A DNA stretch of 64,000 bases from Prevotella sp. (GTDB taxonomy: Bacteria > Bacteroidota > Bacteroidia > Bacteroidales > Bacteroidaceae): contig JAFZUS010000103.1 in NCBI GenBank assembly GCA_017618275.1, positions 36,593-100,592 on the forward strand, read 5' to 3'. This document shows positions 1 through 64,000 of the stretch, piece after piece. A program made the translations under genes and the position numbers. Each line of letters begins with the position of its first letter. Position 1 is the stretch's first letter. The notes beneath the pieces are model-generated. The model did no database searches, was not told where the DNA came from, and saw only the letters and a list, made by a program, of their open reading frames with translations.

Positions 1-840
1 ATGCCAGTCACCTTATCAGCCTCGAACAGCTTACCATGGATGTGCTCTTCCTTAGCAGCAGGGAAGGCAGCCTGAATATCCTTACGGAACTGTACGCCAT
101 CCTCCTTCAACTCTTCGATGAGCACCTTATCATTCTTCGGGTCATCGGCGAGGTCACGATACCATTTGTTTTTGTCATAGGATTCAGGATCGTAGAGCTC
201 ATGGAAGGTCTCATTGGTGTACTTGTTTGTAGTACCATTCTTCTCGGTGTAGAACACAGCCATCACACCGATAGAGCCAAACAAATCTTTGGGGTGCATG
301 TAGTACACTTCATCACAGACAGAAGCGAGATACATAGCTGCTGATGCACAAAGGCCGTCAACGAAGGCATACACCTTCTGACCACGCTCATGCGCATACT
401 CGATAGCCTGTTTGAAATCATTGATAGCCCAAGCGGAACCACCAGGAGAGTTGATGACAAAGACATGTGCCTTGCAGAACTCGTTATTAGCAGCCTCCAT
501 GAGCCAGTCGCGCAGATCCATAGAGCCATAAGAACAGGCACCACCTTCGCGAGTGATAGGGCCAGCCACCGGCATTACATTGACAAAAGGCGCATCCATG
601 TCCTCCATCCACCAGCGCGACTCTACCTTGCCTTGCTCCGTAACCTGATACTCCTTGATTTCAGGAGCGGCATCCTCGGCAGACTTGATGAGTTGCATGG
701 CGTATGGCTTTTTCTTTTTGTCAAACTCCAAACCGATATGACCATTCAGGTTCTGTTCCCACATCGTGCGAGAACCATGAACATACTCAGGCATGATCAT
801 CCACTTCTTCGTTGACAATATTTCCAGTAATCCGTTCATA
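1..840 (-). CDS. Phage capsid-maturation protease, S49 (SppA-like) family, 3' end outside window
   Basis: Reading down from the ATG at 840 gives 280 codons without a stop, running off the left edge. The protein carries the S49 signature: a strand ending INSPGG near residue 150, then GLCASAAMYLAS, where the serine after CA is the expected nucleophile, and FGSIGVM further on. In tailed phages S49 proteases sit by the portal and capsid genes and trim the scaffold and capsid protein during head assembly. The segment GPITREGG before the fold is common in Bacteroidales phage versions. It is the last gene seen of the minus-strand structural set, and portal, capsid and terminase genes would be expected beyond the window. 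The family call is strong; the exact substrate is inferred. Confidence 0.85.
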
Positions 841-950
841 CTTTTTCGCTTTTAGTTTAAAAATTCTATCGCAAAAGTAATGAAACGTGCGGGCGAGGTC
901 GTGATGTGGTTTTCCTTAGTATATTAGGGTTTTAGGACGTTTTAGGGCAT

Positions 951-987
951 AAAAAAGCCCCGACAGCGTTTCACAACGACATCGGGG
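951..987 (-). terminator. Rho-independent terminator after the 163-residue gene
   Basis: On the minus strand a stem CCCCGA/TCGGGG (982-987 with 958-963) is followed by GC and six T (951-956). It sits between the stop of the 1052-1543 gene and the protease gene, so the protease needs its own promoter or read-through. Confidence 0.8.
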
Positions 988-1051
988 ATGGAACAATTAC
1001 TGTTATTTACGTGGTTAGATTCAATATACCTTATTATATATATAGGCCGGT

Positions 1052-1543
1052 TTAATTGGTTGGTGATGCCAGACGGATGAGGGCCGACATGGACTGTAAC
1101 TTGATTTTCAGAGTGGTCACACTGTTATTACTCTGCGTCTCATCGATAGTGGCCATCGACGCATTAGGCAGGGCGTAGGACAAATCCTTAGCGCCATTAT
1201 TGCGGGTATAGACCACATTAAAATCCTTGCCGTTCAATGCTTCAATAGCCGATTCTACCTGCTGTCGAGCCAGTTGCACAGCGGCCTGCAAGTCATGTGT
1301 ATAGACGTTTCCAGAGGCTTGGCGGGCATTCTGTACCTTCAACGTCGGCACATCCTGCATCGGCACGTCATCACCCAGCGGCAAAGTCAGCGTCAGTACC
1401 GGATCGCCCGTAAAGAGATTGCTGTTAATGAATTGCACGCTGTTCACTTGGGCAGGTACAGGCATGCTGCACTGCGAGGCCAGATAGACATCCACGCGCA
1501 CGATGTCATCCTGGCGAAGTTCCAAACATAAATTCTCGTTCAT
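1052..1543 (-). CDS. Hypothetical phage protein, possibly structural
   Basis: A 163-residue protein when started at MNENLCLEL. An upstream in-frame ATG would add 20 residues, but the internal ATG follows an A-rich leader and begins the well-composed protein. It is rich in beta-strand-like segments (VDVYLASQC, VLTLTLPLG, VTTLKIKLQ) with one helical stretch around residues 85-105. I do not recognise the family. It lies between two gap regions and next to the head protease, which suggests a virion protein, but nothing in the sequence proves that. Confidence 0.6.
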   Translation of the reverse strand: MNENLCLELRQDDIVRVDVYLASQCSMPVPAQVNSVQFINSNLFTGDPVLTLTLPLGDDVPMQDVPTLKVQNARQASGNVYTHDLQAAVQLARQQVESAIEALNGKDFNVVYTRNNGAKDLSYALPNASMATIDETQSNNSVTTLKIKLQSMSALIRLASPTN

Positions 1544-1668
1544 AATCTTATCTTTTTTGATGGTTATTACTCTAACGTTAGGGGTGTGACAGGGGTGTGA
1601 CAAAAAAACATAGAAAACACCTCATTATTTAACATCTTTTCGCAGTCGATTTTGACCTTTTTTACAAT

Positions 1669-2400
1669 TTACTCGTATTTCGGTAATCCACCCCTTAATT
1701 CGTACTCATCAACTCGCGTAATCTCAGCGTCACCTATCACGTCGGCTTCATTAGCCATACGCTTACCTTCCTTGCGCCAGCGGAATATCTGACGACGCAG
1801 GTGTTCACGCTCTTTGTTATCATGCGACACTGGAATATCCCACTTCATAAAGAAACGCTCCAGGATCTCTACATCCGTGCGATCGATGCGCTGCTCACGA
1901 CACCAGTCACGCTGTCGCTCTTCAAAGTAAAGGTATTCTCGGATGAACCTATGCCTAAAAATTCTACGAAGCTGGTTGGCAGCCGACGTATCAAGGGTGT
2001 GCGAACTGCTGACCAGTTCTATACGACCATCCACATATATCTCCCTGGGCAGGGCGATGCACAGAAACTCGTAAGCCTCGCGACGGGTCTTGTTAGGCAG
2101 ACGCTCCAACGTACACACCTCGGCGTAGGTCAGGTAATCCTTCGGGTCGCGCTGAATGATCGGTTTGCCACCTTCAGGCAGACGACCACGCAACATGTTA
2201 TTCCAGGCAGACTGAGAATAGCAGCAGGCACGACGCTGTTGTGTCTCAGGCACGATGCGAAGGCTATGCACCATCACAGCATATTCATCAGAACATTGCG
2301 ACAGTTGGATAGGAGTCTGTTTTGAGATTGAGTTTCCATTACCATCGGCACGCATAAAGCTACCGACATACTTAGATACACGCAGATAGATCTTAGGCAT
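1669..2400 (-). CDS. Hypothetical protein, 243 residues
   Basis: Begins MPKIYLRVSKYV and has a mixed N-terminal half and a strongly charged helical C-terminal half (about residues 140-215, with RIFRHRFIREYLYFEERQ and a run of Arg/Glu) that looks like a nucleic-acid-binding or coiled region. No family was recognised. It is the most downstream gene of the contiguous nucleotide-metabolism operon, 10 bases after the DUF4406-like gene, so it is probably co-transcribed with it. Confidence 0.6.
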   Translation of the reverse strand: MPKIYLRVSKYVGSFMRADGNGNSISKQTPIQLSQCSDEYAVMVHSLRIVPETQQRRACCYSQSAWNNMLRGRLPEGGKPIIQRDPKDYLTYAEVCTLERLPNKTRREAYEFLCIALPREIYVDGRIELVSSSHTLDTSAANQLRRIFRHRFIREYLYFEERQRDWCREQRIDRTDVEILERFFMKWDIPVSHDNKEREHLRRQIFRWRKEGKRMANEADVIGDAEITRVDEYELRGGLPKYE

Positions 2401-2410
2401 AGTGATTTTC

Positions 2411-2734
2411 TTACTTACTATAGTCTTTATTCAGGTTTTCAATTTTCCAAAATTCAGCAAAGGCACTTTCGAGCTTTGCACCACGAGAGTAGTCCCACAT
2501 GGGGAGTTTCAGGATAGCATCACAACCATACAGCTTACAGATATCAATAAGCATCTGGAGTTGGTAGGGCAGGCGACGAAAGAGCCAGTTCCACCATCCC
2601 CACATCTTCAACGGATTAACGGGACGGTGGCCCAAGCCTATCAGATTCTTCTCAGCCCTCGCAAACTGCGATTCTACCCATTCAGGATCACAGCCGGTTA
2701 TCGGCCCAGAGATATACACTTTCTTCGATGTCAT
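2411..2734 (-). CDS. DUF4406-like, nucleoside 2-deoxyribosyltransferase-fold protein
   Basis: 107 residues. The N-terminal YISGPITG and the later LPMWDYSRGAKLESAFAE are the two hallmarks of DUF4406 and related small phage proteins with a nucleoside 2-deoxyribosyltransferase-like fold; the aspartate and the Arg-Gly-Ala segment shape the nucleotide pocket in relatives. A role in nucleotide salvage or hydrolysis fits the dUTPase directly upstream, whose stop overlaps this start (TAATG). The reaction itself is not established for this subgroup. Confidence 0.75.
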   Translation of the reverse strand: MTSKKVYISGPITGCDPEWVESQFARAEKNLIGLGHRPVNPLKMWGWWNWLFRRLPYQLQMLIDICKLYGCDAILKLPMWDYSRGAKLESAFAEFWKIENLNKDYSK

Positions 2735-3168
2735 TACTTCACACCAGTATGTCCGTAACCACCTTCACCACGTTCTGTCTCATCGAGGACATCAACGGGA
2801 ATAAACTCTGCATGCTCATGGCGGGCAATGACCATCTGGGCAATACGCTCACCATCCTCAACGGTAAACGGCTCATCACTGAGGTTAATCAGTATCACGC
2901 CCACGTCACCACGATAATCGGCATCCACAGTACCAGGTGCATTCAGCACCGTTATACCCTTCTTCAGGGCCAGTCCACTACGCGGACGTACCTGTGCCTC
3001 GTAACCGACAGGCAAAGCAATATGCAATCCCGTTGGTACCAAACGACGCTCCATAGGTTTGAGAACTATCGGCTCATCGATGTTTGCACGAAGATCCATA
3101 CCGGCTGACAGTTCAGTGGCATAAGCGGGTAGGGGATGGTGCGACTTGTTTACAATCTTAATCTTCAT
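2734..3168 (-). CDS. dut: dUTP diphosphatase (dUTPase)
   Basis: 144 residues, the usual size of trimeric dUTPases. It hydrolyses dUTP to dUMP and pyrophosphate, keeping uracil out of phage DNA and supplying dUMP to thymidylate synthase. All five motifs are visible: [31 protein letters not shown] with the catalytic Asp, GERIAQMVI, and the C-terminal glycine-rich GEGGYGHTG that closes over the substrate. It partners logically with the thyX gene 6 kb upstream in the same operon. Start and stop overlap both neighbours by a few bases, which points to translational coupling. Confidence 0.96.
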
Positions 3169-3461
3169 ATATTCAATTCGTTTGAGTCCTGTTCAGCGAT
3201 TTGTTCTTTCGCCTTCTTAAATTCCTTCATCATATCAATCACCATAGCATTCAGAGCTGCTTCTACGCCCGTCATCATATAGGAGATAGAGCCAACCATT
3301 GTTATCAAGTGATTCAGCCGTTCGTACTCAGGTTCAGTTTCCTTATACTTCTGCTGACACACCTGCATATTCTTCAATGTCTGTGCGATAATGCTCTGCG
3401 TCATCGGCAACTCTTTTGCTGCCATCGAGAGCGACACGCCCCAAAGCGATTCTTCTACCAT
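3165..3461 (-). CDS. Small hypothetical protein
   Basis: 98 residues, mostly helical, with no recognisable family. Its stop overlaps the dut start by 4 bases (ATGA), and it begins one base after the stop of the next gene upstream. A shorter start at [10 protein letters not shown] (13 codons in) is possible. The run of helices ([31 protein letters not shown]) is all that can be described. Confidence 0.6.
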
Positions 3462-3462
3462 A

Positions 3463-3795
3463 CTATTCTTTTCCTTCCATTTTGTTACGCATCAGGATTT
3501 GAAGGGCTTCGTCACCTCGGCCCATCTTATTCATCAACAGTGCCACGTTCGTATCGAAGTCGCGACTCTGCACTATCAGGAGGGCAATCAATGCCAGGTG
3601 CTTCAACTGATTCGACTGGATAGCCGTAATCTCGATCACCTTATCCAACATACCCTTCTCAGTCCAACCACGTTCACGAAGCTGTGGAAGGTTCTGCATG
3701 AACTTATCCGATGCCATAATCATATTCACCAGATACTCCAGGAGTCCACGCTTATCCTTCAACAAATTCGCTATGTCAACATTCATATTTGCCAT
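3463..3795 (-). CDS. Small hypothetical helical protein
   Basis: 110 residues, predicted almost wholly alpha-helical (VNMIMASDKFMQNL, LKHLALIALLIVQS). The second stretch is hydrophobic enough to be a helix core but too interrupted for a confident membrane segment. It sits between two other small unknown genes with one-base gaps, so the three are likely translated as a unit. No function can be assigned. Confidence 0.6.
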   Translation of the reverse strand: MANMNVDIANLLKDKRGLLEYLVNMIMASDKFMQNLPQLRERGWTEKGMLDKVIEITAIQSNQLKHLALIALLIVQSRDFDTNVALLMNKMGRGDEALQILMRNKMEGKE

Positions 3796-3796
3796 A

Positions 3797-4030
3797 CTAT
3801 AATTGCTCTACAAAATGATCAATATTTGCTATTTCAGACTCCACCAGCTTATACATAAGGGCATTGAAAGTTTCCTCATGGATGCTTGCGGTCTTTTTAG
3901 TGGTACCCATATTCACAACCACATGCACCTCTGCCTGCGTCACATACGAAGAAAGCAGTTCCTGTATTGCTACCAACTTCTTACGCTTCTCAGCAAATCG
4001 CGCTGCTGTGTCTAAATTCTCTACCTTCAT
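3797..4030 (-). CDS. Small hypothetical protein
   Basis: 77 residues, MKVENLDTAARFAEKRKK at the N-terminus, with a short strand pair (EVHVVVNMG, KTASIHEE) followed by a helix. Its ATG overlaps the stop of the upstream gene by one base (TAATG). Some Bacteroidales phages carry similar-sized proteins here, but I cannot name the family. Confidence 0.6.
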   Translation of the reverse strand: MKVENLDTAARFAEKRKKLVAIQELLSSYVTQAEVHVVVNMGTTKKTASIHEETFNALMYKLVESEIANIDHFVEQL

Positions 4031-4539
4031 CAGTCTATCTTCTGTAAACGTTCATCAATAAATTCGAGATCATCGTCATGGTAGGTGATTCCACTCTCCG
4101 TGTTATGCCACATATTATAATACGATGTGCCAAAATCCTCTATGGGAAAATCATCCACCATCACCTCTTCGCCAGAATCTATCACCCTTGCACGAATCAT
4201 CGGCCTATCCTTTTTATAGTAGTTCTTACGATGCAGAAACTCTTCATGTTTCTGGCGAATAGACTCCTGACTACGATACTTGCATTCATCACACAGATAA
4301 TGTCCCATGCCGTCACAACGACCTTCTGGCGTTCCTTTCTCGAAATCATCACAATCGAGATCAGAATCAGGCTTCTGTTTGTTTTGAGCACTACTTACGG
4401 CATCCATAAAGCGCGTAAAGATTGGCAGAGGCACATTCTCAGCTTGAAATTTCTCAACCATCACGCGGTCGATTGTCTCATTGTCAGAACACTCCAGCAC
4501 AACAGTCAATGATATTGGATATTTCTTTATTTCAGCCAT
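4030..4539 (-). CDS. Hypothetical protein with a cysteine cluster
   Basis: 169 residues. The centre holds CDDFEKGTPEGRCDGMGHYLC followed by DECKYR, a four-cysteine plus histidine pattern that could bind zinc or an iron-sulphur centre. The N-terminus (MAEIKKYPISLTVVLE) is strand-like, and the C-terminal third is acidic. Its start overlaps the stop of the upstream YopX-like gene by one base. A metal-binding role is inferred from the cysteines alone. Confidence 0.6.
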   Translation of the reverse strand: MAEIKKYPISLTVVLECSDNETIDRVMVEKFQAENVPLPIFTRFMDAVSSAQNKQKPDSDLDCDDFEKGTPEGRCDGMGHYLCDECKYRSQESIRQKHEEFLHRKNYYKKDRPMIRARVIDSGEEVMVDDFPIEDFGTSYYNMWHNTESGITYHDDDLEFIDERLQKID

Positions 4540-5360
4540 TATTTTTCTTGATCTAACTGTTCACGAATAGCCTGCTGGAGTACCGGCAGGATGAACTTAG
4601 CATGGCGACGTGCGGCCATTTCAACCTTCTTAGCCGACGTAAACCACTCCACTTCGCAGAGCTTACCACCAAAATAATCTGGCGAGATACCTACCATAAA
4701 CTTACGAATGCCATCCTTACCAGGAGCGTTAAAGACATGATAGAAATTGCCATATTCGGAATAGGCCATATAAAGCCCATCAGAAGTCAGGATGACACGA
4801 GCCAACCATTCACCACGTTCATCTTTCAGGTCATACATGAACACCTGCACACCAGGTTTATTTGACAGACAGCATGTATTACCAATAAGTTCACGCTGAC
4901 CATGGAAATTTTCTTCGGCACCAGGTTCAAGTAAATCTCTATTGTCATAAACATTTCCGACAATCTCCATACGATTATAGTCTGGCACCTCGCCTATAAC
5001 CGATGGTAACAGACAATTCTTTCCCCAAGTAAAGCACCATCCGCTAATCTCCACCGGATTGCCATCAGGAACAAAATCCTTCAATGCAGCCAGATGCCTT
5101 ACCTGGCGTTGCCACTCTACGATAAAAAGTCGAGTAGTGCCATCAGGAATAGTCAATGCAAGAATATCATCCTCAAAGATTGGCTTACCCTTCTTATCAA
5201 ACCAACCCGTAAACCTTCCAATGGTGTTAGGATTAACTCTAACAGATTCCAACGGAGAAATATGAATATGCGGAGTTGAGCACATAGTATGTGGCTCACC
5301 TACCACCCAACGGCCATCATCTACGGCCTTTGCACGAAATATAATATTATTACTACTCAT
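4539..5360 (-). CDS. YopX-family N-terminal domain fused to an unknown C-terminal domain
   Basis: 273 residues from MSSNNIIFRAK; an upstream in-frame ATG would add 36 residues inside the neighbouring gene and is rejected. Residues 5-130 fit the YopX family of phage proteins: FRAKAVDDGRWVVGE, then TIGRFTGWFDKKGKPIFEDD and the strand-rich EIVGNVYDN. The remaining 140 residues (YDLKDERGEWLARVIL, then an EVEWFTSAKK helix) form a separate, unrecognised domain. YopX proteins are common in Gram-positive and Bacteroidales phages and have no known activity. A second, stand-alone YopX protein lies at 40.4 kb. Confidence 0.75.
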   Translation of the reverse strand: MSSNNIIFRAKAVDDGRWVVGEPHTMCSTPHIHISPLESVRVNPNTIGRFTGWFDKKGKPIFEDDILALTIPDGTTRLFIVEWQRQVRHLAALKDFVPDGNPVEISGWCFTWGKNCLLPSVIGEVPDYNRMEIVGNVYDNRDLLEPGAEENFHGQRELIGNTCCLSNKPGVQVFMYDLKDERGEWLARVILTSDGLYMAYSEYGNFYHVFNAPGKDGIRKFMVGISPDYFGGKLCEVEWFTSAKKVEMAARRHAKFILPVLQQAIREQLDQEK

Positions 5361-5367
5361 AACTCTA

Positions 5368-5697
5368 CTAATTTGTATTCTGAGGGTTTTCGTTCTGTGC
5401 CTGCTTTTCCTGTCTGCGAAGTTGTGCTGCACGACTATTACGGGTCTTAAACAACACTTCCTTTGCACGCTCTTTCAATTTCTTAAAGAAGGGGAATACA
5501 TAATGCTCCATCTTCTCATCAGTCATCCACTGCATACCAACAAAGATCTGCATCAGCATTTCTGCCAGAATTTCTATCGAGAGGTTTGGATCGCAATTAT
5601 GCTTCTTAAACACCTCAGACATTTCAGCCAGGATTGCCGATTTCTCTTTCATGTACTCCTGTTCAGGAGTCAAATGTTCTTTCTTTTCTTCAGCCAT
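5368..5697 (-). CDS. Small hypothetical helical protein
   Basis: 109 residues, charged and helical throughout (MAEEKKEHLTPEQEYMKEK, then a hydrophobic SIEILAEMLMQIFVGMQWM and a basic C-terminal tail RAAQLRRQEKQAQ). The basic tail could touch nucleic acid. It starts 5 bases after the stop of the frame-broken gene at 5702-5943. No family recognised. Confidence 0.6.
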   Translation of the reverse strand: MAEEKKEHLTPEQEYMKEKSAILAEMSEVFKKHNCDPNLSIEILAEMLMQIFVGMQWMTDEKMEHYVFPFFKKLKERAKEVLFKTRNSRAAQLRRQEKQAQNENPQNTN

Positions 5698-5701
5698 AAT
5701 C

Positions 5702-5943
5702 TTATTTTAATATCAGTTGCAAAGCGAATCTGGCATTACCGGCATCGCCTACGCGAACTACTTCATTATATACTTGTTCAAGACTACGAGGATTCACCTC
5801 TTTAAACTTATTCATTTCTGGAATAGTCAGTTTGTGACCTGCCAGCATCGCTATCTTAAACAACATGGCAGTACGACTCAGACCGTTTCCTCTGAAGGGC
5901 GATTTTACCCCCCCTGTTTTACTCCAACATTAGACCTATTCAT
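5702..5943 (-). pseudogene. 80-residue gene interrupted by a one-base shortfall in a G7 tract
   Basis: The ATG at 5943 overlaps the stop of the upstream gene (ATGA), a sign of a real start. Ten codons in, the frame enters seven G (seven C on the plus strand, 5908-5914) and reaches TAA. With eight G, the frame runs on as GGVKSPFRGNGLSRTAML and ends at 5702, giving exactly 81 codons and a 5-base gap to the next gene. So the coding unit is intact except for one base. It could be an OFF state of a phase-variable gene, a slippage-expressed gene, or a homopolymer sequencing error. The product itself is unknown. Confidence 0.7.
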
Positions 5944-6305
5944 TGTGTCATTCCTTTATAGTTCAACATCGGATTATACAACACATCACAAAACCAGACA
6001 TCGCCATTGGCACGAACACACATTCTACAGTTTTCCAAATACGGCTCACTCTCAATAGTAAACTCACCACCATACTTATTAGTGACTTTCACGCCAGGCT
6101 TCAGGAAATCCAAGAAATCCTTAAAATCATAAGAGGTAAAGATACTGAGTAGGTCACGCTCACCATTCCAATCATAACAGATCAGACCGGTGCCCATACT
6201 TTCTGCTACGACCTTCGCTTTAGTAGCTATAGCCGAACAATTCCTGAGCGTAATTTTCTGTACGCACACATCAGGAACATGCTTTTTTACTTCATTCTTT
6301 GTCAT
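5940..6305 (-). CDS. Hypothetical protein
   Basis: 121 residues beginning MTKNEVKKHVPDVCVQ. It has alternating strand and helix (GTGLICYDWNGERDLLSIF, then a beta-rich GVKVTNKYGGEFTIES) and five cysteines with no clear metal pattern. No family recognised. It is followed directly by the frame-broken gene and sits 31 bases after the adenine methylase. Confidence 0.6.
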   Translation of the reverse strand: MTKNEVKKHVPDVCVQKITLRNCSAIATKAKVVAESMGTGLICYDWNGERDLLSIFTSYDFKDFLDFLKPGVKVTNKYGGEFTIESEPYLENCRMCVRANGDVWFCDVLYNPMLNYKGMTQ

Positions 6306-6336
6306 ACGTTCAATTCTCTAAAACTATATTCATATA

Positions 6337-6828
6337 TTACACATTCAACACCACATATTTACCTTCTATCTTAGACTGGCGCAAGCGACGGTCACACTCA
6401 TGGCCAAAGGCAACGAGTACAGAGCCAAAGAACGGCGAACCAGTAGATCCTTCTGGCGTAATGAATTTGATGCGATGACGCATAAAGAGCATCGAGGCAG
6501 CCTTAGTAAAGATGACCTCCTGGAACAGCAAATTATCCACCTGATTCTTCAGCAGCGCAATACCATTGCCATGCTTGGCCAGTTTCTCCACAAACGGACG
6601 AAGCAAAGGACGGCTATAAGGTGGGTTCATAAACACAACAGCAGTATCGGGCCACGTCTGACTCAATCCATCCGACTCCTGATTGAACGACAACGGCGCA
6701 ATCTCGTATGGAGGTTGCATAGGCGCACACGGATCGAGGTCAAACGGGCCAAGTTCATCAATCACCCAACGAGGGGTGTACCACTCATCGGAACTGACTA
6801 CTGGATTCTGCTGTGTTCTATTTGCCAT
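6337..6828 (-). CDS. Phage N6-adenine DNA methyltransferase (Dam, PF05869 type)
   Basis: 163 residues, the usual length of this compact phage family. Typical signatures are DEWYTPRWVIDELGPFDLDPC (split here as DEWYTP and FDLDPCA) at the N-terminus, and the catalytic NPPYSRP at residues 68-74, which corresponds to the DPPY motif that holds the flipped adenine. It uses S-adenosylmethionine to methylate adenine in DNA. In a phage this usually protects against host restriction or marks phage DNA. No restriction enzyme lies beside it. A second NPPY methyltransferase is at 44.4 kb. Confidence 0.9.
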   Translation of the reverse strand: MANRTQQNPVVSSDEWYTPRWVIDELGPFDLDPCAPMQPPYEIAPLSFNQESDGLSQTWPDTAVVFMNPPYSRPLLRPFVEKLAKHGNGIALLKNQVDNLLFQEVIFTKAASMLFMRHRIKFITPEGSTGSPFFGSVLVAFGHECDRRLRQSKIEGKYVVLNV

Positions 6829-6830
6829 GA

Positions 6831-7562
6831 TTATACCTTCTCAGGATCAACCAGTACCCAATCGTCGGCCAACATATCGGTCTGCGATGCCAACCAACCA
6901 TTCACGATAGAACCATCAGCAGCCTTCATACAGATATACTGAGTGAAGAAACGCTCCTTACGCTCATTAGGATGGTTCTTAACCCACTGCTTGAAATTAT
7001 AGGGCAACGACTTCACAGTATCGATGATAAAGTCATCCTTCAACACGTCAAACGGACGCATGAAAAGGAACATGCCCTTACCATTCCAACCTTCACGGGC
7101 CACCAGAAAACCATGCTTCAGCGAACCGATAGCCTGGCCAAAGCTACCACTCTGACCAACCTGTAATACCTGCGATTCCGAGGCACCCGTCACATAACAT
7201 GTTTCCATGTCGCCACGAGTAAACTTGCCGTCAAAATCTTTGTTTTCAGTCTTTTTCTGAGTCTCTACTGCGCCAAGATATTTCTCGGCCATTTCGTCTA
7301 AATTCATCATAATAATACCGTGTTTAAATAAATATTTCGATAACAGTTTTCCTAACCAGTCAGTCCAATCTAATACCACGAATAACGCCCAGAAATAGTT
7401 GTATGCTGGAACAAACATCATCAGCTGCTTCTTCAAAGCACTACTGCAATAGCGTTTACCAGTCCAGGCATTACGGCATGTCACCACCAGGAAGTCAATA
7501 AACAAGATGACTACCGGCACCAAGTAACCGTATATGATTGTGGCATCAATGAGCTTATCCAT
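6831..7562 (-). CDS. Membrane-anchored Tad2-like (DUF2829) protein, candidate anti-Thoeris factor
   Basis: 243 residues in three parts. Residues 11-28 and 47-66 are hydrophobic membrane segments; 85-137 is a linker; 139-243 matches DUF2829, with FGQAIGSLKHGFLVAREGW, GKGMFLFM, YICMKAADGSIVNGWLASQ and TDMLADDWVLV. DUF2829 is the fold of Tad2, a phage protein that binds cyclic ADP-ribose signals and so blocks Thoeris defence. The usual Tad2 is a free protein of about 90 residues; here it is joined in frame to a two-helix membrane domain. An internal ATG pair at residues 85-86 (near 7310) could also make a soluble short form. Signal binding is inferred from the family. Confidence 0.8.
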   Translation of the reverse strand: MDKLIDATIIYGYLVPVVILFIDFLVVTCRNAWTGKRYCSSALKKQLMMFVPAYNYFWALFVVLDWTDWLGKLLSKYLFKHGIIMMNLDEMAEKYLGAVETQKKTENKDFDGKFTRGDMETCYVTGASESQVLQVGQSGSFGQAIGSLKHGFLVAREGWNGKGMFLFMRPFDVLKDDFIIDTVKSLPYNFKQWVKNHPNERKERFFTQYICMKAADGSIVNGWLASQTDMLADDWVLVDPEKV

Positions 7563-7563
7563 A

Positions 7564-8181
7564 CTATTCTAAAAATTTGGGATAAAGGTCGATCAGTTTG
7601 AAGGCGTAGGCATAGACTTCGGGATTAGAGTCCCAGGTGCCTTTGCCACATACATGGTCGATCATGTCGATAAAGCACTCACGCAGATTGCTATGGATGT
7701 TATGGCGAATGCTGACATGATACTGTCCGTTAGGGAGTTTCTTACGCTTGATGTCGAGCCAGGTAAAGTCACCCGTTTCCTTCGTCTTGATGTCCGTCGC
7801 GCTCATAATACCATGGAAAATACCCTCACGCAACATGTCGGCCTCAGAGATATCCTGAAGGTGCTCACGACGTTTCTCGGTAATCTCTATCTGGTACTGC
7901 ATCAGCTCCGGACGGACAAAGAGTTTGTTTTCCCACGCGGGCAACTGCATAGGATGCTCCACACCCAACTCACGCTGCAAGCGACGGATAAACCTGATCT
8001 TATCGCCAGGAGTGGGCAGACTACGCCAGATAAAGCCATAACCTTCGGCGATGGCCACCCGTTCGCCCACCTCATACTGTCGGCGGTCGGTGGTCAACCG
8101 GCGGGTCATATCCTTCTTACCCTCTGTAACCAGCGTAGTAAGCCCCTGCGTAAAGCGGATGATCTGCAACTTATCCATCAC
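7564..8181 (-). CDS. ASCH-domain phage protein
   Basis: 205 residues. The N-terminal KKDMTRRL and YEVGERVAIAEGYGF, the central NKLFVRPELMQYQIEITEKR and LQDISEADMLREGI, and the C-terminal FIDMIDHVCGKGTWDSNP fit the ASCH-domain proteins found in many Bacteroidales phages. ASCH is a PUA-like fold that binds RNA or modified nucleosides; some members hydrolyse acylated cytidines. Here it would act on nucleic acid or modified bases, in keeping with the DNA-modification operon. Its start overlaps the upstream gene's stop by four bases. The substrate is not known. Confidence 0.8.
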   Translation of the reverse strand: MMDKLQIIRFTQGLTTLVTEGKKDMTRRLTTDRRQYEVGERVAIAEGYGFIWRSLPTPGDKIRFIRRLQRELGVEHPMQLPAWENKLFVRPELMQYQIEITEKRREHLQDISEADMLREGIFHGIMSATDIKTKETGDFTWLDIKRKKLPNGQYHVSIRHNIHSNLRECFIDMIDHVCGKGTWDSNPEVYAYAFKLIDLYPKFLE

Positions 8182-8666
8182 TTTTTTGGTTTCTCTACCT
8201 TCAGCGTAGCCTTCTTTGCAGTATTCACAGTAGCCCTTACTGCTGGCTTCTTTTTCTTACGGGAATGCTTGGCTTCCTCGGCTGCTTTCGCCATACGCTG
8301 CACGAGCACGGCATCCTGCATGGGTTTATACACGGGCAACAGTTCGTTGAAGGCATCGAGGGGAGTAATACCCTTCATGTCGCCCAACTGCTCAACCATA
8401 AAGAGGATATCGCACGTACTGATGCAGGCTGCCATCAGCAGGGCCATCGAGGTATGCTTCTGGAGCAAGTCGCTCTGAATGATATAACCTCCAACGAGTG
8501 CGGTCAGTTGTGTTTCCAGACCCTCTACCTCTTTTTCCAGAGCCTTCAACTCCTGAAGTTCCTCTTTGGTCTTAGGCTCATGCTGTTTCATCATCACTTC
8601 CATTGCAATGCGGACTAAATCACCCTTCTTCAATGGACGCTGCTTAGTTTCTTTCTTTTCTGCCAT
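8178..8666 (-). CDS. Hypothetical protein with basic tails
   Basis: 162 residues. The N-terminus (MAEKKETKQRPLKKGDL) and the C-terminus (HSRKKKKPAVRATVNTAKK) are very basic, flanking a helical core with a coiled stretch (KEELQELKALEKEVEGLE) and a hydrophobic patch. The composition suits a nucleic-acid-associated protein. No family recognised. It couples to the ASCH gene by an ATGA overlap. Confidence 0.6.
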   Translation of the reverse strand: MAEKKETKQRPLKKGDLVRIAMEVMMKQHEPKTKEELQELKALEKEVEGLETQLTALVGGYIIQSDLLQKHTSMALLMAACISTCDILFMVEQLGDMKGITPLDAFNELLPVYKPMQDAVLVQRMAKAAEEAKHSRKKKKPAVRATVNTAKKATLKVEKPKK

Positions 8667-8699
8667 AATTTTTTCTATTTAATACTTTTAACTATAACG

Positions 8700-9485
8700 T
8701 TATTCAGACGGTTTTCCTTCTCGATAAAATTTTTGAATACTTTCCTTCCAGATGAACTCAAATCCCCACTGACCAGCGAGACGTACAACGGTACGCATGA
8801 AACGGTCGCATTCATCCCAACAGTAGCGCGTCTTAGAGTATGGCGAGAGCAAGCCAATACGAAACTCCTCACAATAGCCAGCACTATCCATAATCATTTC
8901 GAGCGATGATCTGAAATCGATAACCGGCTCAATAGATGCCCACGTATGGAAACCATACTCATGCAAATGACGCATGGCATCCATGCGCATGATATTGCTG
9001 GGTGCATTCGGCTCCAGTTCGTTATGTCCGGTCAATGTGAATCCCAGATGCAACAGGTCACGATATGGATGCCACGAGCCCAGCACATAGTCCAAAGCCA
9101 CCCAATGCACATCTTTCGTCAGGATAAACACCGGAACACCATGCTCTAAGGCATAGAGCGAACAGCGGAATGTCAGTTCCAAAGTCTCAGGAAGGCATGG
9201 GTCAGTACTGAAAGAGAAGAAAATGCCACCGTCAGTCTTAAACTGCTCCTGGTAGGAATCCACTTCTTTACAGAAGCGTCGGTAAGCCTTCTCTTCAGTA
9301 CCACCCACTTTCTTCTCAATCTCAGGCACGGCACCACCGAGCTGCTTTCCCATCGGGCCACGACGCAGGTAGCAATAAGTACACTGATGACGGCAACCTT
9401 TATACAGATTGCAACCCCATACGGCATACTCCGCTGCGGGGCCTTCCGGCTTATAAATGGCACGATGGGCGAGAGGTCGTTTCAT
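8700..9485 (-). CDS. Radical SAM protein of the spore-photoproduct-lyase-like (SPL) group
   Basis: 261 residues. The cluster-binding motif is GCRHQCTYCY (Cys31, Cys35, Cys38), the CxxxCxxC of radical SAM enzymes, followed by the family blocks FFSFSTDPCLPE, VPVFILTKD, LLHLGFTLTG and TWASIEPVIDF. SPL-like radical SAM proteins repair or modify nucleic acids in a radical reaction using S-adenosylmethionine, and many phages carry one whose substrate is unknown. Its place among thyX, methylase and primase genes supports a role in DNA modification or repair. Confidence 0.85.
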   Translation of the reverse strand: MKRPLAHRAIYKPEGPAAEYAVWGCNLYKGCRHQCTYCYLRRGPMGKQLGGAVPEIEKKVGGTEEKAYRRFCKEVDSYQEQFKTDGGIFFSFSTDPCLPETLELTFRCSLYALEHGVPVFILTKDVHWVALDYVLGSWHPYRDLLHLGFTLTGHNELEPNAPSNIMRMDAMRHLHEYGFHTWASIEPVIDFRSSLEMIMDSAGYCEEFRIGLLSPYSKTRYCWDECDRFMRTVVRLAGQWGFEFIWKESIQKFYREGKPSE

Positions 9486-9506
9486 ACCTATTTATCATAA
9501 TTATTA

Positions 9507-10400
9507 TTATAGTAACGTCGAGCTTTCACCGCCATAGACCCGCATCTGGGGTAAAATGACATCGTGGATCTGCTGTGCAGCGATGTGCGCATTGGGGTGC
9601 GGTTTACCGGTTTCACCCGTCAGACGCAGACGCATGATATTGCGCCACTCAAACACGTTGTAAGTGTAAGCCACACGGGTAGCGGCATCGAGACAGAGGA
9701 ACCCACGCGCATCCTGTGCGGGCAGTCCCAGACGGAGGCCCAGCATATAGCACCATTCCGACATCTTCCAACCGACACGCGCCAGCAGCTTCTTCGACCA
9801 GTGCGCACACTCATACCAATGCGGCAGACAGATGGTGATGCCACCACGCTTGCCAAAGTTGACATATCGTGTCGATTGCTCGGCGATATTGTTGGGCGAA
9901 GTGCGGTTCAGCTCTCTCGAAGTAGATATCTGTGTAGTCACACAGACGGTATAACGAATGAGTGCGAAGGCCGTCGGGAAATTCAACTCCTTAGCCTTGG
10001 CCACAAAGTCCTGGAGCGTCACCTCGTATGGTTTCAGTTCCTTGGCGATGGCCTTTGCATCCATCAGGAAATGACGGTTTGTAGAGACAAAGAAGGTACG
10101 CTCCTTTTTTCTTCTTATCCTTATGGTAGCGGATGCACACATAAGGGGTGTTATTGAGGGCCGTAATGAGCCACAAGGGAAACACGCTGTTGTCTGGTTC
10201 ACCTTCACAGCAAAGACGAAATAGGCGCTGCCATGTCGGAACATCGACAGGTGCTTACGCTTCAGCAACATGTCGCAGAAGTCCTCTGCGCTTTTCTGGC
10301 CACCCTCGGAGGCGTAGCACAGACGGGCAGCACGAGCCACCTGTTCCTGCCAAACCTCCGGAGAGGGCCAAAGTTCAACTGTAGGTTTTATTAATTGCAT
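9507..10400 (-). CDS. thyX: Flavin-dependent thymidylate synthase ThyX with an internal out-of-frame segment
   Basis: 297 residues. The ThyX core is clear from RKHLSMFRHGSAYFVF and from NNIAEQSTRYVNF, the region of the RHRx7S signature, here with a degenerate SRELNRTSP in place of RHR. The enzyme makes dTMP from dUMP with methylene-folate and FAD. Residues 66-99 (10103-10205) read as poor protein in this frame, but another frame there gives NSVFPLWLITALNN and YVCIRYHKDKKKK, which joins smoothly on both sides. One missing G near 10205 and one extra A in the A6 run near 10105 would explain it. Either the gene is damaged or the assembly has two indels. Confidence 0.8.
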   Translation of the reverse strand: MQLIKPTVELWPSPEVWQEQVARAARLCYASEGGQKSAEDFCDMLLKRKHLSMFRHGSAYFVFAVKVNQTTACFPCGSLRPSITPLMCASATIRIRRKKERTFFVSTNRHFLMDAKAIAKELKPYEVTLQDFVAKAKELNFPTAFALIRYTVCVTTQISTSRELNRTSPNNIAEQSTRYVNFGKRGGITICLPHWYECAHWSKKLLARVGWKMSEWCYMLGLRLGLPAQDARGFLCLDAATRVAYTYNVFEWRNIMRLRLTGETGKPHPNAHIAAQQIHDVILPQMRVYGGESSTLL

Positions 10401-10416
10401 ATCAATCGTTGAAAAG

Positions 10417-11448
10417 TTAATATCCTCTGAGAGTTATTCCCGCATCCTTACAGCGGGCAAAGAAATACGCTATCGAGATCTTATCCGGACTGGAATTGTA
10501 CTTGAACTTTTCTTCCACATCCTTTGCATTATACTTTGACACATTGATACGGCTCACGCGGTCAAAGAACTCGAATCCGTAGGGTGCCGGAAGGTTGGCC
10601 AACGACAGGCCCACACGAAACCACACATCGTAGTCATTCACGATGTCGGTATTGGTACGCTCCAGCAGCTCTACCATCCGGCGCACACGCTCAACCAACT
10701 GGTCGTCACTCTCGCCACTGCTGCTATACACCGCTGCCTTCGGAGCCAACACCTGTTCGCTGGTCTCTAAGCACACACCGGCATAAGCCAGGGCATGTTC
10801 ATTGATATAGGGATCGGAGTCATACGAAGCAAAGCGTATGCGAGTCACGTCACCACACTTACGGTCTATCTGGATGCCCAGCGCCGAGTACTCGCGCAGC
10901 AGGGCCTTGAACTGTTCCTTATGGTATTGCGGATAGAGCAACGGAATGAGAGCGAAGTAGCCGGTACCGCTGCACGACTTCATCAGCAGCGCCACTTCAG
11001 GACGGTGGCGAAGGGTACGCAGAATGCTCTTCATATCGCCCAGGCTCTCGTTATCCTGATGATCGATGTCTATGCAGAGGAATCCCGTATGCTGTGCCAG
11101 ATGCGACCCACGACGCGACACCATTTCCTTCACTATGAACTTCTCACCCGTCCGGCGGTTGGTCTTTTCCACCTCCACCTCTCGCGGCTCAAAGAGTCCG
11201 GAGAGCGTAGCGCCTGGAAGGAACTGCTTGGTCTCGCGGTATTCGTCAGATGCCTTCGCAGCCTTCTCGCCCATCGTCTCTACCATGCCACGCAACTTCT
11301 CAACCACAGGCTGCCAGCGATCCGTCATACAGAACTCGCGGATGGTCATCGACTGGATGATCTCACCCGTTTCCATATCTACGAAGCGCCCGACGTTATC
11401 CTTCGCGTCAGTATAGACAGAACACATGCGGTCGAAAATGGAGTCCAT
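10417..11448 (-). CDS. BT4734-like (VirE N-terminal) primase with PriCT-2 domain
   Basis: 343 residues. The first two thirds match the BT4734/VirE_N family of archaeo-eukaryotic primase relatives found in Bacteroidetes elements: FLCIDIDHQD holds the paired aspartates (127 and 129) expected to bind metal, followed by LLMKSCSGTGYFALIPL and a RIRFASYDSDPYIN block. The last 90 residues (LVERVRRMVELLE to FFARCKDAGI) fit PriCT-2, a helical domain that follows such primases. It likely makes primers for phage or plasmid DNA synthesis. A second, DnaG-like primase fused to a helicase lies at 24-28 kb. Confidence 0.85.
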   Translation of the reverse strand: MDSIFDRMCSVYTDAKDNVGRFVDMETGEIIQSMTIREFCMTDRWQPVVEKLRGMVETMGEKAAKASDEYRETKQFLPGATLSGLFEPREVEVEKTNRRTGEKFIVKEMVSRRGSHLAQHTGFLCIDIDHQDNESLGDMKSILRTLRHRPEVALLMKSCSGTGYFALIPLLYPQYHKEQFKALLREYSALGIQIDRKCGDVTRIRFASYDSDPYINEHALAYAGVCLETSEQVLAPKAAVYSSSGESDDQLVERVRRMVELLERTNTDIVNDYDVWFRVGLSLANLPAPYGFEFFDRVSRINVSKYNAKDVEEKFKYNSSPDKISIAYFFARCKDAGITLRGY

Positions 11449-11451
11449 TAC

Positions 11452-11844
11452 CTATTTATTATTATAATAGTTGTAATAGTTATGCCACTTAGCCCAGGCC
11501 CATTCCACCAGAATATTGATGAGCCATGCCAGACAGAAACCGAGACCCATCAGCCAGAAGCCACGCCAGAACCAATACGACATAACAAAACACAGGGTAC
11601 CAAGAAACAGGTGTACCAATGTCTCTACGGGGTAATCCTTATGGAAGTAGCCCTTGCGCCATTTCCAGTCTTTGTCTGGCGACTCATCCTTACTGTACTG
11701 ATAGGATATCAGACCTGCGGTAGCCATCGAACCAATGAACATGCCGACAGGTAACGTCCAACCACCACCGAGGATACCCAGCGCGATCACCGTCAACAGC
11801 GACATCAACAATACCCAATTCAGGATAACGAGATAGATTTTCAT
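11452..11844 (-). CDS. Small multi-pass membrane protein
   Basis: 130 residues with three or four hydrophobic segments (about residues 3-26, 30-50, 76-92 and 96-116) and a tyrosine/asparagine-rich tail. It is the first gene after the promoter at 11.9 kb and lies 3 bases before the primase gene, so it leads the early-type operon. Size and topology would suit a holin, but holins are usually placed with lysis genes, so I leave the role open. Confidence 0.65.
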   Translation of the reverse strand: MKIYLVILNWVLLMSLLTVIALGILGGGWTLPVGMFIGSMATAGLISYQYSKDESPDKDWKWRKGYFHKDYPVETLVHLFLGTLCFVMSYWFWRGFWLMGLGFCLAWLINILVEWAWAKWHNYYNYYNNK

Positions 11845-11881
11845 AAGCGTTTCACCTTATATGATATTTGTTATTCGCGGA

Positions 11882-11912
11882 CAAAGTTAAACATAATATT
11901 TGAATAGACAAA
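11882..11912 (-). promoter_or_regulatory. Bacteroidales promoter for the 1-11.8 kb operon
   Basis: On the minus strand TTTG (11909-11912) and TAACTTTG (11882-11889) are separated by exactly 19 bases, the canonical Bacteroidales -33/-7 pair. The spacer holds TTCAAATATTATG, also found in the plus promoter at 31.35 kb, so the two may share a regulator. Confidence 0.85.
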
Positions 11913-12438
11913 ATAAAAATCTATTTAATTTCTTATATCGTGTAAGTTTTAACATTTGAACACAATCGGAGCCACCAAATAATCCGTTTTCGAGGTCGAG
12001 GAAATTTTCTCCCTGACCAGGGATATTTTCTCCTTTTAAACCTCAAAACTACTTTTTGCAGCCCGAATCCCCAATTTCTGTAAAGTCAAAAACGGGGAAA
12101 AAAGTTATCGAAAGTTCTGAAAAGATTTCAAAAGGAGATTTTGAAATCGCTTTAACTCGCTGAAAATCAGACATAAACATTGGTAAAAAGTTATTTTTTC
12201 CTTTTTTCTAAAAAACTTAGTACACACGGGAAGAAAAATAGAAAACGGAATTTATGACAAAAATTCCATGAAAACCGCTCGCTTTATGCCACCTCCCCTC
12301 GCCCCCAAGTATCTGATAATCAAAGGAGAAAGTGGAACTTTCGCTTTGTTGCTCAATTTCTTTTAGGGTACGGGATTTCTATCTCTATCAGAGAGAAATT
12401 TTTTCTCAAAATATATATGAGGTATGCGAAAAACCATC
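11913..12438. other. Gene-free AT-rich stretch
   Basis: About 525 bases with no credible gene on either strand. It holds short repeated phrases (ATTTTCTCC twice near 12010-12035) and long A/T runs. I see no tRNA, origin iteron or promoter here. Confidence 0.5.
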
Positions 12439-12503
12439 ATTTTCTCCTTTTGGCCCTCTGGAAATGCCCAGGAATGCCCTAAATAGAGGGAAAGGAGAAA
12501 AAT
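12439..12503. repeat. Imperfect inverted repeat
   Basis: TTTTCTCCTTT...CCCTCT on the left (12439-12459) pairs with AGAGGG.AAAGGAGAAAA on the right (12485-12503). The arms would form a stem of about 18 pairs with a 25-base loop, just upstream of the plus promoter. It may be an operator or a terminator. Confidence 0.55.
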
Positions 12504-12536
12504 ATTAATTCATCCTTGAAATTTCCTTGAATATCT

Positions 12537-12568
12537 TTTGGTAGTTTCAGGGATTTTTCGTACCTTTG
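12537..12568 (+). promoter_or_regulatory. Bacteroidales promoter with no protein gene downstream
   Basis: TTTG (12537-12540), 20 bases, TACCTTTG (12561-12568). Transcription would start near 12575 and run into the structured region at 12.6-12.8 kb, where no plus-strand reading frame is credible. This is the main reason for proposing a non-coding RNA. Confidence 0.75.
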
Positions 12569-12574
12569 TACCCA

Positions 12575-12776
12575 GTATTAAATTGGGGTATTATGCCCTA
12601 ATTACATTAGTTCAGAGAGGTGGCGGTGCCACCATTTTGATTACTACCGTAGGTGCGGAGTAAGATTACTACCGTAGGTGCGGGAAAGCGCGAGATTTAG
12701 ATTACCTTGGTGGCGGGAAAGCCGCGAGAGGGATATATGATAAGCGAGGGCCACGTCTCACGACGTAGGCCCTCGA
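12575..12776 (+). ncRNA. Candidate structured non-coding RNA
   Basis: A GC-rich island in AT-rich DNA behind a good plus promoter. Visible stems: GGTGGC-GGT-GCCACC (12619-12633); two GGGAAA-loop hairpins with different but complementary stems, GCG/CGC near 12680-12692 and GGC/GCC near 12712-12723; and a strong closing hairpin CGAGGGCC/GGCCCTCG (12745-12775) with an inner ACGT/ACGT. Three modules begin GATTAC (12639, 12664, 12700), the first two being identical over 20 bases. The change of stem pairs between the repeated hairpins favours a folded RNA. No known RNA family was recognised, and the end is uncertain. Confidence 0.5.
12639..12717 (+). repeat. Three GATTAC-led repeat modules
   Basis: Two identical copies of GATTACTACCGTAGGTGCGG (12639-12658 and 12664-12683) and a diverged third (12700-12717, GATTACCTTGGTGGCGGG). 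They lie within the candidate RNA. Confidence 0.8.
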
Positions 12777-12906
12777 ACGATTACTATACATAAACAGATG
12801 TATGTAATACAAGATTTTACTAATACTTAACCTAAAACTAATCTACTAACTACTAACTAAAAAATTCAAATATCATAATGAAGAATGCCCATCCGCTGAT
12901 GGTGCA

Positions 12907-14151
12907 TTAAGGTTTAGAGATAATGATAGAACTGTTGGTTCCACCGAATCCGAAGGCGTTGCACAGCACATAGTCAATGTTGGTCACGGTCGGCTTGGTA
13001 GGAATATTCAGACGTGCGGCTGCTGGTTCCGGCTGTTCCAGATTGATATGCGGAGCCACAAAACCACCCTGCATCTGAATAAGTGCATAGACCACCTGTG
13101 ATACACCCGACATCCAGCACTCATGGCCTGTCAAACACTTCGTAGAGACCACGAAGGGATTGCCGATAGGTTTCCCTACCCCACATGTATATTTCGGCAG
13201 CCAGAGCGACAACGACAGCAGCGCATCGGCTTCAGCATGGTCGCCATCCTGTGTAGAGGTGGCATGTGACATAATCATCGATAACTGCTCCGGATTGATG
13301 TCGGCATCCTGAATGGCGTTGCTCATGCAGCGAAAGATACTCTCTGCTGAAGGCGTAACAATGTCAGGCGACGTACAGAAGCCATAACCGCGAACCGTGG
13401 CCATGGGTTTACGATTACCCATAGCGGCATGCTCGGCGCTCTCCAGGATAACACAGGCAGCGCCACCGCTCGGCACCAGACCATCGCGGGCTGCATCGAA
13501 TGGACGGCTTGCATTCTCAGGATCATCGGCACGCTGTGAGAAGATACCAAGCGCATCAAACGACGTATAAGCATGCAGCCCTACCTCCTGAGCACCCACC
13601 ACGATACACGCATCCACCTGTCCGCTACGGATGAGCGACAGCGCCAGTCCGACGGCATGACCACCACCGGCACAAGCGGCAGAGACCGTCAGCGAGATAC
13701 CACCGATGCCGAAGACAGAGGCCAGCGCCATTGACACCGTTGAGTTCAGCGAACGGAACACCGCGCCAGCACCCAGACGGCGCGAGTCGTGATGCAAGCG
13801 CATGATATCCTCCACCTCTGCCAGTTCACAGGCCGTCGAATCGTTGCTGACTATCAGCCCTACCCGATGGCGGTCAGTGATGGGCGCTTGCTCCAGGGCC
13901 TGTTTCACGGCCATATACGCATAGCGGCCTGCCTCCGACAGACACATACGCTGCGAACGGCGCAAGCCTTCATGCGACAGATCCGGCACAGGCACGATAC
14001 CCGTCAATGGCGACTGGTAGCCGTACTCCGTGCGTCGTGGGTCAGCACCGATACCAGAACGTCCCAGGCGTAGCGACTGCTCCACAGCCTTCACATCCTC
14101 GCCGATACAGCTCCAGATGCCCATGCCGGTGATGACTACTCTCTGTTGCAT
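12907..14151 (-). CDS. Beta-ketoacyl-ACP synthase (KAS I/II-like)
   Basis: 414 residues, full length for the family. It joins an acyl group to malonyl-ACP by Claisen condensation. The catalytic set is complete: Cys160 in VSAACAGGG, His296 in SHATSTQDGD, Lys338 and His343 in TKCLTGHE, plus the C-terminal NAFGFGGTN loop. It overlaps the start of its cognate carrier protein gene by 16 bases and lies just after the tape measure gene, so it is expressed with virion genes. Ketosynthases are rare in phages. The sequence cannot tell whether it serves fatty acids, an aryl polyene or a small product. Confidence 0.93.
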   Translation of the reverse strand: MQQRVVITGMGIWSCIGEDVKAVEQSLRLGRSGIGADPRRTEYGYQSPLTGIVPVPDLSHEGLRRSQRMCLSEAGRYAYMAVKQALEQAPITDRHRVGLIVSNDSTACELAEVEDIMRLHHDSRRLGAGAVFRSLNSTVSMALASVFGIGGISLTVSAACAGGGHAVGLALSLIRSGQVDACIVVGAQEVGLHAYTSFDALGIFSQRADDPENASRPFDAARDGLVPSGGAACVILESAEHAAMGNRKPMATVRGYGFCTSPDIVTPSAESIFRCMSNAIQDADINPEQLSMIMSHATSTQDGDHAEADALLSLSLWLPKYTCGVGKPIGNPFVVSTKCLTGHECWMSGVSQVVYALIQMQGGFVAPHINLEQPEPAAARLNIPTKPTVTNIDYVLCNAFGFGGTNSSIIISKP

Positions 14152-14399
14152 GCGTCAGGGTTTAAGGTGATGACAGCCTGCACCAGGTCTCTCAGGGTGC
14201 GGGTATTCTTGGCATTGTTCATGTCGAGCTTCACGCCAAACTGTGTTTCCACAGCCAGGATGAAGTCAAGAGTGTCGAGAGAGTCGAGATTCAAATCCTC
14301 CTGCAAGCGCGTATCGAGGGTTATCTCCTCCTGGGGAGGCATCGTGTCGAATAGTTTGATTAGCAGATCGACAATGTAAGGGAAAAGTTTTTCTTCCAT
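14136..14399 (-). CDS. Acyl carrier protein
   Basis: 87 residues, acidic and helical. Ser40 in DLNLDSLDTLDF is the attachment site for 4'-phosphopantetheine; the host AcpS or Sfp-type transferase would have to load it, as no such gene is in the window. The neighbouring ketosynthase overlaps its 3' end, so the two form a pair that holds and extends an acyl chain. No malonyl transferase, ketoreductase or dehydratase is seen, so host enzymes must complete any cycle. Confidence 0.92.
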   Translation of the reverse strand: MEEKLFPYIVDLLIKLFDTMPPQEEITLDTRLQEDLNLDSLDTLDFILAVETQFGVKLDMNNAKNTRTLRDLVQAVITLNPDACNRE

Positions 14400-14430
14400 A
14401 AATTCATCAATTCATTAAAACATTAATTCA

Positions 14431-17400
14431 TTACTTTTTCTTATTCCACAAACGGGAGCCAGAGTAGCGACCCATAAACTGAGCACCGTCCTCGGCTTCC
14501 TCGGCAATACCGCCACGTCCGTACTTATTCACATGCAAGCCATTCTTCTGCAACAGCAACATCATAGCCGTAAACTCAGTGATGGCTCCGCGCAACTGCT
14601 GCACATCCTCCTGGGAGAGCGAGGGAGCGGCGGCGGCATCAGTACCGGCCATGCCCTCAGCAAAGTCGGCGAGGTTGCCCTCATCATACATTCGATAGTG
14701 CATACCTGAGCGGTTCTTATCGAACTTCACGATCTCGTTCATCAGGTCGGGTCTGTTCATCATCATCGCCTGAGTGGTCTCACGTCCGATGACCATTTCA
14801 GGGCCTTTTTCACCCACGACGGCGGGCTGTCCGTTTACCATGGTCGATATAGGCTTAGTCAACAGACCCGTCGAGAGTTTATCCACATGCTGCGTCTGAT
14901 ACACGTTACCATCGTTACCTACCACCGTCTGCGTCTGTCCCTGCTGACCGCCATTCTGACCGCCACCAAACGACTGTACGTTACCGCTGTCATAGGTCAA
15001 CATACCCGTCGCGAGTTTCACGTTCTGACCGGATGCTTCAGCACCACTATCGCTACCACCAAGGGCAGCAGAGATAGCCCACGAGAGCAATCCCATCAGC
15101 AAGGCACTGATGACGGCAATCAGAGGAATACCCCAGAAACCGAGAGTACCAATGATCTTAGCGGCACCACCGGCGATACCGAGGCTCACCTTACCCGTCG
15201 TAGCAGCTGCTTCCTCCGAGAGTTCAGTAGCGTTGGCCGTCTGATGTTGTGCCAGTCGGGTAGCATCGCTCGTAGCCTGTACCGTCTGCATAATCGTGGC
15301 GAAAGCCTGCTGGATTTGCAGCATGGTAGCCTGGTGCTGGGTCTCATCGGCTTCCTCCTGACGATAGTACAACTGGCGCTTCACACGGCGGGTCAAGTCC
15401 TCGGCAATCATCTGAATGGTCATCTTCGCGTAGGCTTTCAGCATATCCTTCGCAAGGTCACGCAGTTTGATGTTCGAGTCCTCAGTCTCGGCAATCATGT
15501 TACCCAACTTCTCGCCTACCCCTTCGGCAAAGGTAGCCAACGGCTCAGAGAATGACTGCAACAGTCCGATGCGCTCCTGGAACTTCGCGGCCACCTTATC
15601 AGCCATCGCATTCTGAGCGTCCATCATCTGACGTTTAGCCTCCGTCAGCTGCTGCTCTGATATCTTATCCTGCTGACGCAGGCGATCCATTTCCTCATAG
15701 TAGAGTTTCGCACGCTCTGCCAACAGACGATAGCGCATCACCTCTGGGTCACTCTCCATATTCCATGTGAGGCCCATCTGCTGTGCCACGCTCTTATCCG
15801 TCTCAAATCGCTGCACATAACTGCTCTCATCAGAGAGTGTCGTTGTGGTCTGGTCGATTTGCTGCACATCGGAGCGGTTATTAAATACGAAGTCGGCACG
15901 GCGCTTTGCTTCGTCGTAGGCTTTCTTTTGAGCATCGGTATAGGCATCCGACATTTCAATGAGCTTCTGATAGAACACCTGCCACTGCTGCAAGTCCATA
16001 TTCAGGATGCCAGCCAACCACGAGCCACCAACATTTTTCTCATAGTCTGGGCCAAAGAGCAATGTAAGCATAGCCTTCTGACCTTCCTCGGTCGAAACAT
16101 CGGTAGCAAACACATCAACGATATGCTCACGGGCATTCAAGAATGCCTCCTGCCACATCTTACTACGCTCGGCCACGGCAGTCTGAATATCAGCCTTATT
16201 GCCATTCTTCGAGAACTGCATCAAGTTCTGCGTCTGTCCGGCAGTCAGTTCAGCCAATCCCAGCTGCTCCATCTGACCCTCATAGTCCTTATTCACCTTG
16301 CCGGTATAGTTCTTTTCCAGCAAGAGTTTCTGGCGCTCCTGATAGGCTTGGTTTTCCTTCTTCGCATTCTGGAGTTCATTCTCGGTAGCCTTACGCCATA
16401 TCTGATCGAGCAACACCGAACCGTTCTGGCCCAACTCCTTCGAGAGGGTCGTAATCATTTCCTTCAGTTTGTCGATGTCGTTATGGATTATATCATCCAG
16501 CAGCTGTGTGCTCTGGTTGGTACCATCATCGCCCAACGGCTCGTAGAGATCCTGAATCATCGTCTCACGGAATTGCTGCCACTCGTTTTCAGTACCGGCA
16601 ATAGCCTGACGCACATTAGCCAGGGCCGAGTTCATGCGGATGGTCATGCCGTCCACAAGTTTCTTCTGCAACTGCGGATCCATACCACCCTCAGTAGCCA
16701 TTTCCGTAATAGCGGTGATTTGGCGCTCATAGTAATTCTTTACATTATCTATAATCGCCTTGGCCTTACCCTGTTCCTCCTTCATTTCAGCACGAAGGGC
16801 CTTGCGACGCTCTGCCTCTTCACGCTTACGACGGGCTGCCTCTTCCTTATCAGGTGCCTCATTGTCAAGTGTACCAGGTGACTCATCAACAGCATTGGCA
16901 ATATCCTCTTGGAATGGTTCCCACTTTTTATTGACCTTATCGAGAGCATTGGCAGTAGAATAAACCTGTGCGGCATAGCGGGTAGCAGCATAGAGCATCT
17001 TTTCCTGCTGTGTCAACTGACGGGTATTGTTCCTTACAGCACCAGCATCCGGCTCCATACCGAAACCTATCTGTGATTGGGCCGTCTTAGCATCGAAATA
17101 GGTCGTGGGCGATTTCTGGCTACGCTTGTTATACGCATCCTGGGCAATCGTACTATTGACACCAAGTTTCTTGGCGAGTTCGCGATTGATTTCCTCTACA
17201 GACTTACCAGCCTCGCGCATATCATCGACATACGCTTTCAGCCATGTACCATTGTAAGCCGTACCACCTGCCTGCTGGTCGTATTCAGTCAGTCGGTCGG
17301 CCTGCCAACCGATACGCGGTGCCACCTGCTTCTCAATGTCCTTTTCCTTCATCTGGAGGGCGATCTTCGCACGCATCTGCTTCACTACCTCCTTATAGGC

Positions 17401-20184
17401 GTTGGCCACATCTTCGGCTGTCGATTTTTCAGTCAACATCTTCGAGAGATACTGACCATATTCCTTATTGAAGTTACGAATGGCAGCATGACGCTGACGG
17501 GTGCCCTCCCCTGCTTCATCAATGGCTTTCCTGAAGCGGTCGAGACGGGCATTGGCAATGGCAGACTCGCGATTGAAGTCCGACATCGTAGTATTGAAGC
17601 CCTCCATCCACTTCGTAGCCTTCTGTGTCTTACCGATAACATCGGCAATGACCATGGCCAGGGAGGTAAGCAAGGTGATTACAACACCGATAACATTAGC
17701 CTTCTGTGCCACATTCAGGGCCTTCCATGCAGCTGCGAGTCCATTGGTGCGAAGTGTGGCAATTACAGCGTTCTGTCCCATTAGACCTATCGAACTTGCC
17801 ACACCCGTAATAGCTGCTGCAACACCCTTGAACATCAGACCGGCGAGGATGGCAGGCAGCATGTAGAGCAATATCTTCAGTTCGCCGATTATCAGGGCCA
17901 ACACACCCTTCATCACGCCCATGGTAACGACATTGTTCGTCATCGTCTGGCTCAGGTCATACCATGCCTTTGCCAGCTGCTTCACGCTGTCAACACCATC
18001 AGGATTGACGAATGCCTTTTCCCAGATGTTACCTGCACGCTCCATGAGAGCGTTTGCCGTTTCCTGCTGGATAGCGTACTCTTTAGAAACAGCCGTAGCC
18101 TCCTGGAAGGCTTCTTCTGAGGTTGCCAGGTGCTCCTTCAGCATATCCACATTCTTCGACATCGTGACCATCACGTTCACCAGTCGGGCACCCTCAGAAC
18201 CGAGATCCTTGAACACGCTTTGCAGGGCATTCATATTACCCTTCTCACGCATCTTCTCAAATACCAATACCATCGCATCCACAATCTTACCGGCAGAATA
18301 CAGACGGTTGATGGTACCAGGTTCAATGCTCAATTCCTTCTCAATCAGGTTGTGCTTTGTCTGGAGGCTTGTGATGAACTTGTTGAATGCCGTAGAAGCC
18401 ACTTCAGGCATCAAAAACATCGAGTCAGCTGCGGATCCCAAACCTAAGAGCTGGTCAGTTGTGATACCTGCTGTGCGGGCCATACCGGTGAGTCGTTTCG
18501 AAAACTCAACGATATTGCCAGCGGTGGCGGTAGAGGTAGCAGCCAACTGGAACATGGCAGAACCAGTGGCCAACATCGATTGCTCCACACCCATCTTAGG
18601 TATTAGACCCATCACCTCGGTAATCTTCGAGAGAGCTGTCAGTGCATCAGCTCCCAGATCTTCTTTCAGGGCTACGTTTACCTGGTTGGCAGCACGAGTG
18701 AAACCTTCAAGTCCCTCGATACCATATTTTGCCATACCGAGTTTTGCACCGGCATAGGCGATTTGGTTCAATTCCTGAATGGTGGTGCGCGTATCAAGTT
18801 TTGCCAAACGGACAGCCAACTCATCAATAGACTTCATGGCTAATCCTGACACCTTACGAATGTCTGCCAACTGGTCACTGAAGGCGAAATTATCCTTAAA
18901 CACCTTCGTCACCTTACGGATGGCGATAGAAAACATCTGGAAGGCACCAAAGTAGGCGGTCATATTCTTCAGCGTCGTACCCCAAGCGGATGACTGTTGC
19001 TGTACGGCACCCGTCGTTTTGTTAATCTCAGCACGAAGAGCGGCCAACTGCTTCTGCTTGCTGGTAAACTCACCCGTGCGACGGGTCATGGTAGCAATCT
19101 CCTGCTCCAACTGTTTAGCAGCCTGCTTCAATTTCTCCAAGGGTGTGGTTTTTAGGTTGGCCATAACCTTGTTGATATCGATAGCTTTCTTATCCACGTT
19201 GGAGAGAGCCGTTTCCAGTTGCTTGGCCCACTGTACCCATGCCTTACGACGAGGATCGCCCGTACCCATCTTATCCAACTGAGCACGACAGGCTTCCAAG
19301 CCCTTACGCAGTTGCTCCGGAGTGGCGGCATTCAGATTCTTTGTAAGAGCATTCACACTCTTAGCCACCTCCTTCGTTGTGGGAATGGCTTCTTTCTCCT
19401 TACCGGCTATCTTATCCAGTTCTAACTCCGTCTGCTTCAACAGCGCATTGATCTGTTCAATCTCTTTTTTCTTAGCCTCTGTAGTAGGACTGATAGTGTC
19501 ACGCTTGGCCAACAGAGCACTACGGGCATCACGCAGTTGGGCAGCACTTGCACCACCGGCAGTCATCGTCTGTACGGCGGTGGCATAGTTAGCATTGATG
19601 GTATTCATCGACTTTGCAGCCGTGCGTTTTGCCTCTTCTGCCTCCAACTTTTTCAGTATGCCCATCTGCACCTGGTACTCATGGTTTTGTTTGTCGATCG
19701 AGGCGATATGCGTCTTTTGCTGACTGATGGCTTTGGAAAGCCATGAGTCAGTGCGCGACGACAAATCATTGATATGCTTACCGATATTGACGTATGTACC
19801 CTCCAGCACCTTTATCTGGTCGTTGATGGCCTTATACTTCTGACGCAGGGAGTCCAGACGCTTCGAGTTCTCGCTGGTCGAGCTCATTTCCTTCTTCACC
19901 TGAGCCAGGGCCAACTTCAACTGACGCAATGACGAATCAGCAAGGTTCTGTGTCACCTTGCTTACCTTGGTCATATCTGCCTCGGTATTCTTGATGGCTG
20001 CTCGCAGATCTTTGATGTCCTGGAGCATATTCTTTGCCTTGGCGGTTCCAGCCTTACCAGCGTTATTCAGTTGCTCGTAAGACTTCGTGAGCTTATCCAA
20101 CTCCACTTTCATGGCCCTTACAGCAGCCTTCGGTTGGGCGCTGTTACAGGTAATGACGATCTCAGCTTTCTTATTCGATGGCAT
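14431..20184 (-). CDS. Tail tape measure protein
   Basis: 1917 residues. It sets tail length and probably helps DNA entry; its size suggests a long-tailed virion. The first 400 residues are coiled coil. Around residues 435-720 is the TP901-type tape measure core (SDQLADIRKVSGLAMKS, QIAYAGAKLGM, GLGSAADSMFL). Hydrophobic stretches at about 752-785, 845-865 and 1660-1708 are typical of tape measures that insert in the host membrane. The middle is long alpha-helix. It follows a terminator at 20.27 kb and is followed by the ACP gene. Confidence 0.95.
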   Translation of the reverse strand: MPSNKKAEIVITCNSAQPKAAVRAMKVELDKLTKSYEQLNNAGKAGTAKAKNMLQDIKDLRAAIKNTEADMTKVSKVTQNLADSSLRQLKLALAQVKKEMSSTSENSKRLDSLRQKYKAINDQIKVLEGTYVNIGKHINDLSSRTDSWLSKAISQQKTHIASIDKQNHEYQVQMGILKKLEAEEAKRTAAKSMNTINANYATAVQTMTAGGASAAQLRDARSALLAKRDTISPTTEAKKKEIEQINALLKQTELELDKIAGKEKEAIPTTKEVAKSVNALTKNLNAATPEQLRKGLEACRAQLDKMGTGDPRRKAWVQWAKQLETALSNVDKKAIDINKVMANLKTTPLEKLKQAAKQLEQEIATMTRRTGEFTSKQKQLAALRAEINKTTGAVQQQSSAWGTTLKNMTAYFGAFQMFSIAIRKVTKVFKDNFAFSDQLADIRKVSGLAMKSIDELAVRLAKLDTRTTIQELNQIAYAGAKLGMAKYGIEGLEGFTRAANQVNVALKEDLGADALTALSKITEVMGLIPKMGVEQSMLATGSAMFQLAATSTATAGNIVEFSKRLTGMARTAGITTDQLLGLGSAADSMFLMPEVASTAFNKFITSLQTKHNLIEKELSIEPGTINRLYSAGKIVDAMVLVFEKMREKGNMNALQSVFKDLGSEGARLVNVMVTMSKNVDMLKEHLATSEEAFQEATAVSKEYAIQQETANALMERAGNIWEKAFVNPDGVDSVKQLAKAWYDLSQTMTNNVVTMGVMKGVLALIIGELKILLYMLPAILAGLMFKGVAAAITGVASSIGLMGQNAVIATLRTNGLAAAWKALNVAQKANVIGVVITLLTSLAMVIADVIGKTQKATKWMEGFNTTMSDFNRESAIANARLDRFRKAIDEAGEGTRQRHAAIRNFNKEYGQYLSKMLTEKSTAEDVANAYKEVVKQMRAKIALQMKEKDIEKQVAPRIGWQADRLTEYDQQAGGTAYNGTWLKAYVDDMREAGKSVEEINRELAKKLGVNSTIAQDAYNKRSQKSPTTYFDAKTAQSQIGFGMEPDAGAVRNNTRQLTQQEKMLYAATRYAAQVYSTANALDKVNKKWEPFQEDIANAVDESPGTLDNEAPDKEEAARRKREEAERRKALRAEMKEEQGKAKAIIDNVKNYYERQITAITEMATEGGMDPQLQKKLVDGMTIRMNSALANVRQAIAGTENEWQQFRETMIQDLYEPLGDDGTNQSTQLLDDIIHNDIDKLKEMITTLSKELGQNGSVLLDQIWRKATENELQNAKKENQAYQERQKLLLEKNYTGKVNKDYEGQMEQLGLAELTAGQTQNLMQFSKNGNKADIQTAVAERSKMWQEAFLNAREHIVDVFATDVSTEEGQKAMLTLLFGPDYEKNVGGSWLAGILNMDLQQWQVFYQKLIEMSDAYTDAQKKAYDEAKRRADFVFNNRSDVQQIDQTTTTLSDESSYVQRFETDKSVAQQMGLTWNMESDPEVMRYRLLAERAKLYYEEMDRLRQQDKISEQQLTEAKRQMMDAQNAMADKVAAKFQERIGLLQSFSEPLATFAEGVGEKLGNMIAETEDSNIKLRDLAKDMLKAYAKMTIQMIAEDLTRRVKRQLYYRQEEADETQHQATMLQIQQAFATIMQTVQATSDATRLAQHQTANATELSEEAAATTGKVSLGIAGGAAKIIGTLGFWGIPLIAVISALLMGLLSWAISAALGGSDSGAEASGQNVKLATGMLTYDSGNVQSFGGGQNGGQQGQTQTVVGNDGNVYQTQHVDKLSTGLLTKPISTMVNGQPAVVGEKGPEMVIGRETTQAMMMNRPDLMNEIVKFDKNRSGMHYRMYDEGNLADFAEGMAGTDAAAAPSLSQEDVQQLRGAITEFTAMMLLLQKNGLHVNKYGRGGIAEEAEDGAQFMGRYSGSRLWNKKK

Positions 20185-20261
20185 ACTTCACCTATTATAT
20201 TATTATTACTGCCACAAAATTACGAAATCCGGAGGCTGACCTTGTGACAAAGGGGTATGCA

Positions 20262-20301
20262 GAAAAAGTCCGGAGCGGGTCATCGCGACAGGCTCCGGAC
20301 T
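20262..20301 (-). terminator. Rho-independent terminator upstream of the tape measure gene
   Basis: A perfect 10-bp stem AGTCCGGAGC/GCTCCGGACT (20267-20276 with 20292-20301) followed on the minus strand by TTTTT. It ends the transcript of the 20.4-21.5 kb genes, so the tape measure must have its own start within the next 80 bases, where I see no perfect promoter. Confidence 0.88.
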
Positions 20302-20356
20302 ATCTGATTTATTCAGAAGTTGTTTGTCAATTAGAAAAAGACCATATTCATTACTT

Positions 20357-20923
20357 TTATTTCACGTTATCGATAGCCAGTTTCACATCATCCCAGGCAG
20401 CCATGACAAAGTTCTCGGTGTCGGGATTATATTCACCCACGTAGGTAATGGCAGCTTTTGCGTCACCCTCGGCATGGTCGTTGATGACGAAAAACTCGAA
20501 GGGTTCAATCTTCGGCGGCTGCACAGCGTCGGACTCTATCTGTTCACGCACGGCGCGACGGATGCGATCCAGTTCGCCAGGGTTCACCTTCACGCCCTGC
20601 TCAATCCTTGCATTCACGGCCTTGCGCTGTTCATCACGCACATGTTTATCCCACGCTTCGGCCATCAGCTTATTCATCAGATAGAGGTAGGTGTTATTCA
20701 GGAAACGTTGCCAGTGGTCGGCACCACGTCCCAGCATGACAATGGCCAACGGCTCGGCCACGTACAGACGGCGCTCCTGCTGGTTCCATGCCAACAGGCC
20801 CTTCGTCATCAGTGTTTCCAGCGAACCGAAAACCGATGCCGTCTGATGCAGATCTTTCAGGTCAGCCTTACGCTTCCTGTGTTCCCTCCACGCTTTCAGC
20901 GGGTTCTTCAGTCGTATCTTCAT
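20357..20923 (-). CDS. Hypothetical protein upstream of the tape measure
   Basis: 188 residues from MKIRLKNPLKAW; a longer frame adds 33 Arg-rich residues that lie wholly inside the neighbouring gene, so I chose the shorter start. It is basic at the N-terminus, then helical (FGSLETLMTKGLLAWN, WQRFLNNTYLYLMNKLM) and ends acidic. It overlaps the next gene upstream by 56 bases. Genes in this place are often tail assembly chaperones, but no frameshift site joins the two, so that is only a positional suggestion. Confidence 0.6.
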   Translation of the reverse strand: MKIRLKNPLKAWREHRKRKADLKDLHQTASVFGSLETLMTKGLLAWNQQERRLYVAEPLAIVMLGRGADHWQRFLNNTYLYLMNKLMAEAWDKHVRDEQRKAVNARIEQGVKVNPGELDRIRRAVREQIESDAVQPPKIEPFEFFVINDHAEGDAKAAITYVGEYNPDTENFVMAAWDDVKLAIDNVK

Positions 20924-21530
20924 GCTCAACGGGTTTTTCGTTATTATCTTCGGGCTGTTCGGCAACGGCCTCCGATGGCTTCTCATCCGTTTCCTCGGTG
21001 GCTTCCTTGCCCTTCTTTCCACCTTTTCGACCTGCCAGACGGAACAGCGACCATGCCGACGATACCAGCATGTCGATGCGCTCCTGGTCGGTGCCTACAT
21101 AGGTAGTATAATGATATTGTCCTGGTGTGACCACACTCAGTAAGGCACCCTGCACGATGACAGTTGCTTTCTCGCCCTCTATCACCAGCAGCGACTCCAC
21201 CACCGAGTCATGGTGTCTCGCGGTCAGCGGGAAGTCCATGCCCAACTGTGAGCGCATCAAGGCCGTCTGGTCGTCTTTAGTCAGGATGGCCACCTCTTTC
21301 AGCCACTCGCGCTGGCGATACCAGAGCAACAGTCTTAGCATCGGAATATCTATCGTCGGGATGACGATCTTCACGGTCAGAGAGTTGCCTGCCAGACAAC
21401 TGATGGCTTTCATCAGTTTATCGAAGGTCACATCACCATTCGACTGCCACGTAGCAAGCGGGTACTTTTTCAGCAGCTGCGGCAACTGGTGCCCTATGCA
21501 GCACGGCTCCATAATTGAGAAAGTTTCCAT
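20868..21530 (-). CDS. Hypothetical phage protein, possibly tail-related
   Basis: 220 residues. Residues 1-155 are globular (METFSIMEPCCIGHQL, TVKIVIPTIDIPMLRLLLW, ESLLVIEGEKATVIVQGALL, YVGTDQERIDMLVSSAWSLF); from 165 on it is a low-complexity Glu-rich tail. The folded part resembles a beta-rich phage assembly protein, but I cannot name the family. It overlaps the following gene and precedes the tape measure gene by about 700 bases. Confidence 0.6.
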   Translation of the reverse strand: METFSIMEPCCIGHQLPQLLKKYPLATWQSNGDVTFDKLMKAISCLAGNSLTVKIVIPTIDIPMLRLLLWYRQREWLKEVAILTKDDQTALMRSQLGMDFPLTARHHDSVVESLLVIEGEKATVIVQGALLSVVTPGQYHYTTYVGTDQERIDMLVSSAWSLFRLAGRKGGKKGKEATEETDEKPSEAVAEQPEDNNEKPVEHEDTTEEPAESVEGTQEA

Positions 21531-21621
21531 ACTATATACCTTTTTAAATATTAATACGCCACAAAGTTAGGGGTAAAACAACGTAACCATGTGACAAATT
21601 CAGTAGGGTAAATGTAATTGA

Positions 21622-21942
21622 TTAAAAAAGAAGTATCAGTATCATCAATATTAGCAACAATAGCTGCTGAAGAAGGGATAGATGGAAGCGGATGTCGGCA
21701 CGGATGTAGGATCTGCTGTGCCAGGGATGACCGTCGTACACTTTATTATAAATATCGTTGGGGTCAACACTCAAAATCCGCATAATGTTATGCCCAATAT
21801 CGGACGGATGGATAGGATGCCACCAACCACCAGCATCACCCGCTCCGATACATACATTCCGGATAACACGGTGTAGCCTGGGCGAGTTATGACACAGGCC
21901 ATTATGCCGGTTATGGCGCTGGAGTATGAGGTTAGCTTTCAT
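21622..21942 (-). CDS. Small protein with a C-terminal membrane anchor
   Basis: 106 residues from MKANLILQRHN, whose ATG overlaps the stop of the HNH gene by 11 bases. The body is rich in His, Asn and Arg, with WWHPIHPSDIGHN and YDGHPWHSRSY, and the last 18 residues are almost all Leu/Ile (LLQQLLLLILMILILLF), a tail anchor. Function unknown; it may work with the HNH protein. Confidence 0.5.
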   Translation of the reverse strand: MKANLILQRHNRHNGLCHNSPRLHRVIRNVCIGAGDAGGWWHPIHPSDIGHNIMRILSVDPNDIYNKVYDGHPWHSRSYIRADIRFHLSLLQQLLLLILMILILLF

Positions 21943-22294
21943 CGGAATGGTTCGACTGTTTATCACTCCACTGGAGGTTGGTCACGTCGTTGTTTTCCTT
22001 ATTACCATCGATATGCAACACGTAGGGATAATCACATGGATTAGGGATGAAGTGGGTAGCCACAAGGCGATGCACCTTATACGTCTTACCTTCAATCCGG
22101 ACACGGCGATAACCCTTACCATTATACGATGCTATCACACGCCACGTCTTAGGATCTGACAGTACGTTACGTGTCGAGCGTACAGTACCGTCATCGAATA
22201 TGAAGTAGAAAGTGTGGCCCGCTGTCTGATAGAAGCAGGCACACTCTCTACAGATATTCATATCATCAATTATGGCATTCTTCGTTTCACTCAT
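21932..22294 (-). CDS. HNH endonuclease (NUMOD4/HNH_3 type)
   Basis: 120 residues. The C-terminal half carries VHRLVATHFIPNP then VLHIDGNKENNDVTNLQW, the HNH_3 fold of free-standing homing endonucleases, with the central His and Asn residues in place. The N-terminal part (RVIASYNGKGYRRVRIEG) matches the small beta domain usual in these proteins. Such genes spread between phages by cutting DNA lacking the gene. It starts 2 bases after the stop of dnaN. I see no intron or intein around it. Confidence 0.85.
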   Translation of the reverse strand: MSETKNAIIDDMNICRECACFYQTAGHTFYFIFDDGTVRSTRNVLSDPKTWRVIASYNGKGYRRVRIEGKTYKVHRLVATHFIPNPCDYPYVLHIDGNKENNDVTNLQWSDKQSNHSDES

Positions 22295-22295
22295 A

Positions 22296-23444
22296 CTAAT
22301 TCAACTGCATGGGCATGGTGAGCTCAGTAAGTACGGAATTGTCGGCATCCTCTTTGAACAGGATGGGCTTCGAGTTAGAAGTGAGTTCCAGGCGCACATT
22401 GTCGGTACTGATGTTACCTAACAATTCGATGATATGCGCACACTTACAACCGATATTGAAGCCGTCGGGGATATTCATGGCATCCTCCACCTCGGCGAGT
22501 ACCAGGTTCTCGTTGGCAGCCTTAGAAAAATCGTTATCCTCGGCAGAGAGATTCAGGAACATGCCTTCCTTAGTCAGTCGTACCATATTCGACGACTCCG
22601 AGGCCATCAGCGACACACGACGGGCAGCACCTATCAGGTTCGAAACGGGCAGGATAGCATGATAGGGACATTCCGACGGGATAACTGAATTGTAGTTGGG
22701 ATATTTACCTTCGATATCGCGGATGGTAAAGGCGATGTCACCAGACTCTATACACATGTGCTTACCATCGTGGGTCACAGTAACGGTTTCCAGACCGGCG
22801 AACGGTGCGGAGAGGGTGCCGATGAGCGAGTTGTGTATCAGGATGACACGCTTCTCACCCGTCAGGAACGGAAGGCCATGCTGGTAGGCATACTTATAGA
22901 GTTTATGACCATTGGTAGCCACGAAGATAACACCCTCATCCTGCACGTCGAGACATACGGCACTGAATACGGGACGCAAAGGATCGTCGGGCGTACAGCA
23001 CGAAGTGGCAGCCTTCATCGCGGGGAACAGGATTTTTGTCTCTATCTCGAAACTGGTGGTCGGGGTGGTCATCTTTGCCACAGCGGGATATTCATCGGCA
23101 CGCTCTACGGGAACGCTCACCATACCAGTGGAATACTTGAACTTCGCCACCAATGCCTGCATATCCACATCGATCTCCACAGGCTGCTCAGGCAGTGAGC
23201 CCAACAGTCCGATGATATCATTACACTGGAGGCAGAACTTCTCAAAGTCCGTCTCGCTGTCGAGCGTCAGATTGATAGGCATGCACAACGAGTTTTCCTG
23301 TGATGAACCAGTGATAAAGAATTTACCATCACGCTCAGTAAAGAGGTGGTCGAGCAATATCGGCAGCGAACACTTCTTCTGCATCACGGCTCCAGTGGCC
23401 TTCAGCACACGGAGCAATTCTTTTGCGGAAACATTAAACTTCAT
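22296..23444 (-). CDS. dnaN: DNA polymerase III beta subunit (sliding clamp)
   Basis: 382 residues, the standard size. It forms a dimeric ring on DNA that tethers the polymerase. Family features in order: MKFNVSAKELLRVLKATG, then PVERADEYPAV, RPVFSAVCLDV, FVATNGHKLYKYAY, DIEGKYPNYNSVIP and the C-terminal MPMQLN, which corresponds to the usual MPMRL ending. A phage-borne bacterial-type clamp suggests replication by a DnaE/PolC-like or hijacked host polymerase. It sits downstream of the primase-helicase and SSB genes. No polymerase gene is in the window. Confidence 0.96.
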   Translation of the reverse strand: MKFNVSAKELLRVLKATGAVMQKKCSLPILLDHLFTERDGKFFITGSSQENSLCMPINLTLDSETDFEKFCLQCNDIIGLLGSLPEQPVEIDVDMQALVAKFKYSTGMVSVPVERADEYPAVAKMTTPTTSFEIETKILFPAMKAATSCCTPDDPLRPVFSAVCLDVQDEGVIFVATNGHKLYKYAYQHGLPFLTGEKRVILIHNSLIGTLSAPFAGLETVTVTHDGKHMCIESGDIAFTIRDIEGKYPNYNSVIPSECPYHAILPVSNLIGAARRVSLMASESSNMVRLTKEGMFLNLSAEDNDFSKAANENLVLAEVEDAMNIPDGFNIGCKCAHIIELLGNISTDNVRLELTSNSKPILFKEDADNSVLTELTMPMQLN

Positions 23445-23464
23445 AATTTCATTCGTTTAATTCG

Positions 23465-24082
23465 TTAGAATGGCAGATCGTCGGGTGCTTCTTCGCCTCC
23501 GAAGGGGTCTGCATAGTCTGTTGGTGCCTGGGTAGAGTAGCCGGTCACGCCCTGAGCGACGGGTGCGCTGCTGTTACGTGGCTGCTGCTGGGTGTTCTGT
23601 TCCTCGATGAGATACGAGTCACCCATCTGGAAGGGCATCAGCGTAGAGATAGCCTTCGCCAGGTCGGTGCCCTGCGTGTCGGTCTGGTTGGCCAATTCCG
23701 GATGCTCGGCAATCACACGTTTGGCGAGGACGGCACGGATCTTGGCACGCTTCTCTTCGGGCAACGTGTAGCATACCGAATAGGCAGGCACATTATAGGC
23801 GGTAATCTGTTCACCCTCACGGGTCAGACGGTCGCGGATGGTCTGGATATACTTACCACTCAGTCCACGATGTACGAAGGTAAGGAAGGCACGGAACCCG
23901 CTGGCATTACGCTTGCCTTCATCGCGGGTGTCGGCCTTGATGTCGATGCCGTTGATACCGGTGGGAATGAAAATACCAGGAATCTTCACCTTACCTTTGC
24001 CGTCGGCGGTGGGAAACTCCGGCTCAATGTAACGGGCTCCAGTGAAAATGCCCGCGTCAATAGAAAATCTGTACTTACTCAT
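23465..24082 (-). CDS. Single-stranded DNA-binding protein candidate (SSB-like acidic tail)
   Basis: 205 residues. The N-terminal 115 residues are beta-rich (ARYIEPEFPT, KVKIPGIFIPTGINGIDI, QITAYNVPAYSVCY). From residue 155 it is a Gln/Pro/Gly-rich linker that ends GGEEAPDDLPF, an almost standard SSB C-terminal tip (DDIPF) which in bacteria recruits repair and replication proteins. It is between the clamp and the primase-helicase, the right place for an SSB. The N-terminal fold was not recognised as an OB fold by motif, so the DNA-binding role rests on the tail and the context. Confidence 0.75.
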   Translation of the reverse strand: MSKYRFSIDAGIFTGARYIEPEFPTADGKGKVKIPGIFIPTGINGIDIKADTRDEGKRNASGFRAFLTFVHRGLSGKYIQTIRDRLTREGEQITAYNVPAYSVCYTLPEEKRAKIRAVLAKRVIAEHPELANQTDTQGTDLAKAISTLMPFQMGDSYLIEEQNTQQQPRNSSAPVAQGVTGYSTQAPTDYADPFGGEEAPDDLPF

Positions 24083-24095
24083 AATTGTTTATCTT

Positions 24096-27000
24096 TTAAA
24101 ATGGTAAATCTTCCTCTTGTGGCTGCTGTGTGGCAGCGGTCTCTACGGTTCCCGTCGCTTGGGGTGCGGGGTTGGTGGCGGTGCGCTTGCGCTGCTTGGC
24201 ATCGAGGTATGAACGCCAGCGGTTCTGTTCCTCTTCGGTCAGTCTCACCTCATTGCCATTGTCATCACAGATAGGTGCGGGGTCAGGGGCATTCAGGAAC
24301 GAGGTATATACCTTCATCAGTTCGTCATTGTTGGCGGGGATGCTGTCTTTGCCCTGACGGTAGAAATACACGGCATGCTCGGTACGCACGAGTTCACGTA
24401 TCTGCTTCGGTGCGATGGTCGCATCATCCTCCCACTCACGGCCCTCGAAGTAACGGCGCGTACACCATGCCTGGTGCGCGAAGTAGTTGGTCTGCTCGGC
24501 CTTCTTCAGCACCTTACCATCAGCACGCCTGAAGAGTTGTGGCGGGTTCATCACAATACCGGCTGTCTCGCAGTAGTCCAGAATACGACGCTTGAAGGCT
24601 TTGGGCGAGAACGAGTCGGTCTTGTTTTTCGAGGCTTCGGCGAAGTCGCTCTTGTATTCCTCCAACATCGAGTCGAGATCCACGGGGACACCATAGACAT
24701 GCTCCTGGGCAAAGAACACACGGGCGAAACGCAGGAAGGCTTCGCCCAACGACTGCGTGAGGGTACGCTGCTCCATGTATTTCTTCTGGGCATCGACCTT
24801 CTCATCATAGCGCATCACGAACTGCACGGCCAGCGCACAGATCATCGCTATCTGATTGCGCGAGGTGGCCGACAATTTATCAGGACTGACAGCGTTGAAG
24901 TCGGGCATGATATCCGAGATATAGCGGGCTGCCTTATTCTTCATAATGTTCTGACCACAGAAGCGGTGCGAAAAGCCTCCCATGCAGACACGACGCATGG
25001 TGGAGTCGTCGAGGTCATGCAGCGGATAGTTCGACGTGACCACATGCCCAGGGCCTTCGCTCAATGGGATGGTGATACGATCCTTATACATATAGCGCAC
25101 GCTGAAATCACCGGTGGTCAGGTTGTAGAGCTTACCGAAGTCGAGCGAGGCATCCACATCCTCCCAATGCACCACGCGGTGCTTATGGTGCTGGTACTCG
25201 GCGAGGTTGGCCGAAAACTCTTTATTCGAAATCAGGTCGCGTCCGTTGATGTTCAGAATATGGGCCGCACAACCGGCAAAGATACGCACGAAGGTACTCT
25301 TTCCTGAACCACCTTCTGCACGGTTGGCTGCTGATACCACATTCTCGATGAGATAACTGATGCAGTTCGATTTGGAGTCACGATAGCGCCAGAGCATACG
25401 GCCCAGACAGAAGATGAGATTGGCAAAGCGACAGTCGAGTTCCATCTGTTCCTCGCTGCTGAATTGCTTACCATCGTGAAGCAGCTGCTGTTCCTGTTCC
25501 CATTCCTCATTGGCAAAGCCACGGATGACGCGCAGGGTGGGCCACATTTCATCTTCGTGCTTACCCTTCCAGTCAACAATCCATCTATGCGATTGCGCCC
25601 AAAGCGCCAGTTCGTTCTTTTCCTGCTCCAACTGCACCAGCGTATAGAGCGGTTTGCCCAAGTCATCCTTTTCGTTCTGCTTACGGGCAATGGCGCTCAA
25701 ACGCTCCTGGTACTCCGGATTCTCTGAGATAGAGAACGGCAATTCTTTCAATGGCTGGATGTTCCAATGCAACTTCTCGGCACGCTCCACATTGAAGTCT
25801 ATCTGGTCGTAAGGCAACAGGGTTATCTCATTGTCGGTAATCCTGAGTGCGCCATTCTCATAGAAGAAATGCTCTACGTGTCGGCCATAGCCTTCGTTAT
25901 AGTTCAGCTTCACGCTGGGCAGCGAGGCAATGGTTTTTTCGTTGATCTCCTTATTGGCTCTCAACACGGCCTGCACCATCAACTCGTATTCGTCGGGCAT
26001 ACCAGGACGGCTATCGTTCAACTGACGGGCATACGCCTTCAACTGTTCGATGGTGGCCTGCACCATAGAGGATGGTTCCAGTTCGTCGGCAAACGGGCCG
26101 TCAATATGCACAAAGCGGCCTATCTTATCCGCTTCGTCTGGACGCACGTCACGGGCATAGCCAGCCGATGCCATAAACTCCCAGAGCGTCGCGGGATTGA
26201 TGGTATAGTACACCTCTTTCACCATGCCGTTCTTATCCCTTTTCTCTTTTCGCTCGAAGGGGTCGCTGGATAATGCCGACGTGATACAGCTGCTGAAGAG
26301 GCGGTTGATATCCTCATCGTTCTGGAAGGCTTCTCGCGGCAACATACGGTATGCCAGGAAGAAATCTCTCACTGTCTGTACGGGATGACAGAACAATCGG
26401 GGAAAATACAGATGGATGCGGTCACTGATACCTTCGGGCAGTTCGGCACGCAGGATGTCACGATAGCGACAGCTGATGTCGCGGGCCTTCAGGGTGGTCT
26501 TGGTGGCCGACGGGTAGAGGGTGTAGATGCTCTCGGCAAAGCGGTGCATCTTATTATAGTGTACGCTGCTGAAGGGGACGTTTCCGTAGGGGAAACACAC
26601 ATGGTACCAACGATTGCCGAATGCCTTCGGATAGGTACAGCGCAAAGCCTTCAGATGGTAGTAGGTGGCAATGGCATCCTGAGCGGTGGTGCAATAGATG
26701 ACGGCACGGGCCTTCATGTCTTTGGTCTCGATAGGCACATCCACCTGTTCCAGTACGGTATTACCCTTGCTGTTCACGGTGGGCTGCCATTCCTTCGTGG
26801 TCTTACTGATATTGCCATCTTCGAGCTCTTCCTCTTCCAGTTCCTTGATAGCGGCAGCCACACCGGTACGGTCACTATTGCGGAGTTCTACGGCACGAAG
26901 GAAAACCTTATCGCCAGCCAACCAACGGCTGACCTTCGCGGGCGTATGTTCCTCGGTGGTACTGAATACCATCGGCGGCTGCTCTTCGATGGCCGGTCGG

Positions 27001-27776
27001 AAGATGCTACCGCAATCCTCCTTTTCGTCATCACAAAGGGCGATAAAGATCGGGTTCCATGGGGTACTAATCAGTACCTCCGATTGCGGTTCACCCTGAC
27101 GCGAAACGGCAGGCAGCGTCACCTTACCGACGGCCCACACCTTGAAGTCCTTCTGAATGTCCGACGGATGGAAATGCCAGGCTGATTCTTTATTCTGGGT
27201 GTCGAAGCCATACTGTTCGATGCCGTCGCGACTGAGCCAGGTCGTACAACCGAGGGCTGCCAGGTCTTGTGGCGTGAAGTCAGTCTTAGGCTCGAAGGTA
27301 AGAACCTCCTGCGGACGGACGGCCACCTGTCGGAAGTCCCTATAACAGAGCGAGGGCCATTTCTCCTCCAGTTCCTCACGGGTATGGCCCGCATGCTCGG
27401 CGAGTTCCATACAAGTGTGTCGCAGATCCTCACCCACACAGATAAACGTCTGGGGCGAGTGGGAATCCTTCTGCCACCAATAGCCATAACCCTTCATGGC
27501 GGCATAGAGTTCGATGGCACCATAGCCACCACGTTTGGTCTTGGTACAGAACCAGTGTTCTACGGGCTTTCCATAGAGACCGCCACGCTTGCGCTGGTAA
27601 ATAATGAAGTGGGGTGTGGACTTCTGCTGCTGACCCGACGACTGGCTACCTGGGGCCGTCTTACAGAACGGACACCAACAGGCCAACTGACCTTCCTCGG
27701 TCTGTTGGTCGGCGGGTGTCACAAGCATCTGCAAAGGCAGCGCTGCCAATTCATCAATCAGTGGGTCGTAGATCAT
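24096..27776 (-). CDS. Primase-helicase fusion (DnaG-like zinc/Toprim primase plus SF3 helicase)
   Basis: 1226 residues. The N-terminus has a CHC2-like zinc ribbon (Cys33, Cys35, Cys38, His74, Cys77). A Toprim-like segment follows near residue 360 (ARAVIYCTTAQDAIATYYH). From about residue 815 there is a superfamily 3 helicase: Walker A EGGSGKSTF (about 822-829), Walker B HWEDVDAS and sensor VVTSN. So it should both lay primers and unwind DNA at the fork. Its last residues are EEDLPF, an SSB-type tip like that of the next gene, which is unusual for a helicase. It starts the replication block after the exonuclease. Confidence 0.9.
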   Translation of the reverse strand: MIYDPLIDELAALPLQMLVTPADQQTEEGQLACWCPFCKTAPGSQSSGQQQKSTPHFIIYQRKRGGLYGKPVEHWFCTKTKRGGYGAIELYAAMKGYGYWWQKDSHSPQTFICVGEDLRHTCMELAEHAGHTREELEEKWPSLCYRDFRQVAVRPQEVLTFEPKTDFTPQDLAALGCTTWLSRDGIEQYGFDTQNKESAWHFHPSDIQKDFKVWAVGKVTLPAVSRQGEPQSEVLISTPWNPIFIALCDDEKEDCGSIFRPAIEEQPPMVFSTTEEHTPAKVSRWLAGDKVFLRAVELRNSDRTGVAAAIKELEEEELEDGNISKTTKEWQPTVNSKGNTVLEQVDVPIETKDMKARAVIYCTTAQDAIATYYHLKALRCTYPKAFGNRWYHVCFPYGNVPFSSVHYNKMHRFAESIYTLYPSATKTTLKARDISCRYRDILRAELPEGISDRIHLYFPRLFCHPVQTVRDFFLAYRMLPREAFQNDEDINRLFSSCITSALSSDPFERKEKRDKNGMVKEVYYTINPATLWEFMASAGYARDVRPDEADKIGRFVHIDGPFADELEPSSMVQATIEQLKAYARQLNDSRPGMPDEYELMVQAVLRANKEINEKTIASLPSVKLNYNEGYGRHVEHFFYENGALRITDNEITLLPYDQIDFNVERAEKLHWNIQPLKELPFSISENPEYQERLSAIARKQNEKDDLGKPLYTLVQLEQEKNELALWAQSHRWIVDWKGKHEDEMWPTLRVIRGFANEEWEQEQQLLHDGKQFSSEEQMELDCRFANLIFCLGRMLWRYRDSKSNCISYLIENVVSAANRAEGGSGKSTFVRIFAGCAAHILNINGRDLISNKEFSANLAEYQHHKHRVVHWEDVDASLDFGKLYNLTTGDFSVRYMYKDRITIPLSEGPGHVVTSNYPLHDLDDSTMRRVCMGGFSHRFCGQNIMKNKAARYISDIMPDFNAVSPDKLSATSRNQIAMICALAVQFVMRYDEKVDAQKKYMEQRTLTQSLGEAFLRFARVFFAQEHVYGVPVDLDSMLEEYKSDFAEASKNKTDSFSPKAFKRRILDYCETAGIVMNPPQLFRRADGKVLKKAEQTNYFAHQAWCTRRYFEGREWEDDATIAPKQIRELVRTEHAVYFYRQGKDSIPANNDELMKVYTSFLNAPDPAPICDDNGNEVRLTEEEQNRWRSYLDAKQRKRTATNPAPQATGTVETAATQQPQEEDLPF

Positions 27777-27781
27777 ACGCC

Positions 27782-28426
27782 TTAATCCGCGTCAGGTAAC
27801 ATCGAGAAACACTGCCATAAGGCCCATGAGGTACGGCGACAGTCATAGGTGGCACTATGCACGTTGCCTTGCTCCGGATAGGGAGGCATGGCATCATATA
27901 CTTTCTTATGGTCTGCCAGACCGTCGTGATACAACTGACAATAGCGGTCGCCAATCTCGGCAATGAAGGTACGGGCATCACGGCAGTTATGGAAGTGGAC
28001 GGGGAAAACTTTCTCCATATCGTAGCGGCGCAGGATGGTACGCAGGATGCTCACGTCAAAGTCGGAGCCTTGCGCCCAGAGAATAAGCACGTCGGTCTCG
28101 GTAAAGTTCTTAACCTCACACAGCCAGTCAATGAAATTCGTCATCACCTCGCTCAGGGGATAGCAGTCGCCGGTCAGCACCTCACGCTTCACATCTTCGG
28201 GCTTCTCACTCCACCATTTGACAGTAGAGGGGTTGAAGTCGAAGCCGTCGGCCACACACGAACGGATATCCACCTTCGCCTCGAAGGGAGCAATCGCCTT
28301 GGGGAACAGCTCTTGGTCATCGACGGCATAGCGGTTAAATACTACGGCGGCCAACTGCAACACAGCGGCATTGCTCGCCAGGGATAATGTTTCGAAATCA
28401 AAGGTAATGTCAACGATCTTCGTCAT
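27782..28426 (-). CDS. DnaQ-like 3'-5' exonuclease
   Basis: 214 residues from MTKIVDITF; a TTG three codons upstream is less likely. The metal-binding motifs of the DEDD family are DFETLS at the N-terminus, WAQGSDFDVSIL in the middle and HSATYDCRRT at the end (HxxxxD). The closest described group is the Rv2179c-like 3'-5' exonucleases (PF16473). It probably trims DNA or RNA ends in replication or repair. The stop is 6 bases before the primase-helicase start, so they form one operon. Confidence 0.88.
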   Translation of the reverse strand: MTKIVDITFDFETLSLASNAAVLQLAAVVFNRYAVDDQELFPKAIAPFEAKVDIRSCVADGFDFNPSTVKWWSEKPEDVKREVLTGDCYPLSEVMTNFIDWLCEVKNFTETDVLILWAQGSDFDVSILRTILRRYDMEKVFPVHFHNCRDARTFIAEIGDRYCQLYHDGLADHKKVYDAMPPYPEQGNVHSATYDCRRTSWALWQCFSMLPDAD

Positions 28427-28442
28427 AATTGTCAATTTTCAA

Positions 28443-28826
28443 TTAGAAATTAAAGAATTTCGTCAGGTTCAACCATTGGAAGTGGCAGGGATGCAGACGT
28501 TTCAGGGTGGCTTCTATCAGCAGCTTCATGTCAGACAGCGAGGCGAAGCGGAAATTGGGCTCATGCAGCGTGACCTCTATTCGCTGAAGGTTCTTACCAA
28601 TGCGCCTGATGACATCGTGGGCCTCGCGGACGGTGACGCGCTGGGCAATGCCGTGACCACATCCTATCAGATAGTCGAAAGTGCGCGTGAGCAACTGACG
28701 GTTGGCTCCGCGAAACTGGAAGCACACCTCACCGTCCTGTGCGTCTCTGTCATCGACCACTGCCACGACATGCAGCGGTCGGTAACTATCCTTCTGCGGC
28801 CTTCCCCTGCGACATAGTTTCTTCAC
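28443..28826 (-). CDS. Hypothetical protein
   Basis: 127 residues, starting inside the tail of the upstream gene (41-base overlap). Third codon positions are G/C-rich as in the neighbours, supporting a real gene. It is basic at the start (MKKLCRRGRPQKD) and has a strand (GEVCFQFRG) and helices (LTRTFDYLIGCGHGIAQ, DMKLLIEATLKRL). No family recognised. Confidence 0.6.
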   Translation of the reverse strand: MKKLCRRGRPQKDSYRPLHVVAVVDDRDAQDGEVCFQFRGANRQLLTRTFDYLIGCGHGIAQRVTVREAHDVIRRIGKNLQRIEVTLHEPNFRFASLSDMKLLIEATLKRLHPCHFQWLNLTKFFNF

Positions 28827-29295
28827 CAGAGCCTCCCTTCTCTATCTCACGCTCAAACTCTTCGATACATGCCTTCACACCGATGCGCTCGTAGTCGCTC
28901 CAGTCGTCGGTCGAGAACTTATTCAGCACAGAATTGCTACCCATGCCCATCTGGTTCATGTGTTCTGTGAACACCTTCTTCAGACCAAACGACATACCCA
29001 GCACCCGATAGAACACACCCTTGCCATTCACCATTTCGTCGATGGTGGGCAACAGGTGGGTATCTACCCCGTCAGGGAAGATCTCGGCACGGTGGGCATC
29101 GATGAAGTCGCGCTTGATCTGATTGATACCCTTCAGTTCCCACTCGTGAAAGCCCTCCTTGAAGAAACGGTCGTAGGCAAAGTACTGCAAAGCGCCATAC
29201 TTAGCCATCACCGCAAAGAGCACCTTCTTCTGAGATGGTGTAAGGTCGTTACACTCCAAGTGAGTTTTCGGCTCTGTTATTTTTTCAATAATCAT
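28786..29295 (-). CDS. Hypothetical protein, first gene of the replication operon
   Basis: 169 residues, helical and charged: SQKKVLFAVMAKYGALQ, WELKGINQIKRDF, VLGMSFGLKKVFTEHMN, then an acidic tail. It follows the minus promoter at 29.33 kb and so leads the block that contains the exonuclease, primase-helicase, SSB-like and clamp genes. Nothing more specific is visible. Confidence 0.6.
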   Translation of the reverse strand: MIIEKITEPKTHLECNDLTPSQKKVLFAVMAKYGALQYFAYDRFFKEGFHEWELKGINQIKRDFIDAHRAEIFPDGVDTHLLPTIDEMVNGKGVFYRVLGMSFGLKKVFTEHMNQMGMGSNSVLNKFSTDDWSDYERIGVKACIEEFEREIEKGGSGEETMSQGKAAEG

Positions 29296-29329
29296 ATTGT
29301 ATATTTGAATTTTTTTATTTAATTTTGCG

Positions 29330-29361
29330 CAAAGGTAAACATTTTATTTTGTCAAACCAAA
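29330..29361 (-). promoter_or_regulatory. Bacteroidales promoter for the replication operon
   Basis: Minus strand TTTG (29358-29361), 20 bases, TACCTTTG (29330-29337). AAATATTAT, a phrase shared with the promoters at 11.9 and 31.35 kb, overlaps its upstream edge. Confidence 0.8.
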
Positions 29362-29506
29362 TATTATCTAAGTTTTCTTTCAAATTTAACATTTAGCGAC
29401 AAATATCATATTTGAGTTTCAGTACATATCATATAATATATAAGTAGGCATTCCGACGAATTGTTACAGATAGGTTTAGTTAAATAACATTAAAACAAAA
29501 AAGATT

Positions 29507-30229
29507 ATGGATTACTCGTACAATTACAGGTTTCTCAGCGAGTTTCGCGAAGAGAACAAACTGTCGAAGCGTGACCTCCTGGAGGCATTAGGCAGTTCAG
29601 ACTACACAGGCATCAACCGCTGGCTGGATGGTAAGACTCCCATCCACCTCACAGCCATGCTACGTTTGTGCAACTACTACAACATTCCCATGAGCCGTTT
29701 CTTCTTCGATGCCGACGGCGAGAGCACCCTGCACATCCTACCACCGGACGCAGACAGCCAGACCACACCCACCGACGACTACGGCATCAACAACACGGCG
29801 GGCAAATCGATCATCGAGACCCACATCACCACACGCCTCATTTCCTCCCAATCCCAGGAGCGCATGGTAACGAAGGGCCTCTTAGAAAAGGATCGTTACT
29901 ACGTGGGTGGCGCAGCGGTGAATCATGGGGACACAATGGGGACTGTCCCTGCTGTGAGTAGCGATAGCGGATTACAGAGGGACTGTCCCCAATGTGTCCC
30001 TGGCTCCTCAGAGCCAATGCCTGAATCCGAAGCCATTCTCCGTCTCAAACTCGAACACGCCAACGAGCTCCGTCAGTTGGAGCGCGACAGCCACGAGCGC
30101 GAAGATCGCATCCGTCGCGACTGTCAGGCACAGTTCGATGCAGAGCGCAACCGGCTCATGGATATCATCGAACGCCAGAACGCAGAACTGGCCAAACTCT
30201 ATAACGAGGGCAAAGAGGGCGTGAAGTAA
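29507..30229 (+). CDS. HTH regulator with C-terminal coiled coil
   Basis: 240 residues. The first 70 (RFLSEFREENKLSKRDLLE, SDYTGINRWLDGKTPIHL, LRLCNYYNIPMSRFF) form a Cro/CI-type helix-turn-helix. The middle is a Thr/Asp linker, and the last 60 residues are a charged coiled coil (LKLEHANELRQLERD to ERQNAELAKLY) suited to dimerising. It is the only plus gene between two minus blocks and so is placed like a phage switch regulator; likely targets are the look-alike promoters at 11.9, 29.3 and 31.35 kb. An in-frame inverted repeat at 29.93-30.0 kb interrupts the linker. Confidence 0.75.
   Translation: MDYSYNYRFLSEFREENKLSKRDLLEALGSSDYTGINRWLDGKTPIHLTAMLRLCNYYNIPMSRFFFDADGESTLHILPPDADSQTTPTDDYGINNTAGKSIIETHITTRLISSQSQERMVTKGLLEKDRYYVGGAAVNHGDTMGTVPAVSSDSGLQRDCPQCVPGSSEPMPESEAILRLKLEHANELRQLERDSHEREDRIRRDCQAQFDAERNRLMDIIERQNAELAKLYNEGKEGVK
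29927..30000. repeat. REP-like inverted repeat inside the HTH gene
   Basis: Arms GGGGACACAATGGGGAC and GTCCCCAATGTGTCCC, each with an inner GGGACTGTCCC palindrome, flank about 27 bases. It reads through in frame in the linker of the regulator. GGGACAGTCCC-type palindromes are typical of bacterial REP elements mobilised by RAYT transposases, which suggests an inserted host element. Confidence 0.75.
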
Positions 30230-30264
30230 CCGCCACCTTATTATTATATATACGCGCACAAATA

Positions 30265-30299
30265 GTAATCCCCGCCTGGCAAACATGAGCGGGGATTAC
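30265..30299 (+). terminator. Stem-loop between convergent genes
   Basis: An 11-bp perfect stem GTAATCCCCGC/GCGGGGATTAC (30265-30275 and 30289-30299) in the gap between the HTH gene and the convergent 30367-31206 gene. No long T run follows in either direction, so it may be a bidirectional terminator of modest strength. Confidence 0.7.
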
Positions 30300-30366
30300 A
30301 GTTTAATTCCTAAAACAAATACAAAACGAAAGTCATTCAGCGTATCGTGAAAGAAAAGAAATTTTA

Positions 30367-31206
30367 TTAGTTCGATATGTCATATTCTCTGTTTGAAACA
30401 TTGTAGTTATAGATGAATTTCTCTTTGTTCGAGTCGTGCAAGCCTTCCACCAGACACGGACACTGACTGCCAATATAGAACTTATCGCGATGCACAAAGA
30501 AGATGGGCGTAACCATATTGTATAGGAAGGCGCTACGCTCAGGATCTTCCTTCGGCACGTCACACTCCAACAGCGCAAACACCTCTTCCACCGTAATCAC
30601 CGGCAGGGCTACCCTATCCTTCTCGGCCTTAATCGCCTTGCGCAACCATTGAGGAGCATCGGCCTTCGACTTGCACGGTTCGGCACCGTAGTACTCTAAG
30701 AAGGCTACGAAGGTCTTGTTATGCAGGGTCAGTTCTACGGCTGCTGCATCCTGCTCCTTATCATCGGTCAGACGGTAGCCGATAATGGCAGCCCACTGAG
30801 CCAACGACTTCTGACCCTTCACCATCGGCCATGTCAGATGGTCTTTGCCGTAGGTCTTATTCCAGGTGTCGGAGGGATGGAAACGGTCATCAGGCAATAC
30901 CAGGATGTCAGAGCGAACCATGCAGTTGGGCTCGTAGATGCCGTTACCCTCTGCATCATCCAGACGCTTGCGCCATACACGAGGATCGGGCGTAGCGTCA
31001 CCAAACAGCAGATAGTCGATGCCACCGTCATAGAACTGCACGGGTGGCTCATACTCTGTGGCACCGTACTTCTTTGCGTAGTCGTCGGCACGCTCACACA
31101 CACGGATCTGGCGCTGCATCAACTTCTTCAGTCGCTTGCCAGCCTTGCTCTCTACATCACACCAATAGAAGTGTTTGCATTTGTCAATAACCAGTTTTTC
31201 AGCCAT
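30367..31206 (-). CDS. Hypothetical protein under palindromic operator control
   Basis: 279 residues starting MAEKLVIDKCKHFYWC. Mixed fold with no family recognised; notable stretches are YDGGIDYLLFGDATPD, KSLAQWAAIIGYRLTDD and the aromatic-rich C-terminus FFVHRDKFYIGSQCP. It is a lone minus gene between plus genes, and its promoter carries a perfect 10-bp inverted repeat, so it is tightly regulated, perhaps by the HTH protein beside it. A role in the lysogeny decision is possible but only from position. Confidence 0.6.
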   Translation of the reverse strand: MAEKLVIDKCKHFYWCDVESKAGKRLKKLMQRQIRVCERADDYAKKYGATEYEPPVQFYDGGIDYLLFGDATPDPRVWRKRLDDAEGNGIYEPNCMVRSDILVLPDDRFHPSDTWNKTYGKDHLTWPMVKGQKSLAQWAAIIGYRLTDDKEQDAAAVELTLHNKTFVAFLEYYGAEPCKSKADAPQWLRKAIKAEKDRVALPVITVEEVFALLECDVPKEDPERSAFLYNMVTPIFFVHRDKFYIGSQCPCLVEGLHDSNKEKFIYNYNVSNREYDISN

Positions 31207-31226
31207 ATCGGGGAAAGATTATATTA

Positions 31227-31251
31227 TTGCACCGAATTAATTTCGGTGCAA
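31227..31251 (-). promoter_or_regulatory. Palindromic operator and promoter of the 279-residue gene
   Basis: TTGCACCGAA (31227-31236) and TTCGGTGCAA (31242-31251) form a perfect 10-bp inverted repeat around TTAAT. It overlaps the -7 box TATCTTTG (31249-31256 on the minus strand), so a bound repressor would block transcription. Confidence 0.8.
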
Positions 31252-31342
31252 AGATACAAATTATTTTTTAATATCGAGTCATTTTCCCCGATATTATATA
31301 TGTTAAATTTTACATCATATTAGAAAATAATAACAATTTTAT

Positions 31343-31373
31343 TTCGTCAATTCAAATATTATGTTTATCTTTG
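31343..31373 (+). promoter_or_regulatory. Promoter of the plus-strand accessory block
   Basis: TTCG (31343-31346, one mismatch to TTTG), 19 bases, TATCTTTG (31366-31373). ATTCAAATATTAT occurs twice, in the spacer and again just before the first ATG (31381-31393). The spacer is nearly the same as that of the minus promoter at 11.9 kb. Confidence 0.75.
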
Positions 31374-31398
31374 CCGACAAATTCAAATATTATATAAG

Positions 31399-31734
31399 AT
31401 GACCAGGAAGAAAAAGAACCAAGACATCCTCGAAGATGCGAAAGAGGCGGGAACCTCACTCTACGACTTCGTGATTACCCAGAAGGTCGATGCGTTTGTG
31501 GCTGCCTACCAACCGGTAGATCGCGAGTCGTTAGCCACTCAACGTTTCGACGAAACGCGCCTGCGTACCTTCTTCAAGGCATACCCCTGCACCCTGGGCG
31601 ATCCGCTGACCATCTATCTCTCCCTGCTCGAAGGCGAAGGCTTCTTTATGAAGGTCTCTACGATGAACGAGCCCGTCATCCTCGCCACCGAACGCGCCAC
31701 CGAGTCCGAAATGCTCAAACTGGATGTACTATAA
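31399..31734 (+). CDS. Hypothetical protein, first of the plus accessory block
   Basis: 111 residues (MTRKKKNQDILEDAKE). A basic N-terminus is followed by helices and a short strand-rich C-terminus (EGFFMKVSTMNEPVILA). No family recognised. Its place right behind the promoter suggests early expression. Confidence 0.6.
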   Translation: MTRKKKNQDILEDAKEAGTSLYDFVITQKVDAFVAAYQPVDRESLATQRFDETRLRTFFKAYPCTLGDPLTIYLSLLEGEGFFMKVSTMNEPVILATERATESEMLKLDVL

Positions 31735-31748
31735 CGAATGAAACTAAT

Positions 31749-32681
31749 ATGATTAACTATCAAGAATTTCTAAACTACTTGCGCGAACTGATACTCCTCT
31801 ACAAAAGACAGGGGAGCCTTCGCCGAAAGAAAGATTTGGCTGAGAAGTTCCACTGTGTCGATATCAGTAAGGATTTGTTCTACCAAAAGGGCCTACACAT
31901 GATGGATCCAGACTCACTGACATTGGAGTTTGCCAAGCAGCTGCGCGACGAAATGAGCGAGGCCAAGAAAAAGGCCAACCCAAGTAAGAAAACAACCAAG
32001 CAAGAGGCATCCGTAGAAGAGAAACCTGCGAAGTTCAGAGCTGGTCAGGTTATCACCAACGGCAAAGACATTTTCTTGATAGATTATATCGTAGGCGACC
32101 GCCTCTATATTTTCTTCGTTCTGATGCTGGAGCCTACCAGCAAGGAGTATATCTTCCAGACACCTGACATAGATCTATGGGCAGGCAATGAACATCTGAA
32201 ACCTGCATCAGGGCCACAAGTAGCAAGAATGTTGGGTGAACTGCGTAAGAATGATTATCCCTATGAGATAGACCAGGCAAACGGACTTTTCTTTGCCAAA
32301 CGTAAAGTGGTCGATCTATTCTCTGGCGGCCTGCCTGAAGGCTACCAACCTATCAAGGCAATCCCACAGTCTAATCCATCGCCTTATCGCTTTGCTCTCC
32401 AAAACCTCTATGAGGTGCGCAATGCTCCGGAAGAAATGCTGGAGTGCAAAGAGAAAGAATCTATGATGCTCAGAGCCATCTATAATCAAATCAGGTTTAT
32501 CAATCACGATGCAAAAAGCATTCAGACCTATTGCGAGTTCAAACTACCTCGCCTATGCTGCTCTGGTTCCTGGATTACCTGCAACCATATCGGTTTTGTG
32601 AAAGATGATAAGAACCGCTGCTATTGGCTGGCACCACAGGGCGACACGCTACGCCTGCTGGCTTGGTTGGCATATATCTAA
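31749..32681 (+). CDS. Hypothetical protein, 310 residues
   Basis: The N-terminal 75 residues are helical with a Lys-rich linker at about 75-95, after which a strand-rich core (AGQVITNGKDIFLIDYIVGD) begins. The final 70 residues include CCSGSWITCNHIGF with three cysteines. I do not recognise a domain. The N-terminal part (NYLRELILLYKRQGSLRRK) could bind nucleic acid. Confidence 0.6.
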   Translation: MINYQEFLNYLRELILLYKRQGSLRRKKDLAEKFHCVDISKDLFYQKGLHMMDPDSLTLEFAKQLRDEMSEAKKKANPSKKTTKQEASVEEKPAKFRAGQVITNGKDIFLIDYIVGDRLYIFFVLMLEPTSKEYIFQTPDIDLWAGNEHLKPASGPQVARMLGELRKNDYPYEIDQANGLFFAKRKVVDLFSGGLPEGYQPIKAIPQSNPSPYRFALQNLYEVRNAPEEMLECKEKESMMLRAIYNQIRFINHDAKSIQTYCEFKLPRLCCSGSWITCNHIGFVKDDKNRCYWLAPQGDTLRLLAWLAYI

Positions 32682-32690
32682 GATACGGCT

Positions 32691-33497
32691 ATGAGAGTAA
32701 ACTACCGAAATTGGGCTGCCTTGCAGATCTGCGACATTAAGAAATGCCAGGAGTATATTGCCAACGACAAAGAGCACTTCTTCTGTGCCTTCAATGCTCA
32801 GGGCAATTTGACAGAAGATGAAGCCAATATTTTGATAGAAAGAACCACCTTCGAAATATGGGGTGGCTTCTATACCACCATCAAGAATATCTACTTTATC
32901 TCTCACACATTTTTCGAGGCCCTGAATAAGAGTGCTCACGCTTTCCTGAAGATGCTGGCATCGAAAGAGGATGTAGAAAAAGTGCATGAAGATTGCGCTT
33001 TCCTATACGAAGATATCCTCTGGGTGGTCAAAACCATGCCCAACGGTTTCATCCGTTTCATGCGTATCAAGAATGAAGGATGCCTGTTTACATCGTTCTG
33101 CTATAAGTTTGTGGCCGACGATAGATTTGAGACCTACGAATCAACCTGCGATCAGAATATGGAACGACGCTGTGTCGCCATCTATTATCTGCTGATGTTC
33201 CTCAAACGCTATGGTAAGGCAGAGGTGGAGATTGTAGCCCATGAGCAAAGAATACGTTCGCAGATCCTCAAAGACAAAACACTCAACGAAACGGGATTGG
33301 ATGTAAAGATACTCGACAGCCGTTGGTTTACCACCATTTGCCGTAACGAAGGATTTATGGTGTCCGGCCATTTCCGCTTACAGCCCAAGAAAGATGAAAA
33401 CGGGGAATGGACTCGCGAACTGATATATATTGAACCATACGCCAAAAAAGGTTATCATCGCCTGGCTAAGGTTATCAATGTTGACGACAACAAATAA
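32691..33497 (+). CDS. Conserved Bacteroidales-phage hypothetical protein
   Basis: 268 residues. The C-terminal third, LDVKILDSRWFTTICRNEG then FMVSGHFRLQPKK and YIEPYAKKGYHRLAK, looks like a domain often seen in Bacteroidales mobile elements (small beta fold with an aromatic SGHFRLQP segment); its role is unknown. The first 190 residues are helical. Gene spacing of 9 bases to the upstream gene suggests one transcript. Confidence 0.6.
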   Translation: MRVNYRNWAALQICDIKKCQEYIANDKEHFFCAFNAQGNLTEDEANILIERTTFEIWGGFYTTIKNIYFISHTFFEALNKSAHAFLKMLASKEDVEKVHEDCAFLYEDILWVVKTMPNGFIRFMRIKNEGCLFTSFCYKFVADDRFETYESTCDQNMERRCVAIYYLLMFLKRYGKAEVEIVAHEQRIRSQILKDKTLNETGLDVKILDSRWFTTICRNEGFMVSGHFRLQPKKDENGEWTRELIYIEPYAKKGYHRLAKVINVDDNK

Positions 33498-33520
33498 TTC
33501 ACATTATAAAACATACGATT

Positions 33521-34015
33521 ATGGATAAAGAATCAATCATCAATGATTTCACAGTGAAAAACCTTCAAGATGCTTCGTGTGAGGCCATCGAGAAAGAAGG
33601 TTGGGTTATCGCTATCCTGGCTAACATGGCACAGGCTGCCACTGAGGGCCACATGGATGGTGTCATCTTTGCTAAAGACCATGCCGAACTTGCTGACATG
33701 AAGAATGTCCGTAAACTCTGTTACTATCTGCGTCACAAGGGCCTGTTTGCCATGCCAGACCGTAACAAAGACGACGAACTTCAGATTAACGTATCATGGG
33801 ACTGGAACTGTGATAAGCAAAAGGCTATCGATTTCGCTGAAGCATTGGGCGATCAGCTAATAGTGGCCATGGAAGGTCTCACCTCCGACGTAGAGGACAT
33901 CAAGGAAGTTATGGGCCACTACTTCATGGCGAAGCTGAAAGGCAATCATAGCGATTTCCGTAAGGCTATCGATGTAGTTCAGAGTCATCTATCCGAAGAA
34001 ATCCCAGAGGAATGA
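33521..34015 (+). CDS. Hypothetical protein
   Basis: 164 acidic residues, helical with a WGxDWNxD-like stretch (NVSWDWNCDKQKAI) in the middle. Its stop overlaps the next start by four bases (ATGA), so the pair is translationally coupled. No family recognised. Confidence 0.6.
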   Translation: MDKESIINDFTVKNLQDASCEAIEKEGWVIAILANMAQAATEGHMDGVIFAKDHAELADMKNVRKLCYYLRHKGLFAMPDRNKDDELQINVSWDWNCDKQKAIDFAEALGDQLIVAMEGLTSDVEDIKEVMGHYFMAKLKGNHSDFRKAIDVVQSHLSEEIPEE

Positions 34016-34455
34016 TCGTACATCGTTTTATGTCAGCGGAGGAATATCGGCGGTTGGTGAATGGGCAGCTGCTGGTGAACGAGAGCAAGCATAAGGGCTT
34101 TCGCTCTGAAAGTCGCGGCTTCTGCTTCACCACCGACGATCCGAAGGAAGCCATTCGTTACCTCAGTGGCAACGTAGATACGGCCTACTGCGTAACGATG
34201 GATATTCCGGAATCGATGCTGCATAAGTCGAAGGCACTATATCGCGACTGGCAGAACGATGACGTGATGAGTTACACCTCACTGCCTACCAATGCCAACG
34301 ATGTGCCAACAGTGGAAAAGACAGAATACTGCCTGACACGCTACTCCGTGGCCAAGGTGCGTATCATCGCTACCACCACCGAGTTCAACAACATACCAGG
34401 GATTAAGATGACACAACAACTGATGCAAGTGCTCGGCTATCGCAGAGCGAAGTAA
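34012..34455 (+). CDS. Hypothetical protein, weakly ADP-ribosyltransferase-like
   Basis: 147 residues. HRFMSAEEYRRLVNGQLL, RSESRGFCFTTDD and YCVTMDIPESMLHKS follow a layout seen in small ART-fold proteins (an HRF start, a GFCF strand, a later strand). No catalytic Glu could be pinned down, so the likeness is only suggestive. It is coupled to the upstream 164-residue gene; phages use ART proteins to alter host factors, which is one option. Confidence 0.5.
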   Translation: MIVHRFMSAEEYRRLVNGQLLVNESKHKGFRSESRGFCFTTDDPKEAIRYLSGNVDTAYCVTMDIPESMLHKSKALYRDWQNDDVMSYTSLPTNANDVPTVEKTEYCLTRYSVAKVRIIATTTEFNNIPGIKMTQQLMQVLGYRRAK

Positions 34456-34466
34456 ATCACACAAAT

Positions 34467-35501
34467 ATGACAATACAGGAAGCATACGATAAATGGAGCG
34501 AAGAGAAGGATGTAAAGACCTTCGCCATCAAGTCACGTCAGTTCTGGAACCGTGCCTGGAAGAAGCTCGACATGAATATTCCATGCAGCGAGGCAAAGAT
34601 GCCGGTACTGCTCATGGCTCTGCAAGCCGTGTCGCTCGACAAAGAAACCGTTGTAAAGGCATCGTCTGTAATGGTGTACGTGCTGAAATATGCACATGCC
34701 CAAGACTACAAGGTTAATCCCCTACCCACTTTCGAGTACTCCGACATCCTACATCAGTGGGAGGGTAGCCCGACAGAAGATGAGTCAAAAGTTAAAGCGG
34801 GAACAAAATTACGCAAAGAGGCTCTGAAAGTACAAAAATCGGCGATAAAAGTACAAAATACCACCGATTTGGAACGAAAAGAGTTAAAATTAGAACGCGA
34901 AACGCTAAAATCAGAACACGAGACTCCGGAAACAAAACCCACCAAAACGGAAATTTCTAAGCCAAAAGTGGAAAGAAAACGTGCCAAAAAGGAAACTTCC
35001 AAGCCCAAAAAGTCAAAAGCGCCCCAAAAAGGGAACATTCGCATGACGAAGGATGGCAAACGCTATAACCCTTCACGGGAGCGTCGTCAGATAGCCCAGA
35101 TTGATCCAAGCACGATGGAGGTCATCAAGGTATGGCCCACACTCCGCGAACCGGAACGTGCGCTGCGCGTAACATCACTCTGGAGAGCCATCGCCAACCG
35201 TCGCCCGTCAGGTGGTTACTACTGGTGCGACTTTGGCGACATCGACACCTTCGAACCCTCAGAGTCGCGCAAGAATCCCGTCATCTGTCACAAACCCGTC
35301 ACCATCAGCAAAGATGTGGAGTTTGTCGCTCCTCCTGCCAAACCAAAGAAAGAGGAAGCGCCAGCCGACGGCGTACACATTGGAAACGTACCGGAACAAA
35401 ACCCTGCACTCTCTGACTGTACCGACAAAGCGCTCATCGACGAACTGAAGTATCGTGGCTGGCACGGACATATTCACCTCACTATCGACGTTTACCTATA
35501 A
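34467..35501 (+). CDS. DNA-binding protein with integrase-type N-terminus and NUMOD1 domain
   Basis: 344 residues. Residues 1-85 (MTIQEAYDKWSEEKD, KSRQFWNRAWKKLDM) look like a tyrosine-recombinase core-binding domain without its catalytic half. Residues 110-190 are a Lys/Glu-rich linker. Residues 210-255 fit NUMOD1, the DNA-binding helix module of homing endonucleases (MEVIKVWPTLREPERAL, then GGYYWC). The end (DKALIDELKYRGWHG) is a small helix motif common at the C-terminus of Bacteroidales phage proteins. It likely binds DNA without cutting it. Confidence 0.65.
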   Translation: MTIQEAYDKWSEEKDVKTFAIKSRQFWNRAWKKLDMNIPCSEAKMPVLLMALQAVSLDKETVVKASSVMVYVLKYAHAQDYKVNPLPTFEYSDILHQWEGSPTEDESKVKAGTKLRKEALKVQKSAIKVQNTTDLERKELKLERETLKSEHETPETKPTKTEISKPKVERKRAKKETSKPKKSKAPQKGNIRMTKDGKRYNPSRERRQIAQIDPSTMEVIKVWPTLREPERALRVTSLWRAIANRRPSGGYYWCDFGDIDTFEPSESRKNPVICHKPVTISKDVEFVAPPAKPKKEEAPADGVHIGNVPEQNPALSDCTDKALIDELKYRGWHGHIHLTIDVYL

Positions 35502-35513
35502 CATATATTTATT

Positions 35514-35648
35514 ATGGCTACCAAATGCAAAGGCAACGGATGCCTGCTCAAAGGCTCCTGCCAACTCTTCGACTGGAACAGCACCGACGAAAACGCGATG
35601 GATCACTGCGACCCCGAAACCCGCGAGTGCTACATCACGATTGATTAA
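35514..35648 (+). CDS. 44-residue cysteine-rich protein
   Basis: MATKCKGNGCLLKGSCQLF with further Cys at 32 and 39. Five cysteines in 44 residues suggest zinc or iron-sulphur binding. It begins 12 bases after the NUMOD1 gene. Similar tiny Cys-rich proteins occur in Bacteroidales phages without known function. Confidence 0.6.
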   Translation: MATKCKGNGCLLKGSCQLFDWNSTDENAMDHCDPETRECYITID

Positions 35649-35674
35649 TAACATTCTTAAAACAAAACAACAGT

Positions 35675-36003
35675 ATGGAATTGACATTAACATTATCAAA
35701 ACGCGACGCTCTGATGCTCGTTACGGCATTGGGCGTACTCAAAGACAGAGTGGGCCAGAAGGCTCGCTGGTTTCAACGTAAACGCCTACCCAGGCTTCGT
35801 CAACAGTTAGCCGATTGTGTGATTATCGGCGACGAAAATATGGGGGGGTAATTCGTAAAAATCTCGAAGGCGTACAACGTGAGGTTGACCGTCGCATTGC
35901 CTTCGGCGAAGAGATTGCTACTAAGATGAACGAGCTGAAAGCCCTCGCCGGTATCACTGATGAACATATTCGATTCCATACTGATGACGACCACGAATTA
36001 TGA
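35675..36003 (+). pseudogene. 109-residue gene broken by a G7 tract
   Basis: The frame from ATG 35675 reads well for 53 codons and then meets ATG GGG GGG TAA at the seven-G tract (35843-35849). With eight G it continues as GGVIRKNLEGVQREVDRRI to a TGA at 36001-36003 that overlaps the next ATG (ATGA), giving exactly 110 codons. This is the same one-base shortfall as at 5702-5943. The product would be a helical protein of unknown role with an acidic end (FHTDDDHEL). Confidence 0.7.
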
Positions 36004-36167
36004 GTAAACCCAAAGTTTTAGCACGAGGCGTAGAATACTACGAGGACACGGACACGCTATTGCTGATCCGCTGTCCCAAGTGCGGCAAAGAAAACTATGC
36101 ACCGAACGTCGCCAAAGGCATCTGCACCTGGTGCGGCTACGATGCCCACGAACTAATAAAGAAGTAA
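36000..36167 (+). CDS. 55-residue zinc-ribbon protein
   Basis: CPKCG at residues 25-29 and CTWCGY at 42-47 form a four-cysteine zinc ribbon, framed by MSKPKVLARGVEYYED and HELIKK. Coupled to both neighbours (ATGA before, TAATG after). Such ribbons bind nucleic acid or mediate protein contacts. Confidence 0.75.
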   Translation: MSKPKVLARGVEYYEDTDTLLLIRCPKCGKENYAPNVAKGICTWCGYDAHELIKK

Positions 36168-36448
36168 TGGCAAAGATACATTTCATTCAGGCGATAGAGA
36201 TACCCAACACGATTAGCCCGACGATATTCAATCTGGATGTTGTGGAAGCGTGTCATAAACTCAAAAACGGCGAAGTGCTCTACGAACTGCGCGAAAAGCA
36301 GCTATACCCCAACGGCGAACGCAGGCCCATCGGAGGAACTTTCGTAAAGAGTGGCCAGATGCTCTGCCAGGACACTGAAGGCTGGTGGCACGGACTATCA
36401 AAGGAACATTATCAAACAATTATTGATTCATATACTTATGAACATTGA
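36167..36448 (+). CDS. Hypothetical protein
   Basis: 93 residues from MAKIHFIQAIEIP, whose start overlaps the ribbon gene's stop; a longer frame upstream is rejected. Strand-rich first half, helix, then GGTFVKSGQMLCQ. No family recognised. Confidence 0.6.
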   Translation: MAKIHFIQAIEIPNTISPTIFNLDVVEACHKLKNGEVLYELREKQLYPNGERRPIGGTFVKSGQMLCQDTEGWWHGLSKEHYQTIIDSYTYEH

Positions 36449-36710
36449 AACATTAGAAGCTGCAAACAAACTCGATAGAGCGATTTGCGACAGGAACTTA
36501 GCGATTGAACGTATTGGTGTAACCCTTCAGCGCATGAAGGAAGAGGGTTACGTGGTGATTGTTGACAGTTACCCTACTGACAACCCAGAACACCACAATC
36601 CGATAGATCAGTTGGCACTACTGCCAGAACTGCGTGAGGCTCTGCAAAAGGCTCAGGTACGACTCCGCTACGAAGTAACCGAACTGAAGAAAGATTTTGA
36701 GAGATTATAA
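36438..36710 (+). CDS. Hypothetical helical protein
   Basis: 90 residues from MNIETLEAANKLDRA, overlapping the previous gene by 11 bases; the frame continues upstream but that part lies within the neighbour. Helical with a short strand (GYVVIVDSYP). No family recognised. Confidence 0.6.
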   Translation: MNIETLEAANKLDRAICDRNLAIERIGVTLQRMKEEGYVVIVDSYPTDNPEHHNPIDQLALLPELREALQKAQVRLRYEVTELKKDFERL

Positions 36711-37276
36711 TGGAGCAAATATATCATCTTTACATCACTCACAAATGCGGTCACAAATGCCCGCTGTGTTGCAACAGACTCTATGACATTGACAAACTCC
36801 CCGTCATCACAGTAGAGGACTTAAATCAGGCCCATACGGTCTGCCTCACTGGTGGCGATCCGTTCTACCTCTTGAGAGAAGAATTGATATCCATTGTTGA
36901 CAGACTTCGCATCCACTATAAGAACATCCAAAGGATCTATATCTATACCAGCGGAAAGATGCTCTGGATAGAAGGTGCATATTCTCATTGGCACGAGCTG
37001 ATGCAGTCGGTCAGCGGAATCAATGTCGCCCCTAAAGATTATGGCGATTGGGATAGACTCGACTATCTGCTTCAGCAACCGAAATGGTTGGAAATGACTG
37101 CACAGCCAGGAATGTCTAATCGCCTATACATTTTCGATGACCAGTGGAATACATGGGAAACCATCAGCAAAGATGTTACCCTTCCACAAACATGGCAGGT
37201 GATAGGGCGCAAATGGGATAAGGAATTTAATACACCCGAAAACGAGCACTTTGTAAGATTACCTATATTATACTGA
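36710..37276 (+). CDS. Small radical SAM-like protein
   Basis: 188 residues. YITHKCGHKCPLCCN has the CxxxCxxC set (Cys13, Cys17, Cys20), and VCLTGGDPFYLL matches the GGE-type S-adenosylmethionine contact. IQRIYIYTSGKM is the next strand of a half barrel. It is shorter than typical radical SAM enzymes (about 250-350), so the C-terminal half may be reduced, or a partner completes it. Substrate unknown; candidates are a peptide or nucleotide modification. Overlaps the upstream stop by one base. Confidence 0.7.
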   Translation: MEQIYHLYITHKCGHKCPLCCNRLYDIDKLPVITVEDLNQAHTVCLTGGDPFYLLREELISIVDRLRIHYKNIQRIYIYTSGKMLWIEGAYSHWHELMQSVSGINVAPKDYGDWDRLDYLLQQPKWLEMTAQPGMSNRLYIFDDQWNTWETISKDVTLPQTWQVIGRKWDKEFNTPENEHFVRLPILY

Positions 37277-37302
37277 CAAACAATTTATAAAGAAGTAAAA
37301 TT

Positions 37303-37878
37303 ATGGCATGTGATTGCATTAGTAACTTCAATAAACTTTTGAAGGAGAAATTTAACGAGACAGCCACCGTAAATAGTGAGGTACTGTCCGGTCGTGTGAT
37401 TGTAAACGGCATTTACCACAAACCAAAGTATAAGGGTAAGCCAGGTGAATATCAGCAGAAATGGGAAGAGGTAGCCCTCTGGCCAAAATACTGTCCCTTC
37501 TGCGGAAAGCCTTACGACATCAAAGAAATCTATGGCCCAGATACCGTAGAACTGAAAGAGAACCTTTATTGCACCCATGTAGAGCTGAATAATTGGGACT
37601 ACGACGAAGAGGATCAGATGCGCCCAATAACCTACGAACTAAGTTTCCGCTACTATGGTGTAGAGGTATCGGCATATCTTACCACTGAATCGCTAAAAGA
37701 CAAACGAGTGGACTTTAGCATGGTGGAATGTGCAAGCGACCTGCTGGCATCTTTTGAGGATATATTTATCAGCAGCAACTTTCTCGATGATAAGATCTTC
37801 GAGCTCTGCAAAAAGCATTGGGACGAAGTAGAGGGCAAAGATTCAGAATATAACTACGACGGCACCCGTCAACCGTAA
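37303..37878 (+). CDS. Hypothetical protein with zinc-binding cysteines
   Basis: 191 residues. MACDCISNF at the start and CPFCGKPYD at residues 64-72 suggest a zinc knuckle made of two distant cysteine pairs. The C-terminal half is acidic and helical. No family recognised. Confidence 0.6.
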   Translation: MACDCISNFNKLLKEKFNETATVNSEVLSGRVIVNGIYHKPKYKGKPGEYQQKWEEVALWPKYCPFCGKPYDIKEIYGPDTVELKENLYCTHVELNNWDYDEEDQMRPITYELSFRYYGVEVSAYLTTESLKDKRVDFSMVECASDLLASFEDIFISSNFLDDKIFELCKKHWDEVEGKDSEYNYDGTRQP

Positions 37879-37882
37879 CGCT

Positions 37883-38041
37883 ATGGAGTATAACGACGAT
37901 GGAGTACCCCGCTGGGTAGAGCGGTTCTATAACGGACTGTGGGACATTCTGAAAGTGCTGCTGATTATCGGATTCATAGCTGCTATTATCTTCGGGCGCA
38001 TCCTTTTCGACAAATGGTATTTTAGTTGGTTAATGAAGTAA
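37883..38041 (+). CDS. 52-residue single-pass membrane protein
   Basis: MEYNDDGVPRWVERFY is followed by one membrane helix (ILKVLLIIGFIAAIIFG, about residues 22-38) and a short Trp/Tyr-rich end. It fits exactly between the flanking genes (4-base gap before, 2 after). Function unknown. Confidence 0.6.
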   Translation: MEYNDDGVPRWVERFYNGLWDILKVLLIIGFIAAIIFGRILFDKWYFSWLMK

Positions 38042-38043
38042 TT

Positions 38044-38490
38044 ATGAAGAAACGAAACTATAAGAGGATCTTTCGCCCTGGCACTCTGATGAGAATACAG
38101 GGAAGCAACTGTGTGTTTATGTCGCTCGGTCTCAATCCGAAAAACAACAGGCAGATTTTTTCCTTCAACGGCATGGATATCGTAGAACGCAAGCCTGTGA
38201 CCCGTGCTGATGGACGCGCACGCCCTGCTAACAAATGGGAACAAAACACCTATTGGGCCGTATTGAAAGAAATCACAGCCAAACAGGATAGCCTACACAT
38301 TAAGGAAGTGTGGACTCCTGAAGCAGAGCAAATGATTCGTGAAAAGTTGATGAACGACTACATTCAGGCCAATAACATGATAGACTATGCCAGTCGTGCT
38401 GACAAACCTATCAATGGCGGTCTTATCAAAGAAAAAGAGTCCGTTGACTCCATGATTAAAGTCATCAAAGACGCATTAAAAATAGTATAG
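38044..38490 (+). CDS. Hypothetical protein
   Basis: 148 residues from MKKRNYKRIFRPG, chosen over an ATG 18 bases upstream that lies in the previous gene. Basic N-terminus, strand-rich first half, helical second half (VWTPEAEQMIREKLMND). No family recognised. The stop is TAG, showing standard code use. Confidence 0.6.
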   Translation: MKKRNYKRIFRPGTLMRIQGSNCVFMSLGLNPKNNRQIFSFNGMDIVERKPVTRADGRARPANKWEQNTYWAVLKEITAKQDSLHIKEVWTPEAEQMIREKLMNDYIQANNMIDYASRADKPINGGLIKEKESVDSMIKVIKDALKIV

Positions 38491-38492
38491 TT

Positions 38493-39056
38493 ATGAAGAA
38501 ACTTAGCAATATACTTAGTTGGGCCATCAACATACTGCTGTTTGGTGGACTCGCATTCTTCACAGTAGCGTTTTTCCTTCGTGGCGATTTGTTTCATGCC
38601 ATTATCGATTTACTCTACCTTCTTATTATCGTGAGCAACGTCGTTTTCCGTCACCTCTATAATAAGATGAAGCGTGAGAACGAATCTCTCCTGGAAAGTG
38701 GCAAAGTGCTGGTAGAACAGAATGCCAAACTGACGGAACGACTCAATAAGATGCAAGATCCATTCCGCAACGATGCGAAAATTCAGATTAATGGTCAGCA
38801 CGTCCGTATGGAAACCATCAGAAGCACCATGCGAAGAGATAAGTCATTCCTGATGGGCTTCGACGAAATGGAGCGTAACCGTCGCCTTCACTACATGGAA
38901 ACAGTTGCCAAACAAGACCTGATGGAAAGTATCTTTGACACCGAACTGGTAGAGATACGCCAGAACTTCGACGCTATTCACGAGGACACCGTGACCGCTG
39001 AGATCATCGTCGGCGTAAAGAGCGACAAACCAATTGATGAAATCATTAAATCATAA
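38493..39056 (+). CDS. Membrane protein with coiled coil
   Basis: 187 residues. Two membrane helices (about 7-28 and 34-52) precede a charged coiled coil (MKRENESLLESGKVLVEQN and following) and an acidic C-terminus. It starts 2 bases after the previous stop. The layout would suit a membrane scaffold; no family is evident. Confidence 0.65.
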   Translation: MKKLSNILSWAINILLFGGLAFFTVAFFLRGDLFHAIIDLLYLLIIVSNVVFRHLYNKMKRENESLLESGKVLVEQNAKLTERLNKMQDPFRNDAKIQINGQHVRMETIRSTMRRDKSFLMGFDEMERNRRLHYMETVAKQDLMESIFDTELVEIRQNFDAIHEDTVTAEIIVGVKSDKPIDEIIKS

Positions 39057-39060
39057 ATTT

Positions 39061-39474
39061 ATGAACAACAAAGAAGCTGCACAGATTATCAGAACTGCTG
39101 TTCTGAAAGAGGAAGGAAAGAGCGAGTATAGCGACCAGGACATAAAGATTGCTCTGGAGATAGCTGCTGAACTGCTCGACAGTCATCCCGAACACAAGAT
39201 TATCAGTCGGGAGGAATATAAGAAACTGGCGCGTGTCGGCATACTGAATACCAGTGTACGGGCCTACAATCGTGGCAATAGCGACTACAGCCAGCATGTC
39301 ATTCAGCCCTGGTCGATATGGATTGACTGGAACCTGAACCCCTGGGATGCAGACATCGTAAAGCGCGTGCTCCGTACCAAACAGGGTGAAAGCCGTCTGC
39401 TCGACTACGAGAAGATCATCCATATCTGCGAAGAGCGCATCCGTCAAATCAACTGCGAACACGAACAAGAGTAA
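39061..39474 (+). CDS. Hypothetical protein
   Basis: 137 residues from MNNKEAAQIIRTAVLKE, 4 bases after the previous stop; an earlier ATG in the neighbour is rejected. Mostly helical with a Trp-rich middle (PWSIWIDWNLNPWDAD). Its stop overlaps the next start (TAATG). Confidence 0.6.
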   Translation: MNNKEAAQIIRTAVLKEEGKSEYSDQDIKIALEIAAELLDSHPEHKIISREEYKKLARVGILNTSVRAYNRGNSDYSQHVIQPWSIWIDWNLNPWDADIVKRVLRTKQGESRLLDYEKIIHICEERIRQINCEHEQE

Positions 39475-40034
39475 TGAGCCACATTACTATATATAATAAA
39501 GAGACAGGGGCCGTAGCCAGTTTCGAGGCAAAGGTGAACATCCCTAAGACAATAGCCGACGAACCTCGCGACTATACTCAGCCTGGGGAGTGGGAACCAA
39601 AGCCCATACAACTGACCGGCACCTGCTATCTGGAAGATGCCACTCCCATTGTTAGTATGATGAAGAAATGGCGTGAGCGCGACCGTAAGAACTTGAAGCA
39701 GCTGCTATGGCTGATCACTCATGGCTACACCGCTCACTTCAAATTCATCGTAAAGGACAAACGGGGACGCATGCACTCGGAGTTTTACTACGTTGACCGT
39801 CCCCGTATGCTCAAACTCCTTATCCGCTCCATCCGTGTGATTCCTCAGTATATCGTCGTTGACCGCCATAACGATGCCTACGAGATCCGTCACGGTAAAC
39901 TGAAATACTACGGTTCAGTACTATACCATCCTAATCCAAATTGGGAAAAACTCTACAATGGCAACGAGGATTTAATAAGAGACACAAAGTTGATACTGAA
40001 GGCAATGAAAGTTGACCCAAGACTATACGAATAA
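39474..40034 (+). CDS. Hypothetical protein
   Basis: 186 residues, strand-rich N-terminus (HITIYNKETGAVASF), basic helices (KKWRERDRKNLKQLLW) and a GRMHSEFYYVDRP stretch. It may bind nucleic acid, judged by charge only. Coupled upstream through TAATG. Confidence 0.6.
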   Translation: MSHITIYNKETGAVASFEAKVNIPKTIADEPRDYTQPGEWEPKPIQLTGTCYLEDATPIVSMMKKWRERDRKNLKQLLWLITHGYTAHFKFIVKDKRGRMHSEFYYVDRPRMLKLLIRSIRVIPQYIVVDRHNDAYEIRHGKLKYYGSVLYHPNPNWEKLYNGNEDLIRDTKLILKAMKVDPRLYE

Positions 40035-40186
40035 TGATTGCAATAGACTATTTTCGTTCAAAGGAGTTAGATATACCTGCTGATTACAGGTACTACAGAC
40101 ATCTAAAAGGTAAAACCAAGTATAAAGCAAAACAACATGGCAAAAGAAGAAATCATCGTACCAAAGGAACTGGAAGAGGACATTGA
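40034..40186 (+). CDS. Possible 50-residue basic protein
   Basis: ATG overlaps the upstream stop (TAATG); the frame gives MIAIDYFRSKELDIPADYR and a very basic end, overlapping the next gene by 50 bases. The overlap and the biased tail make it uncertain; only about 34 codons lie outside the neighbour. Confidence 0.3.
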   Translation: MIAIDYFRSKELDIPADYRYYRHLKGKTKYKAKQHGKRRNHRTKGTGRGH

Positions 40187-40367
40187 GCATGTGGCCAACG
40201 GAGAGTGGTACATGATAGAGGCAAAGGGCATCAAGAGAGGGAACCAACATAAAGGTTTCCACACCGTTTGCCTTATGGAGCAAGAGGAGTTCAAAACCTT
40301 TGTGAAGAGACTCTTATCCACTGGTATCAAAGCCGGTATTGAATACGCAAAGAAACAGATAAAATGA
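40137..40367 (+). CDS. Small hypothetical protein
   Basis: 76 residues, MAKEEIIVPKELEEDIEHV, ending in a basic helix (GIEYAKKQIK). Its stop overlaps the YopX start by four bases (ATGA). No family recognised. Confidence 0.6.
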   Translation: MAKEEIIVPKELEEDIEHVANGEWYMIEAKGIKRGNQHKGFHTVCLMEQEEFKTFVKRLLSTGIKAGIEYAKKQIK

Positions 40368-40843
40368 AACGAATCAATAAATTCAGAGGGAAAACGCCTG
40401 ATGGTAAATGGGTATATGGCTCACTTATCCAGGACACAACAGATCGAGGCAGACTTGTAACCTTTATTGTTCCAGACTTACCATGTGACTGCAAAGCAGG
40501 AAACTTATGGACTGCAAAAATGTTTAAGGTTGACAAAAATAGTGTAGGCCAGTTTACTGGCTGCTTAGATAAGCACGGAAATGAAGTTTATGAGGGCGAT
40601 ATTGTGGATGCTTGGAGTGCTGGAAGCCATTGCACTCATGGACTGATACGTTTCTCCTGTTGCGGTTTCTACATTCTTCTTAATGGAGATAACGGGCCAT
40701 TAGGCCCATGGAACCTTGCACCAAGCCAGTACACCGATAAGGATGAACATCTGGAAATCGTCGGCAATGTTATCGACAATCCAGAACTGGTTGCAGGCTA
40801 CCTGAAATGGTGTACGGAGCGTAAAGAAAGTTGGTTTGATTAA
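40364..40843 (+). CDS. YopX-family protein
   Basis: 159 residues with the classic order: INKFRGKTPDGKWVYGS, SVGQFTGCLDKHGNEVYEG, DIVDAWSAG and EHLEIVGNVIDNPEL. YopX proteins are beta-rich phage proteins of unknown activity. The YopX domain in the gene at 4.5-5.4 kb is a diverged relative with an added domain. Confidence 0.9.
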   Translation: MKRINKFRGKTPDGKWVYGSLIQDTTDRGRLVTFIVPDLPCDCKAGNLWTAKMFKVDKNSVGQFTGCLDKHGNEVYEGDIVDAWSAGSHCTHGLIRFSCCGFYILLNGDNGPLGPWNLAPSQYTDKDEHLEIVGNVIDNPELVAGYLKWCTERKESWFD

Positions 40844-40854
40844 TTCATCACTCT

Positions 40855-41148
40855 ATGACAGAAGAAAAAGTATATCGCAAGCACGAGATTATGTGCGAGT
40901 TGGAAGAGGACACAGGCCACAAGTTCACCATGACGCTTACAGCTGTCACGATGGATAAGCCCAACAAAATCAAACTACTCTTCGAGGACTATGCTGAACT
41001 GAAAAGCCTGGCACAGTATATCCTGAGTATGGCCTACGACCTGAAACATCCGAACGATGGCATAAAACTGAAAGATGTGTCAGGCTCAAAGATAGTCTGC
41101 GACTCCGACGGCGTTACACATATTTACCCCAAAGGCTATGGCAAATAA
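40855..41148 (+). CDS. Small hypothetical protein
   Basis: 97 residues, MTEEKVYRKHEIMCELEE, a short strand pair then a helix and a C-terminal strand (SKIVCDSDGVTHIYP). No family recognised. It follows the YopX gene by 11 bases. Confidence 0.6.
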   Translation: MTEEKVYRKHEIMCELEEDTGHKFTMTLTAVTMDKPNKIKLLFEDYAELKSLAQYILSMAYDLKHPNDGIKLKDVSGSKIVCDSDGVTHIYPKGYGK

Positions 41149-41190
41149 AGAGGCAACACGGGATTACAATTTACATTTTAAGAAATAAAT

Positions 41191-41658
41191 ATGAACGGTT
41201 GGAATTTAAAGAAAGTTTTTCGCGTCAATGGTAAGTTGGTAGTTGCACGCGACATTGAGGATGCTATTGCCGTCTATCGGCTATACACCTCTCCTACACA
41301 GATTGAAATCACAGAAATTTCTCAGGTGTACGGCGACAGTCGCAGTCCGAAAGAGGATGCCGTTTGCCGTGATGAAGTCAGCGACCTGCTAAAAGATATT
41401 GCGGACATGCGACAGGCGATGGATAAGTTCAAACATCAGCTTTGGAAAACCAACGACATCACACCGGAGCCTCTGAAAAAGATTCTGATCCTCACTACCG
41501 ATGACACTCTGATTGGTGTATGGGATGAGAAACAAAAAACACTGAAGGTCAACCTCACTGGCGGCTGCTATGATATGGATTTCCAAAAAGTCGAAAAGTG
41601 GTCGTACCTCGAAGATCTGATTTACCTGGTAGAACTTATGCCAACACCTGAAAAATAA
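41191..41658 (+). CDS. Hypothetical protein
   Basis: 155 residues. The start MNGWNLKKVFRVNGKLVVARD, written here as two halves MNGWNLKKVFRV and NGKLVVARD, is strand-rich; a coiled helix lies near residues 65-90, then strands. No family recognised. Confidence 0.6.
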   Translation: MNGWNLKKVFRVNGKLVVARDIEDAIAVYRLYTSPTQIEITEISQVYGDSRSPKEDAVCRDEVSDLLKDIADMRQAMDKFKHQLWKTNDITPEPLKKILILTTDDTLIGVWDEKQKTLKVNLTGGCYDMDFQKVEKWSYLEDLIYLVELMPTPEK

Positions 41659-41662
41659 TATC

Positions 41663-42082
41663 ATGCCACGTAACGGGAAAAGAAAACTATCACTACGAGC
41701 CAAAGATGCACTCATGCGTTACCGCAACAAGCTCTTTGAGAATCTGCGCATTATACGCAGGCATAACAACATGCCTGATGAAACCTATCAGGAGATTATC
41801 GACCAGATGATGATAGCATGGACTCGCGGTTACTACTTCGCCAAGCAGGAAGAGAATATAAACAATCCTCACTACGAATATATATGCCGGTGTATGCGCA
41901 AACATCGCTTCTATATGGATGGCGGCGTAAGTTGTGGCGACAGTTGGGTAGCAGTACTATCTCCTGACCATAAGGAAGTCGTTTTTAACGAGAGTTCTGA
42001 AAATGGCCAAGATCTATGGCGACGCGCTGCTGAAGCCGTTGGCAAATACATCCACGAACACAATTTAGAAAAAGTAATATAA
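41663..42082 (+). CDS. Hypothetical protein, basic N-terminus
   Basis: 139 residues. MPRNGKRKLSLRAKDAL suggests nucleic-acid contact, followed by helices and GDSWVAVLSPDHKEVV strands. Four bases after the previous stop. No family recognised. Confidence 0.6.
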   Translation: MPRNGKRKLSLRAKDALMRYRNKLFENLRIIRRHNNMPDETYQEIIDQMMIAWTRGYYFAKQEENINNPHYEYICRCMRKHRFYMDGGVSCGDSWVAVLSPDHKEVVFNESSENGQDLWRRAAEAVGKYIHEHNLEKVI

Positions 42083-42101
42083 TTCATTAATACATAAAGT
42101 T

Positions 42102-42725
42102 ATGAAAAATAACGAGCAGCCGGTTATTCCTGTTCCTGATGAGCTGATAGAAGAAATGAAAAAGTATCAGCACGGCTGGGAGCAACAGATGTTAGTATCG
42201 CCTGAAGCACTACGGAAATGTATGGTGGATAATGCCAAGAAACTGATTGAGTTCGACAGTCAATGTATCAAGGCAGACATAGAAGGTGATCCCCATCGTT
42301 TCGACGGCTTTGCCAGAGTGATAGAATCCGATGTGAGAGGCGTAACGGCTATGAATCCTATTCCATCTATTTTCGGCTCCATCAAAGACAAAAAGATACA
42401 ACTGTCAGAAGATGCCAAGAAACATTGGGAAGAGTACCTAAAAGGAGTGTGGCCAAAAGAAGATGACGAATCCAAGACTGACGATATAACAAAAATCGCT
42501 ATGGCTATACTACGAGGTGAAGAGATACCAAACAGAAAGAAAGTTCGGATAGAAGTTGAACTGGAATACCCCTCATGCGACATCTACCCCACACGAGAGA
42601 TTATGGAGTTTCTGGAAGAAAGTTTGCAGGCTTTTCTTAATGCCAACCTCTCGGATGGCGATGACCGACTGAAGATGACCCACATCAGTGTTACGAGCGA
42701 AGGCATTACAATGACTAAGAAATAA
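42102..42725 (+). CDS. Hypothetical protein
   Basis: 207 residues, acidic, helical first half and a C-terminal strand-helix-strand unit (VRIEVELEYP, FLEESLQAFLNANL, MTHISVTSEG) that could be a small ferredoxin-like fold. No family recognised. Confidence 0.6.
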   Translation: MKNNEQPVIPVPDELIEEMKKYQHGWEQQMLVSPEALRKCMVDNAKKLIEFDSQCIKADIEGDPHRFDGFARVIESDVRGVTAMNPIPSIFGSIKDKKIQLSEDAKKHWEEYLKGVWPKEDDESKTDDITKIAMAILRGEEIPNRKKVRIEVELEYPSCDIYPTREIMEFLEESLQAFLNANLSDGDDRLKMTHISVTSEGITMTKK

Positions 42726-42739
42726 AATCTCGTTAGGTT

Positions 42740-43297
42740 ATGAATAAAATAGTTATCAAAGACATCCTCGATCTGGCTCTCCATGAGCTGACTGATTTAA
42801 AATATCATATCGGTAATGAGGAAAAGTTTCAAGAGTTCTTGAAGAGACAGGATTTCTATTATAACGGCATCTATGTCGGACATTCTTTGAATGACTATCT
42901 GGCTGAAGCTGTCTATCACAGAATGACAGCAGAAGAAAGAAAAGAGTTCGAGAAATGGAAGGCTGCACACTTCTCACGCATCACCTCCCCTATCGAGCAT
43001 GGAGATCGCGGGGAGTATTACGACTATGTAGAATGCTTCGATGGGAAGATATATGCCGTTGGTGAAGAGCAAGGAAACTATGCCGGTGGCCATACTGCTA
43101 CTATGACACATGGAGGCAGGGATGCAATAGCCAGCCATATCGTTCATTTTAGGATGGAGCAATCACCATCACGCCAAAAGGTACTATACGAACAGATAAA
43201 GCATACTCCTATCATCACAGAAGAGGAATATCAGCAGCTAAAAGAACAAAGACAAAAATGGCCAAAAGACTTCGACTATTGGCTTTGGTTTGATTAA
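42740..43297 (+). CDS. Hypothetical protein
   Basis: 185 residues. Helical at both ends; the centre (YDYVECFDGKIYAVGEEQG, GGHTATMTHGG) is Gly/His-rich. No family recognised. A TAATTCATTAA spacer separates it from the next gene. Confidence 0.6.
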   Translation: MNKIVIKDILDLALHELTDLKYHIGNEEKFQEFLKRQDFYYNGIYVGHSLNDYLAEAVYHRMTAEERKEFEKWKAAHFSRITSPIEHGDRGEYYDYVECFDGKIYAVGEEQGNYAGGHTATMTHGGRDAIASHIVHFRMEQSPSRQKVLYEQIKHTPIITEEEYQQLKEQRQKWPKDFDYWLWFD

Positions 43298-43312
43298 TTA
43301 ATTCATTAAATT

Positions 43313-43507
43313 ATGAATTGGAAGAAAATAATCTGTTCGCTGGTAGGTCATAAGTATGTTTCTCTTACGAGAATTGATCCGTACAAACCTAAAAAGAAAA
43401 AGTACTACTATCAATGTACCCGTTGTGGTCGGCGAACTTTTTTCAACCGCATACAAGATGAAATCGCAAATAGAGTATTAACAGACAATATCAATAAAAC
43501 ATTATGA
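43313..43507 (+). CDS. DUF1660-like zinc protein
   Basis: 64 residues. MNWKKIICSLVGHKYV then CTRCGRR fits the small prophage family DUF1660, with Cys and His of the first part and the CxxC of the second as zinc ligands. Function unknown. Overlaps the next start by four bases. Confidence 0.75.
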   Translation: MNWKKIICSLVGHKYVSLTRIDPYKPKKKKYYYQCTRCGRRTFFNRIQDEIANRVLTDNINKTL

Positions 43508-43926
43508 GTAATACATTAAACTTTTACGACGAACCGCTGAAGGGGCGTATCATCAGTTCAGGCATTACCATGCCAGTGAAGAAGATTCTGGAAGATGGGC
43601 GCGTACTGCTGGATGGAATGGGTGAACCATTAGGCCCTGACGAAGTGGAACTGATAGATAACATCGACTACGACAGTTATCGCCCTCAATTTGCAGGTCA
43701 GATATTCACACAGATGCTTGCAATCATACCTAATCAAATGATGCACGATCAGAACTTCTGCCTTCAGGTAATGAAACAGATGAAAGAAGAAGGTTATTCC
43801 TGCATCGAACAGATTGCAGCCGAGGACAGCGTGCGCTATGCAGACATGCTCATTACGGCCCTTAAAAAGCCTCGTAAGTTGAACCCACTGGACTTTAGAG
43901 CCAAAGTAAATAAGGAAGAAGAATGA
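43504..43926 (+). CDS. Hypothetical protein
   Basis: 140 residues. A strand-rich N-terminus (KGRIISSGITMPVKKILED, GRVLLDGMGEPLGP) like a small SH3-type barrel, then helices. No family recognised. Coupled to both neighbours by four-base overlaps. Confidence 0.6.
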   Translation: MSNTLNFYDEPLKGRIISSGITMPVKKILEDGRVLLDGMGEPLGPDEVELIDNIDYDSYRPQFAGQIFTQMLAIIPNQMMHDQNFCLQVMKQMKEEGYSCIEQIAAEDSVRYADMLITALKKPRKLNPLDFRAKVNKEEE

Positions 43927-44282
43927 AAGCAATAGTACTACACGAAAATCTTTGGTGGTGGGGAAAGAGCTACACCTTCATCGCATCGGACGGCAGGGCG
44001 ATGGTCACGCTGTCACTCGATGACGAAACCCCTCGCGCCGGATATATCAATTCGCTCATGGTGTTCGAGACCGACAGACAACAAGGCATTGGTACCGCTC
44101 TGATGAAAGAGGTGGAAGCCTTTGCCCGCAAGTTGGACTTGGGTAGCATCTATCTCGATGCCCGCAAAGGGACATTCCTTATTGACTGGTATCGCAGACT
44201 CGGTTTCAGCATCTACAACGACAACTGCGAACACACCAAAGGCAACTGTGTAGCCATGTGTAAATGGTTAAAAGAAGAATGA
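43923..44282 (+). CDS. GNAT-family N-acetyltransferase
   Basis: 119 residues. GYINSLMVFETDRQQGIGTALM carries motif A with QQGIGT, the acetyl-CoA pyrophosphate loop (read here as SLMVFETDRQ then QGIGTALM), followed by IYLDARKGTFLIDWYRRLGF, the motif B region. It would move an acetyl group from acetyl-CoA to an amine. Substrate unknown; phage GNATs modify host proteins or DNA bases. Confidence 0.85.
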   Translation: MKAIVLHENLWWWGKSYTFIASDGRAMVTLSLDDETPRAGYINSLMVFETDRQQGIGTALMKEVEAFARKLDLGSIYLDARKGTFLIDWYRRLGFSIYNDNCEHTKGNCVAMCKWLKEE

Positions 44283-44428
44283 CAGATAAAGTAACTCCAC
44301 AACAGGTTAGGGCCATCAATCGCATGCTGCGCGATCCGGAAAAGCATGCTCAGGCCCTCATAGCCATGCAAGATATGCAACGACGCTTAGGCGAACAAAT
44401 GGAAAAACGTAGAAGAAATGAAGAATAA
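44279..44428 (+). CDS. 49-residue helical protein
   Basis: MTDKVTPQQVRAINRMLRD continues as one amphipathic helix with a basic end (MEKRRRNEE). It overlaps the GNAT stop by four bases and the next start by 11, so it is in a coupled chain. Function unknown. Confidence 0.6.
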   Translation: MTDKVTPQQVRAINRMLRDPEKHAQALIAMQDMQRRLGEQMEKRRRNEE

Positions 44429-45014
44429 AGATTGGACTGGAGGCAGCGCCTCCGTATTCAAAGGCATCAGTGCCAGCAACCATGCCGATGGTGATCGAGT
44501 GGCACAGGATTACTATGCCACAGAGCCGAAGGCTACGGAGTGGCTACTGAAGCTGGAGCACTTCGATGGGCCGATACTCGAACCGGCATGTGGTGAAGGG
44601 CATATTGCCGAAGTGCTTACGAGGGGGGGGTATTCCGTCATTTCAAGGGACATCATCGATCGCGGCTATGGCGAAGTGGCAGACTTTCTGGCTATCGACA
44701 ACGTGGAATGGTCGGGCGATATCATCACAAACCCACCCTACGCCTTTGCTCAGGCGTTTGTGGAGAAAGCCTTGGCCATTATCCCCACTGGTCACAAGGT
44801 GGCGATGTTCCTCAAACTCACCTTCCTCGAAGGTAAGGCCCGCAAACACCTCTTCCAGACACAGCCACCGGCACGGGTATGGGTCAGCAGCTCACGTCTG
44901 CTCTGTGCGCCAAATGGTGACTTCGCCAACATCAAAGGCTCTGCTGTCGCCTATGCCTGGTTTGTCTGGGAAAAAGGTTATCACGGAGACACAATCATCA
45001 AGTGGTTTAATTAA
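44418..45014 (+). CDS. Adenine-type DNA methyltransferase
   Basis: 198 residues. ILEPACGEGHIAEVL is the S-adenosylmethionine motif I and ITNPPYAFAQ (Asn105-Tyr108) the catalytic motif of N6-adenine enzymes. The end (GSAVAYAWFVWEKGY) is typical of phage methylases of this class. A G8 tract (44623-44630) encodes Arg-Gly-Gly at 69-71; with seven G the enzyme would be truncated within a few codons. It may protect phage DNA together with the Dam-like enzyme at 6.3 kb. Confidence 0.85.
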   Translation: MKNKDWTGGSASVFKGISASNHADGDRVAQDYYATEPKATEWLLKLEHFDGPILEPACGEGHIAEVLTRGGYSVISRDIIDRGYGEVADFLAIDNVEWSGDIITNPPYAFAQAFVEKALAIIPTGHKVAMFLKLTFLEGKARKHLFQTQPPARVWVSSSRLLCAPNGDFANIKGSAVAYAWFVWEKGYHGDTIIKWFN

Positions 45015-45020
45015 AGAGTT

Positions 45021-45161
45021 ATGTCTAACAAGAAATACTCATTACCTAAAAAGCGCCAACAGTCGCGTCCAATGACTCCACCTATACCAGTAACAATGCA
45101 AGAATATAAAACCATTGAAGAAACGTATAATAGGGTCATTCTTCATAAGACAAATAATTAA
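45021..45161 (+). CDS. 46-residue basic protein
   Basis: MSNKKYSLPKKRQQSRP followed by a Pro/Met-rich middle. It fits between the methylase and PAPS-reductase-like genes with 6- and 11-base gaps. No family recognised. Confidence 0.5.
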   Translation: MSNKKYSLPKKRQQSRPMTPPIPVTMQEYKTIEETYNRVILHKTNN

Positions 45162-45172
45162 TTCATTAATCG

Positions 45173-46291
45173 ATGAAAGTAGAAATAACATTAAAGGAAG
45201 CGTATGCGAGAGCCAGTAAGGGCCTGCGACATAAGATGGCATATTCCATCCGTCTGTTGCAGAAGGCCGAAAAACTGGCGTTAGCCTACGATAGTAGGGG
45301 GGGGTATTACCTGGCTTTCAGCGGGGGAAAAGACTCTCAGGCCCTCTATCATATCGCTCAACTGGCAGGCGTACAATTCCAGGGACACATGAATCTTACT
45401 TCGGTAGATCCTCCAGAGGTCATCCGCTTCGTCAAAAAACAATATCCGGAAGTGGAACTGATAAAGCCCAAGGATAGCATCTACCATGTAGCCGTAAGAA
45501 AACAGCTGCTACCCACCAAGAAAGTTCGTTGGTGCTGTGAAGAATACAAGGAACATGCCGGAGCCGGTAAGGTCACTCTGATAGGCATTCGTCGGCAGGA
45601 AAGTTCAAGACGCAAGAAACGCAATGAAGTAGAAATCGACAGCCGAAAGTTTAGCGGCGACCTCAAAGGTCTGGAGAAATACCGTAAGAAGAAACTGAAG
45701 GCGAAGGGCATCAATATCACCAATGCCACCAAGGAGCGCACGGTAGGCTGCATCAGTGGCAAAGAAAGTCTGTTAATCTCTCCCCTACTCCACTGGACTG
45801 AGCGCGATGTTTGGATATTCCTGAATAAGGTGATGCGCGTACCACACTGCGAATTGTACGACCAGGGATTTCATCGTATCGGGTGCATCGGATGCCCGAT
45901 GTCGAACTTCAAACAGAAGATGATAGAAAACCAACGATGGCCTCATGTCCGTCGCAACTGGATCCAGGCGATAATCGCCATCCGTTCGGGGGGGGTATTT
46001 CTCAAAATTCTTACAGACGGGAACCCTGTGGTACGGTATTGGAAAGAACTGGCAGCCGTTATCCGAACAAGACAATCAACGACTACGGGTATATCATGCA
46101 CCCAGACCCGACACACTGGAAAGGGAAAGAGCGGGTTTTCTCCTGGCTCATCGTCTGACGGCTTGACTGATGAGCAAGAGCGCGAAATAGCCGAAAACAT
46201 CTACGACTGGTGGATCAGTGGTAAGTCTTACAAGAAATGGTATGCCGAGCGTTTCCTCCAGTACGAATTAGAATTTGACGGGTACATATAA
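45173..46291 (+). CDS. PAPS-reductase-like PP-loop protein
   Basis: 372 residues. YYLAFSGGKDSQALYH is the PP-loop that binds ATP; KVRWCCEEYKEH, TLIGIRRQESSRR, ISPLLHWTERDVWIFL and RIGCIGCPMSNF are the family blocks, with Cys pairs that may hold an iron-sulphur cluster. The C-terminal YDWWISGKSYKKWYAERF is typical of Bacteroidales phage members. Between them lies a stretch of about 70 Ser/Thr/Gly-rich residues that begins at a G8 tract (45988-45995) and does not look conserved. A second G8 is at 45297-45304. Role may be sulphur-based DNA or tRNA modification. Confidence 0.8.
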   Translation: MKVEITLKEAYARASKGLRHKMAYSIRLLQKAEKLALAYDSRGGYYLAFSGGKDSQALYHIAQLAGVQFQGHMNLTSVDPPEVIRFVKKQYPEVELIKPKDSIYHVAVRKQLLPTKKVRWCCEEYKEHAGAGKVTLIGIRRQESSRRKKRNEVEIDSRKFSGDLKGLEKYRKKKLKAKGINITNATKERTVGCISGKESLLISPLLHWTERDVWIFLNKVMRVPHCELYDQGFHRIGCIGCPMSNFKQKMIENQRWPHVRRNWIQAIIAIRSGGVFLKILTDGNPVVRYWKELAAVIRTRQSTTTGISCTQTRHTGKGKSGFSPGSSSDGLTDEQEREIAENIYDWWISGKSYKKWYAERFLQYELEFDGYI

Positions 46292-46302
46292 ATTAAATCG
46301 GC

Positions 46303-47007
46303 CTATAAATCCCACTTCTTTTTCTTCCAGCGCACAATGAAGCCGACGATGGCGGCGAGGACAATGACGTTGATGATGCCGGTCAGCCAGTCGTGGAAAC
46401 GTTCTAAGAGCGACGGTGTTTGGCGCTGAAGGATGGTTTCTTTGTGGTAGGCGGTGGTGTCGCTTTCCTCTTTGGCGGTCTTTTCCAACAACAGGGCATA
46501 GAGTGAATCGATACGCTCCTGGCATGTCTGAATGCGCTGCTCCTGTTCCTGAATGATACGCTGCTGACGAAGTTCCTCCTGGCGGTCGGTCTTACGGTTG
46601 ATGGTACGGGCCTCCTGCGTCACCTTACGACCCAGCGAGTCGATCCACGACGTGACGGTTTCCTGAATCTGCTCGGTCTGCTGTTCGTTGGCGGTCTGAT
46701 GACTTAGTTCCTGTTGGAGTACCAGATGGAAAATGGAGTCAATACGGGTCTGCTGCTGACTGACGGCAACCTGTAACGACGCGGATAGAGAGTCGGCCTT
46801 GCTATGGTGGCTCTCGGTCTGATCGACGACCACCTGTTTACCGGCACAGCCGATGAAGGCACAGACGATGGTAAGGATGACCCACGAGGCAAACACGGCC
46901 TTCAGCAAGGTTACGGCATGGTCGAGTTCGCGCTTGATACGGTTCTGACGTGAGTAATACTGACGGTCAGGACGCTGCTTTTCTAAAATCGGTGATTCTT
47001 TCTGCAT
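46303..47007 (-). CDS. Membrane protein with two TM segments and long coiled coil
   Basis: 234 residues from MQKESPILEK; the longer frame runs into the iteron region and is rejected. Residues 36-58 (VFASWVILTIVCAFIGCAG) and 210-228 (IINVIVLAAIVGFIV) are membrane segments; between them is a long Gln/Glu-rich coiled coil. Cys near the end of the first segment could be lipidated. The plan resembles spanin-like or membrane tether proteins, but no family is certain. It lies after repA in the plasmid module. Confidence 0.65.
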   Translation of the reverse strand: MQKESPILEKQRPDRQYYSRQNRIKRELDHAVTLLKAVFASWVILTIVCAFIGCAGKQVVVDQTESHHSKADSLSASLQVAVSQQQTRIDSIFHLVLQQELSHQTANEQQTEQIQETVTSWIDSLGRKVTQEARTINRKTDRQEELRQQRIIQEQEQRIQTCQERIDSLYALLLEKTAKEESDTTAYHKETILQRQTPSLLERFHDWLTGIINVIVLAAIVGFIVRWKKKKWDL

Positions 47008-47110
47008 AGCTATAATATGTTTGATTACAGCACAAAGATACGGAAAGAAACACAGATGCCCGTGACTTTTTACGAACACGGATTGCACGAATGACACGGA
47101 TAGACAAAAA

Positions 47111-47146
47111 TTTAGGGGTAAAACTCCGTAACGGTTTACCCCTAAA
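47111..47146 (-). terminator. repA terminator made from an inverted iteron
   Basis: TTTAGGGGTAAA (47111-47122) and TTTACCCCTAAA (47135-47146) are perfect 12-bp arms around 12 bases. On the minus strand the stem is followed by TTTTTG, and it begins 5 bases after the repA stop. The left arm plus loop is also a full iteron copy, so the site can be bound by RepA and act as terminator. Confidence 0.8.
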
Positions 47147-47150
47147 TCCT

Positions 47151-48635
47151 CTATTTCAGCTTGCGGATGATGGCCGGTCGTATCTTCGACAGACCAAGCG
47201 CCACGCGACATTTCTCACTGAACACCTCATAGTCGGGCGACGTATCGAGCGTTTTAAGGTCGTCAGCCGTCGGAAAAATGTAAAAGGCTCCATTATACAG
47301 CCCAAGGTATTCCGTGCGCTCTAAGACGGGTTTTATGGCTCCCTGATGCTCATTCACCAACTGTTGCCATAGCTCTGCCTTCACACCAGGCTCTAATGGC
47401 TCTGGCTCCGGCTGGAGTTCCTGCTCGGTAAACAGGTTGTATTGTTTCTCCTGCTCAATCCGTTTGCGCTCATCTTCCAGCTGCTTATCCTTGATCCACG
47501 TCGATAGCAACGTTACGATATACTCAGCCACATGGTCGGGCTGCTTCTTCTCTACGGCCCGCTCCACCCCATCGTAGGCATAATCCTTGAAGTCCTCAAA
47601 CCATTCGTCCTGTACCTCCTTCAGCAGCTCTACCATTTCATAGGGCTTCAGGTCGGTGTACTTCGTGGTGAGCGACGTGATGAGACTCTGCTCCTGGTTG
47701 TGCCGTTGCTTTCGCCATGCCCGTTCGATGCCCAATGGCCCAGGCACCAAGGTAAACTCAATGTGTGACGGATTACCCTTCAGACGGCCATCCTTACGCA
47801 ATGGCTCGTAGGTGAAGGAAAAGTCTATCTTGCTATCCTTCGACAGTTGATCCATTTCCAATCGTGAGGGCTCCAGTATCAACGACTTCACCTTACTATA
47901 TTTATGGAAGGGGTTATCCTGTGGTTTGGCACCGTCGTGCGTCAGCAAATACGACTGGTCATCAATGCCCAGAAACTCGCAGAACTGCGGATAGTCCACC
48001 TCCTTACGTCCACTTTCGCGGAAGGTAGAGAGGTAGATATAGATACGCGGTGTGCGCTGCTTCTTAGCCATCTGGCCAATCTTTGCTACGTGGTCGGTAT
48101 AGCCCTTATCCATCGACAGGAAATCATTCACATTCTCCTTATCCATCTTGATACGGATTTTGCCGGTACGCAGTCCTGTGCTCTCGTTCGTTACCATGGT
48201 GATACGCGAGAACAGGTTGGCAAAGGTGTACTCGGTCTTGGTACCAGACTTCGTTTCAATCTTCCGGAGATAGCCCATGCGTAGCGTCAGCAAATCTTTC
48301 AGTGCGTCCACCAATTCCGGATAGTGACCAGGCGTTACGCCCAGGTCTTTGGCATCTATCTCAAACTCCAGATTGGTATTCATTTCCTCCTCGGCAAACA
48401 AGGGGAGCCAAAGCTGCTCACCAGGTTTGTGTGCGTCGGCACTCTTGATGATACGATCCTGCAAGTGGTCGAGCACACCCAGCAATACCCTTTGGTGCAT
48501 CGTCGAGAAGTCGCCAGACACCTGAGCAAACACACGAGGGTTATACAACCACTGTTGGTCGCGCAGATCCTTGATGATAGCATTGTCGCTCTTCATCAAC
48601 TGAGGCATTGTCTTTTTAACTCGTTTCTTAGCCAT
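47151..48635 (-). CDS. repA: Plasmid replication initiator, Rep_3 type
   Basis: 494 residues. The protein has the tandem winged-helix plan of iteron-binding initiators: a first domain around YPELVDALKDLLTLRMGYLR and TFANLFSRITM, a second around TPRIYIYLSTFRESGRKEVDYPQFCEFL (shown here as IYIYLSTFRESG and DYPQFCEFLGI), then a Glu-rich C-terminal extension and a final globular part. It should bind the iterons in front of and behind its own gene to open the origin and limit copy number. With ParA it marks this phage as an extrachromosomal replicon. Its own promoter lies among the iterons, so autoregulation is likely. Confidence 0.9.
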   Translation of the reverse strand: MAKKRVKKTMPQLMKSDNAIIKDLRDQQWLYNPRVFAQVSGDFSTMHQRVLLGVLDHLQDRIIKSADAHKPGEQLWLPLFAEEEMNTNLEFEIDAKDLGVTPGHYPELVDALKDLLTLRMGYLRKIETKSGTKTEYTFANLFSRITMVTNESTGLRTGKIRIKMDKENVNDFLSMDKGYTDHVAKIGQMAKKQRTPRIYIYLSTFRESGRKEVDYPQFCEFLGIDDQSYLLTHDGAKPQDNPFHKYSKVKSLILEPSRLEMDQLSKDSKIDFSFTYEPLRKDGRLKGNPSHIEFTLVPGPLGIERAWRKQRHNQEQSLITSLTTKYTDLKPYEMVELLKEVQDEWFEDFKDYAYDGVERAVEKKQPDHVAEYIVTLLSTWIKDKQLEDERKRIEQEKQYNLFTEQELQPEPEPLEPGVKAELWQQLVNEHQGAIKPVLERTEYLGLYNGAFYIFPTADDLKTLDTSPDYEVFSEKCRVALGLSKIRPAIIRKLK

Positions 48636-48647
48636 AATATTTATTTT

Positions 48648-49045
48648 CGTTACGGAGTTTTACCCCTAAATCATTTCGTTACGGGATTTTACCCCGAAAG
48701 TTACCTATTTTATCCCCTTTGGGCCAAATCGGTTACGGAGTTTTACCCCGAAAGTTACCGAATTTAACCCCTTAACCTATCGGAAACCCTTTGTATATCG
48801 TGGTTTCAGGTTCCCTATAAATATATAAATATACTTTATAAACGTCATAATTGAACTTCTATATATCTTATTATAAGAAAATTATAGTATTTCAGCCGTT
48901 TAGGGGTAAAACTCCGTAACGGTTTGCACCATTTAGGGGTAAAACTCCGTAACGTAGGGGGTAAAACTTGGTAACGGATTGCCTATTTCCTAAAATTCTG
49001 TGATTTCGCACAAACCTTATATTTAGGGGTAATTCTCGGTAACGG
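48648..49045. other. Iteron origin of replication (candidate oriV)
   Basis: Copies of a 23-24 bp iteron with core TTTAGGGGTAAAACTCCGTA lie in two opposed sets. Reverse copies start at 48648, 48677 and 48731, with decayed ones near 48700 and 48754. Forward copies start at about 48899, 48932, 48955 and 49022. Between the sets (48810-48895) is a strongly AT-rich stretch of TATA-type sequence, a good unwinding element. Another iteron sits past repA at 47111. The layout is that of Rep_3 plasmid origins with repA adjacent. Confidence 0.88.
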
Positions 49046-49079
49046 TTGCCAACTTTATAGTACTGTTCACCATGAACCA

Positions 49080-49418
49080 TTAACCATGAACCTTCAGGTA
49101 TTCTTCTATTGCCTGGAGCACGATGTCACCAATAGAGAGGCTATTACCCTCCTGCTGGCTCTGCATCTTGATCCGGTTCAGCTGCTCGTACATGGCGAAG
49201 GGAATGCGCGTCTGCACATTCTTCACGCCCTGCTGTGAGTACTGCGAGAAAACACCCGTAGGCTTGGTGCCCTTTGGCAGTTGAGAGTTGACATCAGCCC
49301 TCTGCCCTCTTACTTCTTCCTTATTCATGCTCTCCATCATGGCCTCGTGTTCCTGAATGGCAGGCGAACCAGCCACGATACTCTTTTTCTTATTCGGTTT
49401 CTTAAATGAGTTTGGCAT
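49080..49418 (-). CDS. Ribbon-helix-helix partition or regulator protein (ParG-like candidate)
   Basis: 112 residues. The basic N-terminal 70 residues are disordered; the last 45 (VQTRIPFAMYEQLNRIKM, SLSIGDIVLQAIEEYLK) form a ribbon-helix-helix. Small RHH proteins next to ParA (37 bases upstream here) act as the centromere-binding partner in type Ib partition. It lies right at the edge of the iteron origin. The phased arrays at 55.1 and 57.4 kb are candidate binding sites. Confidence 0.78.
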   Translation of the reverse strand: MPNSFKKPNKKKSIVAGSPAIQEHEAMMESMNKEEVRGQRADVNSQLPKGTKPTGVFSQYSQQGVKNVQTRIPFAMYEQLNRIKMQSQQEGNSLSIGDIVLQAIEEYLKVHG

Positions 49419-49455
49419 AATCTATAATCCGTTAAATCCGTAAAATCTGTGGTCA

Positions 49456-50322
49456 TTACTTTTCTTCTGTGGTCAGAAGTTCAGAGATAAATTCATCGTA
49501 GTCCTGAGCTGCCGTGCAGTCCGGCGCATAGTCGAAGATGTCCTGATGCTGGAACTGGCTTTCACCTACCTTCACACACTGACGGATGCGCGTCTGGAAC
49601 ATGTTGGCATCGTAGGTGTCGCGTAAAAACTCCGAGGTCTCGCGGGCCAACTTCGTGCGCTCATCGGCCATCACTATCAGGAGGCCACGCATGGTCAGGT
49701 CGTGGTTTAGTTTGCGCTTAACATTGCGGTAAGCCTCTATCATGCGTCCTATACCGTCCACACTGAGCGAACCCAGCTGCACCGGTATAATGACACCCGT
49801 AGCCGCTCCGAGGGCGTTAAACGTAAGTTCTGACAGAGCGGGCGCACAGTCTATCAATACATAGTCGAACAGATCTTCCACGTAGTCCTCTGCCTCACGA
49901 CTGATAGCGTCGGCACCCATATACAGGTTATCCATATCCAGGATATCGTTGCCAAAGAGCGATGCCAGCACCAACTTCGACTGCATCTGACGATGAAGGT
50001 CTGGGTCGATGTCCGACAGTTGGGGCGATGCAGGCACGTAGAAGAGACCCTGCGGATTGCGGTACACCGGCAGATGGTTGTTGTCGCCATCACGTAGCGC
50101 GTCGGCCACGGTCAGCGTCGAGTGCTTCTGCTCATGGTACTGCTTCATCTTATCACGCCATCCTAAGAGCGATGAGAGATTACCCTGCGGGTCGAGGTCG
50201 ATGCAGAGGATGCGTAGCGACGGGTCGCGACGGAGCAATCCTGCTGCCACGTTCTGAACGGTAGTGGTCTTGGCCACCCCACCCTTGTTATTCGCAAAAG
50301 CGATGATTTCTTTCAGTTTCAT
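49456..50322 (-). CDS. parA: ParA partition ATPase
   Basis: 288 residues. FANNKGGVAKTTTVQN is the deviant Walker A with the signature lysine near residue 14; ILCIDLDPQGNLSSLL is motif A', and YVLIDCAPALSELTFN is Walker B. ParA uses ATP-driven, nucleoid-bound gradients to move DNA copies apart. It stands just upstream of the RHH gene and the RepA origin, and no ParB with a KorB fold is seen, in line with a small-partner system. Confidence 0.95.
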   Translation of the reverse strand: MKLKEIIAFANNKGGVAKTTTVQNVAAGLLRRDPSLRILCIDLDPQGNLSSLLGWRDKMKQYHEQKHSTLTVADALRDGDNNHLPVYRNPQGLFYVPASPQLSDIDPDLHRQMQSKLVLASLFGNDILDMDNLYMGADAISREAEDYVEDLFDYVLIDCAPALSELTFNALGAATGVIIPVQLGSLSVDGIGRMIEAYRNVKRKLNHDLTMRGLLIVMADERTKLARETSEFLRDTYDANMFQTRIRQCVKVGESQFQHQDIFDYAPDCTAAQDYDEFISELLTTEEK

Positions 50323-50349
50323 AACATTATTAATTTATGAATTGATGAT

Positions 50350-51183
50350 TTAATGTTTCTTACCATAATTCTCCGGCGCAATGCCCTGCGAAGCATTCTC
50401 AGCCTGAGCACGTTTCAGTTCCTTAATCATACCATAGTCGGCAGAGCCCTGCGGGGCCTTCGAGTAGAGTAGTTCCGGACGGCGCGACGGGTCGATAGTC
50501 GTATGGCCCAATCCACGCTTCTTCGGCATCCAGGGACGCAGTTCGGGGTCGTATTCCTCCTGCCATTCATCCACCGGCTGCATATTGATCATGCGAGTGG
50601 CACGCTCGCGGCGCTCCTTCGAGTTCCAGATGTTCTGCGCCCACTCAGCCATCGAGTTGAGCGTTTCCAACACACCATGCTCACCCGTCCACTCGATGTC
50701 ATCCCATTCGTTCTGTCCCAGCGCATCGAGACAGCCCAGAAGTTCCAGATAAGCATTCAGTCCAGGCACCTTCACAATCACTCGTGGCTGGTCAAACTCT
50801 TCGTCGTACACCCTACCCTGCCCTTCTATCAGCTCTTGGATAGTAATGCCCTGACGCTGTGCCTCACGCTCATTCTCGAAAGCCTGGTTGCGCTGTTCCA
50901 GCCATGCCAGTCGAGCGGTCTCTTCACGTTCGGCGATGGCCCAACTACGCTCATTGTCGTGGGCGCATCCCAGATTGGTACGAAACGAATGCACCTTGCA
51001 TACCAAATGCGGGGCATGCGTGCTGATGATACAATCGCCCAGGTCGTTGCGGGCCTGAATCTTCGTCACGATAAACGGCCCGTGAAACTGCATACCCGTC
51101 ATAAAGTGCTGCGAGTACTGCGATAGCCCACCGTCCCAAATCTCCAACGGTGCTACCTGATTTTCTCTTCTTTCCTTTGCCAT
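50350..51183 (-). CDS. Hypothetical protein
   Basis: 277 residues. A strand-rich start (GPFIVTKIQARNDLGDCII, HLVCKVHSF) is followed by helices with many Glu/Arg and a Gly/Arg-rich C-terminal tail. No family recognised. Its place between parA and the ligase suggests a replicon-maintenance role. Confidence 0.6.
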   Translation of the reverse strand: MAKERRENQVAPLEIWDGGLSQYSQHFMTGMQFHGPFIVTKIQARNDLGDCIISTHAPHLVCKVHSFRTNLGCAHDNERSWAIAEREETARLAWLEQRNQAFENEREAQRQGITIQELIEGQGRVYDEEFDQPRVIVKVPGLNAYLELLGCLDALGQNEWDDIEWTGEHGVLETLNSMAEWAQNIWNSKERRERATRMINMQPVDEWQEEYDPELRPWMPKKRGLGHTTIDPSRRPELLYSKAPQGSADYGMIKELKRAQAENASQGIAPENYGKKH

Positions 51184-51244
51184 ATATTTATGAATTTATG
51201 ATTTTATGAATTTTCAATTTTCAATTATCAATTTTCAATTCGGG

Positions 51245-52852
51245 TTAGCCCTTGAAGGCACCAACGAGCACAGGAGCCAGGAACACCGAGGCGGCCAAAG
51301 CTGTGATTCCACACACTGCTATAACGAGCACACCCACAATGGCGGCACCAATCTTCAGGGCCTTACTCTGCTTATTCGAACTTTCTGCTATTTCTGTACT
51401 TTCAGCGGGACTAACATTATCCGTGGTCACTTTATTCCCCGTTTGACTCAATTCCAGCCCCGTGACGGCCTTTTCTCTGGCCTCCTGCTCTATTCCCCTG
51501 CGACGCTCCTCACAAGCCTTCACAGCGGCCTCTAAGTCGGCTGCTGTCACCTCCGGCGCTGCTGGCGCTGTCTCTACGTCATCGGTGATCTCTTCTTCTG
51601 CATCTGCACCCTCGAAGTCGATACCCTCCAATGGGTCGGTCATATCCGTGCAATCCGTGCAATCCGTGTTCGACTCTATAACGCGGTAGATTGTCGGGCG
51701 CACATCGTTCGCCAGTCCTACCTCTACCATGTCACCACGCTTCACACCCATTTCCTCCAGCATGCGCTCACTACCCAGGCTCGCTTTCTTCACCTCACGG
51801 CCCAGAATCATCACTGACTCAAAGTGTACCACCGGCGTTCTGCGTCCGGTCTTACCCACAGTCACCTCTATCCTGGTCACGCGGCTCACCGTCTTAGCTG
51901 CTGCAAACTTATAGGCGATAGAGCCCTTCGGATGGTGCTCAGTGGCTCCGAGCGATGCAGAGAGCTGCTTATCATCCACCTTAATCACGATACCATCAAC
52001 GGGGAATGGCTGGTTGTCACGGCATGCCTCCATCTTCTCAATCATGTCAAACAACTGGTTATGGTCAGCGGCAGGCACCACCTGAGCATTGAAACCATAG
52101 GTGAAGTTATGGAAGTCGGCCAACTTCAGCGACTCGCTGTGACTGTTATTGCATGAGAACAAAGGCGCATCCAGTTCCCAAGGTATGAACTTCAGGCATG
52201 CACACTGAGGGTCAACGATGGCCTGGTTAGTCAGTCCAGCGGCAGCCGAACGGCAATCCTTATACATCTTACCGTCCTGGTCGCTCAGTACCGGCAGCGT
52301 CGATTTGAAGCACACCACCTCGCCACGAACCTCCACGCGGTCGTGATAGGTGGTACCACGCTTCAGCACATGAGGCACAGATATCATCTGCATCACATGC
52401 TCCGTAATATCCTGACCTTTGAAATGGTCGCCACGAGTAGCTGCTGAGATCAGGTCGCCATTCAAGTACACCAGAGAGCACGAGATCCCGTCGAACTTCC
52501 ATTCCAGGCAGTAGTTGAAATCCTTGTGGCCAATAGCCTTCTCGGTAGCCTTCAGCCATTTCTCCAACTTCTCGCGGTTGGTGCTCTTATTGTCCGTCTG
52601 GGCCTTCTGACAGGAAAGCATCGGTGTGCGATGGCGAATGGTACGACGGCCATTGCCATTCAGATCTGAGCCCACCTGCTGCGTCGGAGAGTCGGCAACC
52701 GTCCATTCCGGATGCTCCTGCTCTGCCTGCTCAATCTGGGCCACCAGACCGTCAAACACTTCGTCGCTCACTGATGGGCGATTCAACACGTAATACTCAA
52801 AGCTCAGTCTCTTTGCTCTGTCAACCTTCCAAAGATAATCCTGCTGTGTCAT
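51245..52852 (-). CDS. ligA: Short NAD-dependent DNA ligase with C-terminal membrane segment
   Basis: 535 residues from MTQQDYLWKVDRAK, whose ATG follows a leader element; the longer frame is rejected. It has an Ia-like start (SVSDEVFDGL), the nucleotidyl-transfer lysine in EWKFDGIS (Lys119), RGDHFKGQDITEHV and the OB block VGKTGRRTPVVHF. The zinc finger, helix-hairpin-helix and BRCT domains of standard LigA are missing. Instead there is an Asp/Thr linker holding the repeat CTDCTD, an acidic helix and a hydrophobic segment (about 500-533). A membrane-tied ligase would be unusual. It seals nicks in phage DNA. Confidence 0.9.
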   Translation of the reverse strand: MTQQDYLWKVDRAKRLSFEYYVLNRPSVSDEVFDGLVAQIEQAEQEHPEWTVADSPTQQVGSDLNGNGRRTIRHRTPMLSCQKAQTDNKSTNREKLEKWLKATEKAIGHKDFNYCLEWKFDGISCSLVYLNGDLISAATRGDHFKGQDITEHVMQMISVPHVLKRGTTYHDRVEVRGEVVCFKSTLPVLSDQDGKMYKDCRSAAAGLTNQAIVDPQCACLKFIPWELDAPLFSCNNSHSESLKLADFHNFTYGFNAQVVPAADHNQLFDMIEKMEACRDNQPFPVDGIVIKVDDKQLSASLGATEHHPKGSIAYKFAAAKTVSRVTRIEVTVGKTGRRTPVVHFESVMILGREVKKASLGSERMLEEMGVKRGDMVEVGLANDVRPTIYRVIESNTDCTDCTDMTDPLEGIDFEGADAEEEITDDVETAPAAPEVTAADLEAAVKACEERRRGIEQEAREKAVTGLELSQTGNKVTTDNVSPAESTEIAESSNKQSKALKIGAAIVGVLVIAVCGITALAASVFLAPVLVGAFKG

Positions 52853-52884
52853 AATTCTCTGAATTTTTGTAAGTCGTATAACTT

Positions 52885-52908
52885 GGTGAATAATCTCGTA
52901 ACTTATAA
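52885..52908 (-). promoter_or_regulatory. Class B leader element, copy 1 (before ligA)
   Basis: Minus strand TTATAAG, 13 bases, CACC, then a small stem AAGT/ACTT and ACAAAAA before the ATG, 33 bases on. This copy has one base less spacing than the others. Confidence 0.65.
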
Positions 52909-53169
52909 TTAGAATATGCCTAAGTAAATATAACCGCCACCATCGCAATAAACGAAGCAATCAAGTTTTGACTTCTTACAGATGTCGAGTGTCCGCTTAT
53001 CCTTGCGATTCAGCAATATATCGTACTCTTCATCAGTCCACTCTCCGATATTACTCTTGCTAATGCGACCTTCCCACCCTGGTAATAAGAACTTTTCAGT
53101 ATTAGCATAAGGGTGAGCCTCGCACTCAGCGATAACCTCTTGTAACCTCTTATAAAAATCTTCCTTCAT
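52909..53169 (-). CDS. Small hypothetical protein
   Basis: 86 residues from MKEDFYKRLQEVIAE; the longer frame runs into the leader. Ends CFVYCDGGGYIYLGIF, a strand pair with glycines. A class B element precedes the start. No family recognised. Confidence 0.6.
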   Translation of the reverse strand: MKEDFYKRLQEVIAECEAHPYANTEKFLLPGWEGRISKSNIGEWTDEEYDILLNRKDKRTLDICKKSKLDCFVYCDGGGYIYLGIF

Positions 53170-53198
53170 ATCTCTATAATTTAATGAATTAATAAACT

Positions 53199-53222
53199 GA
53201 TGAATTTTCTCGTATGCTATAA
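53199..53222 (-). promoter_or_regulatory. Class B leader element, copy 2
   Basis: TTATAG (53217-53222), 14 bases, CATC (53199-53202) on the minus strand, 30 bases before the ATG at 53169. It lies across the stop of the next gene upstream. Confidence 0.65.
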
Positions 53223-53224
53223 CA

Positions 53225-54088
53225 TTAATCTGTAACCATGCAATCAAGAGCCAGGGTGTAATTCCATGTGTCATAGCTAAAATGATCCTCCATACGGTCT
53301 GCGACCTCTGGATCTGTCAAATAGGGATAACCCTCAGAACAGAAAATAAACTCATTCTCTCCAAGTTCCCTACCCTCTACCTGGTCTGCAAGTTCACGCC
53401 ATTTCTCTGCTTCCTCAGCGTCATCCATTTCGTCAGCATACTCGCGCAACTCATCGGCATACTCTTTCCAACTCTGCCACCAATGCAAGTTATCGTTATG
53501 GCTATCCATAAAACTGGCACAGTCGTATAACTCGTAAGCATTGCCCTGAGATTGCCACAACTGCCAACCATCTTTGCGGCGAAGTGAAACCAACTCCACA
53601 CCGTACAAGTCGGCAATAGCCTGGGCACCCTCAATCGTAGTGTCACCACCATTCAGGAGCACACAACCACGAAGGCAGCTGGGATAACCATTCATACCCT
53701 CGGTAATCTCGGCAGCCTCGAAAACGTAGTCATCACTAATCATATCGCGAAGCTCGTAGCTGTTCACGTAATTATCTGGATTCACCATAACCTGAAGGCG
53801 GGAATCACCCTTGCTAAACTCGTAGAAATCAAACGAAGAATCGAACTGGTCGTACTCGGCCCACTCATTAAAGAGCACACCGAAATCATCGCCATCGACA
53901 TCGAGATCTTCAACCATAGAGAAGTCATCCAGCAAGTGCATACGCAACTCGCGGAAATCCTCGTCAGGGCCAAACAGACCAAAACCTGAACCACCTTGGC
54001 CACCTGAAATGTAAGCCACACAATCGCCCTGATTGAGCGTATTAATAATCGCATTTACGACCTTATAGAAATCTGATGAACGTTTCAT
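53225..54088 (-). CDS. Acidic hypothetical protein
   Basis: 287 residues and very rich in Asp/Glu (DDFSMVEDLDVDGDDFGV, EEAEKWRELADQVEG). An N-terminal Gly stretch (YISGGQGGSGFGLFGPDED) stands out. Such charge is seen in DNA-mimic anti-restriction and anti-defence proteins; it is also common in other phage proteins, so this is only a suggestion. It belongs to a cluster of acidic proteins in this region. Confidence 0.65.
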   Translation of the reverse strand: MKRSSDFYKVVNAIINTLNQGDCVAYISGGQGGSGFGLFGPDEDFRELRMHLLDDFSMVEDLDVDGDDFGVLFNEWAEYDQFDSSFDFYEFSKGDSRLQVMVNPDNYVNSYELRDMISDDYVFEAAEITEGMNGYPSCLRGCVLLNGGDTTIEGAQAIADLYGVELVSLRRKDGWQLWQSQGNAYELYDCASFMDSHNDNLHWWQSWKEYADELREYADEMDDAEEAEKWRELADQVEGRELGENEFIFCSEGYPYLTDPEVADRMEDHFSYDTWNYTLALDCMVTD

Positions 54089-54146
54089 AATCTTATCTCC
54101 TATCTTTAATCAATTAATATCTATCTTTAATTAGTAATTGCCAAAG

Positions 54147-54524
54147 TTATACGTTATACTTTTCCATGAATGCACTCCAGAAGTCGAAGGGATTACCAGA
54201 GCATGCGTAGCGGAAAAGACGGGCCAAATCCTGACAGCGCAGGAACTCGGCACGGTTATCTTCATCGGGCTCCTCGCCAATATATTCGAGCCAGTCCAGA
54301 TAGTTGGGGTACTGCTGACCTTCGCCAGCTGCTGCAAGTTCGCAAGTCACCACCAGGGGAAGGCTGTTGTCAACATCCATAGGATCGATGGGTGCTGATG
54401 CACCAGGCAGTAATACGGTGCCATTGTCACCAGTCAGAATCACACCACCCTTTGCATCGTGAGTGGCAGTCAACTTCTGACCGTCTTTTAATTCAACTCT
54501 GATAGTTCTGAAATTCGTTGCCAT
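54147..54524 (-). CDS. Hypothetical protein behind a class A promoter
   Basis: 125 residues. The first half is beta-rich (TIRVELKDGQKLTATHD, GVILTGDNGTVLLPG), the second acidic and helical. No family recognised. It is the first gene after the class A unit at 54.54-54.62 kb. Confidence 0.6.
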   Translation of the reverse strand: MATNFRTIRVELKDGQKLTATHDAKGGVILTGDNGTVLLPGASAPIDPMDVDNSLPLVVTCELAAAGEGQQYPNYLDWLEYIGEEPDEDNRAEFLRCQDLARLFRYACSGNPFDFWSAFMEKYNV

Positions 54525-54535
54525 AATCTTAAAGT

Positions 54536-54615
54536 TTTGTGAGGCTCATCACCTCGGTTACACATATTATTTATTTATCTGCTGCAAAGATACAAACTTA
54601 TTTTGAATTGACAAA
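54536..54615 (-). promoter_or_regulatory. Class A unit 1: promoter plus hairpin leader
   Basis: TTTG (54612-54615), exactly 19 bases, TATCTTTG (54585-54592), then TAACCG-AGG...CCT-CACAAAA (54536-54560) close to the ATG. The stem is GAGG with CCTC. CTTGAAAGTTTTCGG lies upstream, as in the other copies. Confidence 0.85.
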
Positions 54616-54711
54616 ATAAAATAGTATTTATTTTCGCTTTTTCTTGAAAGTTTTCGGGTTTCTTTACAAATTCATTAATTTATGGACTCATAATTACATG
54701 AATTGATGAAA

Positions 54712-55068
54712 TTATGGTTTCACCAATTCATGCTCCTTAGCCCACCACTCGGCACCAGCTTTCAGGCACTCACGCAGTATCACCGACACTTGGCGGTAGT
54801 TCTGGGCCGTAATCTCGATAGTCGGATGTTCTGGCGTACCACCACCGGCCTGTATCGCCACGAAGTCCTGACGGCCTGGAACCTGAGCCACTGCCCCACC
54901 CCTCCGGCGAAGCACATCCAGAATCATGTCGCGCTGGCCTTCAGGTGTCGGCACTATCTGGATGTTCATCCAGGGATATTCGTTAGCTGTCAACAGAGGG
55001 AAGGTGTGGCCATGCTCACCCTTCGCCTCCGATACCGTATATGTATATTCAAATTTCTCCGTTGTCAC
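54712..55068 (-). CDS. Hypothetical protein with GTG start
   Basis: 118 residues. It starts at GTG (55066-55068), directly after the 10-bp array. Strand-rich N-terminus (EKFEYTYTVSEAKGE), then a Gly-rich loop and helices. No family recognised. The array upstream may control it. Confidence 0.6.
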   Translation of the reverse strand: MTTEKFEYTYTVSEAKGEHGHTFPLLTANEYPWMNIQIVPTPEGQRDMILDVLRRRGGAVAQVPGRQDFVAIQAGGGTPEHPTIEITAQNYRQVSVILRECLKAGAEWWAKEHELVKP

Positions 55069-55069
55069 T

Positions 55070-55168
55070 TATACCTTTTTATACCTTTTCTTTATACCAT
55101 TCTATACCTTCTTATACCTTTTTATACCGATTTATACCGATTTATACCGATTTATACCGATTTATGCC
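55070..55168. repeat. Ten TATACC sites phased at 10 bp
   Basis: TATACC (one TATGCC) begins at 55070, 55080, 55093, 55103, 55113, 55123, 55133, 55143, 55153 and 55163, so spacing is 10 bp but for a single 13. On the minus strand this is GGTATAAA. One site per helical turn puts all on the same face of DNA, as for a cooperative binding array or a centromere. Confidence 0.88.
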
Positions 55169-55172
55169 GGTT

Positions 55173-55955
55173 TTAATCGTCGTCGGCACACTCAGGCGGC
55201 AATGCCTGGTCGTAGCGCACTGAGAAGATGTATGGTCGCGGCCCTTTGTCGTGAGCTCCTTTGCAACGATACTCCAGGACGTAAGGATTAATAGCCGAAT
55301 CACAGCCACGCAGCGAATAGCGATGCACATAGTCGTAGCCCACCACGATAGCCCTGACACGCTTCTTACTGTAGCCACGCTGCTCATGGGCTATCTCCTG
55401 CCCTATCTGATACATGCTGCTGGGTGCCAGATCTTCCAGTTGGAAGTCAACACTCGTATTTTCCAATTCAGGAACCGGCAGATCCAGATATTTGCGCCAT
55501 GCTGTTGGCAGCACATCGAAGGTGTAGGCATCAATCTCCTTCAGCATGAAGTGAGCGGCATCAGCGTGCTCCCTGTTGGCCCAGACTATCAAGTTGTGGT
55601 AAACATACCGCTGCAACTTCTTCGGGGCCTTCTGAGCCATTTGCCAGGCACGCCACGCAGTCGATATATATTCCGGACGGCCTGCCAACAGTCCCAGCTG
55701 CTTACCGGTCGTATTATCCTTCCAGAGGTCGGCACGACCATTACGGGTGCCATAGTTCAAACGATTGGCCATTTGGCGGTCGAAGCTCTTCATGCTGGCC
55801 TCTATCTCATTCCAGCCATTCTTACCCTCAGACGGGAACTGATAGGCACCAGTGGCCGTTGTCACCTTCACCAGGTCGATACCGTCAGAGAAAGCTCCCT
55901 TTTGCACCTTCACTTTACCGGCCTGCAACACCTTCACAATATTTTCTTTTGCCAT
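55173..55955 (-). CDS. Hypothetical protein
   Basis: 260 residues, well composed, with a basic N-terminal part (MAKENIVKVLQAGKVKVQK), GRADLWKDNTTGKQLGLL, a helical middle and strand-rich end (RAIVVGYDYVHRYSLRG). No family recognised. It is just upstream of the phased array. Confidence 0.6.
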   Translation of the reverse strand: MAKENIVKVLQAGKVKVQKGAFSDGIDLVKVTTATGAYQFPSEGKNGWNEIEASMKSFDRQMANRLNYGTRNGRADLWKDNTTGKQLGLLAGRPEYISTAWRAWQMAQKAPKKLQRYVYHNLIVWANREHADAAHFMLKEIDAYTFDVLPTAWRKYLDLPVPELENTSVDFQLEDLAPSSMYQIGQEIAHEQRGYSKKRVRAIVVGYDYVHRYSLRGCDSAINPYVLEYRCKGAHDKGPRPYIFSVRYDQALPPECADDD

Positions 55956-55975
55956 AGTCTTAATGAATTAATGAA

Positions 55976-56254
55976 TTAATGAAAACAAACGAAATGCACC
56001 CCTAATCCAGGATGGATGTCAGAGGCACGAGCGCACTCCGTTTTCTTACTGACTTCCGACACACCACTCAGGAACTTTTCACGACCCAGGACACGAATGG
56101 CCTGTTTTGCCTTGATAGGCTGTAAACCATAGCCATTTGTCAAAGTCATCATGGTCTCGTTACACACCTCCTGAAGCTGCTCCATTTCGCTCTCCTGATG
56201 TCCCATGCTCAACAGGCACTCAACATCTTCTGCTGTAAAAACGTATGGTTTCAT
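55976..56254 (-). CDS. Small hypothetical protein
   Basis: 92 residues, helical, acidic first half, six Cys and six His spread over the chain (CARASDIHPGLGVHFVCFH at the end). No clear metal motif or family. AT-rich ATGAATTAATGA spacers flank it. Confidence 0.55.
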   Translation of the reverse strand: MKPYVFTAEDVECLLSMGHQESEMEQLQEVCNETMMTLTNGYGLQPIKAKQAIRVLGREKFLSGVSEVSKKTECARASDIHPGLGVHFVCFH

Positions 56255-56300
56255 ATCCTTCTGAATTAATGAATTTATGAATTAATGAAACTGGCCACTA

Positions 56301-57197
56301 TCATGCAGCCAGCCTTTCGAGATCTTGAACAGTGTGGCCCTGCTGGGCGGCCCAGAACAACAGGCGCATGCCATCGTTCTCAGCATACTTACTTACACAG
56401 CCGTCGTGCTTTGCATCCAGGCACTTCGTACTGCTTTCATGCAGCCAGGGGAAACCTCCGAACTTAGAAACCAGGTTCCAATATATCTCATTCCATTTGT
56501 TGTCGTTACGATAGCAACGCACCAGCTCTTCGCAGTCGAAGCTATCCAGTTGGTCGTTCTGCTCCTCCAACATGTCGTAGGTCTCAGCGGCCTCCGTGTT
56601 CTCCCAGAGCCATTCGCCACAGTCCTCATAAAACTCCTCAGCAAGGCCAATGCCATTCTCATTCAAGAGGCACAGAGTCAGATAGGCACCAATGCAACGC
56701 TCCTCGTCGTCAAACTCCTCGATGTCGTCGAAGTCCTGGGGCATGAATGAACAGAAACCGGAATGGCTGTACCAATGCTCTTCGATATACTTCTCAAACT
56801 TCTCATCCTTCCGGAACTCAGCCAGGTACTTGTGCATCAGCTCGCGGAAGTTGGCAGCCATATTCACGGTGAAATACAGACAGTCGCTCTCGAAGTTATA
56901 ATATTGCGGGGAATGAATCTTTTCCACGTCGATACTCTCCAGGCCATACTTCTTCATCATAGGCACCACGTTTTCGTTGATGAAGTTGGTGGCACACTTT
57001 ACGATCTCTTTACGCCAGGTGTCATTATCCACCACGGTATAGCTGAATGGGTGCTCATCGTCACACATGCAGTTGCTCATGTCCTCTTCATAGCGGGTAG
57101 GGGACAGAAGGCTCTCATACATTCCTACATATACGCAGGGAAAAAGATTGCTACTGATTGCGAAGCTCTCCAGATTGTTGTTGTTTGTTGTTTCCAT
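56301..57197 (-). CDS. Acidic hypothetical protein
   Basis: 298 residues with heavy Asp/Glu content (PQDFDDIEEFDDEERCIG, EFYEDCGEWLWENTE). Residues 30-120 are globular with Cys pairs (SNCMCDDEHPF); the end includes LLFWAAQQGHTVQDLERL. It leads a class A unit at 57.2 kb. No family recognised; an anti-defence role is possible because of charge and place. Confidence 0.65.
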   Translation of the reverse strand: METTNNNNLESFAISSNLFPCVYVGMYESLLSPTRYEEDMSNCMCDDEHPFSYTVVDNDTWRKEIVKCATNFINENVVPMMKKYGLESIDVEKIHSPQYYNFESDCLYFTVNMAANFRELMHKYLAEFRKDEKFEKYIEEHWYSHSGFCSFMPQDFDDIEEFDDEERCIGAYLTLCLLNENGIGLAEEFYEDCGEWLWENTEAAETYDMLEEQNDQLDSFDCEELVRCYRNDNKWNEIYWNLVSKFGGFPWLHESSTKCLDAKHDGCVSKYAENDGMRLLFWAAQQGHTVQDLERLAA

Positions 57198-57208
57198 AAC
57201 TCTTTTTG

Positions 57209-57290
57209 TTTTGTGAGGCCAGGGCCTCGATTATACATTAAATTAACTTATCACGCTGCAAAGGTACAAAATAAAAATTAAACTTCCAAA
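57209..57290 (-). promoter_or_regulatory. Class A unit 2: promoter plus hairpin leader
   Basis: TTTG (57287-57290), 20 bases, TACCTTTG (57259-57266), then TAATCG-AGGCC-ctg-GGCCT-CACAAAA (57209-57235). The stem differs from unit 1 yet pairs fully. Confidence 0.85.
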
Positions 57291-57350
57291 CATTTTTCGA
57301 AAAATTTTCAAGAAAAAGCGAAAAAAGTTTGTTTTTGCCACATTTTTTAG

Positions 57351-57399
57351 GTGTAATCAGGTGTAAAGATGTGTAATTTGCAGGTGTAAAGAGGTGTAA
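57351..57399. repeat. Five GTGTAA sites phased at 10 bp
   Basis: GTGTAA begins at 57351, 57361, 57371, 57384 and 57394: steps of 10, 10, 13, 10. Most sites read AGGTGTAA. The word and the odd 13-bp step match the array at 55.1 kb (GGTATAA on the other strand), so one protein may bind both. Confidence 0.85.
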
Positions 57400-57407
57400 A
57401 CGAAAAT

Positions 57408-57433
57408 CCCCACCAGCCACAAGACTGATGGGG
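57408..57433 (-). terminator. Stem-loop after the 138-residue gene
   Basis: CCCCA (57408-57412) and TGGGG (57429-57433), extended inward by CA/TG after one mismatch, followed on the minus strand by ATTTTC. A likely terminator for the 57460-57876 gene. Confidence 0.65.
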
Positions 57434-57459
57434 TAGGAGAGAAACAAGTTATTTATATA

Positions 57460-57876
57460 TCAGAAGAGATCTTCGCCTTCTTCAACTTCTTCGACTTCAT
57501 CTTTGATCTTCTGGATAAGTTCAGCTGTCAACTCCATTTCACTATTCCAGTTCTCATCAGATGTAACAGTCGGACACTGCGAAAGAATAGCCCTAACACC
57601 TTCAGACACCATACGAACCAGGAATAACTCGACATTCGAAAATGGATTAGTGTTCTGGCCAAAGTTAGCCTTCTCGTAATCGAAATACTCACCAGCTTCG
57701 CCAATCCATTCTATCAAGTACTGCTCGGCCTTCGCAGTGGAATAAGTAAACGTACCATCGGCACACATACCTTCAGTCAGCTCGATACTCAGGTCACACA
57801 TATATACTACATTCCCTTCGTAGTTTTCGAGGTTATCCAGGATGTAATTTTTGCAATATTCAAAGAAAGATTCCAT
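57460..57876 (-). CDS. Acidic hypothetical protein
   Basis: 138 residues, mostly helical, strongly acidic, ending KIKDEVEEVEEGEDLF. Class B copy precedes its start by 31 bases. No family recognised. Confidence 0.6.
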   Translation of the reverse strand: MESFFEYCKNYILDNLENYEGNVVYMCDLSIELTEGMCADGTFTYSTAKAEQYLIEWIGEAGEYFDYEKANFGQNTNPFSNVELFLVRMVSEGVRAILSQCPTVTSDENWNSEMELTAELIQKIKDEVEEVEEGEDLF

Positions 57877-57906
57877 AACTTAATGAATTTATGAATTTAT
57901 GAATTT

Positions 57907-57930
57907 TGTGATTTCGCAGACAGTCTATAA
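57907..57930 (-). promoter_or_regulatory. Class B leader element, copy 3
   Basis: TTATAG (57925-57930), 14 bases, CACA (57907-57910) on the minus strand, 31 bases before the ATG at 57876. Confidence 0.7.
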
Positions 57931-57935
57931 AGAGA

Positions 57936-58541
57936 TCATTTCTTCTGACGCTTCTCACTGATATTGTAAGCCTTCATAAGACGATGAATGTCAAAAGGCG
58001 AAACACTGATATAGGCCAGCTGCTTCCACTTCTCAGCAATCTTCTCACATTTGCGATATTCCGCTGTAAGTACTGACTGATAATTGGCTCCAAACGTTTC
58101 CACAAAGTCACCCTTCTCAGTGTTACATTTACGCTGTCCGGTTGCCTTATCCAGATACCACTCGCGACGCTCACCATGAATGGTAATGGTAAACTTTTCG
58201 CGGCTACCATCACGATCCCAATCACTCAAATAGTCCTCACGGCCCATACTCTTCAGGTCTGTCAGATCGGCATGGATATACAGGTTATAGCAACGCTTCC
58301 AGTCGGTTTTACTACGCATGTAGAAGGCATCCTGGCGATTCAGATTCAACTTTGCAGCCTTCTTTACCTCGAAGGGGAAATAGATAACGATATAGTGATT
58401 ATCTGTACCAAACCAATTCAGGCTGGCAATCTCTTTGCCATCACGATAGAAAATAATATGATCGATCTCCAGTCCATTCATAAAGAACGGATTATAATGT
58501 GCCGACGTATAGAGTCGAGTCTTGATGTCTGTTGTGTTCAT
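57936..58541 (-). CDS. Hypothetical protein
   Basis: 201 residues from MNTTDIKTRLYTSAHYN; a longer frame reads through the leader and is rejected. Strand-rich (GLEIDHIIFYRDGKEIASL, YIVIYFPFEVKK), with KFTITIHGERREWYLD and a helical basic C-terminus. Some small Bacteroidales mobile-element proteins start alike, but I cannot name the family. Confidence 0.6.
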   Translation of the reverse strand: MNTTDIKTRLYTSAHYNPFFMNGLEIDHIIFYRDGKEIASLNWFGTDNHYIVIYFPFEVKKAAKLNLNRQDAFYMRSKTDWKRCYNLYIHADLTDLKSMGREDYLSDWDRDGSREKFTITIHGERREWYLDKATGQRKCNTEKGDFVETFGANYQSVLTAEYRKCEKIAEKWKQLAYISVSPFDIHRLMKAYNISEKRQKK

Positions 58542-58572
58542 AATGCTAATGAATTTATGAATTAATGAAAAC

Positions 58573-58596
58573 TCTGAAAATTCGCAGGGCCTATAA
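58573..58596 (-). promoter_or_regulatory. Class B leader element, copy 4
   Basis: TTATAG (58591-58596), 14 bases, CAGA (58573-58576), 32 bases before the ATG at 58541. The TAG of this box is also the stop codon of the upstream gene. GGCC arms flank it. Confidence 0.65.
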
Positions 58597-58968
58597 AAGG
58601 CCATTCCTGCGAAGTATCTCATCATCCAACTCCCAGACGCTAACAGGGCTTTCAGTATGGCCCCAGCTCAAAACGTCCAGAACATGTTTATCGCTATAAT
58701 TGCTGATATTCATAAACTGTGTCTCGCCATACTCACGGGCACCATTCGTATAGAGCTCATCAACACGAACCAGGGCACCTTCCATACATTCCACACCAAA
58801 GCCATTATCATTAATGGCATCGCGGATCTGCTCAGGGGTAGGGTAGGAATCCTGATTTAAACGAACTGGCTCCATGGGTATTGTACCCTCACCACCACCC
58901 CAAAGAGCTAAAGCGGTCATGCCTACAATCTGGAATCCTATCAACTGTACTGTCAAAGTCTTTTTCAT
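58591..58968 (-). CDS. Small protein with N-terminal hydrophobic segment
   Basis: 125 residues. MKKTLTVQLIGFQIVGMTALALWGGG looks like a signal or membrane segment (shown here as LTVQLIGFQIVGMTALAL); the rest is acidic (TPEQIRDAINDNGFG, WELDDEIL). So it may be exported or membrane-bound. A class B element precedes it. No family recognised. Confidence 0.6.
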   Translation of the reverse strand: MKKTLTVQLIGFQIVGMTALALWGGGEGTIPMEPVRLNQDSYPTPEQIRDAINDNGFGVECMEGALVRVDELYTNGAREYGETQFMNISNYSDKHVLDVLSWGHTESPVSVWELDDEILRRNGLL

Positions 58969-59000
58969 AATGCTATACGTTTTTTGTAATTTCTTAAATT

Positions 59001-59024
59001 GGTGAAAAATCTCATGCGCTATAA
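59001..59024 (-). promoter_or_regulatory. Class B leader element, copy 5
   Basis: TTATAG (59019-59024), 14 bases, CACC (59001-59004), then stem AATTT/AAATT and ACAAAAA; 33 bases to the ATG at 58968. Confidence 0.75.
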
Positions 59025-59042
59025 TAGGGTAGGGCCATCACT

Positions 59043-59936
59043 TCAGGCAACGTCCTGAAGTAATGGATCCTCAAACAACACACACAAGTCGAATGGGTAG
59101 CCCAGACGGTCAGTAATCTTCGTAATGTGGAAGAACTCGAACAGATATTTTTGAGCCTTTTCCTGAGCCTCCTGAAGCGTCTGAACATCTGTAATGACCA
59201 TGCCTATATGTGGAAAGCTCACCTTAAAAGATGTGGAGCCCAAAATCTCACTTGGATAGTTTATTTCGCATACTTTTTTGCGGCCCAGACGTACTTCCCA
59301 ATAGGGAATGGACTCACCTTTGCAAGAATAAGCCTTTTTCTCACATACAGCCGTCTCACCTTCTGGAACCGGTGATTTCGCAGCCTCGCTATAAACAGGC
59401 TTTTCCTTCAGTTCACAATGATCTGGCGTGCATGTCAGTTCAAACGACTCACCATTACCAATATCACAACGGCAACGAACAGCCATTCCCTGAACGTCCA
59501 GCACTTCACTGTTACCATATCCACGACACTTCACTTTTGCGCCTGGAACAAGCCACGACGGAGCCAATGGCTGATTCTCTAATGGTGCATAATAGAGCAT
59601 AACAGCGGCCAACTGATGTGCGCCACCTGAACAGAAATACACCTGGGTACGTCCCACGGACTCTATCACATATTTCTGGCCGTCCTGATGTGCTATCACG
59701 GTGCCACGCTTACACCATACCGGCAGAGCCTTTTTCTTGGCCTCAGTCGCCTTTAATTCGCCAGCACGGGCAGGAACAAGGTCGCCACCCTTCAGGCACA
59801 ATATAACACGATCGTGAGCGTCGCTACAGCCTTTAATCTCAACAATGGCCCCACGCCATTCAACTAACTGGCCCTCATGGATATGGTACATGTCGTTAGT
59901 GTTCTTATAATTCTGAATGCTATTTTTCGTTTTCAT
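59043..59936 (-). CDS. Hypothetical beta-rich protein
   Basis: 297 residues made of several small beta units (GQLVEWRGAIVEIKGCSD, KRGTVIAHQDGQKYVIES, GAKVKCRGYGNSEVLDVQG), perhaps SH3-like repeats, with nine Cys. The final 90 residues are a mixed domain. No family recognised. A class B element lies 41 bases ahead of its start. Confidence 0.6.
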   Translation of the reverse strand: MKTKNSIQNYKNTNDMYHIHEGQLVEWRGAIVEIKGCSDAHDRVILCLKGGDLVPARAGELKATEAKKKALPVWCKRGTVIAHQDGQKYVIESVGRTQVYFCSGGAHQLAAVMLYYAPLENQPLAPSWLVPGAKVKCRGYGNSEVLDVQGMAVRCRCDIGNGESFELTCTPDHCELKEKPVYSEAAKSPVPEGETAVCEKKAYSCKGESIPYWEVRLGRKKVCEINYPSEILGSTSFKVSFPHIGMVITDVQTLQEAQEKAQKYLFEFFHITKITDRLGYPFDLCVLFEDPLLQDVA

Positions 59937-59976
59937 AATGTTTGCTTTTTAAATGAATTAATGAATTTATGAATTT

Positions 59977-60000
59977 GGTGAAATTCTGGAGGCCCTATAA
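59977..60000 (-). promoter_or_regulatory. Class B leader element, copy 6
   Basis: TTATAG (59995-60000), 14 bases, CACC (59977-59980). The box sits in the loop of a stem CTGGAGGC/GCCTCCAG, so it may also fold as a terminator-like hairpin. Confidence 0.75.
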
Positions 60001-60027
60001 AGAGCCTCCAGGGAAATAGATTAGGGG

Positions 60028-60438
60028 CTATCTTTCCTGACCTTCTTCACGGATAGCGTTTTCGAGATCAGTATCACAGTGAACATAACTCCAGGAGGTG
60101 CCGAAATGGTCAACACACAAAACGTATAATTCCAGCGTATCGCTATAAGTGAACAGGAGGCCGAAATGCTCTTCAAGAAACGCCACATCTTCGTCGCTGC
60201 AATTTGTCAGATACCACTGGAAAATTTCGCGGTCACAGTCCGGATGGTGCAGCTCATACGACGGTGTATCTTTTTCGTCGTCGTCGTTATCTTCGTCGTC
60301 GTCCTGATCGTCGTCGTCACGATACAGACTGAAACGCATATTATCGAACACTGAAGGATCAATCTCTGGAATGTTATTACACAGAATAAAATCGTTGTGG
60401 AGCCAGTTAACGGCCACGGAATAATTTGTTGAATACAT
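60028..60438 (-). CDS. Highly acidic hypothetical protein
   Basis: 136 residues with an Asp run (RDDDDQDDDEDNDDDEKD, residues 36-53) and a globular acidic second half (DVAFLEEHFGLLFTY, LYVLCVDHFGTSWSYV). Candidate DNA mimic by charge only. Class B element upstream. Confidence 0.6.
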   Translation of the reverse strand: MYSTNYSVAVNWLHNDFILCNNIPEIDPSVFDNMRFSLYRDDDDQDDDEDNDDDEKDTPSYELHHPDCDREIFQWYLTNCSDEDVAFLEEHFGLLFTYSDTLELYVLCVDHFGTSWSYVHCDTDLENAIREEGQER

Positions 60439-60469
60439 AATAAATGAATTTTTGTAATTTTATAAAATT

Positions 60470-60493
60470 GGTGAATAATCGCAGATGCTATAA
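60470..60493 (-). promoter_or_regulatory. Class B leader element, copy 7
   Basis: TTATAG (60488-60493), 14 bases, CACC (60470-60473), stem AATTT/AAATT around TAT, ACAAAAA; 32 bases to the ATG at 60438. Confidence 0.78.
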
Positions 60494-60501
60494 AGGGCCT
60501 A

Positions 60502-60663
60502 TTACATGTACGTCGTAAAACGGTAATTCATAAAGATATAGTAAACAGCCCAGATAGAGAAGGCCAACAGGAGCCAGGAGGTCAGACGGGGCCAGCGTTC
60601 TAACAGACTGGCCAGCCGGTTAACAAGTCGTACCTGATAACGATAAAATGCAACAGTACTCAT
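60502..60663 (-). CDS. 53-residue single-pass membrane protein
   Basis: MSTVAFYRYQVRLVNRLAS, a basic amphipathic start, then a membrane segment (WLLLAFSIWAVYYIFM, about 30-45). Fits tightly between its neighbours (12-base gap upstream). Function unknown; toxin-like or membrane-altering roles cannot be excluded. Confidence 0.6.
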   Translation of the reverse strand: MSTVAFYRYQVRLVNRLASLLERWPRLTSWLLLAFSIWAVYYIFMNYRFTTYM

Positions 60664-60675
60664 AATAGGGTAGAA

Positions 60676-60885
60676 TTAATGTTTATCAACGAAGAAAATG
60701 TAGCTGCAATCTAGCGACACATAGCCAGTATTAAAGAGATTCGAAAATTCTTCAGGAGTCGAAATTTCGCACGTATCACCGCCAGTACTTTTGTCTGTTT
60801 GGGCCAGATCTAAAAGTTCTTCAGGGCTCATGGCCTTCAGATCGTCCAGGCCGTACACATTTGAGTCGAAAGCTAAAACTAACAT
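60676..60885 (-). CDS. Small acidic protein
   Basis: 69 residues. MLVLAFDSNVYGLDDLKAM then an acidic helix and a strand end (YVSLDCSYIFFVDKH). Class B element 22 bases before the start. No family recognised. Confidence 0.6.
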   Translation of the reverse strand: MLVLAFDSNVYGLDDLKAMSPEELLDLAQTDKSTGGDTCEISTPEEFSNLFNTGYVSLDCSYIFFVDKH

Positions 60886-60906
60886 AATTTCTTGATTTTA
60901 AAAATT

Positions 60907-60930
60907 GGTGAATAATTGTGGAGTCTATAA
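60907..60930 (-). promoter_or_regulatory. Class B leader element, copy 8
   Basis: TTATAG (60925-60930), 14 bases, CACC (60907-60910). Distance to the ATG at 60885 is 22, shorter than the others, and the small stem is weak. Confidence 0.72.
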
Positions 60931-60939
60931 AGGCCGGTT

Positions 60940-61641
60940 TTAGGCGGCCTTTTTGTCAGCGGGCCAGTAAAAGCCCTCGCCATTAGATGCACAACAACCC
61001 TCCAGGCAATAGGGGGCCACGGCCTCCAAACAGTCGTCGATATAGTCTGTTATTTCCTTCAGTTCTTTTTCCATACGTTTGCGAAGTTTAGGCACTAACA
61101 TTTTAGCCAGTCCAGGGCTATTAATATCACGCCATTCATACCATGAGTAATTATAGGAGCCCTTCAGGGCCTCGAAAAGATCATTATCTGTAATATACTC
61201 CAGCGCGTCCGTATCATAGCCCAGAACGTCTTTATATTGCCAGTCCAGCTTAAAACCTTCATAGTAACCGGCCTCGAAATTTATAGATACTTCTAAATCA
61301 AAATCAATACCGGCAAAACGGAATGAACGCGACACGGTACAAATTTCGTCACCGTCGTAAACGTGATTTTTGTCAAGATCTATAAAGTCCACCTTCAGGC
61401 CCTTTTCCTTATTTGCCTCCATGAGCTTTTCTTCAAGCCATTCCAGATAGTACCGTTTTTCATCCTGGTACCATTCATCATAGATACATGAATCATAGAA
61501 TTTTACGTTATTTACTTCATCTTCGGACTCCAGGCCCCAGATCTCCTTATTTTCATCTACATAGGACTCAAAATCACTGTGCTCTAAAAAAGCATAAAGG
61601 TGACGTGAATTGTGGCTGCAATTAAAATTAGGTGCTGACAT
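60940..61641 (-). CDS. Acidic hypothetical protein
   Basis: 233 residues, many Asp/Glu and Tyr (EHSDFESYVDENKEIWG, YDSCIYDEWYQDEKRYY), with a central strand region (DGDEICTVSRSFRFAG, DFDLEVSINFEAGYY) and C-terminal CLEGCCASNGEG. Possible DNA mimic by charge; otherwise unknown. Class B element 32 bases upstream. Confidence 0.62.
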   Translation of the reverse strand: MSAPNFNCSHNSRHLYAFLEHSDFESYVDENKEIWGLESEDEVNNVKFYDSCIYDEWYQDEKRYYLEWLEEKLMEANKEKGLKVDFIDLDKNHVYDGDEICTVSRSFRFAGIDFDLEVSINFEAGYYEGFKLDWQYKDVLGYDTDALEYITDNDLFEALKGSYNYSWYEWRDINSPGLAKMLVPKLRKRMEKELKEITDYIDDCLEAVAPYCLEGCCASNGEGFYWPADKKAA

Positions 61642-61672
61642 AACTGTAATTTTTTGTAAGTTCTATAAACTT

Positions 61673-61696
61673 GGTGAATAATTTCGTTAACTATAA
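61673..61696 (-). promoter_or_regulatory. Class B leader element, copy 9
   Basis: TTATAG (61691-61696), 14 bases, CACC (61673-61676), stem AAGTT/AACTT, ACAAAAA; 32 bases to the ATG at 61641. The stem bases differ from copies 5 and 7 but still pair. Confidence 0.78.
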
Positions 61697-61705
61697 AGAA
61701 GTGAT

Positions 61706-61963
61706 TTAGAAGGGCCGTTCGCCATAACGATACGCCTGAATACTATTTAATACTCGTTCGTATGTACTGTAACCGGCACCCGTCGTAAAATAGGCCGTAT
61801 GATAGGCCGACGACTGATAAAACGCGTCCAGGCGATCCAGCCACAATTTAAAACACTGTAGGGCCTTAATATAGCGTAAATTATTATCGACGCTATAAAG
61901 ACGCTTTTCACATTCTTCTAACTTGTTTAGAATGTAGTCCAGGGAAAATTTCTTTTTTGCCAT
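61706..61963 (-). CDS. Small hypothetical protein
   Basis: 85 residues, MAKKKFSLDYILNKLEECE, helical, then a Tyr/Ser-rich part (SSAYHTAYFTTGAGYSTYE). It is the first gene behind class A unit 3. No family recognised. Confidence 0.6.
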   Translation of the reverse strand: MAKKKFSLDYILNKLEECEKRLYSVDNNLRYIKALQCFKLWLDRLDAFYQSSAYHTAYFTTGAGYSTYERVLNSIQAYRYGERPF

Positions 61964-61974
61964 AACTAAATTTT

Positions 61975-62048
61975 TTTGTGTGGCCTCGCCACGGTTACTA
62001 ATTACTTTTGATGTTGCAAAGGTACAACTTTTATTTTAAACCACCAAA
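61975..62048 (-). promoter_or_regulatory. Class A unit 3: promoter plus hairpin leader
   Basis: TTTG (62045-62048), 20 bases, TACCTTTG (62017-62024), then TAACCG-TGGC-gag-GCCA-CACAAAA (61975-61998). Upstream is TTTTCAAGAAAAA-like sequence shared with other units. Confidence 0.85.
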
Positions 62049-62127
62049 TAAAAAGAGAAAAATTTTCAAGAAAAAACGAAAGTTTTCGGAATAATTTACA
62101 AAATTGATACTTTTGAGCTCAAAAATC

Positions 62128-62151
62128 AGTGAAATAACGCACAAACTATAA
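62128..62151 (-). promoter_or_regulatory. Class B leader element, copy 10
   Basis: TTATAG (62146-62151), 14 bases, CACT (62128-62131). It lies upstream of class A unit 3 and not just before a gene, the only copy so placed; it may mark a lost gene. Confidence 0.55.
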
Positions 62152-62202
62152 AAAGCCTGATTTTTCAGTGATTCTATAACGAAAGTATAATATATATAGG
62201 TA

Positions 62203-62456
62203 CGGGCACCCCTGGCACCCTTCAGGCATACAGACGGGCACACGTCCAGAACTGGCACCCCTGGCACATCTGGCACCCGTCCGGACTCATGGAGGCACAC
62301 ACGGGCACCCCTGGCACCCTTCAGGCATACAGACGGGCACACGTCCAGAACTGGCACCCCTGGCACATCTGGCACCCGTCCGGACACATGGAGGCACACA
62401 CGGGCACCCCTGGCACCCTTCAGGCCGTCAGACGGGCACACGGGCACCCCTGGCAC
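62203..62456. repeat. 99-bp tandem repeat array, first locus
   Basis: Units start at 62203, 62302 and 62401 (last one partial). Each unit holds GGCACCCCTGGCAC twice and other GGCAC words. The GC-rich units stand out from AT-rich flanks. Reading frames through them are repetitive and are not taken as genes. Confidence 0.9.
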
Positions 62457-62480
62457 AAAAAAGGGCACCACGGCAAAATA

Positions 62481-62504
62481 AAACCGGCCACGGCGGGCCG
62501 GTTT
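62481..62504 (-). terminator. Terminator after the 111-residue gene
   Basis: AAACCGGCC (62481-62489) pairs with GGCCGGTTT (62496-62504), followed on the minus strand by TATTTT. It follows the stop of the 62521 gene by about 17 bases. Confidence 0.8.
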
Positions 62505-62520
62505 ATTTGTCGCGATCCTA

Positions 62521-62856
62521 TCAAATATTAAAATCATTATAGGCCGGACTTTTAACGCCATTAATGAGAAAGTAACCACCACGACACGAAATATTAAATT
62601 TCGAGTCCAGGCCGCACGCCTGCAAACATTCATTTATAACTTTTCGAGTCGTAACAGTGTGCCAGCCTCCAGAATTAAGAGAAACACGGCGGGCCGTCAG
62701 ATCCAGCCGGAAAACTGGCGTTTCATGCAAAATAACTGTTATTTGTCCGGCCCTGGCGTTAATACGTGTATTACTTGAAATTTTGCGGGACGTGTTAACA
62801 ATACCATTATTTATAATACTGTTATATACTTTTTTAATTTCTTCAAAACGTGACAT
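62521..62856 (-). CDS. Small hypothetical protein
   Basis: 111 residues with a basic, strand-rich core (ARAGQITVILHETPVFRL, LTARRVSLNSGGWHTVTT) and a helix. Similar small proteins with an SGGWHTVTTR segment occur on Bacteroidales plasmids and phages. That may be a small nucleic-acid-binding fold, but the function is unknown. Confidence 0.6.
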   Translation of the reverse strand: MSRFEEIKKVYNSIINNGIVNTSRKISSNTRINARAGQITVILHETPVFRLDLTARRVSLNSGGWHTVTTRKVINECLQACGLDSKFNISCRGGYFLINGVKSPAYNDFNI

Positions 62857-62912
62857 AATATAAAATATTTAATTTGTTATACATCTGTTATTATTATATG
62901 AATATTTGCAGC

Positions 62913-63230
62913 TTATAAACTGTTATAATGTTTTTTAATATCATTATATAAGCTATTATTTGCCAGGATCACGGCGGCGGCGTTTTTAACCACCGGACAC
63001 ACACGACGGCGGCCCGTCTGATCCTTTGCACGACGGACGGCGGCGGCCTCCATTTGTGCCAACTCATTTGCACACACACGACGGCGGGCCGTTTGTCCGT
63101 TGTAACTTTCCCACGTTCTATTTATATAATGTACTTTTGCACGGTTTATAATTTCACCGTTAACCATTAAAACGGCCACATGATTAAAACCGTCGCGACA
63201 ATTCTGGAAAAAATAAGATGTTGTAACCAT
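62913..63230 (-). CDS. Small hypothetical protein
   Basis: 105 residues. Strand-rich start (NHVAVLMVNGEIINRAKV), then an internal repeat QTARRRVC / QTGRRRVC and an Ala-rich helix. Basic overall. Gene is flanked by very AT-rich spacers. No family recognised. Confidence 0.58.
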   Translation of the reverse strand: MVTTSYFFQNCRDGFNHVAVLMVNGEIINRAKVHYINRTWESYNGQTARRRVCANELAQMEAAAVRRAKDQTGRRRVCPVVKNAAAVILANNSLYNDIKKHYNSL

Positions 63231-63312
63231 AACTTTAATTATTTAATGAATTAATGAATATATGAATTTATTAAAAGGGCCAGCCAGGGCCGGCCCTGAT
63301 CCTATAATAATA

Positions 63313-63669
63313 TTAGAGTCTTATTTCTTGCAAGTTTTCAAGATCAAAAATAGCTATTTGCCCGTTACGACGGCCCAGATCTACAGCCGTTTGCAGATCT
63401 TCACAAATAACTGTAGCGTCCCAATAATAACGGCCCGTTTTTTCGTCCAGCCAGCCGCCGAAAGCGTTAACCCGTCCGGCGTTTTTCTGTACGAAAGAAA
63501 TAACTTTTAAAAGTCCGTACCCGTTAAAACTGTTTTGCGTTTCAGCCAGGGCCACGGCGTACCCCTTTTTAACTGGCTGCAAAGATTCAGCGTTAACCGT
63601 AAAACCGGCGGCGTTTTCGTTTGCTATACTCATTAAAGCAAAGAATAAAGAAATACTTTTTTTATCCAT
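63313..63669 (-). CDS. Small hypothetical protein behind class A unit 4
   Basis: 118 residues from MDKKSISLFFALMSI; an upstream ATG falls in the leader hairpin and is rejected. GYAVALAETQNSFNGYGLL and FGGWLDEKTGRYYWDA are its clearest blocks, a small alpha/beta fold of a kind seen in Bacteroidales plasmid and phage proteins. No function known. Confidence 0.6.
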   Translation of the reverse strand: MDKKSISLFFALMSIANENAAGFTVNAESLQPVKKGYAVALAETQNSFNGYGLLKVISFVQKNAGRVNAFGGWLDEKTGRYYWDATVICEDLQTAVDLGRRNGQIAIFDLENLQEIRL

Positions 63670-63680
63670 AACTTTTTTTA

Positions 63681-63755
63681 TTTGTGTGGCGGGTGCCACG
63701 GTTACTAATTAAATTTGATGTTGCAAAGGTACAACTTTATTTTTAAACTTGCAAG
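63681..63755 (-). promoter_or_regulatory. Class A unit 4: promoter plus hairpin leader
   Basis: CTTG (63752-63755, one mismatch), 20 bases, TACCTTTG (63724-63731), then TAACCG-TGGC-accc-GCCA-CACAAA (63681-63704). CTTGAAAAGTTTTCG lies upstream. Confidence 0.82.
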
Positions 63756-63868
63756 AAAAAACGGAAAAATTTTTGTTTTTCTTGAAAAGTTTTCGTATTT
63801 CTTGACAAAATTATATTATATACATTATTATATATATATGAATTAATGAATTTATGAATAAATGAAAA

Positions 63869-64000
63869 CGGGCACCCCTGGCACCCTTCAGGCATACAGA
63901 CGGGCACACGTCCAGAACTGGCACCCCTGGCACATCTGGCACCCGTCCGGACACATGGAGGCACACACGGGCACCCCTGGCACCCTTCAGGCCGTCAGAC
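63869..64000. repeat. 99-bp tandem repeat array, second locus (continues past window)
   Basis: Units start at 63869 and 63968, again 99 bp apart and nearly the same as those at 62.2 kb. The second unit follows the diverged third unit there (CAGGCCGTCAGAC). The array runs off the window. Confidence 0.88.

Follow-up and report, generated by a model that had tools for sequence, protein, structure and literature searches.

Oriented, bipartite repeats in the putative early genes of a Prevotella phage and its relatives: probable regulator sites with a stoperator-like arrangement

A repeated bipartite sequence in a Prevotella sp. phage, which we call class B, probably represents a set of dispersed, fixed-orientation binding sites for a phage-encoded DNA-binding regulator of early genes, as judged from the sequence. 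The window (the whole stretch of 64,000 nucleotides that was analyzed) is the bulk of a 100.6-kb phage contig in a genome bin that is probably of Prevotellaceae, and the region that holds the sites appears to consist of early genes. The refined site is TTATAR-N3-CTGNGA-N4-TCACMG-NTTT, of which TTATAR-N13-TCA is the rigid part. A protein–DNA site is favored over a promoter or an RNA switch because copies inside genes occupy two reading frames, copies at the operon head form arrays with a 27-bp step, and the inner arms do not covary. The same observations make a promoter, an RNA processing site, or a translation switch, the three possibilities raised in the earlier note on this DNA, less likely. 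The in-gene copies, the tandem copies, and the inner CTGNGA block are additions of the present analysis. The best candidate binders are the proteins p112 and HTH240.

Ten class B sites are present in the window, all on the minus strand, with the hexamer of each beginning at its higher coordinate. The operon-head copy (62128–62151) lies approximately 100 nt upstream of the TACCTTTG promoter. It is the exception among the ten in that its ATG is 164 nt away, with the promoter between. The sites at 61673–61696 (ATG of gene 60940–61641 31 nt on), 60907–60930 (ATG of gene 60676–60885 21 nt on), 60470–60493 (ATG 31 nt on; at 31.3 bits the top score of the contig), 59977–60000 (ATG 40 nt on), and 59001–59024 (ATG 32 nt on) have CACC after N14. 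In this position, CAGA is found at 58573–58596 (ATG at 58541, 31 nt on), CACA at 57907–57930 (ATG 30 nt on; the inner CTGCGA is displaced by 2 bp), and CATC at 53199–53222 (ATG at 53169, 29 nt on). The site at 52885–52908 combines the variant hexamer TTATAA with CACC, and the ATG of an NAD-dependent DNA ligase follows 32 nt on. The hexamer is TTATAG in the other nine, and the spacing from hexamer to CA is exactly 14 in all ten. An earlier count of nine spacings of 14 bp and one of 13 is right for the nine; the one of 13 is probably site 52908 read in another register. Eight copies had also been placed 30–41 bp before an ATG. The placement near ATG codons stands, but the recount gives nine of the ten with an ATG 21–40 nt past the site end (seven distances measured, those of 58596 and 53222 counted by eye).

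The ten copies noted earlier, six of them with CACC, are confirmed, and the repeat is far above chance. TTATAG-N14-CA occurs 16 times in the window compared with 1.70 expected (100 shuffles, maximum 6), and TTATAG-N14-CACC with at most one mismatch occurs 15 times compared with 3.28 expected (largest shuffle 7). Twelve of the 16 matches are on the minus strand in or just past the region, two are on the minus strand elsewhere, and two are on the plus strand. Two of the twelve are weak in-gene copies on the minus strand, at 61362–61385 (14.8 bits; its counterpart in G301 scores 15.6 bits and is in frame 1) and, within gene 59043–59936, at 59371–59394 (13.8 bits). Both fall below the 17-bit cut-off of a matrix trained on the ten window sites. 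At this cut-off, the matrix scan finds no class B site in the late and plus-strand gene blocks of the window.

The matrix yields 10 (the training set), 9, 12, 12, 9, 13, 6, and 6 sites of at least 17 bits in eight phage contigs, and the seven related contigs add 67 sites to the window's ten. Controls per contig give means of 0.08–0.23 for column-permuted matrices and 0–0.20 for Markov sequences. The comparison of related phages with shuffled controls, which the earlier note had proposed, supports the motif (77 sites versus at most about 0.2 expected per contig). The note was also right to regard the element as specific to the phage and to read its fixed spacing as a sign that a macromolecule recognizes it. 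Within each contig, all sites (77 of 77 overall) share a single strand, which is the coding strand of the gene cluster; this bias is confounded by the genes of the region nearly all running one way. In the more distant contigs (G307, G308, Prevotella sp. MGM1 contig 204, and MAG57 contig 92), the count is 34 of 34; at a lower cut of 15.5 bits, one borderline antisense match appears, in G308. Almost all sites are confined to one region, where they occupy the coding strand in the gaps between genes, within genes, and as head-to-tail arrays. Relatives have in-gene copies at residues 224 and 608 of a 733-aa ORF and at residues 229, 561, and 695 of an 815-aa ORF. Since in-gene copies in long ORFs occupy frame 1 and frame 2, even within single genes, the constraint is on the nucleotides. 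G301 and G302 retain the ligase site even though neither has a counterpart of the gene that lies upstream of it in the window.

The head arrays are head-to-tail class B copies at 27-bp steps. They precede an ordinary Bacteroidales promoter by approximately 100 bp, and no start codon is close to them. Three copies are present in each of G302, G303, and G308, one is present in G305, and two lie at the extreme start of the G307 contig. The window has one copy and a degenerate second one (62156–62179, minus strand; TTATAG-N14-CA, 12.9 bits, 28 bp from the first). Head copies precede a TAYCTTTG promoter in six of seven contigs inspected; in the window, the −7 box of this promoter, TACCTTTG, is at 62017–62024 on the minus strand. 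The copies are around 90–120 bp upstream of the −7 box and do not overlap it, which is unusual for a repressor and counts against our explanation. The stretch of MAG57 contig 92 that was inspected (12700–13420) has no head copy, which also counts against it. The sigma-AB promoter of Bacteroidales has the motif TTTG or TAnnTTTG. These phages carry it too, at the head of the operon and ahead of certain genes, whereas class B lacks TAnnTTTG and is a separate element. In the nine leaders with a start codon nearby, no TAnnTTTG separates the site from the ATG (read by eye), in agreement with the earlier distinction between the repeat and this promoter.

We propose that one protein would contact both TTATAG and TCAC, which are about two helical turns apart. 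At the operon head, the bound regulator would control the entry of transcription. Bound at the junctions between genes or within them, it would hold up or halt the elongating host RNA polymerase. The early genes would thereby be kept silent for as long as the phage is maintained as an episome, which is the way stoperators work. Class B most likely works like the stoperators of cluster A mycobacteriophages yet is unrelated to them in sequence. Two papers (PMC6550527, PMC9283540) describe cluster A sites as mostly in one orientation, at promoters and in short intergenic gaps, with a conserved stoperator site at rep in the L5 clade; some cluster A phages also carry parABS. Compared with the sites of L5, Bxb1, and TipsytheTRex, class B is similar in its many asymmetric copies (6–13 per contig at 17 bits or more), in its predominant orientation relative to transcription (without exception among the 77 sites), and in the location of copies near the early promoter as well as in short gaps between genes. 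It differs in being about 24–30 bp long and bipartite instead of 13 bp, with no sequence relation seen, in its strong in-gene copies and head arrays 27 bp apart, and in its host phylum, Bacteroidota. If HTH240 is the repressor, a further difference is that no class B copy is found at its gene.

Two candidate binders are present in every phage checked, a ribbon-helix-helix protein beside parA and an HTH_3 protein. The latter, HTH240 (29507–30229, plus strand), is the sole cI-like candidate seen. The absence of class B sites from its upstream region in five contigs stands against the best explanation. No homologous cluster A-type repressor is among the family matches of the ORFs scanned (part of all ORFs). 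The former, p112 (49080–49418), adjoins parA (49456–50322) and is a possible ParB. The conserved protein p277 (50350–51183) belongs to the same gene run, and the plasmid-type replication initiator p494 (47151–48635) shares 25% identity across 303 aa with a Segatella plasmid gene that is annotated as RepB; all four are on the minus strand. Repeats near CGTTACGGAGTTTTACCCC at 48640–49040 (minus strand, read by eye) are distinct from class B and likely Rep iterons. Because p494 has these iteron-like repeats of its own, it was set aside as the class B binder. A degenerate class B site of 10.0 bits (48999–49022, minus strand) lies amid them, downstream of p112. The predicted model of p112, of modest confidence, has a disordered N-tail and an extended stretch followed by two C-terminal helices. 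The families RHH_10 and 56B_RHH each match one of 11 aligned p112 members with E about 1e-3. The p112 of the window itself has no meaningful match in Pfam or NCBIfam, and its nearest PDB profile match has an E of 0.6.

It is possible, though we hold this tentatively, that the sites serve the ParA/p112 pair in partition, in the manner of a centromere, and also damp transcription in the way known for omega on pSM19035, with the 27-bp head arrays as the main parS. This reading is partly the same as the best explanation, with the binder specified. The single module formed by parA, p112, and the plasmid-type Rep speaks for it, as do the predicted model and family matches of p112. According to PMC9499535, omega of pSM19035 is a ribbon-helix-helix ParB that also controls expression, and its parS has 7–10 contiguous 7-bp heptads, at least four of which are needed for full ParA activation. 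In both systems, ParA is paired with a small ribbon-helix-helix protein (a predicted fold here), sites are near promoters, and the AATCACA core of many class B copies fits the heptad WATCACW (PMC9499535). However, the putative class B binding sites are mostly single or at most three bipartite 27-bp units, and their strict orientation is unexpected for centromere sites. A site or degenerate site lies within approximately 100 bp downstream of p112 in six of nine phages, and one or the other also lies upstream of parA in five (G307, G308, L157, L202, and G306). However, the 260 bp that follow p112 contain no site in G305 or L202, and just a relic in G303. In phages with class B sites, a strand of p112 reads VQTR(I/V)P or IQARIP; it reads VQTYLS, VQTYIP, or VATYLN in three related elements whose scans gave no comparable site set. 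This contrast of arginine and tyrosine would fit partition, but it may simply track ancestry, and G359 contig 35 (VQTYIP) nevertheless has one match of 18.0 bits (20 of 25 kb scanned). Segatella plasmids that combine parA with a small ribbon-helix-helix gene have no comparable site set, with best scores of 15.0, 15.0, and 14.6 bits (NZ_CP137558.1 whole and the first 50 kb of the 59-kb NZ_CP085934.1, with NZ_CP137560.1 left out). More doubtful is a union of the two readings, in which one ribbon-helix-helix ParB of a phage-plasmid would use the same oriented sites as a centromere (the 27-bp head array) and as roadblocks, both within early genes and in the gaps that separate them. If this is true, the protein that ensures inheritance of the dormant phage would also silence its lytic genes, and partition and immunity would be one system.

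We consider it improbable that the copies act at the RNA level, dividing a long early transcript into its cistrons in the role of processing sites, antitermination elements, or targets of an RNA-binding protein. The location of every site on the coding strand, many directly past a stop codon and ahead of a leader, would suit such a role. However, the first promoter of the operon lies downstream of the head copies, though transcripts begun farther upstream could read through them. Among 46 centers, column symmetry is highest for CTGNGA/TCACMG (0.523; next 0.470), and base pairs of the inner arms show no covariation (paired cells 0.503 versus a shuffled mean of 0.523), in both cases for 60 sites drawn from a matrix largely trained on them. 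Symmetry without covariation is expected of protein half-sites and not of an RNA stem. Two sites folded alone give a negligible −0.7 and −0.1 kcal/mol, and a terminator scan (10 found, 7.5 expected) gives no reason to assign a terminator to every site. The small stem described earlier is indeed present in four leaders, as AAGTT/AACTT (61696), AAGT/ACTT (52908), and AATTT/AAATT (60493 and 59024), but its predicted energies are −1.8, −1.9, 0, and −0.4 kcal/mol, and 68, 58, 200, and 91 of 200 shuffles fold equally well or better (61696, 52908, 60493, and 59024, respectively). It is energetically negligible and weak evidence for RNA structure. It resembles a separate leader hairpin, ACC-stem-ACAAAA, which is stronger behind TAYCTTTG promoters and is represented in the window by GTGGC-GAG-GCCAC before ACAAAA (61980–61992, minus strand).

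We give little credence to the view that each copy serves the next gene as a promoter, used by an RNA polymerase that the phage encodes or modifies. The position of nine of the ten window sites shortly before an ATG, with A-rich leaders after them, is in its favor; a promoter or a translation element predicts this position likewise, which counts against the regulator-site explanation. Three copies at 27-bp steps ahead of a normal promoter and copies deep in long genes are at odds with a promoter, as is the lack of sites in the window's late and plus-strand gene blocks. No RNA polymerase was recognized among the proteins scanned (part of all ORFs). PMC3203893 places the Start Associated Sequences (SAS) of cluster K mycobacteriophages where a ribosome binding site would be, typically 3–7 bp from the start codon. 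Like class B, the SAS and extended SAS described there are repeats before many non-structural, unrelated genes, mostly in one orientation, and the extended SAS has an imperfect inverted repeat. In contrast, class B is farther from the ATG in the window, and in relatives it is also found in genes and in arrays. A chance or compositional artefact of AT-rich intergenic DNA can be dismissed for practical purposes: the leaders are AT-rich and have octamer repeats such as ATTCATTA, but the shuffle, permuted-matrix, reversed-pattern, and host-genome controls refute it at the sequence level.

Eleven loci found through the class A leader hairpin, one of which (L218) is a fragment of a relative, have no class B match of at least 16 bits, and class B is therefore not general to phages with this leader. 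A loose pattern scan of IMG/VR gave at least 120 stretches and was too loose for use. A stricter pattern gave 17, five of them from four phage records that are relatives of the window (L134, L135, L136, L138, and L141); the other 12 look like coding sequence of other viruses. A search with the protein of gene 59043–59936 found one sister phage in IMG/VR, its own genome only among 301 family genomes, and no match in phage records; the same kind of search with the 56301–57197 protein gave no matches.

To our knowledge, lytic-gene silencing in Bacteroidota phages is poorly known. Among 5.39 million open papers (subscription papers and preprints being outside the scope), none was found that joins 'stoperator' with a Bacteroid- word. 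If confirmed, class B would extend dispersed, oriented roadblock control to phages of another phylum. The immunity and partition of this group are directly testable, given the readable site set, the two proteins proposed as binders, and a carrier that is apparently in culture (Prevotella sp. MGM1 contig 204). The phages with class B sites are a gut and rumen family.

All ten copies of the class B repeat (TTATAG-N14-CAnn) described in the earlier note were found on the minus strand of the window. The fixed spacing stands and applies to every copy: all ten have N14 to CA, probably including the one previously read as N13. The hexamer is TTATAG in nine copies and TTATAA in one, and CACC is seen in six of the ten, as claimed. 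The sites do lie close to an ATG, but the distances differ from the eight sites at 30–41 bp first given; nine of ten end 21–40 nt before it (seven measured, two by eye). TTATAG-N14-CA occurs 16 times in the window versus 1.70 expected from shuffles, and TTATAG-N14-CACC with up to one mismatch 15 times versus 3.28. Throughout the 3.6-Mb genome bin there are 12 exact CACC copies, 7 of them on the phage contig, against 8 of the reversed pattern; the host genome is thus not enriched for class B.

A matrix built from the ten window sites was scanned over eight phage contigs, as the earlier note had proposed for related phages. At a threshold of at least 17 bits they carry 10, 9, 12, 12, 9, 13, 6, and 6 sites (77 sites), on a single strand within each contig, versus 0.08–0.23 per contig for permuted matrices and 0–0.20 for Markov sequences. 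The 77 sites are not independent, because the related contigs G301–G303 are close kin of the window. The 34 sites in G307, G308, G305:C204, and G306:C92 (MAG57 contig 92) are a stronger test than all 77, with G307 and G308 also closely related to each other. One antisense hit was observed, in G308, at the lower 15.5-bit cut. The 17-bit sites span 4–14 kb in each contig, G306 37291 being the lone outlier. Class B is a real, conserved, phage-group-specific set of sites. We infer that the copies most likely act as dispersed operators.

Sixty distinct sites, drawn from 13 records with 109 hits between them (80-mers cut at 75% identity; any hit lying within 20 or 60 bases of the end of its record left out), share the block TTATAR-NNY-NTGNGA-WWWW-TCAC-MR-NTTT, an anatomy that is partly circular since the second matrix was itself built from 56 sites. 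The inner block is not rigid. With a simple pattern, CTGNGA-like letters are at position 10 in 25 of 60 sites, at position 12 in 4, and at neither in 31. TTATAR-N13-TCA is near-constant, a constancy partly imposed by the matrix, which selects that spacing; a free count of TTATAR-to-TCAY spacings in the early region of the window peaks at 13 (11 cases), no other distance up to 30 having more than 4. The fixed spacing had been taken to indicate recognition by protein or RNA. The column symmetry of CTGNGA and TCACMG ranks first of 46 centres. Over the 60 sites, inner-arm pairing is 0.503 versus 0.523 in shuffles (981 of 1000 shuffles reach 0.503) and outer-arm pairing 0.374 versus 0.370, neither in excess. 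Symmetry without excess pairing is what a protein-binding site would show, rather than an RNA stem.

Placement was taken from ATG-only gene calls, with rows at the 15.5-bit cut. Of 46 intergenic rows, 37 end 21–51 nt ahead of the ATG that follows, and half of the 46 (23) fall at 29–32 nt; the nine exceptions lie 3 nt (a 15.5-bit hit), 12 nt, or 113–372 nt from it. Copies inside long ORFs read V-I-E-x-x-x-N-Q or similar in frame 1 and x-Y-S-x-x-x-x-S-Q or similar in frame 2. Both frames occur within a 733-aa ORF and within an 815-aa ORF, and the third would give a stop. Rows that seemed in-gene because an ORF call was over-long were left out of that count: window 62151, 58596, and 53222 together with the G301 copy, and the head arrays in G302, G303, and G308. 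At operon heads, copies stand at 27-bp steps, three each in G302, G303, and G308; G307 has two, right where its contig starts, G305 has one, and the window has one and a degenerate second. A TAYCTTTG promoter lies downstream of the head copies in all six. No head copy was seen in the stretch of G306 inspected.

The small stem reported after CACC is present in its four examples but is weak, with a predicted fold of 0 to −1.9 kcal/mol. Behind TAYCTTTG promoters, on the minus strand, lies a leader module consisting of ACC, a GC hairpin of changing sequence, ACAAAA, and ATG (window 61980–61992 and leaders near 63690, 57215, and 54545). These four hairpins fold at −7.0 to −8.4 kcal/mol; 5, 12, 24, and 28 of 200 shuffles fold as well. 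Scanning 189 TAYCTTTG boxes on both strands of the eight contigs (inter-contig duplicates included) gave 19 distinct leaders with a stem, an ACAAA-like run, and an ATG. Seventeen have a GC-rich 4–6 bp stem of changing sequence followed by ACAAA or ATAAAAC, preceded by ACC in 16; the other two, G307 61030 and G305 75748, are probably chance matches. Within the bin, a restricted form of the module is confined to the phage contig, where it occurs twice; IMG/VR has it in 19 stretches, and the module is also found in other viral contigs that lack class B. The class B CACC-AAGTT..AACTT-ACAAAAA resembles a weak version of this leader module that overlaps the site's end. PMC3155529 reports that Prevotella bryantii lacks a functional Shine–Dalgarno interaction and states, in a section heading, that translation is not impaired by strong structure 20 bp upstream of the start. 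Many leaders are filled by an octamer repeat, ATTCATTA/ATTCATAA on the sense strand, which serves there as another kind of spacer ahead of the start codon (window 55960–55983, 56262–56289, 57883–57906, 59953–59976, 63235–63268, and 63838–63866). A tandem 10-bp repeat (TTATACCGAT/TTATACCTTT, 8–9 copies; window 55069–55173) lies immediately upstream of a GTG-start ORF.

Two candidate binders, p112 (a putative ribbon-helix-helix protein beside parA) and HTH240 (an HTH_3 regulator), are each present in all eight contigs and in the further related record L202; presence alone cannot separate them. The p112 of G306 is a divergent 98-aa protein assigned by position, length, and motif. The AlphaFold model of p112 (nine sequences; overall pLDDT 66.8, pTM 0.35) places helices at 74–90 and 96–111, a block with pLDDT 84–90; an extended stretch precedes them, to which the monomer model gives no strand. 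Ribbon-helix-helix models in Pfam each hit single members (E about 1e-3), and one PDB profile match was obtained (ORF56, E 0.6). Counting G000, relatives of p112 occur in 2 genomes out of 399 at family level and 1 out of 393 at order level; HTH240 was found in 2 of 393, one of them weak. No class B site was found in the HTH240 control region. The gap that separates the HTH_3 gene from its divergent neighbor (window 29296–29506) contains back-to-back TAATTTTG and TACCTTTG boxes, which overlap and lie on opposite strands (TTTTGCGCAAAGGTA).

Phages with multiple asymmetric operators include P1 (C1) and phiC31. The abstract of PMC1934351 likewise mentions them for "some other phages". The systems compared were stoperators of cluster A mycobacteriophages (PMC6550527, PMC9283540), SAS of cluster K (PMC3203893), and omega/parS of pSM19035 (PMC9499535). 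Class B resembles a stoperator set in copy number, orientation, and placement. However, it differs in size and homology and, if HTH240 is the repressor, has no site at the repressor gene; for these reasons, and because binding is putative, we do not class it with the stoperators.

The 100,592-bp contig, of which the window covers bases 36593–100592, belongs to a tailed phage, since it encodes a tail tape measure protein, a head maturation protease, and a DNA polymerase processivity factor, together with a reverse transcriptase (matching a phage family), an NAD-dependent DNA ligase, ParA, and the HTH_3 regulator. The rumen genome RUG443 (uncultured Prevotellaceae) has a contig with an identical ParA, and relatives are present in IMG/VR, one Bacteroidaceae genome, and Prevotella sp. 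MGM1 (the 90-kb contig 204). Because a plasmid-type Rep adjoins ParA and the small gene for the ribbon-helix-helix protein, as on a Segatella plasmid, we regard the group as probable phage-plasmids. Upstream of the Rep-like gene (window 48640–49040), direct and inverted repeats near CGTTACGGAGTTTTACCCC are likely an iteron origin. The phage also carries a beta-ketoacyl synthase gene (window 12907–14151) and a Tad2-like (Thoeris anti-defence 2) domain protein (window 6831–7562). At L010:4007–5386, a reverse transcriptase (phrog_1423) close to a tail protein gene is perhaps part of a diversity-generating retroelement. Both ends of the contig and the stretch before the early cluster (window 62202–62483 and 63868–64000, and the contig start) carry a GC-rich repeat of 99 bp (GGGCACCCCTGGCACC...), which may mark a genome end or an assembly break.
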